This document shows positions 1-64,000 of a stretch of DNA of 64,000 nucleotides, in pieces. Source of the stretch: Citrus sinensis (taxonomy: Eukaryota > Streptophyta > Magnoliopsida > Sapindales > Rutaceae). The notes under the pieces are model-generated. The model made no database searches, had not been told where the DNA came from, and saw only the letters and a program-made list of their open reading frames with translations. The stretch covers positions 22,513,501 through 22,577,500 of the forward strand of contig NC_068559.1 in NCBI RefSeq assembly GCF_022201045.2, given 5' to 3'. The translations under genes and the position numbers were made by a program. How positions within the stretch are numbered: position 1 is the stretch's first letter; each line of letters starts with the position of its first letter.

Positions 1-188
1 AAATGAATCGGCTGAATCTAGCTAGGATGCCAGGATGGTCACGGATCCACAGATAACAAGTAACAGTCTTTAAATCTTCTGTTGTAAGTACTTACGCCCC
101 TTTTTTTTTATACGACGAACCCCCGATTCTACCCTCCAAAATCAACAATAGAGAATTTAGTCTTAGCCTCTCAGGATGCACTCAAACC
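1..188. other. Intergenic DNA with no recognised feature
   Basis: Nothing identifiable was found apart from a short T-tract. The last eight bases, CTCAAACC, are the left target-site duplication of the hAT element that follows. Confidence 0.6.
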
Positions 189-1312
189 CAAGGATGGCAA
201 TGGATCAGATCTGACCCAAGATTCATGTAATCCAAATCCAATTGGATTGAATTTGGGTCGGATTAAAATAGATTTGGATCGAATTTGGATATCGATGCGT
301 GGATCTAAGGCGGATCTGGAGCAAATTCGGATTTATCTTAATATCTATATCCAAATCCATATCCACTCACCATTTAATGTAATTTTATTTTAAAAAATTC
401 TTAACAATTATGTAATTATAAATGATGATAAAATTTATTCATTAGCATGTATTTAAGAATCTTAAAACTTAAAGGTACTTAATTGATAATAAGATAAAAA
501 TTTATCAAGTGTAAAATAAAATTAGGATAGTCTGCCCTAATTTTTTTAAGTTTTTCACTCTACAATTTAGTCTCTTTTTTCCTCTTTAGTCTACTCTCGC
601 TTCTCCACTTCATTTGAATGCTTGGATCAGTTCTTTAATTGTTAGGAAAATCCATAGACTTGAGTTTATTTTTCTATCATTTTCTCATAATCTTATTTAT
701 TTTGTATAATCACTAATCAATGGTGGCTATCAACTATAAAATAATTATGTTAATCATATATTTAGTTAAATATGATCATAATAAAAATAATAAAGCACTG
801 AATATAATAAATCATTTTTAACTTATATGTTATTATTTAATGATATAGGAATGATGATGGTGTGCAGTGGATATCAAGATAGTAAATTGGACATTAGAAT
901 ATTATAATGATCTTATTCATGCAATTACTTTTTATCGATATTTTATTATCTTTTTTATTTGTTTATTTTGGTGTAAAAGCATAAGCTACAATACTTATTA
1001 GATTTTTTGTACAAATTATATAATTTAATTGTTACCAATGCATTTTAGTCTTAAATTTTCTTTCTAAAAAAAATTGATCTCTTATTATTGAGATTTAGAA
1101 TTCATGATGGATCTAAAGCATATTTAGATTTTAATTTTTCAATTTGGATTTGGAGCAGATATAGATCTTTATTTTTTGTTTCGAATCTAGATCTGGAGCG
1201 AAAAATATAGATCCATAACGGATCTGGAGCAGATACAGATCTTAATTTTTATTACGGATCTGGATCTGGAGCATTGTAGATCCAATCCATATCTGCTCCA
1301 TTGCCATCCCTA
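189..1312. mobile_element. hAT-1: non-autonomous hAT DNA transposon
   Basis: The element is bounded by a perfect 8-bp direct repeat CTCAAACC (181-188 and 1313-1320), the size made by hAT transposases. Its termini are inverted: CAAGGATGGCAATGG on the left and TAGGGATGGCAATGG when the right end is read inward. Both ends carry many short subterminal motifs built on GATCTGGAGCAGAT and GGATTTGGAT, a typical place for transposase binding. The 1.1-kb interior is AT-rich and has no transposase-like frame, so it must depend on an enzyme encoded elsewhere. The right terminus matches those of hAT-2 at 36399, but the interiors differ. The intact TSD is seen directly; family assignment rests on TSD length and TIR type. 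Confidence 0.85.
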
Positions 1313-1320
1313 CTCAAACC

Positions 1321-1822
1321 TTGAGTATAGTTTTTACTTACGTATTATCGATTATGATTTTAACTAATCTCTCTTGTCAACGAACTTTTGGTTGATTATG
1401 GACGCCTTTTTTTTTTAATCTAAACAATATAAGATTTCATACAAATTGAATTTGTATAGACCTCATCACTTGGAACTTGTGTTGTATCCAAAAATATCAC
1501 CCAACCCAAAGAAAATAAGTTCAATTCTATAACTCATTCATTTTTCTTATAGCCCAATGAATTGAGAGAATAGGCGTCCGAGGAAACTTTATTTCAATAT
1601 ATAAATATAGGCTTGCATACAATGCAAAATCATATATTCGAACCAATAGAAGAAGCATTGTCCCTCGTTGATCCACATGAGCCAACTAGTCAAAGTGGAT
1701 CCACATGAGCCACTTTACAGACTGGGCATGCAGTGCAACTGTTCATTTTTGCTTCTGCCAATAAAGAGTTGATAGTAACCAAAGATTGTATTCTTTATTG
1801 TCATTTGAGAGTAACCAATTAC
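1321..1822. other. 3' flank of RLK-A
   Basis: This is non-coding DNA. The part from about 1735 matches the sequence beyond the stop codons of the other RLK copies (32636, 47486, 57018). A 15-bp motif GATCCACATGAGCCA occurs twice about 30 bp apart (about 1670 and 1700). No gene was recognised. Confidence 0.5.
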
Positions 1823-3684
1823 TTAGGCAGTCACGTAAGTTGCTGGTTGGCCTCGCACATTTTTGACCAGCTTGTTTCTGAAGGAAACCAGCTGAGCTGC
1901 AACCTCTTCCATGCTCATTCGTTCTCTCGGCAACTCTGAAGAGCAAGTGACTCCGATTGCCAGTACTGAAACCAAGCACTCTTTAACACTAAAACTTCTG
2001 GTCCATTGTTTGTGAGCATTGGCCGTGCTTGTCTCCCCTTCTTCTCTTTCTACAAGAAGCACTGGATCAACAATTTCAGCGAGTCTTTGAGGAAGAGCTT
2101 CCTTGACAAAATTATGTAGGGTTAGATTGCCTGTAAACATCTCATTCGTCGGCCCCTTTCCTGTAAACATTTCCAGCAAGAGTATTCCAAAACTGTACAC
2201 ATCTCCACTTGTTGAGACTTCGCTCCCCATTCCGTACTCTGCAATTCGAAAACTAAAATTGTTGGTTCAACTAGTAAAATCTCTAAGGATTGAAAGACAA
2301 GTTAATTAAATTATTGTATTTACGTGGTGCAGCATAACCAACGGTTCCTTTTACTCCAACAGAGCTTGATTGATTAGATGACAAGTTATTGGTGGCTTCC
2401 GGAAGGAATTTTGCTAATCCAAAATCACCTACATGGGCAGTCAATTCACCATCCAGAAGAACATTGCTTGGCTTGAGATCACAATGGACTATTGGAGTTT
2501 CGCAATAATGATGAAGATAATCCAATGCGGAAGCAACATCAACGGCAATATTCAGTCTTTGCAGGAGATTTAAGTTCCTTGGTGCCTCAGCGTTCGGATG
2601 CAACCATTCCTCCAGGCTCCCGTTGACCATGAACTCATAAACTAAAGCCTCGAAATCATTTCCTTGGAAGTCAACACTTGCACAGGAAGTTATTATTTTG
2701 ACAAGATTCCGATGCCTAATACTCCTCAAGGCTTGACACTCCGCTATGAAACTCTTTGAAGCTCCACGATGCTGAAGATTAAGTACCTTAACTGCCACCA
2801 GCTTTTCATGATCATCGTGACTGAGGATTCCTTTATAGACCGAACCAAAGCTACCGGCACCAATCAAGTTTTCCAAAGAGAACCCATCAGTTGCTTTGAA
2901 CAGATTCTCATAGGACACTCGTAAAACCGAAGCCAAGAATGCTGATGGAGTGGCCGGCTCCCTTTTTGATTTGCTCCGCCAGGAAGTAATTATAAAACAC
3001 GACATCCCTGTCACTAACAAAATTACTGTAACTACAGGAATCATCAGTTTCAGGGAACGGGAACGTGATTGCTTGGATTCTTTGATGGAACAAGTAGATA
3101 AATGCAACTCAGATATGCCACCACAGAGGTTATCATTTCCATCAAGAGATATAGCACTTGAATTGCTGAAGACTCCTTTTACTGGTACTTCACCCTCAAA
3201 ATGATTAAAAGACAGATTTAAATTCTGCAAAAAGGGAAAGTTTTCCAAATATTTTGGAATCCGGCCGGACAAATTGTTCCACGAAAGATCAAGATTCTCA
3301 ATGCCTCTCAAAGAACTGAATGACGAAGGTATATTCCCTTGAAAGAAATTACCATTCATGATGAGTTGCACCAACAAAATGCAACTTCCTAAACTACTTG
3401 GAATTTCACCAGACAATTTGTCCTCAGATATATCTATAAAACCCAGATTTTTCAAGATACCAAAATTTGAGGGCATAGGACCATTCAACTGGTTTTGAGA
3501 TAGATCAAGATAGATTGACAAGGAAGAGAGGCCAATTACTTCAGTGGGTATGGTACCACTGAGGTTGTTATTAGAAAGATTTAATGATATTAAGTTTTGG
3601 CATTTCCCCAGACTTGATGGAATGCTTCCCTCTAACATGTTTTCCTCAAAATTTAGTGTAGTTAACAATGTCAAATTTCCTATA
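1823..3684 (-). pseudogene. RLK-A: 5'-truncated LRR receptor kinase (LRR-XII)
   Basis: This is the C-terminal part of an EFR/Xa21-type receptor kinase in two exons, 2324-3684 and 1823-2238, separated by an 85-bp GT-AG intron (2239-2323). It retains the last LRRs, the juxtamembrane and transmembrane segment, and a kinase domain with a GAGSFGSVY loop, VAVKV lysine, HCDLKPSN (non-RD) and DFGLAK. Compared with RLK-B it lacks roughly the first 445 residues, including signal peptide, LRR cap and most LRRs, so no secreted receptor can be made. The last base of exon 1 is C where RLK-B and RLK-D have G, which turns the split APE glutamate into glutamine (APQ) and weakens the donor site. The break at 3685 joins directly to upstream-block DNA through a duplicated 13-mer. 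It resembles RLK-D more than RLK-B. Confidence 0.85.
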
Positions 3685-5453
3685 GAATTACATTGCTGAA
3701 TTACATTGCTGCCTCATCTTTTGTGTTTTCGGATCTGTTGTGGATCTCCTCTGTTTTTGTTGATAGGCGGCTTTTACCTAAACTAAACCATTATTGGTGG
3801 CATGTTGAGAAATTCATGTTCAACTCACTGTACGGGCTCAGATCGTACTGTCTTCCCTATCAAAACAAATTCAATTGTTGAAGTCGTTTTTCGGCATCAA
3901 CAGTTTTGATGTGTGCTATGTTTTTAATATACAAACATAATTTTCTTTATTCAGACTGAAGATCTTTTTCATCCAACATAATTTTATATCCTTAGTATAA
4001 ATTCGATCCTCTGAATAGCTCTTCAGTTTTAAGTTCTGCAAAAAGATAGATCTAAATTCACCCTCAAAATGGTTAAGACTTAAATTCTGCAGTCAATTGT
4101 TTTTTGGAATTTGGCCAGACAAATTGTTGCGAGAGAAAGATCAGCTCTCAAAGAACTCAATGACAGAAGAAATTTTCCCATGAAAGAAAATGATGAATTG
4201 TTTCAACGTAATGCAGCTGCCTAGACTACATGGAATTTCACCAGGCAATGACAATTTATTCTCAGATAAATCTAACGCCACGACATTTATCTAGTCACCC
4301 AAATTTGCAGGCGTTCGTTTTGAGACTTGTCAAAACTTTTTCCAAAAATTCGGGATTCAGGTCATATCAGGCCAGTTATGTTTTGAAAAACTTGTAAATT
4401 ATCAGTGATCAAACTTCAAAACTTTGCAAATAGGTCAAAATACGGAAAAAAAAACTTGATATATTATTGAATACTCATTTTGTTTTGCATTAATATAACG
4501 CTATGGGTGATATCTAGTTCTGTTGGTAAAATTTCTTGGGTTGAAAACAAGAAAACTAGCATTTCAAACTCACTCATATGGATGGGAAAGAAATTTAGTT
4601 ATTATTGGATTAAAAAATAATAATGAGAATTAGAAAAAAATTATAAGGCTTCAACGAGATTTGCTAATCATGTATAGATTAATATGAAGATTAAGAACAT
4701 CACCTAAGCTAATTATTGAACTTGAAAGTTTAGGAGAAACAATTATATGGGTTTGGCCATCAATTTAGCATTCGGAACTTATTGTTTAGGAAGCTACGGC
4801 GGGTTTCGTAGTGGGACTTATCCTCTTTAATGCATATGGTGATTTTAAACCAACATATATATAATCCTATTATAAAACTCATCAAACCTTCTAAAATAAC
4901 ATGTTGAGATATTGTGCTAGATCCATATAAATATTTCTCCAACTTCTTAGCTTGAAGCGATATTCATTTCCATTGATAGTTTAATGGGCAAAGCCTTTTG
5001 AATTCTCCATGTTATCAAGTTAAATTTTGCTGGAAAATGCAATGCGGATATGAATAGAATTTTTTGTGCAAACAATTTTTCTATGTTGACACATCCTCTG
5101 GAACTTTCAGTAAATTTTATGGAGAAGCTTCAATTTCTTGGTTGTTGATTTCGAATACATTAAGCTCTTATTTGGTATTAAAGTATTGTGGGCTAAAAGC
5201 TATAGTTTTTATGGAAAGAAATTTGTAATTGCGAAATAAAAGTTGATTCAGTGTGATAAATATAATGTCAGAATAAAAAATAAAGTAAATTTCGAAATTA
5301 TAATAGTAAGTATTTATTAAATACTTTAGTGTTGCATTAACTGTTTACTACAATATCAAATAGGGGGCTAGTACTACAAGTTGTTATATTAAAAGTCTCC
5401 CAAAAAGGAAGAAGTGACTTAAAAAATTAAAAGAATGCAGGAGCTGAAGTTGG
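3685..5453. repeat. Upstream block, copy 1 (duplicated with 38.0-39.6 kb)
   Basis: This stretch is collinear with about 38045-39565 upstream of RLK-B. Shared landmarks are the segments around 3810-3880 and 38330-38400, and around 4480-5000 and 39000-39560. It contains a decayed LRR fragment (about 4040-4290) and no intact gene. Short frames here, such as the 62-codon one at 3693-3881, recur in the copy but match no known protein. The last 400 bp are AT-rich. Bases 5449-5453 (GTTGG) are the left target-site duplication of Copia-1. Confidence 0.65.
4040..4290 (-). pseudogene. Decayed LRR receptor fragment (upstream-block relic 1)
   Basis: Read on the minus strand, this is recognisable as the region encoding the last LRRs before the transmembrane segment. 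Matches include the sequences for a NLSGxIP-like repeat and the following LNLSFNHFEGE-like repeat of the intact receptors. It is heavily mutated, has internal deletions and gives no open frame. Equivalent relics sit at about 38560-38840 and 62130-62440, so it was already part of the block before the block was duplicated. Confidence 0.6.
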
Positions 5454-5942
5454 TGTTAGGAAATTGATGGGTGAAGCAGACACGCAGCTAAAGTAAAATT
5501 GGTAGAAAAAATAAAGAACAAGCACAATAGAGGACACCAGAAATTACGTGGTTCGGCTTTTAGCCTACATCCACGGGCGAAGACAGAAGGAAATATTTTA
5601 ACAGTGAAAAGGAGTTACAAGTATTGTAGTATTTTAGCTCACTACCCAAAACCCCAATACACCCAAACTCTCTCAATCACTGTAACAAGAGCTTATAAAT
5701 GCAAGCTCTTGAACTCTCTCTCAACTCCCTAAATTGCTCTCTGAATGGAATGATTAAGCTCTTCATTTGCACTTGTATTTATAGCAAAATGATGGCCAAG
5801 AAAGTCAAAGCCGTGGGTATCAAAATCTTCTTCAAAACCGTGTTCATCAAAGCTTGGTGGGTGAAAACCGTGTTCCATCTTCAAAGCCATGTGCCACCAT
5901 TCTTTGTTTATGTAAAGCTTCTAGATGCAGCCGATATTGACA
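5454..5942 (-). repeat. Copia-1 3' LTR (489 bp)
   Basis: On the minus strand it runs TGTCAATATC...CCTAACA, with canonical TG/CA ends. It matches the split second LTR (10327-10353 plus 22902-23363) except at 5537 and 5578. A TATA-like CTATAAATA on the minus strand (5776-5784) fits the U3/R promoter. The R-U5 half resembles the Copia-2 LTR, but the U3 half does not. Confidence 0.9.
5776..5784 (-). promoter_or_regulatory. TATA box of the Copia-1 3' LTR
   Basis: The minus strand reads CTATAAATA inside the U3 part of the LTR. The same motif recurs at about 23197-23205 in the other LTR copy. It is placed by motif only. Confidence 0.45.
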
Positions 5943-6018
5943 TTCTCCCACTTGGAGATTTGATTGAGAATCAATCAATCTCCACACCATCCTATCTGCT
6001 TCACCATTATCATGTTGC

Positions 6019-9000
6019 CTACGTTTCTGCTAGGCCACAAGAGGATCTACTCCAGACAAACTTATCAGTATTTATCGACTTGGTCAAAACATCTGCTAGG
6101 TTCTCTTTGGTATGGATTTTCTGCAAATCCACACTTCCATCTTCCACTACTTCACGAACGAAGTGATACTGAACTCCAATGTGCTTTGTCCTGGAATGAA
6201 AAGTTGGATTCCTTGCAATGTGCAAGGCACTCTGACTGTCACAAAACACAGGAATTTTCTATTGTTTGTGCCCGAGCTCCTCCAATAATCTTTGTATCCA
6301 GATAGCTTCCTTGCAAGCTTGTGTAGCTGCCATGTATTCTGCTTCTGTTGTAGATAAAGCCACAACGGCCTGCAGTTTCGAAACCCAGCTTATAGCTGCT
6401 CCCGCAAGTGTAAACACATAACCAGTAGTGGATTTCCTTTTATTAAGATCTCCTGCAAAATCTGAATCCACATAACCCCTGACAGTAAACTCTGATCCTC
6501 CATAACATAATGCAACATCTGAGGTTCCTCTGATGTATCTCAGAACCCTCTTCACAGCTATCCAATGCTCTCCACCATGATTCGCCATGTATCGACTGAC
6601 TGCTCCCATTGCTTGTGCAATGTCCGGTCTTGTACATATCATAGCGAACATTAAACTTCCCACTGCTGATGCATACGGTACTCGAGACATCTCCTTCCTC
6701 TCTGCTTCATTACTAGGACACATACTTGAGGATAATTTGAAATTAACATGAAGTGGGGTAGAAATTGACTTACAATCTTGCATGTTGAAGCGTCGCAAGA
6801 TTTTCTTCAAGTAATTCTTCTGTGAGAGCCAAATCTTCCTGTTATTTCTGTCTCGGTGAATTTGCATCCCTAGAATCTTGTTTGCTGGTCCCAAGTCCTT
6901 CATTTCAAACTCCCTAGCCAACTGTGCCTTCAATTCTTGGATTCAATCTTTGTTGGGACCTGCTACCAACATGTCATCCACATACAACAGCAAAATGATG
7001 AAATCATTATCTTCAAACCTCTTGTAGTATGCACAATGGTCTGAACTGAGTCTGTTGTATCCAAGGCTCATGATGAAGGAATCAAATCTCTTATACCAAC
7101 ACCTCGGCGCCTGTTTGAGACCATATAGAGATTTGTTCAACTTGCAAACCAAGTTATCTTTTCCTGTTTCTGCAAAACCTTCTGGTTGGAGCATATATAT
7201 TTCTTCTTCAAGTTCTCCATGAAGAAATGAAGTTTTCACATCTAACTGCTCTAGATGTAGGTCAAATGTGGCACACATTGCCAAGACTATTCTGACTGTT
7301 GTGAGTCGAACCACTAGTGAAAATATCTCGTTGAAGTCAATACCTTCTTTCTGAGCATATCCTTTCACCACCAATCTCGCACGATACCGCTCCACTTGGT
7401 CATTGCCATCACGTTTGATCTTGTAGACCCATTTGTTTCCAATGGCTTTTCTTCTGTGTGGTAGTGGTACAAGTTCCCATGTCTTGTTCTTGTGTAGAGC
7501 TTCAATTTCTTCCTGCATTGCTGTTATCCACAAGGCAACATCTGAGCTGTTTAAAGCTTCATGGAAAGTTGAAGGCTCTTCATCCTCTATTAGAAGACAG
7601 TATGCAACGTTGATCTCTGTGACATACTCCGAGTGCCACGCTGGCGGTCGTCTCTCACGAGTTGACCGACGAACTTCTGGAGCCTCAGACTCAACTGGTT
7701 CTTGTTCCTCGTGCTCTGGTGCTGCTTCAGAAGAATCTGAATCTTCTGGATTATTTTCGACATATACCGGCACAGTCTCTGACTTTTCTTTTACAGTGCC
7801 ATCATCTCCATCTTTTCTTTGCAATTGATCTTCTACAAAAAATAACATCTCTGCTGATGATAATCTTGTAGGTAGTGGGGTCCCACAGACGATACCCCTT
7901 TACTCTATCAGCATACCCCAAAAAAATACATCTTCTAGATTTTGGATCCAGCTTTGTTATTTCTTGGGCATTGTACATCACGTACACAGGACATCCAAAT
8001 GCATGTAGGTAGGAATAATCAATTGGCTTTCCAGTCCACATCTCCATCGCTGTCTTCAGCCCAATAGCTGTAGATGGCGATCGATTTACTATATAACAGG
8101 CAGTTTTGGCTGCTTCTGCCCAGAATAAATTGGGTAAACCAGCAGTCCTCAACATAGCTCTTATTCTTTCTGTAAGAGTTCTGTTCATCCGCTCCGCCAC
8201 TCCGTTTTGTTGAGGAGTGTATGCCACTGTGAACTGCCTTTGAATACCTTCTTGCTTACAAAAAGCAAAGAACTCGTCGTCTGTATACTCACCACCATTA
8301 TCCGTCCTCAAGAACTTGATCTTTTTACTAGATTCAAGTTCCACCCACGCTTTGTATTCTTTAAACACTAGAAATACATCTGACTTTTTCTTAATTAGAT
8401 ACACCAAACATCTTCTGGAATAATTATCAATGAAAGTCACCATGTACTTTGCACCTCCCATTGATATATCCGGTGATTCCCAGACATCAGAATGAATCAA
8501 GTCTAAAATGCATTTACTTCTAACAACAGATCTACTGAATTTTAATCTATGCTGCTTACTTGTAACACAATGCTTGCAAAATGGTAAACTTACCGATTTG
8601 AGTCCCGGAAGTAATTTTCGTTCAGAGAGAATCTTCAAACCTTGTTCTGACATGTGACCAAGTTTGAGATGCCACATCATCGTTGACTCTTCTCCATTTG
8701 ATGCGACACACGCATCAGCCTCCTATAGTGTTTCTTCTTTAAGCATGAATAGATTAGGACCAATTTTTTCTGCCTTCATTAATACAAGCGCGCCTTTAAC
8801 GATCTTCATAATTCCATTCTCCACATGAGTTTTGTACCCATGACTATCCATTTGTCCTAAAGACAATAAATTTTTCTTTAGGCCGTTGACATGTCGTACC
8901 TCCCCAATTGTGCGAATTGTACCATCAAACATTTTTATTTTGATAGTACCAATACCAGCGATCTCCAAGGCATGATCATCTCCCATATACACAGATCCTC

Positions 9001-9949
9001 CTGAGATAGGTTCATATGTGTGGAACCATTCTCTCTGATAGGTCATGTGCCAGGTATCTCCTGAGTCTATAAGCCAGACATCAGACAGTCGTTTTCTGCC
9101 TTCTGAAACAGTTGTTGCCTCGCTGTAAAGAATTTCGCCATCATCTGAGGTACTTGCTACACAACCCTGAGCATTTGATGACTCAGGTTCTTTGCCCTCT
9201 TTTCTCTTCTGGTTACTCCAACATTCTTTCTTGACGTGCCCTTTCTTGCCACATTTGTAGCATTTAACATTCTTCTTACTTCTGAATTTTGATCTACCTT
9301 GATTTTGATTCCCACTGGGGCCACGTTCCGTTGATCTCCCTCTCGTCACCGATAGCGCTTTTGCTTGCTGCGAACTTGCTTGTATGTTTTCCTTATTTTT
9401 CCGCCTGCTCTCCTCATTTAATACAGAGGCTGCAACATCATCGAAAACTAGACTCTCCACTGGATTGTTGTTCGTCAGGTTGATGATGAGTTGGTCATAC
9501 GAATCTGGTAGACTTTGAAGTAGAAGCTCTGCACGTTCATTTTCCTCTATATTATGACCCAACGTTGTGAGTTGTGAAAATAGAGTCTTCAATGTATTGA
9601 TGTGGTCGGTCATTATTGTAGATTCCGCCATTCGAAGAGTATAGAGTTTCCTCTTCAAGAAGATTTTGTTGTGTAGTGACTTGGCCTCGTACAATTTTGT
9701 GAGAGTATCTCATATTTCCTTCGCTGTATTTTTCTCTGCCACACTGGATAATACTCCGTCTGCAAGTGTCAAGTGTAGATCACAAATTGCGTTGCCGTCT
9801 ATCTCGTTCCACTTGTCATCAATTATCTCCATGGGCCTTTCTCCAATTGCTGCCAAGCAATTATTTTTTCTCAATACAGCTTTCATCTTCATTTTCCACA
9901 ACGAAAAATTATTTCCGTTAAATTTCTCAATTTCATACTTTGCCGCCAT
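6019..9949 (-). pseudogene. Copia-1 gag-pol polyprotein, broken
   Basis: This is a copia-type polyprotein with the usual order gag, zinc knuckle (CYKCGKKGHVKKEC), protease, GAG-pre-integrase, integrase, reverse transcriptase (YVDD) and RNase H. It starts at the MAAKYEIEKF methionine (9949). Compared with the intact Copia-2 frame it has stops near 9709 (Trp to TGA), 8723 (Gln to TAG), 6942 (Arg to TGA) and 6259 (Gln to TAG), plus a frameshift near 7846. The protease motif also reads DSGDTWH where Copia-2 has DSGATWH. With the LTRs nearly identical, the element may have been copied in trans or decayed quickly after insertion. Confidence 0.9.
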
Positions 9950-10204
9950 TTTGTTGATAAATACTGCACACAAGCTAGTATACCACCTTGAATAGTTATG
10001 AGTATGTGTGAGAATGCACACCAGGAAAGTTCCCAGGAAACACTGGAGGGGTCACAATGGTCCCACTTAAAACCCAGACTCCTTAAGCTCTTATCGCCTT
10101 TGTGACAGAACTTTCCTAGACATGTACAAAACCACACAGTTGTTTTACTCACACCACTATTCCCTGCTTTACACCGCAAAATTCTTGGATCGCTCCCACT
10201 GTTT

Positions 10205-10291
10205 CACGTGAATCGTACCGTATACGTGAACAGTACTGTATACGTGAACAGTACCGTATATGTGAATAGTGCCCTTATGTGAATAGTACCC
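10205..10291 (-). repeat. Copia-1 leader minisatellite
   Basis: Four to five degenerate units of about 20 bp, built on ACGTGAATAGTACCGTAT (plus strand), lie between the primer-binding site and gag. Copia-2 has the same array at 31584-31673. A related array in the same sense orientation lies in the gypsy LTR at about 10612-10690. Confidence 0.75.
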
Positions 10292-10313
10292 GACTCCAAA
10301 AATACAACCAATA

Positions 10314-10325
10314 GCTCTGATACCA
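10314..10325 (-). other. Copia-1 primer-binding site (initiator tRNA-Met)
   Basis: The minus strand reads TGGTATCAGAGC one base inside the LTR end. This is complementary to the 3' end of plant initiator tRNA-Met, the usual primer for copia elements. Confidence 0.9.
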
Positions 10326-10326
10326 C

Positions 10327-10353
10327 TGTTAGGAAATTGATGGGTGAAGCAGA
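10327..10353 (-). repeat. Copia-1 5' LTR, first piece
   Basis: These 27 bases match 5454-5480. The LTR is interrupted here by the gypsy element. The last five bases, GCAGA, are repeated at 22897-22901 as the gypsy target-site duplication. Confidence 0.9.
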
Positions 10354-11738
10354 TGTTGAGTATTAGAAAATGCATATTTATAAAGGAGAAAACCGTCATT
10401 TTACATTTTAAGTCTTACTAACAACCCTTACTTTTATATATTTAACCTTCTTGTGATTTAATTACATGTGTTTTATTTTAATTAAGTATTTTATGTATTT
10501 TAGGGGCATTATAGTCATTTCACAATAAAGGAGAGATCAGACGGCAAAACGGACATCACTTTTGAACTCAGGACGGTCAAAAACCTTAGGAGGAGCATAA
10601 AAGGAAAAATAGCACTATTCACATGTACGGTACTATTCACGTGTACGGTACTGTATACGTTACTGTTCACGACACTGTTCACATAGACGGATGATGACGT
10701 GGCATTGACCGATGATGTGGCATTGACTGATGAGGTGTCACGATCCTGTTGGACTAAAATTCTTATGTACTGTTGATGGTGACGTGGCAGCATATCAGTG
10801 GACGAAAAATCTCGCGTACGGTGCATGCATCACACAGGATTATTTTCAACCAAACCGCGTTACTGTTCATCCGGGTCAAACCGCGTTACTGTTCAAAGTC
10901 GGGTCAAACCGTGTTACTGTTCATCCGCGTGGTCAAACGTGGACTGTTGACTGATGACGTGGCGCAATCCTGAGCGTCCAAACTGTTTTTAATCCGATGG
11001 CCATGATTTACTCCATGTATCTATAAAAAGGGGGCCTCCCCCCCCTAATTTGATATCTCTGAATCCATTTTTGGGATCCATTTTCTGTAATTCCCTCTCC
11101 ATCTTGTATTTTCTTCGTATTTTAATAAATTCCTATTTTGCCCCTAGTTCAACTATGAGTGGCTAATTTTCTTTCAAGCTTGGGTTGAAGGTGAAGTCTC
11201 AACATGTGTCATGGGCTTAATTTGGTAAATTTATTTTCTCTTCCCCTCTAATTTTTGTGGATGTTTTGACTTCTCGTCGACAAATAATAATAGTCTTGTC
11301 TAGATACCGCCTTGGTTACACCGGCTCTCTAGTATAAGATTATTATTATTTGGCACGATAAGCCCTTAGCACCATATTGATTAGAGCGTGGTTCATGAGG
11401 TGTGGATTCCCCCCTCATGATTTAATTGGCATTAATACGGATTATTTAGCCCATGATGCATGTTGATACGGATCCAGATACCCAAGTATGTCATTTCAAT
11501 AGAATTATCTTCAATTTATTCTCGCCATTGCAATTCCAATTTTAGAATTTATTCTCGCCATTTTAATTTAAGTTTTAGCATATACCAAATCATTTCCACC
11601 ATAAATCCAACAACCCATTTACAAAATTAATTCTATACACAATTAAAATCCACCTCCTCGTGGGATCGACACTCGTCACCATAGATCTATACTACAATAG
11701 ATTCGTGCGCTTGCGAGTACATTAAAATTTGCACAACA
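10354..11738 (+). repeat. Gypsy 5' LTR (1385 bp)
   Basis: It begins TGTTGAGTATT and ends GCACAACA. U3 contains an array of GTACTATTCACGTGTACG-like units (about 10612-10690) and a second array built on AAACCGCGTTACTGTTCA (about 10850-10935). A TATA box lies at 11022 and possible AATAAA polyadenylation signals follow near 11123. Short frames inside the LTR recur in both copies and are not regarded as genes. Confidence 0.93.
11022..11028 (+). promoter_or_regulatory. TATA box of the gypsy 5' LTR
   Basis: TATAAAA sits in the LTR followed by a C/G-rich stretch. The same sequence is at 22180-22186 in the 3' LTR. It is the probable core promoter for the genomic transcript. Confidence 0.6.
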
Positions 11739-11744
11739 AGTTTT

Positions 11745-11762
11745 TGGCGCCGTTGCCGGGGA
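11745..11762 (+). other. Gypsy primer-binding site (tRNA-Asp)
   Basis: TGGCGCCGTTGCCGGGGA lies six bases after the LTR end. It is complementary to the 3' end of plant tRNA-Asp, the primer typical of Athila elements. Confidence 0.88.
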
Positions 11763-12091
11763 GGTAAGTAATTTTAATTCATAGAATTAATTTTTGTGAA
11801 TAATTTCTTTTATTTGTTTTCTTGTATTTTTTTTTATTATTAAAAAAAAAAGAAAAAAAAAGTGAATCTACATTTAAAGGTTAGTATTTCTTTTCTTTTT
11901 CTCTTCTTTAAAATTTTGTAATTTAATTTTCCATTTATTTTTCTTTGTAATTTTTTTTTTGTTTATCTTATTAATTTAATTTTTAGTTAATTTCTTTCAC
12001 GTATTTATTTTTGTGTATTTTTATAGAAAGGTTGTAATAGCGCAATAAGGTTAGTATCGTAATTTCTCCCTATTCTTTATTTTTATTTGTT
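11763..12091 (+). other. Gypsy leader
   Basis: This is an untranslated, T-rich leader between the primer site and gag. No gene is seen in it. Confidence 0.6.
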
Positions 12092-15000
12092 TTGTTCTCA
12101 TCTTTATTTTTTGTTTTGTTTGCATCTTTATTTTTATTTTATTTATTTTGCATGCATGGTCGTAGGTCATTATTACCTAATCTTGAACCTATAGACCTTG
12201 AATTAGAAAAAACACTTCGCACACACAAACACGTTAAAAATAAAATGGATTTACAAGCACCACAGGAGAGGCCATTTAAGGACTATTTTAGTCCCTTAGC
12301 TAATTTGAGCACGTCATGCATAAGATACCCAAATGTAGCTGCTAGGAGTTTTGAATTAAAACCTAGTGTGTTAAATTGTCTCCCTACATTTTATGGCCTA
12401 GAAAATGAGGATCCATATAATCATTTGAATGATTTTCATGCCATTTGTCAAACATTCAAATATGAGAATTTTTCAGATGATGACGTTAAACTTAGACTAT
12501 TCCCATTTTCTTTAAAAGATAGAGCTCGTTCATGGCTTAATACATTGCCTGCTAATAGCATTGCATCATGGGAACAAATGGTTACAAAATTTTTAAATAA
12601 ATATTTCCCAGTGCATAAAACCAATGCTATTCGCAGGGAAATCTCGGAGTTTACCCAGAAAGATGACGAGCAATTTTTCGAAACATGGGAGCGATTCAAT
12701 GGGCTACTCTTGAAGTGTCCACATCATGGGTACGAGAAATGGCACCAATGCCAATACTTTTTGGAGGGATTATTGCCGAATGTGCAAGAATGGCTAATGG
12801 CAACAAGTGGAGGAGAGCTAATGTCAAAAAGTGCATCAGAGATTTGGGAATTCTTCCAGCGACAAGCGGATAATTCCCAACAACGGAGTCGATCACTCAG
12901 GAATACTAGACGAATTAAGGGAGTAAATGAGGTTCAAATTGGCGAGTCAACTTCGGGAATCAAAGAAGTCAAGGAGATGGTTGAAGGTCTTGCTCGACAA
13001 ATAGCATCGTTATCGACTGCTAAATCAACAGAACCACATGACCATGACTCATACTCAGATCAAGCCAATGCCATAGGTGTAATGAGAAAGCCATCAAATT
13101 ACAACCCATACTCCAACACATATAACCCTGGATGGAGAGACCACCCCAATTTTTCATGGTCTCAAGGATTCCAACAGAATGGACCAACAGCTCCAGCTCC
13201 ACCAATTCCACAAAATCCTCAAGCCTCTCAGCCACCATTTAGACCATACAATCAGAACCAGAATTACTCTCAGCCCAGACCATGGGAGGATTCATTCCAG
13301 AATCTTAAGAATCTTACTCACTCCACGATTGAGCAACAGAACCGCACCATTGATGGACTACGAAATGAGTTGAGAGCAGGCTTCAACTCACAAGCTCAAT
13401 CAGTTTCAAGCCTCGAGAAGATGGTGGGACAACTTGCTTCTTCAGTTCAGACCTTGGCAATGACCGTTGAGAAAGGCAAGTTTCCAAGTCAACCAGTGCC
13501 TAATCCTAAAGGAGTACATGAAGCAAGTACCAGTTCACCACAGCAGCATGGAGAGGTCAAAGCAGTTATGACCTTGCGAAAAGGAAAAGAAGTCGACAAC
13601 AAAGTGGAGATGCCGGTAACCAAAGAAAATCAAATTGTACCTGTGAATGTTGAAGACTCATCACCGGAGGAGAAAGAAGAAACCAACCCACGAGAATACG
13701 TTCCGAAAGCTCCATTTCCTCAAAGGTTAGCGAAAGGAAAGAAGGGAAAATCCACAGGTGAGATTCTCGAAATCTTCAAACAGGTAAGTGTTAATATCCC
13801 TTTGCTTGATGCTATTAAACAAGTTCCATCTTATGCCAAGTTTCTTAAAGACCTTTGTACTAAAAAGAGAAATATGCATGTTCAAAAGAAGGCATTTTTA
13901 ACAGAAAACGTTAGTTCTATACTCCAACATAAAATTCCTTTAAAATGCAAAGACCCTGGCTCCCCCACTATCTCATGTAGTATAGGGAACCACACAATTG
14001 AGAATGCTTTGTTGGATTTAGGAGCTAGTGTAAATCTGTTGCCTTATTCAGTATTTGTGAAACTTGGATTGGGAGAATTACACCCAACTCCAGTGGTGTT
14101 ACAGCTTGCAGATCGGTCCACGAAAATACCTCGTGGTATTGTGGAGGACGTGCTTATCCAGGTAGACAAGTTTTATTTTCCTGTTGATTTCATTGTAATT
14201 GACACTCAACCAATACAGGATTCAAGGAAGCACATCCCCATTATTCTAGGCCGACCTTTCTTGGCAACTGCGGATGCTCACATTCAATGCAGGACTGGAA
14301 ATATGCAGTTGTCTTTCGGCAACATGACTATGGAGCTGAACATCTTCAACATTGCCAAACAACCTCACAGTGCAGATGATGGAATTGTTGATGTGGATTT
14401 AATTGAAGCATTAGTTGATGATACTTTTGTTTCAAACCTTAGTGATGATCCTTTACAAACATGTTTAACTCACTTTGGTTTGAATTTTGATATTGACAGA
14501 TCGGTCGATGAGGTCAACGCCCTGCTTGACTCCGCACCATCCTTGGACACTAATAAATGGAAATCAAGAGTTGAACAACTAGCACCATCAGAGAAGAAAC
14601 TCATCCCATCATCAGAATCACCACCGAAACTCGAGCTCAAACCATTGCCCAACACTTTGGAATATGCGTTTTTGGGAGAAGAAAGTACTCTACCGGTAAT
14701 CATCTCAGCATCCCTCAATGACGAACAAAAAGGTAAGTTGTTGGATGTTTTAAAAGATCACAAAGGAGCATTAGGATGGACCATAGCAGACATTAAGGGT
14801 ATAAATCCAGTAGACTGCATGCATTACATTCACCTCGATGAAAATGCTAAATCTACTAGGGAAATGCAACGTCGGTTAAATCCTAATATGAAAGAAGTTG
14901 TTAGAATTGAAGTCCTTAAGCTATTAGATGCAGGTATCATTTACCCAATTTCTGATAGTTCATGGGTCAGTCCTGTACAAGTTGTCCCCAAAAAGTCAGG

Positions 15001-17533
15001 AATCACAGTAGTTACGAATGCTGATAATGAATTGATACCCACTAGAGTAACTACAGGATGGCGTGTTTGCATTGATTATAGAAAGTTAAATTCTGTCACA
15101 CGTAAAGACCATTTTCCTTTACCATTTATTGATCAAATGCTTGATAGATTAGCAGGCCATGAATTTTATTGCTTTCTAGATGGCTACTCAGGATACAATC
15201 AGATTCCCATAGCACCAAAAGATCAAGAGAAAACTACTTTCACTTGCCCTTTTGGCACATTTGCATATAGGAGAATGCCATTTGGATTATGTAATGCACC
15301 TGCTACATTTCAACGATGCATGTTGAGCATTTTTTCTGATATGGTTGAACGATTCCTTGAAGTCTTTATGGATGATTTTTCTGTCTTTGGTGACTCGTTT
15401 GATCAATGTTTACATCATCTAACACTAGTCCTGCAGAGATGTGTCGAGAAGAACTTGGTCTTAAATTGGGAGAAATGCCATTTTATGGTAAAACAAGGTA
15501 TTGTTCTCGGTCACATCATTTCGAGCAAAGGTATTGAGGTTGACAAAGCCAAGGTGGATCTCATTTCTAATCTTCCTCCACCCAAAACAGTCAGAGAAGT
15601 AAGATCTTTCCTTGGGCATGCTGGTTTCTATAGACGTTTCATTAAAGATTTTAGCAAAGTTTCTAGACCCTTATGCAACTTACTTGCTAAGGATGTACCT
15701 TTTATCTTTAATGATTCATGTCTTATGGCGTTTGAAAAATTAAAGCATTTGTTGACATCATCACCCATCATTCAGTCCCCGAACTGGAGTTTACCATTTG
15801 AACTCATGTGTGATGCATCTGATTATGCAGTAGGAGCAGTATTAGGACAAAGAGTTGATCGAATTCCCCACGTTATTTACTATGCTAGTATGACATTGAA
15901 TGATGCACAGTTGAACTATTCAACTACTGAAAAAGAAATGCTAGCAGTAGTGTTTGCATTAGAAAAATTTCGATCTTATCTCATTGGTTGTAAAATAATT
16001 GTGTTCACAGATCATGCTGCTCTTAAATATCTTCTCACAAAGAAAGATGCAAAAGCTAGACTAATTCGTTGGGTGTTACTTTTGCAGGAATTTGACTTGG
16101 AATTCAAAGATAAGAAAGGGTCAGAAAATGTTGTGGCGGACCATCTCTCTCGTCTCCATTTTGACACAATAATAGAACAATTACCATTAAATGAGTCATT
16201 TCCAGATGAACAATTAATGAGTGTGGAAGTATTACCTTGGTATGCTGATATAGTTAATTATCTTGTTACAGGTAAACTTCCAGAGCATTGGACCAAGCAA
16301 GACAAGATCAAATTCTTTGCGGAAATAAAGAATTTCTTTTGGGATGACCCGTATTTGTTCAAGTATTGTGCAGACCAAATTGTTAGACGATGTGTCCCAG
16401 AAAATGAAATTCAGAATATCCTTTCATTCTGCCATGAACAAGCTTGTGGAGGCCATTTCAGCGCTAAGAAAACAGCGACTAAAGTTTTACAATGTGGTTT
16501 CTATTGGCCAACACTATTTCGAGACGCTTACACTTTTTGTTCTTCATGTGATAGGTGTCAACGAATGGGGAGCATTACACGAAGGAACATGATGCCACTA
16601 AATCCAATTTTAGTGGTTGAGATTTTTGACGTATGGGGTATCGACTTCATGGGACCCTTTCCCCCTTCTTTTGGCCATCAATACATATTGGTTGGTGTTG
16701 ACTACGTCTCAAAATGGGTAGAAGCAATTCCATGTAGAACCAATGATCACAAGGTGGTGATAGGATTTTTGAAAAACAACATTGTCTCACGCTTTGGATT
16801 CCCTCGAGCAATAATCAGTGATGGTAGTGCCCACTTTTGTAACAAAGCATTCAAAGCACTTTTGACAAAGTATTCAATCACACACAAAGTGGCAACCCCG
16901 TATCATCCGCAAACCAGTGGCCAAGTTGAGATATCCAATCGAGAAATAAAGCACATATTAGAAAAGACGGTGAGGCCAGACAGAAAAGATTGGTCATTAA
17001 GACTTGATGATGCATTATGGGCATATAGAACGGCTTTCAAGACCCCGATTGGGATGTCACCCTACAGGCTAGTGTATGGAAAAGCTTGCCACTTACCTGT
17101 GGAGCTCGAGCATCGTGCATATTGGGCCATCAAGAAATTCAATTTGGACATGCAGCAAGCCAGCTCAGAAAGAAGATTACAGCTGGCAGAACTTGAAGAA
17201 ATTCGCAATGACGCGTACGAAAATGCCAAGATTTACAAGCAACGAATGAAAGTCTTCCATGATAAGCAAATTATGAGAAAATTGTTCACTCCAGGTCAGA
17301 AAGTGCTTTTATTCAATTCTCGCTTGCACCTATTCCCAGGTAAGTTACGCTCTCGTTGGTCTGGTCCCTTTATTGTTCATACTGTTTTTCCACATGGGGC
17401 AATTGAAATTAAAGACCCAAAGAACGGTGTCACGTTTAAAGTTAATGGTCAAAGATTAAAGCCATATCTAGAGTACCAACCACATGAAGAAGACACCGAA
17501 ATAAATTTGAGTGACCCACCAAATTTGAATTGA
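12092..17533 (+). CDS. Athila-like gag-pol polyprotein, intact frame (1813 aa)
   Basis: One uninterrupted frame encodes the structural and enzymatic proteins needed for retrotransposition. A retrotransposon gag domain lies at about residues 95-240 ([15 protein letters not shown] motif). An aspartic protease has DLGAS at about 642 in place of the usual D-S/T-G. Reverse transcriptase carries FMDD near 1092-1095, followed by RNase H ([11 protein letters not shown]). Integrase has an HHCC zinc finger and a catalytic core (GIDFMGPF at about 1518, then ISDGSAHF and a [11 protein letters not shown] motif). A second methionine at 12152 (MHGRRSL) is the more likely start, because the 20 residues before it are hydrophobic leader sequence not expected in gag. 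No CCHC zinc knuckle is visible in gag. Domains were assigned by eye; the lack of stops suggests recent activity. Confidence 0.95.
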
Positions 17534-17664
17534 TTTTTTTTTTCTTCTTTTCGTTGATTTGATTTTTCTTTCTTTCTTTTTATTATTATTCTTTTGCTAA
17601 TTGAAATTGTTTTTGCATAAGTGTGTTTATTTTACCATTAAGTTTTCTCTTATCATTTTTAATC

Positions 17665-17898
17665 ATGAGTCTCATACTTAGACCGTTCCTCCTGAACATT
17701 CTTAAACCACTTCAACGTGTCAAAACTCATCTCAAAAGACAGATTCAATTTTGTAAAACACATCGCATTTGGGCTCTACAACCACCAGAGTTAGTAGCCT
17801 ATGTTGAGGGTTTAGAACACCAACTCAGAGACATTGAGAGAAGTGTTTACGACATCCAGTTGGAGCTTGAGGTAAATTCAATAAGAGGACGATTTTAA
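17665..17898 (+). CDS. Small membrane/coiled-coil protein of the gypsy element (unknown)
   Basis: A 77-codon frame (91 codons if started at 17623) lies 131 bp after pol. With the upstream start, the N-terminus is strongly hydrophobic (about 20 residues, LPLSFLLSFLIMSLIL) and could be a signal anchor. The remainder is basic and then heptad-like (VEGLEHQLRDIERSVYDIQLELEV), suggesting a short coiled coil. I do not recognise the family. Its position is where Athila elements carry an env-like gene, so a degenerate env remnant or a small accessory protein are both possible. Whether it is translated is unknown; it could also be chance. Confidence 0.4.
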   Translation: MSLILRPFLLNILKPLQRVKTHLKRQIQFCKTHRIWALQPPELVAYVEGLEHQLRDIERSVYDIQLELEVNSIRGRF

Positions 17899-18039
17899 TT
17901 TTCTTTGTGTGTTTTAATTTGTTTTTCTATTTGTGTGCTTTAGTTTGTTACCCCGGTGAAGTGGCGGATAACGGTACTCCGTGACAATCAAGTCGGTTAC
18001 TTCAGTTTCCCATAATAACTGATATTCTGAGGCGAAGGT

Positions 18040-18597
18040 ATGGACAGAAACGAGATTCTAGCGAAGCTTCACAAGCGATTCCCTTCACTTCCTCAGAATG
18101 CCCTCCTTACGATCTATAAAGCTCGGTCCGAACGCATGCGATTACTCATGAGGAATAACATACCTGCTGACATCCGTTGGTTAATCGAGGCTAAAGTACG
18201 ATCGGCAGGTGAGTTACCTCCAAAATTTATTGCATACATGCCTGGTTGTGGTAAAGGAAATTATGCAAGAAAACGACGAGCTCGAAGAATTTCTGTTGCT
18301 TGTCATAAGTGTGCCAGAATGAGTTGCAATAAAAACCCATGTTCTTTAGGAATGGTGTCTGATAATAGGGAAGATAAGATTCAATTCATTAGGGATGGCT
18401 TGAATAAGGAGTCATTGGATGATATCCTTTTGTCTCTTGAAACGCATCCCAGTGGATATGTGCAAGGAGCGATTCTCCAGTTATGGCCATTATTCCAGAA
18501 AGAGCATGCACGATATAGTCTCGGGAATCTGACTATAAACGACCCTGTTTGCCAGTTTATAAGAAAACTGGATAGGAAGCCTATCCTCGACCCATAG
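18040..18597 (+). CDS. Cysteine-rich basic protein resembling carlavirus nucleic-acid-binding proteins
   Basis: This 185-aa frame is inside the retrotransposon, 141 bp after the preceding small frame. The N-terminal 60 residues look helical. A glycine-containing turn then leads to a strongly basic stretch (NYARKRRARRI, about residues 76-86), a likely nuclear-localisation or nucleic-acid-binding segment. It is followed at once by a cysteine cluster C-x2-C-x4-C-x4-C (CHKCARMSCNKNPC). The basic segment directly before a zinc-finger-like cysteine cluster is the signature of the small cysteine-rich proteins of carlaviruses and relatives. Those bind nucleic acid and, in some cases, enter the nucleus and alter host transcription or suppress silencing. 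About 95 C-terminal residues are unlike anything I recognise. The resemblance is by pattern, not alignment; a gag-type zinc-binding protein is the alternative. The frame has no stops. Confidence 0.6.
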   Translation: MDRNEILAKLHKRFPSLPQNALLTIYKARSERMRLLMRNNIPADIRWLIEAKVRSAGELPPKFIAYMPGCGKGNYARKRRARRISVACHKCARMSCNKNPCSLGMVSDNREDKIQFIRDGLNKESLDDILLSLETHPSGYVQGAILQLWPLFQKEHARYSLGNLTINDPVCQFIRKLDRKPILDP

Positions 18598-18916
18598 AGG
18601 GCGTTCAAGCCGTTTCTGGACGTAAAACCAGAGGAAGATGTGAGCCACAGTCGCAACTACCTGTAAATATCCTTTTACTTTATTGTTATTTTATTTCACT
18701 ATTGTCTTATTGTTTGCATTATTGTCTTTAATAATTTTATTACTGTTTGCTTTTTCCTTTTTACTGTTTTCTTTTTGACTTGCGAGCACGTGCTTTACGC
18801 GTTATTTGACACTGACATATTACCTCATACACAACCATGACCCACTATCACCGAGACTCTTAAATGTGATTTCTTTTTTGTCAAGCACTCACAAATTGTT
18901 TTCGAGAAGTATCACA

Positions 18917-19585
18917 ATGGCAGCTACTCCCAATAGACAATTCAAGAACATTTGTGTGCTTTCTGGATTTACCTATGGCAAACATAAAGAGTTCGTTGAG
19001 GCAGCCATAGATCTTGGTCGAAGCATAGCAGCGAGAAAATTACACTTGGTGTATGGAGGAGGTAATCGAGGGTTATCAAAAATGGTCTCAGAAGCAGCTT
19101 TTATCAGAGGAAGTCAAGTGTTAGGCATCATCCCAAGAGTCCTAAAACCATTGGGCAGTTCGTCTGACTCATCAACTGGAGAAGAGTTAGTCGTCTCAGG
19201 TATGCAAGAAAGAATAACTGAAATGCTTAATTATGCTGATGCTTTTATTTTCCTTCCAGGAGATCTTGCAACACTAGAGGCACTTATGACACTAGCATCT
19301 TGGGCCCATCTACACATTCACCAGAAACCCATCGGTTTGTTAAATGTCAATAACTTTTATGATGGCTTTATCGCATTTCTTAACCATGCAATAAAAAACT
19401 ATTTCATTCCCTCTAATGCGAAAAAACTCTTTATTTGTGCTCACACTGCTAATGAGCTACTTGATATGTTACAAGCTTATCGACCGGAGCCAGACCCCTG
19501 GACCTTTGTGTTGGAGCGTCCAAATAATGATGGTAACAGTAGCCGCAGTAAGAAGTACAAATTAGATTTAACTCTCCGCCTGTAA
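18917..19585 (+). CDS. LOG-family phosphoribohydrolase homologue captured by the retrotransposon
   Basis: The 222-aa product is homologous over nearly its whole length to LONELY GUY, which releases active cytokinin bases from riboside monophosphates. Visible landmarks are FKNICVLSG near the N-terminus (LOG: nucleotide-binding CGSS region), VYGGGNRGL at 45-53, IIPRVL, MQERITEM with the conserved arginine at 99, DAFIFLPGDLATLEAL at 108-123, and IHQKPIGLLNVNNFYDG. The family motif PGGxGTxxE reads PGDLATLEA at 114-122: the second and fourth glycine positions and the final glutamate are changed. That glutamate is catalytic in characterised LOG enzymes, so activity may be lost or altered. Native plant LOG genes contain introns and this copy has none, pointing to capture through RNA. 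An in-frame ATG at 18806 would add 37 residues; 18917 gives a normal LOG length and start. Confidence 0.88.
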   Translation: MAATPNRQFKNICVLSGFTYGKHKEFVEAAIDLGRSIAARKLHLVYGGGNRGLSKMVSEAAFIRGSQVLGIIPRVLKPLGSSSDSSTGEELVVSGMQERITEMLNYADAFIFLPGDLATLEALMTLASWAHLHIHQKPIGLLNVNNFYDGFIAFLNHAIKNYFIPSNAKKLFICAHTANELLDMLQAYRPEPDPWTFVLERPNNDGNSSRSKKYKLDLTLRL

Positions 19586-21499
19586 ATATTTTCTTCTGTG
19601 TTGCACCACCCAGGTGATGTCTTCTAAACTCTACTTCTTTCATTTCAAACATTGAGGACAATGTTTCGTTCTGGTTGGGGGGAGGGAATAGTCGACAATT
19701 GTGGAATTTTGGTTAAGTTTTTACTAATTTTTTGTTGTAGAAACTAACTGTTGCTAACTTTTTGTGTTGAAGATGGCTGAATATGGAGTGTAGTGACTCT
19801 AGAAACGCATCTTCATCGTTTATAAAAAAAAAAAAAAAAATTCAGACATTTTCTTTTTCTTTATTATGTGTTTATGTTTATTTTTCTTCTTTTTAATTTC
19901 TCCTCTATAAATATACATTTTCCAACTTTTGAGTCGAAGATGGCTGAATATGGAGTGTAGTTCCTCTAGAAACGCATCTTCTTTAAAAAAAAAAAAAAAT
20001 CATTTTCGTTTTCTATCATTTTACGTGTAACTTTTCTAATTAGTTTTTATGCATCATTTTCACATTTCTGCATGCATATTTTCCTTTCATGTTTAGAATA
20101 GGTTGGGGGGTAGAATGTTGTTTAAAAAAAAAAATTTGTGTGATTTGTTTTAACATTGGGTGACATGATTAATTTTAAATTTTAGTATTTGTATTATCTT
20201 TGGTCTTAAGTGATGTTACATTATGTTTGCTACTCTACATGTTGATGTCGGAGACATATATGAGTTGCTTGAAGGAATGAACATGTCATAATAAGTACCA
20301 AGTGAGTTTTTGAGCCTATTATTTTTCTTGGAGAATAACCCTTTTGCCCACTCTTTATACAGCTTAGCAGTTTATTATTTTATACACGATCTCTAAATTA
20401 CTTTTGAGTTAACCCTAAAAAAAAAAAATTGTAAAATAAAAAAAAAAAGAAAAAAGAAAAAGAAAAAAGAGTGTGTTGCTACATTTGGAGGCCCATCTAA
20501 CTAGTAGATATGGAAGGTTATTCAGAGCCCTAAAAGACGATGGAAAGGCCATCTTTGATCCGTTTGAGCCTTTCTAGCCATCCCTTTTATTAAATATCCA
20601 TAGTTAACCCTTTTGAGCCTTTAAAAAAAAAAAAAAAACATTTTCTTTGTCAACTTATCATCTTGACCCACTCCGATTTGGAGTATTACCCGATGTCTTA
20701 TAAGTTCCATCACCTATTTATGTTTGAGAAAATGTAAATAATTATGTTGTTCAGTGAAGTTATGCCAAAAAAAAAAAAAAACAAAAACAAAAACAAAAGT
20801 TGTTGTTTCAAAAGAATAAAAATAGGTGAAATCCACCTTGCAACTTCCAAAAAAAAAAAAAAAAAAAAAAATTCTCTGCATTTTTCTCAAACATACACTT
20901 TGTTTTCCTTATTTTCCTTCTTTGTTAGCCATGTCCCTAGCCTACGTTTCATCCTAATAAAAGTCCTTCTTGATTTTAGGGAACTATAGTTTGAAGTAGA
21001 AGCTAGTTATATGGGCTAAAAAGATGTAGTGACGCATAATTAAAAAAAAAAAAAAAAGATAAATAAAGTGGGTTGACTAACATTTTATTTGACTTGAGAT
21101 CGTATTATTTCTAAGCTGAGGGCATATTTATTTCATCTTGGTGAGAGCATGTGATATCACTTCTTTATTATTTTCTCTCTCAATTACCATTCATTGGAGT
21201 GACTATTTTTATTGGGATTAATTTATTTGTGAGAGTGTCACTACTTCCAGTGAGATTTTGGGGTTTGACATGTCATTCTTGAGAGTAGCTAAAACAAAGT
21301 CTACTGGGCTAATTCATGTGGATGGTTGATGTGGGTGTGATGTTGCTTTAGACTGGAGATAATGCTTATACTTTTATTTGAGTGTTATCATTAATCTGAT
21401 GGAATAAATACGAGTGTTTCTATTAAAACAAAAAAAAAAAAAATTATTTTGAATTTGAATTTTGTTTTCGCTTTATTTGCTAGGGACTAGCAATAAGCT
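19586..21499 (+). other. Gypsy 3' non-coding region with A-tracts
   Basis: No convincing gene is present; the 81-codon frame at 20744 is low-complexity lysine/asparagine. The region carries about nine A-tracts of 10-20 bases, all on the sense strand (for example near 19826, 19985, 20122, 20621, 20766, 20850, 21042 and 21429). It also has an imperfect 50-bp repeat (19766-19816 and 19933-19982). Long 3' non-coding regions are usual in Athila elements. Confidence 0.7.
19766..19982 (+). repeat. Two copies of a 50-bp direct repeat
   Basis: Copies at 19766-19816 and 19933-19982 share GAAGATGGCTGAATATGGAG and the following CTCTAGAAACGCATCTTC. Each is followed by an A-tract, so the duplicated unit is about 167 bp including the spacer. 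Confidence 0.75.
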
Positions 21500-21511
21500 G
21501 GTTGGGGGGTG
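21500..21511 (+). other. Gypsy polypurine tract
   Basis: GGTTGGGGGGTG immediately precedes the 3' LTR and serves as the plus-strand primer in reverse transcription. Confidence 0.8.
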
Positions 21512-22896
21512 TGTTGAGTATTAGAAAATGCATATTTATAAAGGAGAAAACCGTCATTTTACATTTTAAGTCTTACTAACAACCCTTACTTTTATATATT
21601 TAACCTTCTTGTGATTTAATTACATGTGTTTTATTTTAATTAAGTATTTTATGTATTTTAGGGGCATTATAGTCATTTCACAATAAAGGAGAGATCAGAC
21701 GGCAAAACGGACATCACTTTTGAACTCAGGACGGTCAAAAACCTTAGGAGGAGCATAAAAGGAAAAATGGCACTATTCACATGTACGGTACTATTCACGT
21801 GTACGGTACTGTATACGTTACTGTTCACGACACTGTTCACATAGACGGATGATGACGTGGCATTGACCGATGATGTGGCATTGACTGATGAGGTGTCACG
21901 ATCCTGTTGGACTAAAATTCTTATGTACTGTTGATGGTGACGTGGCAGCATATCAGTGGACGAAAAATCTCGCGTACGGTGCATGCATCACACAGGATTA
22001 TTTTCAACCAAACCGCGTTACTGTTCATCCGGGTCAAACCGCGTTACTGTTCAAAGTCGGGTCAAACCGTGTTACTGTTCATCCGCGTGGTCAAACGTGG
22101 ACTGTTGACTGATGACGTGGCGCAATCCTGAGCGTCCAAACTGTTTTTAATCCGATGGCCATGATTTACTCCATGTATCTATAAAAAGGGGGCCTCCCCC
22201 CCCTAATTTGATATCTCTGAATCCATTTTTGGGATCCATTTTCTGTAATTCCCTCTCCATCTTGTATTTTCTTCGTATTTTAATAAATTCCTATTTTGCC
22301 CCTAGTTCAACTATGAGTGGCTAATTTTCTTTCAAGCTTGGATTGAAGGTGAAGTCTCAACATGTGTCATGGGCTTAATTTGGTAAATTTATTTTCTCTT
22401 CCCCTCTAATTTTTGTGGATGTTTTGACTTCTCGTCGACAAATAATAATAGTCTTGTCTAGATACCGCCTTGGTTACACCGGCTCTCTAGTATAAGGTTA
22501 TTATTATTTGGCACGATAAGCCCTTAGCACCATATTGATTAGAGCGTGGTTCATGAGGTGTGGATTCCCCCCTCATGATTTAATTGGCATTAATACGGAT
22601 TATTTAGCCCATGATGCATGTTGATACGGATCCAGATACCCAAGTATGTCATTTCAATAGAATTATCTTCAATTTATTCTCGCCATTGCAATTCCAATTT
22701 TAGAATTTATTCTCGCCATTTTAATTTAAGTTTTAGCATATACCAAATCATTTCCACCATAAATCCAACAACCCATTTACAAAATTAATTCTATACACAA
22801 TTAAAATCCACCTCCTCGTGGGATCGACACTCGTCACCATAGATCTATACTACAATAGATTCGTGCGCTTGCGAGTACATTAAAATTTGCACAACA
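21512..22896 (+). repeat. Gypsy 3' LTR (1385 bp)
   Basis: It is the same length as the 5' LTR with three differences by eye. It ends GCACAACA followed by the duplicated target GCAGA. Confidence 0.93.
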
Positions 22897-23363
22897 GCAG
22901 ACACGCAGCTAAAGTAAAATTGGTAGAAAAAATAAAGAACAAGCACAATAGAGGACATCAGAAATTACGTGGTTCGGCTTTTAGCCTACATCCACGGGTG
23001 AAGACAGAAGGAAATATTTTAACAGTGAAAAGGAGTTACAAGTATTGTAGTATTTTAGCTCACTACCCAAAACCCCAATACACCCAAACTCTCTCAATCA
23101 CTGTAACAAGAGCTTATAAATGCAAGCTCTTGAACTCTCTCTCAACTCCCTAAATTGCTCTCTGAATGGAATGATTAAGCTCTTCATTTGCACTTGTATT
23201 TATAGCAAAATGATGGCCAAGAAAGTCAAAGCCGTGGGTATCAAAATCTTCTTCAAAACCGTGTTCATCAAAGCTTGGTGGGTGAAAACCGTGTTCCATC
23301 TTCAAAGCCATGTGCCACCATTCTTTGTTTATGTAAAGCTTCTAGATGCAGCCGATATTGACA
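22897..23363 (-). repeat. Copia-1 5' LTR, second piece
   Basis: It continues the LTR begun at 10327 and matches 5476-5942. Bases 22897-22901 are the second copy of the gypsy target duplication. The flanking GTTGG at 23364-23368 completes the Copia-1 target-site duplication. Confidence 0.9.
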
Positions 23364-25493
23364 GTTGGCAATTTTGTAAATTGCAATGGCGATTGTGATA
23401 TAGTAAAATCCTTCAATGAATCACAGCACTAGCGATTTCGTAATATACAGTAGCGGCAATTTTGTAAAATTGAAGTAGTGATAGTTTTGCAAATAAAAGT
23501 AAAAACTTTTTCCCTAAATTCGGCTGAGCTAAAAGCCAGCTTAGCCCACTCTCTCCTTTGCCACTGGTTGATGAGCTCTTCCTTCAATTTTTGAACTTGA
23601 AGTGATGCCTCATCAACGTCCAGAATTTTTAAAGTCTCCCCATTGTACAAGTTAAACAATAAAGTCAGAATGATGACGGAGTTACAAACAATCAAATATG
23701 ATCCTAATGATTCTTTTTATACACTCACTCATGCATTGATGTGTTTAATTGATATATATTTAAGCAGAAATTGAAGTTTGAACCTGATTAATTAGATGCG
23801 AACACACATTCATGAGTAATTACTTAAAATTTATTAACCAAAAGAGTAAATATAGGAGGAAATCGATCTTATGCGTGCGGACACCACAATCGAATTATAT
23901 ATTTATATCACCACAGCACATAAATTTTATTCGAATGCTATATGATTAATTAATCAATTTTTAATAACAATTAAATTATAATGTCAATTGTGCACATAAG
24001 ATTTTTTTTCTTGATGAAATTATGAAAGTTAGTAATTATTTTCCATTTTTTAAATAATAGTTGTTAATACAAATCAAAAAAATATTGGGACTTGAGATCA
24101 GGGTCTACTTGAGTTAGAATTTTTTATTAGAGAAGATATTAGCCACTAATACAAAATAAAGAAGCAACACAAGATAAAGAGTAATATATTATAGAAAGAT
24201 TTTATTCGTTTCAAGTGTGTATCAAACAAAGAGATATTTATAGTTACATAATTACTACATGAAATTAATGAAAACATTATGGATCATACTTCCTTGCGAG
24301 ATAGTGAAAGTTATAGAGAAGGCAAGGGTTGCTAGTGGAAGATAGTGGAGAGATTAAGAGATGTATGTTATGAACATCCAGATTTATTTTAATAAATTCA
24401 TAGCATTTTTTCCCCTCAAATAATGGGGTGTAGAGAACAATTGGAAGGAGTTTACGCAGCCTATAAATTAATACTCTGACGAATTAATATCCTCTAATAT
24501 ATAATGACTTTTTTTAAGCACGCTAATAGGCTAAAATGACAGTTCCAATAAATAAATAAAATAATATATTTTTTTCTGAAAACCCTTACATAATATTGTG
24601 GTCCTACTCATATCATAAATTAATAATTTTTAAATTATATATCATTATTACACATAAATTATATATTTTTTAATAAATTCATAATATTTTTTTCTCAAAT
24701 AATAGGGTGTAGAGAACAATTAGAAGGAGTTTACAAGACTCGCCTATAAATTAATACTCTGACGCATTAAAATCCTCTATTATATAATAATTTTTTTTAA
24801 GGTTGCTAGTAGGCTAAAATGATAGTTCCAATAAATAAATAAGATTATATTCTCTCTTTTTTTAAAGAAAACCCTTACATTGCATTATGGTCCTACTCAT
24901 ATAATAAATTAATAATTTTTAAAATTACATATATAATATTTTATTTTAAAAATATGATTTTATTTTATTTTTTCTTGAAATTTAAATATAGTTAGATTTC
25001 ATCTCTAATTTTTCTTATTACTTTTGAGGTTAAATTTTGAAATTGCAAAAATTTTGAATTTTTTTGGTTAATTAAATTTGCAGTGAGTGTATAAGATGAT
25101 TAGATTAGTAAAAATAATAAATTTTTAGTTGATTAAATATATGTTCATTTAATATGTCTTGTGTATACAGAGTTTACTAAGGACAAGTCGAATAGTAAGT
25201 GAGCATTTACACTAATCAATCCTGTTGAGTTGTGTCCCATATTGGCTAGTAAAGGGGAGATACTTGAGTTTATAAGAAGGTATGTCACTCCACCTAAAAG
25301 ATTAGTATTTTGGGTTGGATACCTAGAAATCTTATGTTAAGTCCCTTTAACAAATCGGTATTGTGCAATGAAAATAAGTAATCTAAAAATTGCCTAGGAT
25401 TTTGCCTTATATGTCTCAAAATAAGCTAATTATGCCCAATTATGGCACTTGATGGTTCAACTTTGACATCAAAGTTGGAAACGTTTTTCTCTA
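23364..25493. repeat. Upstream block, copy 1 continued, with a tandem duplication
   Basis: Sequence from about 23656 to 24480 matches 39567-40350 upstream of the TTC27 relic. Within it a unit of about 250 bp is repeated imperfectly, at about 24390-24650 and 24655-24930 (shared GGGTGTAGAGAACAATT and CCTATAAATTAATACTCTGA). An 88-codon minus-strand frame at 23429-23695 is not recognised and is not in the other copy. From about 25150 the sequence belongs to the downstream block shared with 46575. Confidence 0.55.
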
Positions 25494-26223
25494 GGGTGAG
25501 GCTATTTGCACTTGAATATCTACTTTGAACACTCATTTACTCAGCGCACTCAATTAATAATTTCAAACTATTAAATTTTACTTGGAACACTCTTTTGAAT
25601 TCCTATATTATCCACATTTCTTTAATTACTTTATTTCTTCTTTGTACCCAATAAAATATTCATCATCACAAACAAAATATCTAACTTTTTTTTCCATTTT
25701 TATTCACTTTTATTTTCTGTTCATAATCTGTTTTGATATGTATTTGTTCTTCTCTTATTGCTACAATTTAATTCTGTTTGTCAACCCATAAAAGCATGCG
25801 AATTGAGTGAAAATCAAAGTGCAAATTTAAAACAAAATCCTTTGATTTACTTGCGTTTTCTTATGTTGGAGTGGTGCAATTTGTTGTTTGTCCTCCATCT
25901 CTATTTTTAATTCCTTTTGTTTCAGTTATAAAGATGATCATGAGCATGTTACTTGATGTTTTCCTAGCAATTCTATTAACCAAAAAAATGAAAAAAAAAA
26001 GTTTAGTCCATAAGTATAGACAATGTTTTCATTTGAATATTGATTCAATTCTTCGTTGTTAATGTGGTTTATTGTAGATAAAATATAATGTTAGATAAAA
26101 ATTTGTTATACTGTATTTTATAATTGTCCTTAATAGAAAATTACATTAAGGTTAATTTAGTAATATAAAAATTATTAAATGTGAGTGTCCAAAGTAAATT
26201 ATAGAGTGCATATAGTCTCACCC
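25494..26223. mobile_element. 730-bp MITE-like element
   Basis: The ends form an imperfect inverted repeat: GGGTGAGGCTATTTGCACT at the left, and GGGTGAGACTATATGCACT for the right end read inward. Further inside, TACTTTGAACACTCA and TACTTTGGACACTCA are also inverted. The homologous downstream block near 46800 lacks this sequence, giving an empty site. The flanks are T/C-rich and the target duplication is ambiguous, so the superfamily is uncertain. No coding capacity for a transposase is seen. Confidence 0.65.
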
Positions 26224-26786
26224 TTTTCTTTGTGTTATTATAATTAATTTAGAAAGAGTTAGAAAGCTAAGAGTATCCTTAGTAAAGCTCAAATATGTAA
26301 TACATATCACTAGTGAGTGAGTTTCATAAACTTTCCTAATTAAGTAGATGAATTTTGGGTTGTAAATCCTAACACAATATCTATTCAGTTGTTGAGCCTA
26401 AAATATCACAACTAAATCGATATTGTCCGATGTAGTCATGCAACCCTACATCTTCTTAGTTAGGACAATTCATGAAACCACTTATTTGGGATGTAGGAGA
26501 TGATACATAATTTGTATGTGCACGTTGGCTTAATATCCCAATTACACACTCGTTTGTCTTCATGTGCTCCGAAAAGATCTATTGTAATGGATATATTGTA
26601 TCTTTATCAAAGTGCTTGTTATAATGATTCTATTGTGGTGTTATTCGAGTTGTCACTTTTAGTTTTTGATTATCTTTTTTAAACATAGTTAATTTGAAAT
26701 GTTCTTTAATATCCAACACACTTGAGATCATCAAATAAGTGATTCCCGAACATAATTGCCTCTGATCATTTTTTTTGTGCCAATAA
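26224..26786. repeat. Downstream block, copy 1
   Basis: Collinear with about 46810-47225 and 56520-56995, the flank following the RLK genes. Landmarks include the segments around 26300-26390 and 26500-26760. It is interrupted at 26786 by Copia-2, and the homology resumes at 32246. No gene is seen. Confidence 0.6.
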
Positions 26787-27319
26787 TGTTAGGAAATTGG
26801 TGGGTGCAGCAGGACCGCAGCTAAAATGAAATTGGAAATAAAATAAAGAACAAGCACAATAGAGGACACCAGAAATTACGTGGTTCGGCTTTTAGCCTAC
26901 ATCCACGGGCGAAGACAGAAGGAAATATTTTACTAGTGAAAAGGAGTTACAAGTATTGTAGTATTTTAGCTCACTTCCCAAAACCCCAATACACCCAAAC
27001 TCTCAGAACACTAATAACAAAAGCTTATAATTACAAGCTCTCTAAACTCTCTCTCAAAATACTAAATTGCTCTCTCTTAATGGAATTGGATTCACAATGA
27101 AATGGGGAGCTCTGTCTTTTATAGCCAAAAAATGGCTATTAAATTATTATTTTCTTCATTCCTCTTCAAACGTTTGCAGCTGCCAAAGTCTTCTTTCTTC
27201 CTCAACAATTTCGGCATTTTCAATCTTCAAAGCCGTGTGCCACCATTCTTTCAAACTTGCTGCAAGCTGACCATCTAGATGGCTGCTTTAGACCATCTAG
27301 ATGGCCCCTTTATTTGACA
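26787..27319 (-). repeat. Copia-2 3' LTR (533 bp)
   Basis: Minus strand TGTCAAATAA...CCTAACA. It is identical by eye to 31708-32240. A minus-strand TATAAAAG lies at 27116-27123. The U3 half is unrelated to that of Copia-1. Confidence 0.92.
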
Positions 27320-27396
27320 TTTCTCCCACTTGGAGATTAGATTGAAAATCAATCAATCTCCACACCATCCTTTCTGCTTCGCCACAATCATGTTGC

Positions 27397-30300
27397 CTAC
27401 ATTTTTGCTAGGCCACAAGAGGATCTACTCCAGACAAACTTATCAGTATTTATCGGCTTGGTCAAAACATCTGCTAGGTTCTCCTTGGTATGGATTTTCT
27501 GTAAATCCACACTTCCGTCTTCCACTACTTCTCGAACGAAGTGATACTGAACCCCTATGTGCTTTGTCCTGGAATGAAAGGCTGGATTCTTTGCAATGTG
27601 CAAAGCACTCTGACTGTCACAATACACAGGAATTTTCTGTTGTTTGTGCCCGAGCTCCTCCAATAACCTTTGTATCCAAATAGCTTCCTTGCAAGATTGT
27701 GTAGCTGCCATGTATTCTGCTTCTGTTGTAGATAAAGCCACAACGGTCTGCAGTTTCGAAACCCAGCTTACGGCTGCTCCCGCAAGTGTAAACACATAAC
27801 CAGTAGTGGATTTCCTTTTATCAAGATCTCCAGCAAAATCTGAATCCACATAGCCTCTGACAGTAAACTCTGATCCTCCATAACATAATGCAACATTTGA
27901 GGTTCCTCTGATGTATCTCAGAATCCTCTTCACAGCTATCCAATGCTCTCCACCAGGATTCGCCATGTATCGACTGACTGCTCCCACTGCTTGTGCAATG
28001 TCCGGTCTAGTACATATCATAGCGAACATCAAATTTCCCACTGCTGATGCATACGGTACTCGAGACATCTCCTTCCTCTCTGCTTCATTGCTAGGACACA
28101 TACTTGAGGATAATTTGAAATTAACAGGAAGTGGGGTAGAAATTGACTTACAATCTTGCATGTTGAAGCGTCGCAAGATTTTCTTCAAGTAATTCTTCTG
28201 CGAAAGCCAAATCTTCTTGTTATTTCTGTCTCGGTGAATTTGCATCCCTAGAATCTTGTTTGCTGGTCCCAAGTCCTTCATTTCAAACTCCCTAGCCAAC
28301 TGTGCCTTCAATTCTTGGATTCGATCTTTGTTGGGACCTGCTACCAACATGTCATCCACATACAACAGTAAAATGATGAAATCATTATCTTCAAACCTCT
28401 TGTAATATGCACAATGGTCTGAACTGAGTCTGTTGTATCCAAGGCTCATAATGAATGAATCAAATCTCTTATACCAACACCTCGGTGCCTGTTTGAGACC
28501 GTATAGAGATTTGTTCAACCTGCAAACCAAGTTCTCATTTCCTATTTCTGCAAAACCTTCTGGTTGGAGCATATATATTTCTTCTTCAAGTTCTCCATGA
28601 AGAAATGCAGTTTTAACATCTAACTGCTCTAAATGTAGGTCAAATGTAGCACACATTGCCAAGACTATTCTGACTGTTGTGAGTCGAACCACTGGAGAAA
28701 ATATCTCGTTGAAGTCAATACCTTCTTTCTGAGCATATCCTTTCACCACCAATCTTGCACGATACCGCTCCACTTGGTCATTGCCATCACGCTTGATCTT
28801 ATAGACCCATTTGTTTCCAATGGCTTTTCTTCCACGTGGTAGTGGTACAAGTTCCCATGTCTTGTTCTTGTGTAGAGCTTCAATTTCTTCCTGCATTGCT
28901 GTCATCCACAAAGCAATATCTGAACTGTTTAAAGCTTCATGGAAAGTTGAAGGCTCTCCATCCTCTGTTAGAAGACAGTATGCAACGTTGATCTCTGTGA
29001 CATACTCCGAGTGCCACGTCGGCGGTCGTCTCTCACGAGTTGACCGACGAACTTCTGGAGCCTCAGACTCGACTGGTTCTTGTTCCTCTTGCTCTGGTGC
29101 TGCTTCAGAAGAATCTGAATCTTCTAGATTATTTTCCACATATACTGGCACAGTCTCTGACTTTTCTTTTGTAGTGCCATCATCCTCATCTCTCCTTTGC
29201 AGTTGATCTTCTACAAAGATAACATCTCTGCTGATGACGATCTTGTGGGCAGTGGGGTCCCACAGACGATACCCCTTTACTCCATCAGCATACCCCAAGA
29301 AGATACATCTTCTAGATTTTGGATCCAGCTTTGTTCTTTCTTGGGCATTGTACATCACGTACACAGGACATCCAAATGCATGTAGGTAGGAATAATCAGC
29401 TGGCTTTCCAGTCCACATCTCCATCGCTGTCTTCAGCCCAATAGCTGTAGATGGCGATCGATTTACTATATAACAGGCAGTTTTGGCTGCTTCTGCCCAG
29501 AATGAATTGGGTAGACCAGCAGTCCTCAACATAGCTCTTATTCTTTCTGTAAGAGTTCTGTTCATCCGCTCCGCCACTCCGTTTTGTTGAGGAGTGTATG
29601 CCACCGTGAACTGCCTCTGAATACCTTCTTGCTTACAGAAAGCAAGAAACTCACCGTCTGTATACTCTCCACCATTATCCGTCCTTAAGCACTTGATCTT
29701 TTTACCTGATTCAAGTTCCAACCGCGCTTTGTATTCTTTAAACACTAGAAATACATCTGACTTTTTCTTAATTGGATACACCCAACATCTTCTAGAATAA
29801 TCATCAATGAAAGTCACCATGTACTTTGCACCTCCCATGGATATATCCGGTGATTCCCAAACATCAGAATGAATCAAGTCTAGAATGCATTTACTTCTAA
29901 CAATAGATCTACTGAATTTTAATCTATGCTGCTTACTTGTAACACAATGCTCGCAAAATGGTAAACTTACCGATTTGAGCCCTGGAAGCAATTTTCGCTC
30001 AGAGAGAATCTTCAAACCTTGTTCCGACATGTGGCCAAGTTTGAGATGCCACATCATCGTTGACTCTTCTCCATTTGATGCGACACACGCATCAGCCTCC
30101 TGTAGCGTTTCTCCTTTAAGCATAAATAGATTAGCACCGATCTTTTCTGCCTTCATCAATACAAGCGCGCCTTTAACGATCTTCATAATTCCATTCTCCA
30201 CATGAGTTTTGTACCCATGACTATCCATTTGTCCCAAAGACAATAGATTTTTCTTCAGGCTGTTGACATGTCGTACCTCCCCAATTGTGCGAATTGTACC

Positions 30301-31326
30301 ATCAAACATTTTTATTTTGATAGTACCAATACCAGCGATCTCCAAGGCATGATCGTTACCCATATATACAGATCCTCCTAAAATAGGTTCATATGTGTGG
30401 AACCATTCTCTCCTAGAGGTCATGTGCCAGGTAGCTCCTGAGTCTATAAGCCAGACATCAGAAAGTCGTTTTCTGCCTTCTGAAACAGTTGTTGCCTCGC
30501 TGTAGAGTATTTCGCCATCATCCGAGGTACTTGCTACACAACCCTGAGCATTTGATGACTCAGGTTCTTTGCCCTCTCTTCTCTTCTGGTTACTCCAACA
30601 CTCTTTCTTGACGTGCCCTTTCTTGCCACAGTTGTAGCATTTAACATTCTTCTTACTTCTGGATTTTGATCTACCATGATTTTGACTCCCACTGGGGCCA
30701 CGTTCCGTTGATCTCCCTCTCGTCACTGATAGCGCCTCCGCTTGCTGCGAACTTGCTTGTCTGTTTTCTTTATTTTTCCGCCTGCTCTCCTCATTTAATA
30801 CAGAGGCTGCAACATCGTCGAAAACTAGACCCTCCACTGGATTGTTGTTCGTCAGGTTGATGATGAGTTGATCATACGAATCTGGTAGACTTTGAAGTAG
30901 AAGCTTTGCACGTTCATTTTCCTCTATATTATGACCCAACGTTGTGAGTTGTGAAAATAGAGTCTTCAAGGTGTTGATGTGGTCGGTCACCATTGTAGAT
31001 TCCGCCATTCGAAGAGTATAGAGTTTTCTCTTCAAGAAGATTTTGTTGTGTAGTGACTTGGCCTCGTACAATTTTGTGAGAGTATCCCAAATTTCCTTCG
31101 CTGTGTTTTTCTCTGCCACACTGGATAATACTCCGTCTGCAAGTGCCAAGTGTAGATCAGAAATGGTGTTGCCGTCTACCTCGTTCCACTTGTCATCAGT
31201 TATCTCCATGGGCCTTTCTCCAATTGCTGCCAAGCAATTATTTTTCCTCAATACAGCTTTCATCTTCATTTTCCACAACGAAAAATTATTTCCGTTAAAT
31301 TTCTCAATTTCATACTTTGCCGCCAT
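27397..31326 (-). CDS. Copia gag-pol polyprotein, intact (about 1309 aa)
   Basis: The polyprotein supplies capsid, protease, integrase, reverse transcriptase and RNase H for a Ty1/copia element of the TNT1-like type. In order: a gag region beginning MAAKYEIEKFNGNNF, a zinc knuckle CYNCGKKGHVKKEC, protease WLIDSGATWHMT, a GAG-pre-integrase segment (MWHLKLGHMS), an integrase core (IHSDVWES, RTDNGGEY, QQNGVAERMN), reverse transcriptase (NKWVYKIKRDG, LLLYVDDMLVAG) and RNase H (STTEAEYMAA, ending [12 protein letters not shown]). The methionine at 31326 matches the conserved start; an in-frame ATG seven codons upstream (31347) is possible. There are no stops or frameshifts, unlike its broken relative at 6019-9949. 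Confidence 0.95.
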   Translation of the reverse strand: MAAKYEIEKFNGNNFSLWKMKMKAVLRKNNCLAAIGERPMEITDDKWNEVDGNTISDLHLALADGVLSSVAEKNTAKEIWDTLTKLYEAKSLHNKIFLKRKLYTLRMAESTMVTDHINTLKTLFSQLTTLGHNIEENERAKLLLQSLPDSYDQLIINLTNNNPVEGLVFDDVAASVLNEESRRKNKENRQASSQQAEALSVTRGRSTERGPSGSQNHGRSKSRSKKNVKCYNCGKKGHVKKECWSNQKRREGKEPESSNAQGCVASTSDDGEILYSEATTVSEGRKRLSDVWLIDSGATWHMTSRREWFHTYEPILGGSVYMGNDHALEIAGIGTIKIKMFDGTIRTIGEVRHVNSLKKNLLSLGQMDSHGYKTHVENGIMKIVKGALVLMKAEKIGANLFMLKGETLQEADACVASNGEESTMMWHLKLGHMSEQGLKILSERKLLPGLKSVSLPFCEHCVTSKQHRLKFSRSIVRSKCILDLIHSDVWESPDISMGGAKYMVTFIDDYSRRCWVYPIKKKSDVFLVFKEYKARLELESGKKIKCLRTDNGGEYTDGEFLAFCKQEGIQRQFTVAYTPQQNGVAERMNRTLTERIRAMLRTAGLPNSFWAEAAKTACYIVNRSPSTAIGLKTAMEMWTGKPADYSYLHAFGCPVYVMYNAQERTKLDPKSRRCIFLGYADGVKGYRLWDPTAHKIVISRDVIFVEDQLQRRDEDDGTTKEKSETVPVYVENNLEDSDSSEAAPEQEEQEPVESEAPEVRRSTRERRPPTWHSEYVTEINVAYCLLTEDGEPSTFHEALNSSDIALWMTAMQEEIEALHKNKTWELVPLPRGRKAIGNKWVYKIKRDGNDQVERYRARLVVKGYAQKEGIDFNEIFSPVVRLTTVRIVLAMCATFDLHLEQLDVKTAFLHGELEEEIYMLQPEGFAEIGNENLVCRLNKSLYGLKQAPRCWYKRFDSFIMSLGYNRLSSDHCAYYKRFEDNDFIILLLYVDDMLVAGPNKDRIQELKAQLAREFEMKDLGPANKILGMQIHRDRNNKKIWLSQKNYLKKILRRFNMQDCKSISTPLPVNFKLSSSMCPSNEAERKEMSRVPYASAVGNLMFAMICTRPDIAQAVGAVSRYMANPGGEHWIAVKRILRYIRGTSNVALCYGGSEFTVRGYVDSDFAGDLDKRKSTTGYVFTLAGAAVSWVSKLQTVVALSTTEAEYMAATQSCKEAIWIQRLLEELGHKQQKIPVYCDSQSALHIAKNPAFHSRTKHIGVQYHFVREVVEDGSVDLQKIHTKENLADVLTKPINTDKFVWSRSSCGLAKM

Positions 31327-31583
31327 TTTTGTTGATAAATACTGCACACAAGCAAGTATACCACCTTGAATAGTTGTGAGTATGTGTGAGAATGCACACC
31401 AGGAAAGTTCCCAGGAAAGACTGGAGGGGTCACAATGGTCCCACTTAAAACCCAGACTCCTTAAGCTCTTATCGCCTTTGTGACAGAACTTTCCTAGACA
31501 TGTACAAAAACCACACAGTTGTTTTACTCACACCACTATTCCCTGCTTTGCACCGTAAAATTTTTGGATCGTTCCCACCGTTT

Positions 31584-31673
31584 CACGTGAATAGTACCGT
31601 ATACGTGAATAGTGCCGTATACGTGAACCGTACCGTATACTTGAATAGTGCCGTATATGTGAACAGTACCGTA
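31584..31673 (-). repeat. Copia-2 leader minisatellite
   Basis: Degenerate units of about 20 bp built on ACGTGAATAGTACCGTAT (plus strand), in the leader between primer site and gag. It is equivalent to 10205-10291 in Copia-1, but the order of unit variants differs. Confidence 0.75.
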
Positions 31674-31694
31674 CTCCAAAAAATACAACCAATA

Positions 31695-31706
31695 GCTCTG
31701 ATACCA
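31695..31706 (-). other. Copia-2 primer-binding site (initiator tRNA-Met)
   Basis: The minus strand reads TGGTATCAGAGC one base from the LTR end. Confidence 0.9.
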
Positions 31707-31707
31707 C

Positions 31708-32240
31708 TGTTAGGAAATTGGTGGGTGCAGCAGGACCGCAGCTAAAATGAAATTGGAAATAAAATAAAGAACAAGCACAATAGAGGACACCAGAAATTAC
31801 GTGGTTCGGCTTTTAGCCTACATCCACGGGCGAAGACAGAAGGAAATATTTTACTAGTGAAAAGGAGTTACAAGTATTGTAGTATTTTAGCTCACTTCCC
31901 AAAACCCCAATACACCCAAACTCTCAGAACACTAATAACAAAAGCTTATAATTACAAGCTCTCTAAACTCTCTCTCAAAATACTAAATTGCTCTCTCTTA
32001 ATGGAATTGGATTCACAATGAAATGGGGAGCTCTGTCTTTTATAGCCAAAAAATGGCTATTAAATTATTATTTTCTTCATTCCTCTTCAAACGTTTGCAG
32101 CTGCCAAAGTCTTCTTTCTTCCTCAACAATTTCGGCATTTTCAATCTTCAAAGCCGTGTGCCACCATTCTTTCAAACTTGCTGCAAGCTGACCATCTAGA
32201 TGGCTGCTTTAGACCATCTAGATGGCCCCTTTATTTGACA
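31708..32240 (-). repeat. Copia-2 5' LTR (533 bp)
   Basis: Identical by eye to 26787-27319. On the minus strand this copy drives transcription; TATAAAAG lies at 32037-32044. Confidence 0.92.
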
Positions 32241-32719
32241 AATAAAGGGTTGATACAAACCAAAGACTTCTTGTCTTTATTGTCATTTGAGAGTAATCAA
32301 TTACTTACGCAGTCACATAAGTTATTGGTTGGCCTCGCACATTTGAGAGTAACCAAATGGAAATGAGAGCAACGTGATTTTCCAAAGAGAACTTCACACT
32401 ATCATAAAACTGAAAACATTACAATTTAAAGCTTAAATAACAACACACCAAAGCCAAATAACGACCCACTAGAATCATGGTCCAAAGATTGTTCCATGAT
32501 CACAACATGAACTACAAAAAAAAAAAAAAAAAAAAAAAAACCAACACCAAAAAAGTAGGAACAGTTTGAAACTTTCGACTAAGCAACATTTATGATCACA
32601 TCAGCAGTCCTAAACACATCTTCTAACAATTGCAACTGTTCATTTTTGCTTCTGCCAATAAACAGTTAATAGTAACCAAAGATTGTTGTCTTTATTGTCA
32701 TTTAAGAGTAACCAATTAC
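32241..32719 (-). pseudogene. 3'-end relic of another RLK copy and RLK-B 3' flank
   Basis: Bases 32262-32343 match the 3' flank and last codons of RLK exon 2 (compare 1775-1862 and 47525-47612), then break off. It is the stump of a lost receptor gene whose body is absent. From about 32355 the sequence matches 47285-47500, the usual RLK 3' flank, and includes a 24-bp A-tract (about 32517-32540). No complete gene is present. Confidence 0.6.
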
Positions 32720-35700
32720 TTACGCAGTCACGTTAGTTGCTGGTTGGCCTCGCACATTTTTGACTAGTTTGTTTCTGAAGGAAAGCAGCTGAGCCGCAAC
32801 CTCTTCCATGCTCATTCGTTCTCTCGGCAACTCTGAAGAGCAAGTGACTCCGATTCCCAGTACTGAAACCAAGCACTCTTCAACACTAAAATTTCTGGTC
32901 CATTGTTTGTGAGCACTGGTCTCGCTTGTCTCCCCTTCTTCTCTTTCTACAAGAAGCACTGGATCAACAATTTCAGCGAGCCTTTCAGGAAGAGCTTCCT
33001 CGACAAAATTATGCAGGGTTAGATTGCCTGTAAACATCTCATTCGTCGGCCTCTTTCCTGTAAACATTTCCAGCAAAAGTATGCCAAAACTGTACACATC
33101 TCCACTTGTTGAGACTTCGCTTCCCATTCCGTACTCTGCAATTCGAAAATTAGAATTGTTGGTTCAACTAGTAAAATCTCTAAGGATTGAAAAACAAGTT
33201 AATTAAATTATAGTATTTACCTGGAGCAGCATAACCAACGGTTCCTTTAACTCCAGTAGAGCTTGATTGATTAGATGACAAGTTATTGGTGGCGTCCGGA
33301 AGGAATTTCGCTAATCCAAAATCACCTACATGGGCAGTCAATTCACCATCCAGAAGAACATTGCTCGGCTTAAGATCACAATGGACTATTGGATTTTCGC
33401 AGTAGTGATGAAGATAATCCAATGCGGAAGCCACATCAACGGCAATATTCAGTCTTTGGAGGAGATATAAATTCCTTGGTGCCTCAGGGTTTGGATGCAA
33501 CCATTCCTCCAGGCTCCCGTTCACCATGAACTCATAAACTAAGGCCTCGAAATCGTTTCCTTGAAAGTCAACACTTGCACACGAAGTTATTATTTTGACG
33601 AGATTCCGATGCCTAATACTTCTAAAGGCTTGACACTCCGCTATGAAACTCTTTGAAGCTCCTCGATGTTGAAGATTAAGCACCTTAACTGCCACCAGCG
33701 TTTCATGATCATCATGATTGAGGATTCCTTGATAGACCGAACCAAAGCTACCGGCACCAATCAAGTTTTCCAAAGAGAACCCATCAGTTGCTTTGAACAG
33801 ATTCTCATAGGACACTCGTAAAACCGAAGCCAATACTGCTGATGGAGGAGGGGCCGGCTCCCTTTTTGATTTGCTCCGCCGGGAAGTAATTATCAAACAC
33901 GACATCCCTGTCACTAACAAAATTACTGCAACTACAGGAATAATCAGTTTCAGGGAACGGGCACGTGATTGCTTTGATTCTTTGATGGAACAAGTAGATA
34001 AATGCAACTCAGATATGCCACCACAGAGGTTATCATTTCCATCAAGAGATATAGCACTTGAATTGCTGAAGACTCCTTTTATTGGTACTTCACCCTCAAA
34101 ATGATTAGAAGACAGATTTAAATTCTGCAAAAAGAAAAAGTTTTCAAAATATTTTGGAATCCGTCCAGACAAATTGTTCCGCGAAAGATCAAGGTGCTGA
34201 ATGCCTCTCAAAGAACTGAATGATGAAGGGATATTCCCTTGAAAGAAATTACCATTCATGACAAGTTGTTCCAACCTAACGCAACTTCCTAGACTGTTTG
34301 GAATTTCACCAGACAATTTGTTCTCAGATACATCTAGAACACCCAGATTTTTCAAGATGCCAAAATTTGAGGGCAAAGGACCGTTCAATTGGTTTTGAGA
34401 TAGATCAAGATAGATTGATAAGGAAGAGAGACCAATCACTTCAGTGGGTATGGTACCAGTGAGGTTGTTATTAGAGAGATCTAATAATATCAAGTTTTTG
34501 CATTTCCCTAGACTTGATGGAATGCTTCCCTCTAACATGTTTCCTTCAAAACTTAGTGTGAATAACAATGTCAAATTTCCTACAGAAGATGGAATTTCCC
34601 CCAAAAACTTGTTCCCCTTCAGCCTCAACCTCTGCAGCTTTTGAAGATCTCCTATACTTCCCAGAATTCGGCCTGTGAATTGGTTGTCCCCAAGATCTAA
34701 AAGCTCCAAGTTAACAAGATTTCCTAATCCACTTGGGATATTTCCGAACAATTGATTGTTTCCAACGGTAAATCTTTTAAGTCGGGTTGACAAGTTCCCC
34801 ACAGATTCAGGTAACATTCCTCCAAAATTGTTAATACTAATTTCCATCATCTCTAGTCTAGAAGCGTTGACCAAAGAACTGACAAATTCCAAGTCATCTT
34901 TTTCCCCATTTCCTAAGTGATTCAGAGAAAAGCTAACCCGTTGGAGTTTATATAAATTTCCCAAACTCGGCACCTTTCCACTGAATCCATTTTTCTGGAT
35001 TGTAAGTCTCATTAGATTTGAGGCATTGGATATTGAAGCAGGAATAGGCCCAGTAAACTGATTATTACCAAAGTTTAGTACTTCAAGATTAGGAAGAATG
35101 AAGCCTAAGTCTGATGGAAGGCTTCCTTGAAGTTGGTTAACAGGAAAATCCAAAAGACTAAGCGAAGACAAGTTGTAGATTGAGAAAGGGATTTCACCTG
35201 ATAGCTTATTTGCTCCGAATCCTATTGAACGCATCCTCTTAAGCTCGCTCAGGGTTTCAGGAATTTGTCCCACAAACTGATTTACAGCTGCTGAAAGGAA
35301 CTCGAGTGATGACAAATTGCCAAAGGAAGATGGGATTTCTCCTGACAAATTGTTGAAGTGTACTGCGAGAGTCCGGAGCTTTGATAAGGAGCCCAGTTTC
35401 CCTGGAACTTTCCCCACAAGCTCATTGAAGCCTAACCAGAGGGATTCAAGATTAACGCAATGCGATAGGTTGTCAGGAATTTGACCTCTGAATGTATTTT
35501 TCTCCAGGCTTAATTTTTGTAACCTGAACAGATATCCAATCTCTTGAGGGATTTCGTTGCGGAAGCTATTGTTTTTGAGATCTAACACTCTGAGAAAACT
35601 TAAATTACCAATGTGAGGCGACAGAGACCCCTGTAAGAGTAAAGATGGAAGAAGTAATGCAGTCACCCTTTGGTGCCGTCGACTGCAAGTGACACCTTTC

Positions 35701-35909
35701 CATTGACAAAAGTGCCTGGAATAGTTCCATGAACTCAAAACCTCAAGAGGGTCATGAGTAACTTTGGCCTTGAATTCAAGCAATGCAAGTTGATCAGTTT
35801 CATTGCTTTTGAGCATATAATCGGTTGACTGCAAGCTGAAGCTGAAGCAACAGAAAATAAAGAAACAAATGCTTGCAATGATTGAACTCATCATGTTTAC
35901 AAAATCCAT
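32720..35909 (-). CDS. RLK-B: LRR receptor-like kinase, EFR/Xa21 type (LRR-XII), intact
   Basis: Two exons (33221-35909 and 32720-33135) with an 85-bp GT-AG intron encode 1034 aa. The product is predicted to be a plasma-membrane pattern-recognition receptor. Features in order: signal peptide (about 1-28), LRR cap with paired cysteines (FCQWKGVTC, 67-75), roughly twenty LRRs to about 615, a C-terminal cysteine pair (NLCGGI...LSTC), a transmembrane helix at about 655-676, and a cytoplasmic kinase. The kinase has GAGSFGSVY (718-726), lysine 742, HCDLKPSN with Asp 845, DFG at 863-865, and an APE motif split by the intron. Cysteine before the catalytic Asp makes it a non-RD kinase, typical of immune receptors. 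The start at MDFVNMMSS is conserved in RLK-D and RLK-E. The ligand cannot be inferred. Confidence 0.95.
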
Positions 35910-36398
35910 TTAACTGCCGAAAGGAAATTAAAATGATAAAACTTTTATAGAGGTTGGTAAGATAAACTATGTTTGTATATTTTTTGCAATGATTTATGGA
36001 CTCTGTACTTGATGCTCAAATGTGAACCGGCTGGCACCGTGATAGTGAAACTAATACTTTTTTATTTTTCTAATAATATTAATTATCATATTTATTACTA
36101 TTGTTAGAATAATATATTGCAGCTTTAAAGAAAGACTCACCATACTCCTTTTTGAGTCTCTGTCAGTTTCCAGCATTTGGTCATTTTTATTTCACCGCTT
36201 AATCCACAGTAAATATAAAACAATTTAATCAACAATATTGAAAAAGAAAAAAAGTAGGACAAGAGAAAGGTAAATACTGTTAAATGAGTTGGGAAACGTT
36301 CAAAGCACGACGGGAATTGAAATTATAAACTTTTATAAAGGTTGGTAAGAAAAAACATATTTGTATATATTTTTTTCAATGATTTATGGACGCTATAC
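35910..36398. promoter_or_regulatory. RLK-B upstream region, tandemly duplicated
   Basis: A unit of about 370 bp occurs twice. The first copy runs from about 35930 to 36310. The second starts near 36320, is split by hAT-2, and resumes at 37386. Shared landmarks are ATGATTTATGGACTCTG (or GACGCTATAC) and GTGAACCGGCTGGCACCG. RLK-D and RLK-E have one copy each (50810 and 61233). A minus-strand TATAAAAG at 35942-35949 is a possible TATA box, but it lies close to the ATG and is not conserved in RLK-D. Confidence 0.5.
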
Positions 36399-37385
36399 TA
36401 GGGATGGCAAAAATCCCCACGGGGACGGGTACCCTCGGGGATTTTCCCCATTCGGGGAGGGTACGGGGATAATTTTATACCCAATTTTTTTTTCGGGGAG
36501 GGGACGGGGAAAATTTTTTACCCAATTTTTTATTCGGGGAGGGGACGGGGATGAGGTGGAATCCCCATCCCCTACCCATTTCCCCATTTTAATTTTTAAT
36601 TTTATTTTTATTTTTAAAATTACTAATAAATAAATAACAAAATTATAAATATTGTTAAAAATAATAAATATCAAAATAGTTGTATGTTGGGAAAGTGGTC
36701 ACCCTTTGCCGAGAATTAGTTGAAGAGTATTAATTGAAGTTTTCACCAACTGTTTATTGCTTTGATTATACTGGTAGTAGTTCTTCTACTAGATCTACAG
36801 GGGATTCTTATAAGAAAGCAACCAAATGGATGATAGGTTTTGATGATTATGTAAACAATGGAGATTGTGCAGTTGTTGTAGATGAATTAGATTCATATTT
36901 GGATGAGAAAGTTATACCTCGGATGGAAGATTTTAATATTTTGAGTTGGTGGAAGACAAATGCTAATAGGTATCCTACATTAGCTCGAATTGCTAGAGAT
37001 ATTTTGGCAATTCCAATTACAACAGTTGCTTCTGAATCAGCTTTTAACACTAGTGGTAGAGTTGTGAGCCCATACCATAACAGACTTCATCCAAGCACAT
37101 TGGAGGCCTTAATGTGCTGTCAAAGTTGGTTACGAGCTTACAATAGCGGTATGAGTTTATTTTAATATGATTAATTTAAAATCAAAAATAAAAAAATGTA
37201 TTAAACTATTAGTTATTCGGGGACCGGGGACCCTCGGGGATCCCCTGTTATTATTCGGGGAGGGGATGGGGATTCTCTCAAGCAATTCTGACGGGGACGG
37301 GGAGGGGACGGGGACATATGTAAAATATCGGGGATGGATATGGGGAGATTGGTCCCCTCCCCTCCCCTCCCCATTGCCATCCCTA
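36399..37385. mobile_element. hAT-2: deleted hAT transposon with a transposase remnant
   Basis: A 987-bp element with a perfect 8-bp duplication CGCTATAC (36391-36398 and 37386-37393). Its termini are TAGGGATGGCAA and, at the right read inward, TAGGGATGGCAATGG. Both ends carry G/C-rich subterminal arrays of CGGGGAGGGGACGGGGA-like units (at 36415-36580 and 37215-37375). The interior holds the end of a transposase gene. It lies in the duplicated RLK-B upstream region. Confidence 0.92.
36734..37165 (+). pseudogene. hAT transposase C-terminal fragment
   Basis: A 143-codon frame whose latter half is the hAT dimerisation domain: WWKTNANRYPTLARIARDIL, then IPITTVASESAFNTSGRVV, then an LHPSTLEALMCCQSWL motif. 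The BED zinc finger and catalytic RNase-H-like core are missing, so it cannot catalyse transposition. It resembles the zinc-finger BED/RICESLEEPER-like group. Confidence 0.88.
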
Positions 37386-38044
37386 CGCTATACTTGATGC
37401 TGAAATGTGAACCGGCTGGCACCGGGACAGTGAAACTAATGCTTTTTATTTTTCTAATAATATTAATTATCATATTTATTACTATTGTAAGAATAATATA
37501 ATACAGCTTTTCCTTTAAGGAAGACCCGCCACACTAACTTTTGACGCTCTATAAGTTTCCAGTATTTTGTCATTTTGTATTGTAGTGCTTAATCCACAAT
37601 GAATATAAAAGTTTAAAGCACCACAGGATGATGGATGGAGTTTCACATTACTGTTAAATGACTTGGGAAAGGTTTAAAGCACCACAGGAACCAACGTTTC
37701 ACAGTGCTTTTTTCCCTTGTGAAATATTCAATGCAGTCTCTCCCAGATTTTGCTAGTGCAACAACGAGACGTCATGCCGTTAACAATTTTAAACTGTAAA
37801 TGACATGTTGTTTTTACAAGACATATTATGCGTCGACGCATACCTTTTCTGGTTGTTGGTTTATAAAAATATATGAGACGGCATGTGTGTGACAACTCTG
37901 TCATTTGTGTATACACGGCTTGTCGTTTTCAAAGTAAAATTTTTATCATGGTATTCTTATCTCCTAGCTGCCGTTTGCCGTTTGGAATTGTTCTGTATAA
38001 GATCTTGATTATCGAATTTACTACTAGGGAGTATGTTTTATTTT
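37386..38044. other. Far upstream region of RLK-B
   Basis: The second half of the duplicated promoter unit, then AT-rich DNA also found upstream of RLK-E (37680-38000 matches about 61640-61960). No gene is seen. Confidence 0.5.
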
Positions 38045-38156
38045 CTTGAATTACGTTGCTGCCTCATTTTTTGTGTTTTCGGTTCTGTTTTATTTTCTTT
38101 GTTTTTGTTGATAGGCGGTTTTCACCTAAACTAAACCATTATTAGTGGCATGTTGA

Positions 38157-38333
38157 TCCTAAAATTAAGGAGTGAATGGCTCCACTACCGCATAAAAAGG
38201 AGAAAATGGCCGACTATGGGTGAGGGGCCAATATAAGGTAAAAACAGAGAAAGAGATGTTGGGGGGAATTATGAACCTTTTCGATGATAACTGGAGAACA
38301 AACACTATGCATGATATTTTGGATGTTGAGAAA
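38157..38333. mobile_element. 177-bp insertion with a 6-bp target duplication
   Basis: Copy 1 of this block reads straight through GGCATGTTGAGAAATTC near 3798-3816. Here the same site is split by 177 bp flanked by TGTTGA (38151-38156 and 38334-38339). The ends are weakly inverted (TCCTAAAAT and TCCAAAATA). It is either a tiny non-autonomous element or a templated insertion. Confidence 0.6.
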
Positions 38334-38559
38334 TTCATGTTCAACTCACTGTACGGGCTCAGATCGTGCTTTCTTCCCCACCAAAACAAATTCAATTGTT
38401 GAAGTTGTTTTCGGCAACAACAGTTTTGATGTGTGCTATGTTTTTAATACACAAACATAATTTTCTTTATTCAAATTGGAGATCTTTTTCATCCAACATA
38501 ATTTTATATCCCTAGTATCAATTCGATCCTCTAAATAGCTCTTCAGTTTTAAGTTCTAC

Positions 38560-38840
38560 AAAAAGATAGATCTAAATTCACCCTCAAAATGGTTAAAACT
38601 TAAAAGATAGACTTAAATTCTGCATAAAGGGAAAGCATTCAATTTTTTTTTGGAATTTGGCCAGACAAATTGTTGCGAGAGAAAGATCAGCTCTCAAAGA
38701 ACTCAATGACAGAAGAAATTTTCCCTTGAAAGAAAATGATGAGTTGTTTCAACGTAATGCAGCTGCCTAGACTACATGGAATTTCACCAAACAATGACAA
38801 TTTATTCTCAGATAGATCTACCGCACCCACATTTGTTTAG
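38560..38840 (-). pseudogene. Decayed LRR receptor fragment (upstream-block relic 2)
   Basis: Same degenerate LRR sequence as at about 4040-4290, with extra bases around 38600-38640 that were lost in copy 1. There is no open frame. Confidence 0.6.
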
Positions 38841-41800
38841 TCACCCAAATTTGAAGGCGTCCGTTTTGAGACTGATCAAAACTTTTTCCAAAAATTCGGG
38901 ATTCAGATCGTATCAAGCCGGTTATGTTGTGAAAAACTTGTAAATTTTCAGTGATCAAACTTCAAAACTTTGCAAATAGGTCAAAATATGGAAAATACTT
39001 AATATATTATTGAATACTCATTTTGTTTTGCATTAATATAAGGCTATGGGTGCTATCTAGTTATGTTGGTAAAATTTCTTGGGTTGAAAACAAGAAAACT
39101 AGCATTTGAAACTCATTCATATGGATGGGAAAGAAATTTAGTTACCATTGGATTAAAAAATAACAATAATAATTAGAAAAAAAATTATAAGGCTTCGACA
39201 AGATTTGCTAATCATGTATAGATTAATATGAAGATTAAGAACATCACCTAAGCTAGTTATTGAACTTGAAATTTTAGGAGAAAAAATTATATGGGTTTGG
39301 CCACCAATTTAGCATTAGGAACTTATTGTTTAGGAAGCTATGGTGGGTTTCGTAGTGGGACTTATCCTCTTTATTGCATATGGTGATTTCAAACCAACAT
39401 ATATATAATCCCATTATAAAACTCATCAAACCTTCTAAAATAACATGTTGAGATAGTGTGCTATATCCATTTAAATATTTCTCCAACTTCTTAGCTTGAA
39501 GCGATATTCATTTCCATTGATAGTTTAATGGGCAAAGCCTTTTGAATTCTCCATGTTATCAAGTTAATAAAGTCAGAATGATGTCGGAGTTACAAACAAT
39601 CAAATATGATCCAAACGTTGACGTGTTTAATTGATGTTTATTTTAGCAGAAATTGAAGTTTGATTATGATTAATTAGATGAGAACACACATTCATGAGTA
39701 AATACTTAAAATTAAATTAATCAAAATAGTATAAATACAGGAGAAAATCGATCATATGCTTGCAGACACCACAATCGAATTATATATATCACCACCGCAC
39801 ATAAATCTTATTCCAATGATATATGATTAATTAATTATTTTTTTAATAACAATTAAATTGTAATGTCAATTGTCCACATAAGATTTTTTTTTATGAAAGA
39901 TAGTAATTTTTTTCCATTTTTTAAATAATAATTGTTAATACAAATCAAAAAGATATTAGGACTTGAGATCAGGGTCTACTTGAGTTGGAATTTTTTATTA
40001 GAAAAGTTATTAGCCAGCGATGAAAAATAAAAAAGTAACACAAGATAAAGAGTAAAATAAGAGAGCATATATTACAAAAAGATTTTACCCATTCCATGTG
40101 TGTACCAAACAAAGAGATGAACTCTCCTTTTAGAGTTACATAATTATTACATGAAATTAATGAAAATATTATGGATTATAATTCTTTGCGAGATATTGAG
40201 ATTTATAGAAAAGTCAAGAGTTGCTAATAGAAGATAATGGGGAGAGTAAAAAATATATGATATGAATATTCACATTTATTTTAATAAATTCATAGTATTT
40301 GTTTTCCTTAAATAATAGGGTGTAGAGAACAATTAGAAGGACTTTACGTGTGTGTGCATTGACATAAAAATTGCAGGACGTGTAGTTTAGCGTTTCTAGG
40401 TTGTTCAGTGCTAGTTTTCAAAACCTCGGGCACGCGGGTTATTTTTCATTAGCTTTATCACCGAAAGGCTGTTTTAACCAACTAAAAACTAAAAGCTAAA
40501 ACCCAAAACCCCTCTCTTGTTCGTTTCCCGGGACTTTACCTTGATGGCCGAAAAGCAACTGGAAATCCTCCGCGGCTACGAGCTGCGGCTCTTGCGCTGC
40601 ACCCTCGCTCCCCCACCGTCCGACCTTCGCATTCAATCGCCACCGTTGAACGAAGAAAGCCAATGCTCTCTCCTTCCACTCCACGAGCACATCAACAGCC
40701 TCATCAACTCCATCGAGTCCGGCCACTATCTCCAGGCTCTGTCCTCCGACGCGGCTAAACTCGTCCTCGATACGCTCAATTTCGTCGACATCAACGACTC
40801 AGCCGAGTGTGCCGACCGCGTCTACTCCGAGCTGCTCCAGCTTGTCGAAGCGTTTATAGTGAACGATTCCGAAAATGACGTGGATAAGGCTTGTCGAGTT
40901 ATTCTGCTCATGTGTCTTTCAATTGCTGCTCTTTTTTGGTTCACTCAGTGTAACGTGACTGGGTGAGTTGCTTATTTATAAATTTTTAAATAATTCCCAT
41001 TTAAAGGCAATCCAACAGGCAGTGATCTTGTCGAGGTGCCTTCTAATAGAAAAGAGCTCACGGCAAGATGAAATGCAAAGTATGTTGTTTTATGGTTGGG
41101 TGGTGCGTAGTCGTCTTGTTAAATGCCATAAGACGTTAAGCATATTGCTATTTAATTTTTAAATCATTCTCAGTAAGAATTACTTTAGTAGATTGATGAT
41201 AAGAGATTGCATTACAGATGATAACTGAGCACAATTTCTGTAGTTGTATCCCTGTACATCCATCTTAATATCCTCATTATATTCACATGCCTTTTACGGG
41301 TGTTATTTCTGGATGCCGAATGCTTTGTTCCACGTCTGGATACCAAATGCTTTGTTCCACAAAGCTGAGCTGGTTGAAAAGCTTGCTGATGAGGTCAACA
41401 TGTCCCTTAAGTAATTTGAGAATGAACACTGTGTTCCCGAAAGTCTTACTCTAATGATACTTAAAGAAGCAATGAGAATGGATGTTGCAGCAGCTTTGCT
41501 GAACTCAACCCCAGTTCCAAACATGGAACATATGAAAACCAAAATGCATTGTTTTTTTTTTTTCTCTTTATGACTTCTCTAGTTGGGGAATGTATTAGAT
41601 ATTCACCTAATCAGTAGGCCTTGAAGGGATCCCATGTTAGCCCCTTGATGTTGGTCTGTAACTAAGTAAATACTTGACCTTGAAAAAGCTTTTGGAGGCA
41701 TCAGTTTCTCTCTGATTGTGTGCTACTTTTTGGATCTGTTGATTTGGTCATTTGCTGATTTATAGTTATTTTTCTGATTCAGGATGGGATATGGCTCCAT

Positions 41801-43278
41801 ACATAGAGGCAATTGATTCACAGCAGTCGTCATGCTTCATTGTAAGTATATATACAATACAGCATCAGTTTTTCTTGATTTTAAATCTCATATTCTGAAG
41901 TGGTACTTCTGATTCTCACGTGATTTTTCCATCTTTCAGCTAAAGTTTTTCTGTGATCTCTTATGTATTAGATGGGAGTCCACCGGTAGTCGCACAAAAG
42001 GGCGTGCTTTAGAGATGATGGACAAACTCGTATGATCTGTGAGCCTTTTCTTCTTAAATATTTTGTTACCTAAATCATTTTCATTCAAATTGACAAGAGT
42101 TGCTTATCGATCTATAGAAGATTCCAAACTTTCTGCAGCTAGTACTTTATTGGACCCAAAAGCTTCTTTGCTTTTTCTAAGCTGCTAATCAAGACTAGGT
42201 TTCTCTCTCTTATATCGCTAGATATCCCATTCATCGTTTGATTTAATTGTCTAGAGAGATTAGGTACTTGCATCTTTGCTTTTCACTTCACAAGTGATTT
42301 CATGTGCTATCCTGTATTCTGGTTCAACGGTTGCTTACTATCATATTTTGCTTTGTTTCAGGTTGAGGGCATTTCTAATTCTTCTCCCGGTGTGACTCAA
42401 AGTATTCCCTTTTGTTATGTGATTTGCGTTCCAACTATTCCTGCCCTGTGAAAGTAAAACTATTTCTTCTGCATCTTTGAATGATTGTGATTTAATTTTC
42501 TTGTCATTTTGCCAACTATCATTATGCTGTCATTGTTTCATATCTTATTTGACATATGTTGATTTGGTTAGATTTTAATTGCTCTGTTTATTCTCTTTAT
42601 AATCTGTCTATTTCGATTTTTCTTGATTTTAGGGAATATGCTAAACTTTTAGTAAGCTGTGGCTTGATTGGAGAGGCTATTAAAAATTTTGAGGATCTGG
42701 AGTTGTGGGATAGTCTAATACTGCAACTGGTATGATGTCATAGATAACCATTATCCTAATCTCTCTGTCTATCTCTCTCTTTCGTGTTGCTATGGGAGTT
42801 GGTTTTGTGTGTGATGTAAAAAACAGCCTATTGGGGAAGAAAACAGCAGCTGTTGAACTAATAAAAGCAAGGCTGCTGAAAAGCCTAATGACCCTAGATT
42901 ATGGTTTGTTGATGAGCCTTTTCTGTGATCCATTTTATAGTTACTTCTCATTTCAGTTAAATCCATTGTTGATGTCACTTATTGCAATCTAGGGGTAATT
43001 GTTCATTGGATGTAAGGATATTGTCAGAAGAAAATGAAACCTTTTAATTTTATATTTTACTTGCTGTAGCCGATTTAAAAGCTCACTGTGCGTTCTTACT
43101 GATTGCTTTTGGTCTAGCATTTGAGTCAGTGGATTTTATACTCATATTCTGACATTTATTGTTAGTCTTCTGACGGTTCTGCACCTGGGTCCTATATTAT
43201 CTTCAGCAGTATTATCTAAAAGATAAGTTTTGCTGAAGAATATTTTCATTCTAAACTAGAAAAGGAGGGGCGGCCCCC

Positions 43279-43299
43279 GGGGGGGGGGGGGGGGGGGGG
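43279..43299 (+). repeat. Poly-G tract
   Basis: Twenty-one consecutive G bases after a CCCCC run, in an intron-like part of the TTC27 relic. The length is prone to sequencing error and could form a G-quadruplex. Confidence 0.85.
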
Positions 43300-45025
43300 T
43301 GTGTGAAGGAAGCATCAGGAGGCTGTTTTCCACTTATCCTCTTCCCTGCCTGCATTTTAGATGATTCTGATGCACCAGGTGCCGTGAAATGGTTGAGAAG
43401 TACGTACCATCAAGTGAATTCTGAAAATCATATCCTTTTTGAGAATATTTGGTGCTAGACATTTGAATATGTGGCCACAATTTAAACAATAAAGATTTTC
43501 TGCATTGATTTCTTATAATGGATATATGCATGTAATTATAATATGATATCTTTTGATTATTGACCCATTTGTTTAGAAAGAAGGGAAAAAAAAAAAAAAA
43601 CATGGTTGAAAGACAACTGTTACTTGACCTTATCTCGGTCTCTTCAGTGCCGTTTGTTTCTTATAACTTCTGGTGATAATGTAGCCAGAATGATGAGTTG
43701 AATTGTGGGTTGCTGACTTGTGATACATTTAGTAGGTGTTCATTAGGTGATGTTACAAATAATGATGCCTGCTATGAAAAAGCTTTGGAAGTTTCGAATG
43801 ATAAGTCAGCTCGAGCTAAGGTGATATTCGTTGCACAGAGAAAATGCAGTTCACATTATGCTTGTACCATGATCATTTTTTAGTTAATATATCTTTATGT
43901 GAATCGCAGGTCTCTAGCTCGTAGTGCATACAATAGAGGGGAGTACGAGACATCTAAAATCCTTTGGTATGTTGCTTTAATGCTTTACTTCTCTTTCTGC
44001 CACACAGTAATTTGCAGCATTGACAACTGATACGGCTGAATGACAATTTACCCTTGGTTTTGTCTCAGGGAGGCTGCCATGGGCTTGAATTCTTTGTATC
44101 CGGATGGCTGATTTGCTCTTGGTGCTGCCTCATTGAAGGTATCTTATTTTTGTATTAGTATGTGTTTAGTTTGGAGAGATTTCTTATCCTTTTGCCCCAA
44201 GTTTCTGAAACTCTCGGCTGAAATATAAATACAGGCTCGGGATGTTGAAAAGGCTCTGGATGGGTTTACTCGGGCTGTTCAACTTGATCCAGACAATGGG
44301 GAAGCTTGGAACAATATTGCTTGCTTGTATGCTCTTTTCTTTGTCATCATGGCATTCCATCCTTTTGCTCTGTATTCTTTAATATGGTATCAATCAAGTT
44401 CATCTTCTATCTGCAAGAATGTGCTTCCCATATTTGATTTACTTTGTTTTGACTTTCTTGTTGTAGTTGTTCTATATAAATTTTATATGGTTCCATAATC
44501 CCTTTATGAGTGAATTTAGTTGCTGCAAATGCTAAGAACTAGATAGTACTGTTATAATTAGGAATAGGGCAAATATTAGCCATAGTATCTGAATTTCTAG
44601 ACAAAATTGGTCATTTTGTGCAAATCATTTGGACGTATCTATGCAGCAGTTTACTATTTTAGTGCTTGCAGGAATTGGTATGCTAAAATTTTGGGCTTAA
44701 ATTGTGTGAAAATAATCAAAGTGATATGCAAATTAAATCAAGCCACATGAGGGAAGAACATCGTTTCTTTTTTTTTTTTTTAGCTTATGTTTCATGTTTC
44801 TCTGTATGGCATAGGTAGTTTGAAGTGAGAGTAGTGCAGATATGTGGGGATTATATGCAAGGTGGCTTAAAAGTAAAGGAGATCTTGCAATGTGCTCTGA
44901 AGCCCTCTTAAAGCAAGTCAGATCATATCAGGTTTCTCCATAAATCTCATCATCTTATAATAAGTCAGCATTATGTTTTACCTTGATGTTGATGGAGTTT
45001 GTTAATGCTAATCAAATTTTGTTAA

Positions 45026-45026
<1 letters not shown>

Positions 45027-45058
<32 letters not shown>

Positions 45059-45168
45059 TTTTAAAGAAGGCAAAGAAAAAGCTTTGTGATTTCATTTTTG
45101 TTTTCTAAATTTGTTATCTAGAGGAATGGCAAGTTGACAACTCAGCCTCTGTGTGTGTGTGTGTGTGT
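45027..45168 (+). repeat. Microsatellites (CT)n and (GT)n
   Basis: A CT run at 45027-45050 is followed by poly-T, and a GT run lies at 45151-45168 just before a TTC27 exon relic. Confidence 0.9.
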
Positions 45169-45594
45169 CTCTGCGTCAGGGATCTGATTTGTGGAAAGAT
45201 AGATATCGGTTTAAAAGGTTTTCATATGCATCCTTGGAACTTTGTAAGGTTGGTTTACATGGAAATTTCTTCCTCTTCCGGTAGCCGCCGAGAACTCTTT
45301 GCTGCTGAGATGCACCTGAAGAACGTACTTAAACAAGTAAAACACCTTATAATTCGATATTTAAGACACTTACAGTTGGTTTAAAGATTGCATTTTCCGT
45401 TTCTGTTTTTGACTGGTTCAGGGTAAAACTTTTTCTCACTGTGTTAGAGTGCATTTCTGTTATTATATAGTTTCTTAGAAGAAAATGCAGTTTTTGGAAT
45501 CTCAGGCTGAAGGATTTTCGGTGCTGTAACTAATCTCATTTGACAATGTAAATATATGGCTTCAATTTCTTTAATTGTAACAGCAAGTGTTGTT

Positions 45595-46348
45595 TTATGC
45601 ATTGCTTACATGCCGTGATTTCAAGATGAGTGCACATAATAAAGTTTCGTAGACCTTTTCTGGGTCTGGAAGGATCCTGGCAACGGTTTCTCTTTGCATG
45701 CACTTGTGCATCCAAGCTGAGAATTTGGGGCACTCATTCTCAACCTTAAATCCCCCAAATTTCTCAACCGCGTAAAACCAAGAAGTCAGTGAAATGGCAA
45801 TGACATCAACGAATCCAAAGCTATCCCCGCCAAAGAGATCCTTCTCCCCCAAAGCTCCCTCAAGTTGCTTCAAAATCTCTATAAATTCATTCTTCGCCGT
45901 CTCGGGGACCTCGCCCTTGCTTTTCCATATGTTGCAGACTGCATCGAATACCTGCCAAAAAAGTGGTGTCATCTTTTAAGTTCGCATTTAGAAAGATACA
46001 AACATTTACACTTGAGAATTATAGACTGACCTTCTTGTCAATAAAATCTGACCAGAACCTTGCCTTAGCTCTCTCAGAAGCACAGGATGGGAGAAGTGGT
46101 GGCGAAGGCCAAGTCTCGTCAATGTAGTTAACTATGATAGTGGATTCACACAATGGTTTCCCATCGTGTAGCAAAACTGGGACTTTCTTATAGATGGGGT
46201 TTGATTTGAGCAACAAGTCACTCTTGCCCCCAAACAAGTTCTCAGCTCTGGCTTCATGTTCAACTCCTTTCTCAGCCAATGCAATCTTTGCTCTTAAGCA
46301 AAATGGGCTAGCCCAACAGTCCAAAAGAACAACCTCTCCCTTGGACAT
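45595..46348 (-). CDS. Tau-class glutathione S-transferase
   Basis: Two exons (46031-46348 and 45595-45951) with a 79-bp GT-AG intron encode 224 aa, the usual size of plant tau GSTs. The enzyme conjugates glutathione to electrophilic compounds in the cytosol and is often induced by stress or herbicides. The thioredoxin-like N-terminal domain begins MSKGEVVLLDCWASPFCLRA. The serine in WASPF is the catalytic residue of this class, and KKVPVLLHDGKPLCEST supplies the cis-proline and the glutathione-binding ES pair. The helical C-terminal domain starts in exon 2 (VFDAVCNIWKSKGEVP). The intron position is the conserved one for tau GSTs. The frame is intact. Upstream in-frame codons extend to 46462, but MSKGE is the family start. 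It lies just downstream of, and convergent to, the TTC27 relic. Confidence 0.93.
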
Positions 46349-47575
46349 ATTCACTTTCTTTGTTCTTGTTTCTTTTAGTTGGTTGATAGTAATTAAACCT
46401 TGAGTATCAAGGTTGGCAATTATAAAGTAGATAAGATGAAATTCCCAAAGTTTGTGTCGCAATCAACGTGTGTTCGTTGGCACTTCCTTAAAGGATGTGG
46501 CATTGTTCTTATCATTTCTTAGTTTTTGAAGCTAACTGTTTTAGTTGGCTTTCAACATGCACAAGAACAAGTTTGTCTTGTGTATGCGGAGTTTACTAAG
46601 GACAAGCCGAGTCGTAAGCAAGCATATACACTAATCAATCGGTATTGTCCAATGAAAATAAGTACTGTAAACTTATCAAAAAAAAAAAAGTAATGTAAAA
46701 AGTGTCTAGGATTTTGCCTAATATTTCTCAAAATAGGCTAATTAAGCCCAATTCTAGTGCTAGATTGGTTCAACTTTGAATCAAACTTGGAAACATTTTG
46801 CTTTAGATTATTATTATTAATTTAGAAGAGTCAAAAAGCTAAGAGTATCGTTGGTAAAGCTCAAACATGTGTAATATCACATATTACTTTTTTTTTATAC
46901 AAGTAATATCACATATTACTAGTGAGTGAGTTTCATAAACTTTCCTAATGAAGAAGACACATTTTGGGTTGTAAATCCTAACACAATATTTATTCAGTTG
47001 TTGGTGGGATATCCCAATTATGTACTTGTTTGTCTTCATGTGTTTTAAAAAAATCTATTGTAATGGATATATTGTAAATTTATCTAATTGCTTGTTATAA
47101 TGTTTCTATTGCGGTGTTATTCAAGTTGTCATTTTCAGTTTTATTTTATTTTTTCTTTAAATATAGTTAATTTGAAATGTTCTTTAATATCCATTACACT
47201 TGAGATCATCAAATAAGTGATTCTGGAGAATAATTGCTGTTGTTACTCGAATAAGAAAAGAAAACAAAATATAGCTAAGATAAAGCAAATGGAAATGAGA
47301 GCAACGTGATTTGCAAAGTTAACTTCACACTATCATAAAACCGAAAACAATAGCTTAAATAACAACACACCAAAGCCAAATAACGACCCAATAACCAACA
47401 CCAGAAAAGTACAAACAGTTTAAAACTTTCAACTAAGCAACATTTATGATTCCACATCAGCAGTCCTAAACACATCTTCTAACAATTGCAACTGTTCATT
47501 TTTGCTTCTGCCAATAAAAAGTTGATAGTAACCAAAGATTGTTGTCTTTATTGTCATTTGAGAGTAACCGATTAC
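46349..47575. repeat. GST upstream region and downstream block, copy 2
   Basis: 46349-46560 is the presumed GST promoter region, with no clear motif. From about 46575 the sequence matches 25155-25490 and 26224-26760, without the MITE. From about 47280 it matches 32365-32700, the RLK 3' flank. No gene is seen. Confidence 0.55.
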
Positions 47576-50500
47576 TTACGCAGTCACGTAAGTTGCTGGT
47601 TGGCCTCGCACATTTTTGACTAGTTTGTTTCTGAAGGAAAGCAGCTGAGCCGCAACCTCTTCCATGCTCATTCGTTCTCTCGGCAACTCTGAGGAGCAAG
47701 TGACTCCGATTGCCAGTACTGAAACCAAGCACTCTTTAACACTAAAACTTCTGGTCCATTGTTTGTGAGCATTGGCCTTGCTTGTCTCCCCTTCTTCTCT
47801 TTCTACAAGAAGCACTGGATCAACAATTTCAGCAAGTCTTTCAGGAAGAGCTTCCTTGACAAAATTATGTAGGGTTAGATTGCCTGTAAATATTTCATTC
47901 GTCGGCCTCTTTCCTGTAAACATTTCCAGCAAGAGTATTCCAAAACAGTACACATCTCCACTTGTTGAGACTTCGCTCCCCATTCCGTACTCTGCAATTC
48001 GAAAACTAAAATTGTTGGTTCAACTAGTAAAATCTCTAAGGATTGAAAGACAAGTTAATTAAATTATTGTATTTACCTGGTGCAGCATAACCAACGGTTC
48101 CTTTTACTCCAACAGAGCTTGATTGATTAGATGACAAGTTATTGGTGGCTTCCGGAAGGAATTTTGCTAATCCAAAATCACCTACATGGGCAGTCAATTC
48201 ACCATCCAGAAGAACATTGCTTGGCTTGAGATCACAATGGACTATTGGAGTTTCGCAATAATGATGAAGATAATCCAATGCGGAAGCAACATCAACGGCA
48301 ATATTCAGTCTTTGCAGGAGATTTAGATTCCTTGGTGCCTCAGCGTTCGGATGCAACCATTCCTCCAGGCTCCCGTTGACCATGAACTCATAAACTAAAG
48401 CCTCGAAATCATTTCCTTGGAAGTCAACACTTGCACAGGAAGTTATTATTTTGACAAGATTCCGATGCCTACTACTCCTCAAGGCTTGACACTCCGCTAT
48501 GAAACTCTTTGAAGCTCCACGATGTTGAAGATTAAGTACCTTAACTGCCACCAGCGTTTTATGATCATCGTGACTGAGGATTCCTTTATAGACCGAACCA
48601 AAGCTACCGGCACCAATCAAGTTTTCCAAAGAGAACCCATCAGTTGCTTTGAACAGATTCTCATAGGACACTCGTAAAACCGAAGCCAATAATGCTGACG
48701 GAGGAGTGGCCGGCTCCCTTTTTGATTTGCTCCGCCGGGAAGTAATTATCAAACACGACATCCCTGTCACTAACAAAATTACTGTAACTACAGGAATAAT
48801 AAGTTTCAGGGAACGGGCACGTGATTGCTTTGATTCTTTGATGGAACAAGTAGATAAATGCAAGTCAGATATGCCACCACAAAGGTTATCATTTCCATCA
48901 AGAGATATAGCACTTGAATTGCTGAAGACTCCTTTTATTGGTACTTCGCCCTCGAAATGATTAAAAGACAGATTTAAATTCTGCAAAAAGAGAAAGTTTT
49001 CAAAATATTTTGGAATCCGGCCAGACAAATTGTTCCGCGAAAGATCAAGCTTCTCAATGCCTCTCAAAGAACTGAATGATGAAGGGATATTCCCTCGAAA
49101 GAAATTACCATTCATGACGAGTCGTTCCAACCTAATGCAACTTCCTAGACTGCTTGGAATTTCACCAGACAATTTGTTCTCAGATAAACTTATAACACCC
49201 AGATTTTTCAAGATACCAAAATTTGAGGGTAAAGGACCATTCAATTGGTTTTGAGATAGATCGAGATAGATTGAGAAGGAAGGGAGACCAATCACTTCAG
49301 TGGGTATGGTACCACTGAGGTTGTTTTTAGAGAGATCTAATAGTATCAAGTTTTGGCATTTCCCTAGACTTGATGGAATGCTTCCCTCTAACATGTTTTC
49401 CGCAAAATCTAGTATAGCTAACGATGTCAAATTTCCTATAGAAGATGGAATTTCCCCCCAAAACTTGTTCCCCTTCAGCCACAACCTCTGTAGCTTTTGA
49501 AGATCTCCTATACTTCCCGGAATTCGGCCTGTGAATTGGTTGTCCCCAAGATCTAAAAGCTCTAAGTTAACAAGATTTCTTAATCCACTTGGGATATTTC
49601 CGAACAATTGATTTTCTGCAACTGATAATTTTCCAAGTCGGATTGACAAGTTCCCCACAGCTTCAGGTAACATTCCACCAAAATTGTTGTCTCCAATCTC
49701 CAGTAGCTCTAGCCTAGAAGCGTTGACCAAAGAATTGACAAATTCCAAGTCATCTTTTTCCCCATTTCCTAAGTGATTCGTAAAAATACTAACCCGTCGG
49801 AGTTTAAGTAAATTTTCCAAACTAGGCACCTTTCCACTGAATCCATTCATATCAATTAAAAGTGTCATTAGATTTGAGGCATTGGATATTGAAGCAGGAA
49901 TAGGCCCAGCAAACTGATTATCACCAAGGTTTAGTTGTTCAAGATTAGGTAGAGTGAAGCCTAAGTCTGATGGAAGGGTTCCTTGAAGTTGGTTAAGGGG
50001 AACACAAATATAATTAAGCGAAGACAAGTTGTAGATTGAGAAAGGGATTTCACCTGATAGCTTATTTACTGCCAATAGTATATAACGCATCCTCTTAAGC
50101 TGACTCATGGTTTCAGGAATTTGTCCCACAAATTGATTTTCAGCTGCTGAGAGGACTTGGAGTGATGACAAATTGCCCAAGGAAGATGGGATTTCTCCTG
50201 ACAAACTGTTTAAGTGTACTATGAGAATCCGGAGCTTTGATAAGGAGCCCAGTTTCCCTGGAACTTTCCCCACAAGCTCATTGACGCCTACCCCGAGGGA
50301 TTCAAGGTTAACGCAATGCGATATGTTGTCAGGAATTTCACCTCCGAATGTATTGTTGCCCAGCTTTAAAATTCGTAATCTGAACAGATATCCAATCTCT
50401 TGAGGGATTTCGTCGCGGAAGCTATTATTTTTGAGATTTAACACTCTGAGAAAACTTAAATTTCCAATGTGAGGCGACAGAGACCCCTGCAAGAGTAAAG

Positions 50501-50765
50501 ATGGAAGAAGTAATGCAGTCACCCTTTGGTGCCGTGGACTGCAAGTGACACCTTTCCATTGACAAAAGTGCCTGGAATAGTTCCATGAACTCAAAACGTG
50601 AAGAGGGTCACGAGTAACTTTGGCCTTGAATTCAAGCAATGCCAGTTGATCCGTTTCATTGCTTTTGAGCACACAATCGGCTGATTGGAAGCTGAAGCTG
50701 AAGCAACAGAAAATAAAGAAACAAATGCTTACACTGATTGAACTCATCATGTTTACAAAATCCAT
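47576..50765 (-). CDS. RLK-D: LRR receptor-like kinase, EFR/Xa21 type (LRR-XII), intact
   Basis: Exons 48077-50765 and 47576-47991 with an 85-bp GT-AG intron encode 1034 aa, collinear with RLK-B without gaps. The same layout is present: signal peptide, cysteine cap, about twenty LRRs, transmembrane helix near 655-676, and a non-RD kinase (HCDLKPSN, DFGLAK, APE split by the intron). Differences from RLK-B cluster in the LRR solvent-exposed positions (for example residues 130-140, 180-190, 225-260, 295-330 and 355-385), as expected if ligand recognition has diverged. In the kinase, DVYCFG replaces DVYSFG, and RSSRHRN replaces RSIRHRN. The N-terminal 178 codons and the promoter are identical by eye to RLK-E. 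The ligand is unknown. Confidence 0.95.
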
Positions 50766-51506
50766 TTTACTGCTGGAGAAAATTAAAATGATAAACTTTC
50801 ATAGAGGTCGGTAAGATAAACTATATTCGTATATGTATTTTTTTAATGATTTATGGACTCTGTGCTTGATGCTGAAATGTGAACCGGCTGGTACCATGAC
50901 AGTGAAACTAATATTTTTTATTTTTTATAATAATATTAATTATCATATTTATTACTACAGTAAGAATAATATAATACAGCTTTAAAGGAGGCCCACCATA
51001 CGCCCTTTTCAATCTCTATCAGTTTCCAGCATTTTGTCATTTTTTTTTATTTTAGCGCTTAGTCCACAATAAATATAAAATAATTTAATCAACAACAATA
51101 AAAAAAGGGAAAAAAAAAGTAGGACAAGACTCAACAGAAAGTTAAATATGGTGGATGAAGTGTTGACTACTGTTAAATGACTTGGGAAACGTTCAAAGCA
51201 CGACAGGAATTAAAGATTCACAACACCTTTTTTCTAAAATTTTCGGTACCAAAATTTATGATTCACAACGTTCAAAGCACGGTGGATGGAGTGTTAGACT
51301 ATTTTTTTTTCGATCATTTTGGATGCTGTACTTGATGCTAAAATGTATTCTAATATTAATTATCATATTTATTACTATTGTAAGAATAATATAATACAGC
51401 TTTTCTTTTAAGGAAGACCCGCCACACTCACTTTTGACATTCTATCAGTTTCCAGCATTTTGTCGTTTCGTATTGTAGTTAATAAGAAGTAAAATGAAAC
51501 ACTTGG
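50766..51506. promoter_or_regulatory. RLK-D upstream region
   Basis: To about 51044 this is identical by eye to 61189-61467 upstream of RLK-E. It contains one copy of the GTGAACCGGCTGG promoter unit plus a partial second copy (about 51300-51480). No reliable TATA box can be assigned. A 70-codon frame at 51182 is not supported. Confidence 0.45.
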
Positions 51507-52915
51507 TAAGCCAACGTGCACATACAAGTTATATATTATCTGCTATATCACAAATAAGTGGTTTCATGAACTGTCCTCACTAAGAAGATGCAGGGTTGTG
51601 TGCCTATATCGGACAGTATTAATTCAGTTGTAATATTTTAAGCTCAATAACTGAATAGATATTGTGTTAGGATTTACAACCCAAAATGCATCTACTTAAT
51701 TAGGAAAGTTTATCAAACTCACTCATTAGTTATATGTATTACATGTTGGAGCTTTACTAAGGAAACTCCAAGATTATTAATATTGGTTTATTCATTTCTT
51801 GACTTTCTGCATTTCATCTTCTCATCTTCCCTTCACTCATCCAAAAATCTGTGCCTTTCATAGTTTCATTTTACTTCTTATTATTCTGAGCTGGTGTTGA
51901 TATTTAAAATTCCTCTAATTTGTGGCTTGAGCGTGCCCTGCCCCGATTGCTTTCGCTGATGCCTTGGTTGTTCTGTCCTCTTTCTGAGATTTTTATGAAA
52001 TTTTTATCGCAAGATTATTTGAAGTACGGCCAAATTGCAGAATAGATGTGCCGAGATTTGTTGATTTCAAATTTCTTATCATCATCATTTATTTAATTTC
52101 AGTCAGTTAGATATCTACGCGGATTGAATGAATCTTATTGTTTCGCAACCTGCTGAATTTCTTGAACCCATTCAAGGGGGATGATAGCAAATTGGAAGTC
52201 TAGTCATTCGACTCTTGTTGGATATTCAAAATGACAATGAGGTTAAAGCTGGCAAAAAATAAATAAAATTAGTGCATGCATCTGATCGGGGTTACTGTGT
52301 TTGTAATTAAATATGTAAATCTGATCGAATTTAACGTCATTTTTATCAGTTTTTTAACTAAATATGCTAATAATTGAAGTGAAAAAAATTTCTAATTTTG
52401 GACCCGAAGGGCACGTTAATTGAAAGCTTTGCTGAATGATTCAGTGGTAGTGAGTAATACCCACTTTCAATACTCGAGTCTTCCAGGTTGTGAGATCTTC
52501 AACAAGTAATCATTTTCAAGAAGTTTCAATCGTCGGTGTCGTTTGAATTGGTCATCTAAAGCTGCCCTCTTGATATTTTTCTTGGTCTTTGTTTCAGACT
52601 TTTAGTTTTTCTACGTATAAAATCATTATTAAGTTCATTTTCTTATCACAAAATTCTGAATCTTTTGCGTTCTTTATTCCCTGCATTTGCCAATGCTATT
52701 GATTATAGCCACGCAAGGTGAAAAAAGTTCAAATATTTATATATTGTTTTTAGTTTTATTAACCGCCTTTGATGTATAAGGCTCTTGCTGATGCTATTCA
52801 TGATCAAGATAATTAGATTTTGCGGTTATTAGATTTTGCAAGGCTGACATTTTGTTGGAGGGAAATCCAGTTAATTGAATTGTGAATTGTGAACAAGTTT
52901 AGATAGTGAGTTTAA
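51507..52915 (+). repeat. Large inverted repeat, left arm (1.4 kb)
   Basis: Reverse complement of 55386-56786 with high identity over the whole length (small indels only). The outer 250 bp belong to the downstream block in reverse orientation; the rest occurs nowhere else in the window. No gene is seen. Confidence 0.9.
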
Positions 52916-55385
52916 GCATGATGGTGCCTACAAGATATAAATTCTAACTTTAATAAAGATAAAACTTATTCTTATTAAGACAATAAAGTTTACAGAATCT
53001 AAATCATGCTCTGATACCAACTAAAACGACCCGCCCCGTATACCCCAGGCAAGTCAATCTAATCTCATCAAAACAAATTTGATAATAATATAATTAGTAA
53101 GGATTCTGCCGAAAATTCGGCAGTCTCCTTTATAAATATAACACCCCCAATTTGAAAATATGTAAAACAACCACTCCTAATATAATTCAATATACAACAA
53201 ACTCCAATAATCAACATCTTCAACCAAAATGCTGAGTTTTACTCAAGATATCTCCAGAGTCTCAAAAGATAATATTATAACTAGTATTAATATACCTTAG
53301 TTTATTCTTAATCCCAAAAAAATAATATAACAAAATTATATATTCCCAAAATAACGAGATAACCAAGATGTCCTAACAAAAATCATTTATATCTTCTAAC
53401 ACCATCACGTGGCCAAGACTTAAAATATATTTACAGTCGTTGGGTCGGTCTGGTGTACCTGCAACCTCCTGTTGGGGGGGGGGGGAATATAATAAAAGCG
53501 GGATGAGTATAAAACTCAGTGAGATCAGTGAGTGGATAGTAGTTTTTGAAAATTATTTCTTACTTTAAAAGAAATAATCATAACATTTCCAAATACGATT
53601 TCATCAAACCATATACGAGAAACCAGTAATAAATTATTTAACAGCTAAATCAAATTACTAACCTTGAAAAGCATATATAATATCGTACGTGATAACCATG
53701 GAAATCATATCACAATATCATATAAAATATACAAATATGAAATCATCACTAAACAAGTACTCAGGGGAATAATCTGGTCATATCCGGACCTCAACGGACG
53801 GGTAATGACGTACTATCTAGGTACCGTCACGCCCCAAAGCTACACGAATAGATAAAGAAATACCATCTCATATCTCATTATAACTCATCATATCTGTGCA
53901 TGCATAATATAGTCCCCAAAGAATAAAAGCGCCCAAGCACATGGCCCAAATCCTCTATGTGTACTCAGACGGACCCCAAAAGCCTGTATCTCATCTGTAT
54001 CATATTTATCTCAATATCTGTCTGTATCTCATATCTATATCTATGTAATCATCATACCACATGCATATGCCCCCAAAAGGCAGAAGCGCCCAAACACACG
54101 GCCCAAAGCCTCTATGTGTGTTCAGACGGGCCCCAAAGGCCTCTCATCTCATATGTATCACCATATCTGGAGGGAAGGGTATTGTCCAATGCTTTTTAAA
54201 AAAATCTCTATATTCATTTTCATGTACATTCTAATCATACTTTAAAATACTATCATATTTTATTCAATATTGATACGGAAAACTATTAACCAAACATTTT
54301 AATATAATATCAATGTGTGAATAAAATCAATTTTAAGAAAATCATTAAATCAAAACATTTAAAATATTTATTTCGCAAACATTCTTTACTATCATAATTA
54401 ATTATGAAAATAGGTTTTGTATATTCCACTCACAATGACGGTGTTCAGACCCGATTATCGTCTACGTTCGCGGATTGGTTCTCGCTCACGGATCCTCCTA
54501 ACTCAAGGAAACGACATAATTATTTTTAGTAAATCGGAATTAGGACTAAATTTATGCAATAAACTCGAAACAAACATCTATCCATAATTTACAACTCCCG
54601 TGTTGATATAATTACCAAAATACCCTCGAATTCGTAAATCATTAAAATACTCTGAAATCGTAAATCATCGAATTACCCTCGGAATTGTAATTATATCCAA
54701 TCCTCAATTCCTGGAATTACTAAAATATCCACAGGCTCAGAAATTACAAAATTGCCCTCAAAGTGTGAAATTATCGAATGGCCCTCGTTGGTCAACGGTA
54801 ACCGGAATTTAGTCAACGCTGAGCGGGAAGCTCAAGTCTGAAAGTTCCAATCACGCTGAGTCTAATAGTGCCGGTGGTGAGCTCCCACGCGCGGCAACGA
54901 CGTCGGAATCTAGCTCGGCAGCCGTGAAACTCCAACAATTGACCGGCGGCGAAACAGTGACTCTCGGTGGCTATGGATGGTCAGAAATTGAAGAGGGAGT
55001 CGTGGGGAACAAAACTGAGGTGGTGGCGTGGTCAAATTCCGGTAGAATCAACGACGGTGGTGATGGGTTTTGGCCGCGGTTTCTCAAGCTTGAAACGGCG
55101 GCGATCCCGTCGGTTTTCAGCGACAATGACAGTTTGGGGTATGATGGCCGGTCTTCAAGCTTCAGATTGGTACCAAGCTTGACCAGTGGGGTGGCCGGAA
55201 TCACAGCTTCTGTTACTCTCTCACACGTGTGGGTATATGTTCCCTGTTTCTAGCTTATTCTTTTTTTTTTGAACTTTTTAACCGCCTCATTTTTATTTAT
55301 TTTTTCACATATGTTACATATGACAACTAATAGTAGTAATTATTTTTAATAAAGTAATTATTATTAATAATAATAGACATACTTT
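52916..55385 (-). mobile_element. Spacer of the inverted repeat: probable LTR-type retroelement relic
   Basis: A 2.47-kb stretch without a convincing gene. On the minus strand TGGTATCAGAGC (53008-53019) matches an initiator-tRNA-Met primer site and adjoins CGGGTCGTTTTAG, an LTR-end-like sequence. A 70-bp segment is repeated at about 53914-53983 and 54070-54142 (shared CTCTATGTGT and TCAGACGG). The 109-codon frame at 54924-55253 is GC-rich but unlike any family I know. A non-autonomous or solo-LTR remnant is the best guess; clear LTR pairs were not found. Confidence 0.35.
53914..54142. repeat. Two copies of a 70-bp direct repeat
   Basis: CCCCAAA...AGCGCCCAA...CTCTATGTGT...CAGACGG occurs at 53914-53983 and 54070-54142, spaced about 156 bp apart. 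Confidence 0.75.
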
Positions 55386-56786
55386 TTAAACTCACTATCT
55401 AAACTTGTTCACAATTCAATTAACCGGATCTCCCTCCAACAAAATGTCAGCCTTGCAAAATCTAATAACCGCAAAATCTAATTATCTTGATCATGAATAG
55501 CATCAGCAGGAGCCTTATACATCAAAGGCTGTTAATAAAACTAAAAACAATATATAAATATTTGAACTTTTTTTCACCTTGCGTGGCTATAATCAATAGC
55601 ATTGGCAAATGCAGGGAATAAAGAACGCAAAAGATTCAGAATTTGTGATAAGAAAATGAACTTAATAATGATTTTATACGTAGAAAAACTAAAAGTCTGA
55701 AACAAAGACCAAGAAAAATATCAAGAGGGCAGCTTTAGATGACCAATTCAAACGACACCGACGATTGAAACTTCTTGAAAATTATTACTTGTTGAAGATT
55801 TCACAACCTGGAAGACCCGAGTATTGAAAGTGGGTATTACTCACTGCCACTGAATCATTCAGCAAAGCTTTCAATTAACGTGCCTACGGGTCCAAAATTA
55901 GAAATTTTTTTCACTTCAATTATTAGCATATTTAGTTAAAAAACTGATAAAAATGACGTTAAATTCGATCAGATTTACATATTTAATTACAAACACAGTA
56001 ACCCCGATCAGATGCATACACTAATTTTATTTATTTTTTGTCAGCTTTAACCTCATTGTCATTTTGAATATCCTACAAGAGTCGAATGACTAGACTTCCA
56101 ATTTGCTATCATCCCCCTTGAATGGGTTCAAGAAATTCAGCAGGTTGCGAAACAATAAGATTCATTCAATCCGCGTAGATATCTAACTGACTGAAATTAA
56201 ATAAATGATGATGATAAGAAATTTGAAATCAACAAATCTCGGCACATCTATTCTGCAATTTGGCCGTACTTCAAATAATCTTGCGATAAAAATTTCATAA
56301 AAATCTCAGAAAGAGGACAGAACAACCAAGGCATCAGCGAAAGCAATCGGGGCAGGGCACGCTCAAGCCACAAATTAGAGGAATTTTAAATATCAACACC
56401 AGCTCAGAATAATAAGAAGTAAAATGAAACTATGAAAGGCACAGATTTTTGGATGAGTGAAGGGAAGATGAGAAGATGAAATGCAGAAAGTCAAGAAATG
56501 AATAAACCAATATTAATAATCTTGGAGTTTCCTTAGTAAAGCTCCAACATGTAATACATATAACTAATGAGTGAGTTTGATAAACTTTCCTAATTAAGTA
56601 GATGCATTTTGGGTTGTAAATCCTAACACAATATCTATTCAGTTATTGAGCTTAAAATATTACAACTGAATTAATACTGTCCGATATAGGCACACAATCC
56701 TGCATCTTCTTAGTGAGGACAGTTCATGAAACCACTTATTTGTGATATAGCAGATAATATATAACTTGTATGTGCACGTTGGCTTA
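55386..56786 (-). repeat. Large inverted repeat, right arm (1.4 kb)
   Basis: Partner of 51507-52915. This arm continues at its outer end into native downstream-block DNA (56787 onwards matches 26531 onwards), so it is probably the original and the left arm the inverted copy. Confidence 0.9.
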
Positions 56787-57136
56787 ATATCCCAATTACG
56801 CACTTGCTTGTCTTCCTGTGCTGTGAAAAGATCTATTGTAAAGGATGTATTGTAAATTTATCAACTTGCTTATTATGATGCTTCTATTGTGGTCTTATTC
56901 GAGTTGTCACTTTTAGTTTTTATTTATTTTTTTCTTGTTTAAATATAGTTAACTTGAAATGTTCTTTAATACCCAACACACTTGAGATCATCAAATAAGT
57001 GACAACAGAACATAATTGCAACTGTTCATTTTTGCTTCTGCCAATAAAAGGATGATAGTAACCAAAGATTTGTTGTCTTTATTGTCATTTGAGAGTAACC
57101 AATTACTTATGCAGTCACATAAGTTACTGGTTGGCT
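56787..57136 (-). pseudogene. Downstream block, copy 3, and stump of RLK-E exon 2
   Basis: 56787-57017 matches the downstream block. 57018-57136 matches the 3' flank and last few codons of RLK exon 2 and stops abruptly at CTGGTTGGC, where unrelated DNA begins. Confidence 0.65.
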
Positions 57137-57885
57137 TTATTGTCATTTAAGGATAGAGGCTCTCTCCACACGCGCATGCACAGGGGGGGGTGTGAATCCA
57201 TGACTGATTTGGTTGAACTCGTGTGCGGCCGCGTGTCTTGCGTACACGAATGTCAGCCCAAAAACACCCAAGCTTGCATGGTACGTTTTTAATTTCCTTT
57301 TAAATTTGTTGTAACAGTTTCAAACCTTTTGAATTCAAAAGTTTTGTAACAGCTCCGCAATTATTTTTGGTTTGTTGTGCAATTCAATTATTGAATTGAA
57401 TTGTTTAAATTCAATGGCTGTTACAGCAATTAAATTGCACATATTGAATTCCAAAATTCAATTCTTGTGCTGCTGTTACCTACCCACATGAGTATAAAAA
57501 GGCATCGTCCCTCTTCTGTTTTTGCACACACTGAAACTAGCACACAGAGCTCTTGCAATTTTTCTTTCCTCCTTCTTTTGTCTGTTTTTTGATCGAGTTT
57601 GCCGCTGTTGTGGTTCGCCGGAATTACCTGTCTGTGCTTGACCGAAAATTCGTGCCCGTTGTATCCTGGGAAACAGTTACCAACAGACCTAAAGCACTTC
57701 AATAGGTGGTAAATCTGTTTTAAGGAAACTGAGCTACAGGCCTCGGGTTTATTTCCCGTTTCGTTTTTTCTTTTCCCTGCTGTTTTTCAGTTGTTCATTC
57801 GTGATTTCCAGTTGTTGTTTACGTTGCTACAGTTAAATTACCTACTGGTTTTATTTGTTTAACTCACTGTGTTTAATTTTTATTA
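57137..57885 (+). other. Foreign DNA replacing the RLK-E kinase region; LTR-like
   Basis: This 750-bp stretch sits exactly where the kinase exons should be and is unlike the other RLK copies. It has a TATA box (GTATAAAAAGG at about 57493) followed by a C/T-rich leader-like region and a stretch resembling the R-U5 part of plant copia LTRs (TTGTATCCTGGGAAACAG). No clear terminal repeats or target duplication are visible, so it may be a solo-LTR fragment or captured promoter. No gene is seen. Confidence 0.4.
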
Positions 57886-60800
57886 CATCACTAACAAAAT
57901 TCCTGCAACTATAGGAATAATCGGTTTCAGGGAACGGGCACGTGATTGCTTTGATTCTTTGATGGAACAAGTAGATAAATGCAACTCAGATATGCCACCA
58001 CAGAGGTTATCATTTCCATCAAGAGATATAGCACTTGAATTGTTGAACACTCCTTTTATTGGTACTTCACCCTCAAAATGATTAAAAGACAGATTTAAAT
58101 TCTGCAAAAAGAGAAAGTTTTCAAAATATTTTGGAATCCGACCAGACAAATTGTTCAAAGATCAAGGTTCTGAATGCCTCTCAAAGAACTGAACGATGAA
58201 GGGATATTCCCTCGATAGAAATTACCATTCATGACGAGTTGTTCAAACCTAATGCAACTTCCAGACTATTTGGAATATCATCAGACAATTTGTTCTCAGA
58301 TATATCTATAACACCCAAATTTTTCAAGACACCAAAATTTGAGGGGAAAGGACCGTTCAATTGGTTTTGAGATAGATCAAGATATATTGATAAGGAAGAG
58401 AGCCTAATCACTTCAGTGGGTATGGTACCACTGAGGTTGTTATTAGAGAGATCTAATAATGCTATGTTTTGGCATTTCCCTAGACTTGATGGAATGCTTC
58501 CCTCTAACATGTTTTCCCCAAAATTCAGTGTGGTTAACAATGTCAAATTTCCTATAGAAGGTGGAATTTCCCCCAAAAACTTGTTCCCTTGGAGCGTCAA
58601 CCTCTGCAGCTTTAGGAGATCTCCTATAGTTCCCGGAATTTGGCCTTTGAATTGGTTGTCCCCGAGATGTAAAAGCTCCAAGTTAACAAGATTTCTTAAT
58701 CCACTTGGGATATTTCCAAAAAATTGATTGTTTTCAACCGACAATATTTTAAGTTGGGTTGACAAGCTCCCCACAGCTTCAGGTAACATTCCTCCAAAAT
58801 TGTTAATATTAAAAGCCAGTAGCTCTAGTCTAGAAGCGTTGACCAAAGAATTGACAAATTCCAAGTCATCTTTTTCCCCATTTCCTAAGTGATTCAGAGA
58901 AATACTAACTAGGGGTGTTCGCAGATCAGATTTTACGGATTGGACATCAATCCATATCCGATCCATGATTTTGCGGATTATAATTTTTCAATCCAATCCA
59001 ATCCACGGATTGATAAAATTCAATCCAAATCCAATCCATACATCTGCGGATCGGATGTAGATTTGACTCAATCCATATCCAATCTATACGTCTGCGGATC
59101 AAATGCGGATTTGACTCAATCCATATGTAATCCACCATTTTACGCATTAGTTTTCGAATTAAAAATTTTTAGTTCTCTCCAACTAATGAAATAAAAAAAT
59201 CTAATTTAAAAATAATTTTGCTACCAATTAAATTTAAAATTGAATAAATTTTAAATAAATTAATTGTTTAAATAAAGCTAAAATAATACATTTAAAGTTT
59301 CAAAATATAACACATCGAGACTAAGTATTCAAATAAAGCTACAATAATACGTTCAAAGTTTCAAAATATAACACACCAAGCTTAATTGTTCAAATAAAGT
59401 TACAATAATACGTTAATATAACACCAAAATTAATTGTTCAAATAAAGCCACAATTAATTGAAATGGCGAAGTTTCAGAAACCAAACACAGTCTGATCCTT
59501 CACCAGGGTTGTTGTGCCTGTCGAAAAGTGATGATTACGGAGCCATCCACGATGGGAACCAGGAGAAGTCGTACGGGTGGCGATCTTGAAGGTTGTGATA
59601 GTGAAATTGTTCAACTGGAACCAGTGAATGTGAAGTGGCTCGATGGACTTGGGAAAGAAGATGGCTTGCTCTCACCGGAATCGTGCGGCCGATGTTCTTT
59701 AAACCCGTGTCGAGAGTGTATCCAACCAATATTGAGTGTTGCTAGTGTGTGTGACGGCGGGGAAGCTTAGGGTTTTTTGTTTGCAAATTGTTGGTGACTT
59801 GGCGTTATGTTACTTTGTTTTTGCTAGTGCGTGTGACTTTGCTTTTATTTTGTTTTACAATTTTTACAAGTTATATTTGTATATTTGATTATTTAATTAT
59901 TTTTCATTTTATATTATTATTGAGTAATGGCTAAGATATGTTATAGTGCTTAGTAACTATGCAATGTCACATTTATAATTTTTTTAATTAAATTTATAAT
60001 AATTTTTTTATTATATATATATATATATTTTGCGGATTCACAGATTTCTACGGATTTACAGAAGTAAATCCATATCCAATCCATCGACTACGGATTTTTA
60101 AATTTTCAATCCATATCCAATCTACCAATCCACGGATCGGATTTATACGGATCGGATTCAGTGGATCGGATGGATTGAACGGATCGGATTGGATTCTGAA
60201 CACCCCTAATACTAACCCATTCAAGTTTATGTGAATTTTCCAAACTAGGCACCTTTCCACTAAATCCATTCTTTGGGATTATGAGTCTCATTAGATTTGA
60301 GGCATTCGATATTGAAGTAGGAATAGGCCTAGTAAACTGATTACCACCAACGTTTAGCACTTCAAGATTAGGAAGAGTGAAGCCTAAGTCTGATGGAAGG
60401 CTTCCATGAAGTTGGTTAAAAGAAAAATGAAAATCACTGAGCGAAGACAAGTTGTAGATTGAGAAAGGGATTTCACCTGATAGCTTATTTGCTCCAAATG
60501 ATATATAACGCATCCTCTTAAGCTCGCTCAAGGTTTCAGGAATTTGTCCCACAAATTGATTTTCAGCTGCTGAGAGGACCTCGAGTGATGACAAATTGCC
60601 AAAGGAAGATGGGATTTCTCCTGACAATTTGTTGGAGCGCACTGATTGATTCCGGAACTTTGATAAGGAGCCCAGTTTCCCTGGAACTTTCCCCACAAGC
60701 TCATTGACGCCTACCCCGAGGGATTCAAGGTTAACGCAATGCGATATGTTGTCAGGAATTTCACCTCCGAATGTATTGTTGCCCAGCTTTAAAATTCGTA

Positions 60801-61188
60801 ATCTGAACAGATATCCAATCTCTTGAGGGATTTCGTCGCGGAAGCTATTATTTTTGAGATTTAACACTCTGAGAAAACTTAAATTTCCAATGTGAGGCGA
60901 CAGAGACCCCTGCAAGAGTAAAGATGGAAGAAGTAATGCAGTCACCCTTTGGTGCCGTGGACTGCAAGTGACACCTTTCCATTGACAAAAGTGCCTGGAA
61001 TAGTTCCATGAACTCAAAACGTGAAGAGGGTCACGAGTAACTTTGGCCTTGAATTCAAGCAATGCCAGTTGATCCGTTTCATTGCTTTTGAGCACACAAT
61101 CGGCTGATTGGAAGCTGAAGCTGAAGCAACAGAAAATAAAGAAACAAATGCTTACACTGATTGAACTCATCATGTTTACAAAATCCAT
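57886..61188 (-). pseudogene. RLK-E: LRR receptor gene broken by a hAT insertion and loss of its kinase
   Basis: The start (61188) and N-terminal 178 codons are identical by eye to RLK-D. The coding sequence continues to about residue 327 and is then split by hAT-3 (58910-60208). Coding resumes at 58909 and runs through more LRRs. A 1-bp deletion (near 58262) and a 4-bp deletion (near 58155) then shift the frame, compared with RLK-B and RLK-D. Homology ends at about 57886 within the transmembrane segment; the whole kinase domain is missing. The interrupted frame would give at most a 360-aa secreted LRR protein ending in transposon-encoded residues. Such a truncated ectodomain could act as a decoy, but nothing shows it is expressed. 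Confidence 0.92.
58910..60208. mobile_element. hAT-3: non-autonomous hAT transposon inside RLK-E
   Basis: A 1299-bp element with a perfect 8-bp duplication ATACTAAC (58902-58909 and 60209-60216) and terminal inverted TAGGGGTGTTC. Subterminal regions carry many copies of AATCCATATCCAATC-like and CGGATCGGAT-like motifs. The AT-rich interior contains a more GC-rich island (about 59465-59770). Its terminal sequence differs from hAT-1 and hAT-2, so it belongs to another hAT family. No transposase is seen. Confidence 0.93.
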
Positions 61189-62446
61189 TTTACTGCTGGA
61201 GAAAATTAAAATGATAAACTTTCATAGAGGTCGGTAAGATAAACTATATTCGTATATGTATTTTTTTAATGATTTATGGACTCTGTGCTTGATGCTGAAA
61301 TGTGAACCGGCTGGTACCATGACAGTGAAACTAATATTTTTTATTTTTTATAATAATATTAATTATCATATTTATTACTACAGTAAGAATAATATAATAC
61401 AGCTTTAAAGGAGGCCCACCATACGCCCTTTTCAATCTCTATCAGTTTCCAGCATTTTGTCATTTTTTTTAATTTTAGCGCTTAGTCCACAATAAATATA
61501 AAACAATTTAATCAACAACAATAAAAAAAGGAAAAAAAAGGGTAGGATAGGAGAAAGTTAAATATGATGGATTGAGTGTCAGATTAATGCTAAACTAGTT
61601 GGGAAACGTTCAAGGCACTACAGGAATTAAAGTTTCACAACACTTTTTTCTAAAATTTTCAGTACAGTCTCCTCCAAATTTTGCTAGTGCAACATAGAGA
61701 CGTCATGCCGTTGTTAATGACATGTCATTTTTATAAAATATATTATGGGTCGACACATACCTTTTTCGCTTGTTGGTTTATAAAAATATATGAGATAGCA
61801 TGTGTGTGATAATTCTATCATTTGTGTATAGACGGTTTGTCGTCTTCAAAGTAAAATTTTATCATGGTATTTTTATCTCTTTGCTGCCGTCTGCCCTATG
61901 GGATTGTTCTGTAGAAGATCTTGATCATGGGATTTACTACTAGGGCGTCGCGTATTTTTTATTTTCTTGAATTACATTGTTGCCTCATCTTTTGTTTTCG
62001 GTTCTGTACTGGACCTCCTCTCTTTTGATGTGAGCTATGTTTTTACGAACATAATTTTGTTTACTCAGATTGGAGATCCTTTTCGTCCAACATATTTTTT
62101 TATCCCTTGTATAAATTCAATCCTCTGAATAGCTCTTCAGTTCTAAGTTCTGCAAAGAGATAGATTTAAATTCACCCTCAAAATGGTTAAAAGAAAGATC
62201 TAAATTCTGCACAAAGGGAAAGCACTCAATTTTTTTTTGGAATCTGGCCAGATAAATTGTTGCGAGAGGAAGATCAACTCTCAAAGACCACAATGATAGA
62301 AGGAATTTTCCATTGAAAGAAATGACCCTTCATGATGAGTGGTTTCAACCTACTGCAACTGCCTAGACTGCATGGAATTTCACCGGACTATTATAACAAT
62401 TTGTTCTCATATATATCTAAAGCACCCAAATTTATCTAAGTTAGCC
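61189..62446. repeat. RLK-E upstream region and upstream block, copy 3
   Basis: 61189-61467 equals the RLK-D promoter by eye. 61640-62440 is collinear with 37680-38100 and 38460-38835. It ends in an LRR relic (about 62130-62440, minus strand) that is cut at 62446 by a copia-like element. No intact gene is seen. Confidence 0.6.
62130..62440 (-). pseudogene. Decayed LRR receptor fragment (upstream-block relic 3)
   Basis: Third copy of the degenerate LRR segment found at 4040 and 38560, with its own small indels and no open frame. Confidence 0.6.
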
Positions 62447-64000
62447 ATTAGGGAATATGTTTTATTTTTCAATAAGGATTTTTGAGGATGTTTTCTTTTT
62501 AATAGTTTTCCTATTTAAGGAATAAGTAATTTCTTCTTTGGGACTTAATTCAATCAAGAAGTAATACAACTAGTATAAGAAAAAGTATATTTCTCCTATG
62601 GAAAATAATCATTATATATAGAGGGGTTGGATTCACTTATTTGCATAACAAAAAAATCAATTCTCTGCAAGTAAATAGTTTCTACTATGAGAGAAACACT
62701 AGGACTATTAATTGAGAGATTGGTTGTTATTGGAGTTTTGGATATGATGAAAAATAGAGTAATTGTAATAATTTTTTATATGGTAGATTTTGCTCTCGTC
62801 GTCTTTGGCAGCCATGGTTCTTTTCCGATATAGGAGTTTTCTACGTAAATTTTTGTATTGTGTGATTGGTTTTATTCTCCATCTATTTTATATTTATTAT
62901 TTGCTTGATATTTTTGTTTGCAAGATCTTAGGTTAAAATTCCCTAGCAAGTGGTATTAGAGTTAAGGTTGCAATGCAGAGCACATATGCCAACAATGAGG
63001 TTTTAAAACTTATGAAGGTGGAAATAGAAAAGCTTAATGGAAGAATCAATTTTGGCTTGGCATATTCAAGTCAAGGATATATTGATTCAATTTAGTTACA
63101 CAAGAAAAGCAAGGGTGATGTAAACCTTCTTGCCACGGTGAATGGAGACGCATAGACAATCAAGGTACCTTAAAGAAAATTATAGGAATACAACAAGTTC
63201 GGCAAATAGCTATAAATTAGTAGATAGAGATATTGAAAATTTCAGCTAGCTAGTGGTATGTCTCTTTTTATTATGAGAGATTGGTTTATCCTTTTTGGCG
63301 TGCCATGGAAGAGCATGTGTTACTACTATTTGTTCTATAAGATTTGCACATAAGGCTTGGTTTGACATTTATGCAAGATGTGTGGTGGATTTTTTTTTTT
63401 TTTCTCTTTGTGTCGATGGCCAGAGACTCTCAAGGAAGCCAAACATGAGAATGGGTATAAGCAAGATGATCGACATGTTCTGAATATATGTACTCTAAAT
63501 AAGGTAGAGTATGATAATTCTTGGTGTAGAGAATTATGGCAATTGAATAGAGGACAAGATTTTACCTGTGGTGGAGTGATTCTCATAAACCCTATGTGAG
63601 TGTAGTTTTAGTGGAGTAAAGAAGGTGGAGACAACATGGTTCTGTAGATACATGGTGGATCATGTTTGTCGCCTAATTGAAAAACTCGCCAAGATAGAGA
63701 TTGTTAGGATATATATCTTATCTTTCCATAAGGATTTCCAAGGATGATTTATTTTTTAACAAGATTCTTATTTAGGAAATAAGTAATTTTTCCTTTGAGA
63801 CTTAACTTATTCAAGGAAGATTACAACTAGTATAAAAAGAGGAATATTTCTCCTATAATAAATAATCACTATATAGAGAGGTTAAATTATGCACTTGTTT
63901 GCATAACACAACAATCAATTCTCTGCAAATAAATAGATTTCAATAAAAGAAATGGTAGACCTTTAAGAGATTAATTGGGAGTTGTTAGGGTTTTAAGTGC
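62447..64000 (+). mobile_element. Short copia-like element, runs off the window
   Basis: Two related direct repeats, about 62447-62948 and 63702-64000 (incomplete), behave as LTRs. The second starts TGTTAGGATATATATC after a purine-rich AAGATAGAGA. The first ends CCTAGCA followed by TGGTATTAGAGTT, close to an initiator-tRNA-Met primer site. The interior of about 750 bp holds a degenerate copia gag start (KVEIEKLNGRINFG, about 63015-63060) and no pol. The LTRs differ at many sites, so this is an old, non-autonomous derivative. The left boundary is approximate. Confidence 0.75.
63702..64000 (+). repeat. Copia-like element 3' LTR, partial
   Basis: Matches 62447-62750 with frequent substitutions and continues beyond the window end. 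Confidence 0.7.

Follow-up and report, generated by a model that had tools for sequence, protein, structure and literature searches.

Does a plant retrotransposon that carries a hormone-enzyme gene still make the enzyme? The question is raised by a 64,000-nucleotide stretch of the Citrus sinensis genome (hereafter the window, to which all coordinates refer), in which an earlier note, made from the letters alone, had described a gene for the cytokinin-activating enzyme LONELY GUY (LOG) inside an Athila-type LTR retrotransposon.

A LOG-like frame in a young Ty3/gypsy element

The frame lies in a young, intact Ty3/gypsy LTR element that occupies positions 10354-22896. Its LTRs, delimited by blastn between the two LTR regions, are 1385 bp each (10354-11738 for the 5' LTR, which reads TGTTG...CAACA, and 21512-22896 for the 3' LTR, both on the plus strand); they differ by 3 mismatches and no gaps over 1385 bp, and the target-site duplication (TSD) GCAGA can be read in the sequence on both the left (10349-10353) and the right (22897-22901). 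The distance between the two LTRs is 0.0022, which at substitution rates of 1.3e-8 to 2e-9 per site per year places the insertion at approximately 0.08-0.54 million years ago. Also read from the sequence are a primer-binding site, TGGCGCCGTTGCCGGGGA (11745-11762, plus strand), which we take to be of the tRNA-Asp type, and a polypurine-like tract, TTGGGGGGTG (21502-21511, plus strand), which precedes the 3' LTR. The gag-pol ORF (12092-17533, plus strand) is a single uninterrupted frame that the ORF listing opens at a TTG, and Pfam finds in it gag, protease, RT, RNase H and integrase domains. A small ORF with a hydrophobic N-terminus (17623-17898, plus strand; 91 aa from a GTG in the ORF list) sits between pol and an ORF resembling viral nucleic-acid-binding proteins (NABPs), and is also present in copy L001 (77 aa from an ATG). 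In the noncoding region 5' of the 3' LTR are two 73-nt repeats (19760-19832 and 19927-19999) that are 85% alike, each with GAAGATG...CATCTTC arms followed by an A-tract.

The LOG-bearing element likely belongs to the Athila clade, since it is without an additional RNase H (aRH) and has forward extra ORFs at its 3' side; the gag-PR-RT-RH-INT order and the LTRs with a 5-bp TSD are further Athila traits. The aRH is the mark of Tat (PMC6317226), and the absence of any aRH-type family from the Pfam matches of gag-pol is consistent with Athila rather than Tat. No match to the Athila ORF-1 family PF03078 was found in the four element ORFs scanned with Pfam, a family present in 16% of Athila elements and so rare even within the clade (PMC6317226).

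A second, broken element (6259-9694, minus strand) adjoins the Gypsy element and was assigned by eye to the copia type; its zinc-knuckle and integrase-like ORFs are spread over several frames. A Ty1/copia gag-pol with an open frame of 1316 aa lies at 27397-31347 on the minus strand. Two LRR receptor-kinase ORFs of 909 aa each and the same domain layout (33180-35909 and 48036-50765, minus strand), together with more LRR or LRR-kinase pieces (2283-3674, 58229-58966 and 60106-61188), point to a receptor-kinase cluster.

The LOG-like ORF itself (18917-19585, plus strand; 222 aa with a TAA stop), identified from the ORF list and from profile and homology searches, is located between pol and the 3' LTR. 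It matches Pfam PF03641 (E 1.5e-28), TIGR00730 (E 5.9e-38) and Arabidopsis LOG3 (2a33; E 5.5e-45), with the LOG homology spanning residues 7-190, and the LDcluster4/SLOG profile matches as well (E 6e-9). The NCBIfam equivalog NF058542 gives 90.8 bits, below its 300-bit cut-off, a weak result in that no plant LOG was scored alongside. These searches place the frame in the LOG family and bear out the earlier description of a LOG homologue within an element with intact LTRs and a TSD. The start had been set at 18806, upstream of the ATG at 18917. The extension upstream of this ATG varies between copies (with open frames of 237 to 334 aa) and the ATG itself opens the LOG-like protein in every sublineage that we aligned, which makes 18917 the likely start.

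The frame had also been said to lack introns. Three host LOG genes (L051, L067 and L068) were seen in the same genome, in addition to a relative, L052, whose frame is broken. The three match AtLOG3 as separate exon pieces, one of the breaks falling within the PGG motif (exon borders being those read from tblastn, not from transcripts), and the element frame runs through every one of these break positions. The earlier claim is thus correct, and the continuity of the frame across the host exon breaks argues for capture from spliced RNA.

Copies, sublineages and selection

The genome searched comprises 299.7 Mb in 11 contigs. All 150 of the own-genome matches that were scored, which are the best 150 of 2108 first-look candidates, are 97-100% identical to the frame, and 148 of them are stop-free; being the best-scoring candidates, they are biased towards intact copies and overstate integrity. 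The frame is therefore present in many copies, and a single-copy accident is ruled out by them. The LOG profile matches and the 148 stop-free copies likewise rule out a chance ORF. Searches with P0095 and P0100 recovered other sublineages, many copies of which have stops. The copy comparison was made with the window copy, L001-L050 and L084-L090, which amount to 58 entries from 57 loci (L003 being the window's own place) and to 42 distinct sequences; stops occur in 11 of the 58 entries, and stop codons were skipped.

The LOG-like ORF falls into four sublineages (A-D). Between sublineages, ten pairs gave dN/dS ratios of 0.18-0.25 at dS 0.51-0.90, with 95% upper bounds of at most 0.39, so that the ratio below 1 suggested as a sign of a selected role is indeed found. 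For five pairs within sublineages the ratios were 0.44-0.89; the upper bound stayed below 1 in two of these pairs (0.82 and 0.78), which indicates that decay there is not purely neutral. The pattern is that of a frame that is selected during transposition and decays after insertion. The higher ratios within sublineages, and the older copies with stops, are what might be cited for a frame carried along as a passenger without function. The ratios between sublineages disfavour a neutral passenger, and the conservation of the pocket and tail described below speaks against it too; we find this explanation hardly credible. At rates of 6.5e-9 to 1.3e-8, the deepest sublineage splits would date back some tens of million years. 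For one pair, L023 and L033, dS is 0.51 in the LOG-like ORF and 0.14 in the NABP-like ORF, a discrepancy that suggests that the sublineages are partly mosaic, with the two ORFs having partly different histories as a result of recombination between elements.

The closest database proteins are 96-98% identical to the frame and are named for Citrus x changshan-huyou. Among the best 120 of 597 LOG matches, all with Citrus names or unnamed, no LOG-like element from outside Citrus was found. Many Citrus UniRef entries called 'cytokinin riboside 5'-monophosphate phosphoribohydrolase' are copies of the element ORF without the catalytic motif, and one UniRef cluster of this ORF (P0003) has 705 members; such naming can mislead counts of LOG genes.

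The active site and the C-terminal tail

In the LOG protein of C. glutamicum, the numbering of which coincides by chance with that of the element protein, the catalytic residues are Arg99 and Glu122, the phosphate site is formed by Gly116, Ala117, Gly118 and Thr119, the adenine site by Met96, Lys100 and Glu121, and the prenyl site by Met96, His97, Lys100, Glu125 and Trp129; alanine at crucial residues nearly abolished activity, with the exception of S19A (PMC4979012). Alignment of the copies, read with these residue roles (PMC4979012), shows that the LOG catalytic motif PGGxGTxxE is replaced in the element by PGDLATLEA (19256-19282, plus strand). The intact motif was found in none of the 42 distinct genomic copies and in none of the 120 database proteins. 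Position 122 is Ala in 37 of the 42 copies and Val, Thr or Ser in the other five, but never Glu. Asp stands in place of Gly116 at the phosphate site, Ile in place of Lys100, Gln in place of His97 and Thr in place of Glu125, each in 42/42, and position 118 is Ala in 41. Other residues are kept, namely Met96 and Thr119 (42 copies each), Glu121 (41), the catalytic Arg99 (39) and Trp129 (37). When the genome was scanned with a narrow DNA pattern of the intact motif, the one match lay in the host gene L067; the host LOG genes mostly escape such a pattern, their motif being interrupted by an intron. All four sublineages have the pocket replacements fixed, a state that simple decay would not leave, and this implies that the pocket was rebuilt before the sublineages split and was then kept.

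The LOG encoded by the frame could, in principle, release active cytokinin and so raise meristem activity where new insertions reach the germ line. The homology over residues 7-190, the retention of Arg99, Thr119 and Glu121 and the purifying selection on the frame are all in keeping with an active enzyme. Set against them are the loss of Glu122 and the replacement of Gly116, His97, Lys100 and Glu125 in every distinct copy, and the near-abolition of bacterial LOG activity by alanine at crucial residues other than S19 (PMC4979012). As PGGxGTxxE and Glu122 are missing from all 42 copies, production of active cytokinin by the known mechanism appears unlikely, and the replacements remove an active LOG of that kind from the candidates. 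Judged by its residues, the element protein is very probably not a cytokinin-releasing LOG, an active enzyme is a very unlikely account of the frame, and the description of its product as a cytokinin-activating enzyme lacks support.

Most copies retain Arg99, Thr119, Glu121, Met96 and Trp129, so that the protein might act on another nucleotide. Bacterial SLOG-domain proteins bind immune nucleotide signals, and by analogy the rebuilt pocket might bind a different nucleotide without cleaving it, an immune nucleotide signal for example, the protein serving as a sponge or sensor. The replaced pocket residues are themselves (nearly) invariant, as expected for a new ligand, and the LDcluster4/SLOG profile match fits this idea; Asp at position 116, however, puts a negative charge at the former phosphate position, and we regard a sponge or sensor as improbable. 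The changes might alternatively make the protein a dominant-negative subunit: host LOGs have their active sites where the two subunits of the dimer meet, and pairing with them would lower cytokinin. The prenyl site seen in LOG structures indeed takes Glu125 and Trp129 from the neighbouring subunit (PMC4979012), and the element protein has Thr for the former in 42/42 copies and keeps the latter in 37/42. But an identity of only about 44% to AtLOG3 (copy L059) makes pairing with a host LOG doubtful, and a poisoning role leaves the conserved tail unexplained, so that we consider this possibility quite improbable. The AlphaFold model of the LOG-like protein (pLDDT 38) is too poor for a reading of either pocket or dimer.

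The tail in question ends in LDLTLRL (19562-19582, plus strand), an EAR-like LxLxLxL motif that emerged from the copy comparison. The final seven residues contain LxLxL in 41 of the 42 distinct copies (15/15 in sublineage A, 10/11 in B, 9/9 in C and 7/7 in D) and the motif is C-terminal in 85 of the 120 database proteins, several of the remainder stopping early in other sequence; it was not found in the two host LOG tails that were readable (L067 and L051). In sublineage C, the basic KKYK/KKCK preceding the tail reads KKCD/KKYD instead. When eight pairs from different sublineages were compared, nonsynonymous changes in the 11-codon tail numbered 0-3 and synonymous ones 2-8, and dN in the 21-codon linker that precedes the tail is 0.23-0.47; with a dN of 0-0.13, compared to 0.10-0.18 for the body, the tail shows no clear excess of constraint over the body. 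A Fisher test of tail versus linker gave p 0.014, for two pairs picked after seeing the data. The chance of an LxLxL in the tail, given its leucine content, is about 0.5-0.6% for a motif that was noticed only after alignment, and we treat the EAR reading, which is post hoc, as a lead. Of the EAR consensus forms, LxLxL is the commoner and often occupies the C-terminus (PMC9956375), and HaRxL21 binds TOPLESS through a C-terminal LMLTL, whereas ten other LxLxL-bearing effectors did not bind TOPLESS (PMC7446885). An interaction of the tail with TOPLESS through an EAR motif is accordingly put forward tentatively, as something we would sooner expect to fail than to hold.

The explanation that we favour, and think reasonably probable, is that an old, intron-free LOG capture has become an accessory protein that is no longer catalytic and that perhaps engages TOPLESS corepressors. 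It builds on what is directly seen in the loci examined: the homology, the intron-free capture, the copy number, the selection, the fixed active-site changes, the conserved tail and the constant NABP neighbour. From the conservation of the frame, which these copies document, we infer its function as follows. Long ago, a Citrus Ty3/gypsy lineage, probably of the Athila clade, would have taken up the spliced message of a host LOG gene, the copy coming to lie 3' of the virus-like NABP ORF. Before the present sublineages split, the LOG catalytic centre would have been lost, the nucleotide/prenyl pocket rebuilt and the EAR-like C-terminal tail gained, and since then purifying selection would have kept the captured protein as an accessory of the element. 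Such a protein would release no active cytokinin; it would instead be a LOG-fold scaffold, probably dimeric and perhaps binding a different nucleotide, whose tail may recruit or titrate TOPLESS-type corepressors and thereby shift host transcription (of defence, hormone or silencing genes) in favour of the element.

The NABP-like neighbour and comparison with known systems

The ORF just upstream (18040-18597, plus strand) encodes 185 aa with a basic stretch followed by CxxCx4Cx4C, and is related, by Pfam and family alignment, to flexivirus nucleic-acid-binding proteins. Of 34 aligned relatives, 27 match Carla_C4 and 26 match Viral_NABP at E<=0.01 (best 2.6e-8). The window copy alone scores under the Pfam cut-offs (16.3 bits vs 20.9), and some relatives pass theirs (P0138, for example, with 33.8 bits vs 23). 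A profile search of the PDB with the NABP alignment gave a chance-level match only (E 0.2), the AlphaFold model (pLDDT 58) was too poor for a fold search, and scans of viral contigs with the NABP and with the LOG found no relative. The NABP-like ORF is present just upstream of the LOG-like ORF in 50/50 distinct loci (the window, alias L003, and the others of L001-L050), although broken or partial in L026, L027 and L030, and its dN/dS is 0.25 and 0.27 in two comparisons of the window copy with members of other sublineages. The gene models P0049, P0071 and P0080 fuse NABP and LOG. Named relatives of the NABP come from Citrus, Xanthoceras, Acer and Populus, and this reach, wider than that of the LOG-like ORF among the best 120 matches of each search, indicates that the NABP-like ORF is probably the older of the two. 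Despite the report of LOG domains in P. trichocarpa elements (PMC9289625), none of the best 120 of 401 matches to the Populus-like NABP had a LOG domain.

A nucleotide-conserved island, defined by identity between sublineages, extends across the NABP stop codon (18534-18655, plus strand). Here 60-base windows starting at 18534-18594 are 92-97% identical between sublineages, compared to 57-83% across the remaining NABP region, and dS in the last 25 NABP codons is 0.12-0.28, approximately 4-10 times lower than the 1.04-1.27 found elsewhere in the ORF. The end of the frame was found in 47 of 51 entries, each of the 47 with TAG as its stop; the codons after the stop read RAFKPFLDVKPEEDVSH..., and the stretch runs on stop-free in P0199 and P0182. 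A readthrough or RNA signal is possible, and RNA folding of the island was not significant (z -1.5).

Some cysteine-rich NABPs of flexiviruses are known to suppress RNA silencing (PMC12172455), and the adjoining NABP-like protein may similarly bind nucleic acid or dampen RNA silencing. One could go further and suppose that the element lineage has a pair of genes for managing its host, in which a flexivirus-like NABP is joined by a non-catalytic, TOPLESS-engaging LOG with a new pocket ligand; we think this extension unlikely as a whole. Were it true, the LOG-like protein would serve a mobile element much as an effector does, having been built from a hormone enzyme and maintained over tens of millions of years. 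The favoured explanation, if true, would mean that a captured enzyme can give up its enzyme role inside a retrotransposon, the catalytic site being lost from a frame that is still selected and that forms an abundant family.

The presence of a LOG gene in such an element had been thought to be new. Steinbauerova 2011 reportedly described LOGL4-like ORFs in two Athila-like elements. YgdH/LOG domains in Gypsy consensuses of C. sinensis, C. clementina and P. trichocarpa have already been published, with citation of Steinbauerova 2011 (PMC9289625), and novelty in this respect falls away. The window element shares with those elements the superfamily, the captured domain and, for the Citrus ones, the host genus, and is very probably a member of the LOG-bearing Gypsy group reported there. 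The passages of that account on these domains do not mention loss of the catalytic motif, an EAR-like tail, an NABP-like neighbour or selection (PMC9289625); a search of the literature, weak in that subscription papers lay mostly outside it, turned up no description of the lost active site, the C-terminal tail or the adjoining NABP either. Whether extra ORFs in plant LTR elements serve any function has been left open (PMC7264820, PMC6317226), and the LOG-like ORF makes the question testable, through enzyme activity and TOPLESS binding.

Compared with plant LOGs such as AtLOG3 (At2g37210) and AtLOG8 (At5g11950), the element protein shares the LOG sequence of residues 7-190 and Arg99, but is without PGGxGTxxE and the catalytic Glu, has an altered prenyl site and an added tail, and is encoded without introns. 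The neighbouring ORF resembles the NABPs of carlaviruses and other flexiviruses (PF01623, PF05515) in its basic stretch followed by clustered Cys, and differs from them in being retrotransposon-encoded and 185 aa long, with the Pfam models covering mainly residues 36-123. To EAR proteins and HaRxL21 (PMC7446885, PMC9956375), the LOG-like protein is alike in sequence at the extreme C-terminus, where it has LxLxL, and different in its unrelated body. Finally, the m6A demethylase (2-ODD/AlkB-type) domain of a Phalaenopsis Gypsy lineage is also a host-type enzyme domain that became fixed in such elements, but whereas that domain is called functional in the title of the report (PMC9289625), in the Citrus element the enzyme motif is gone.
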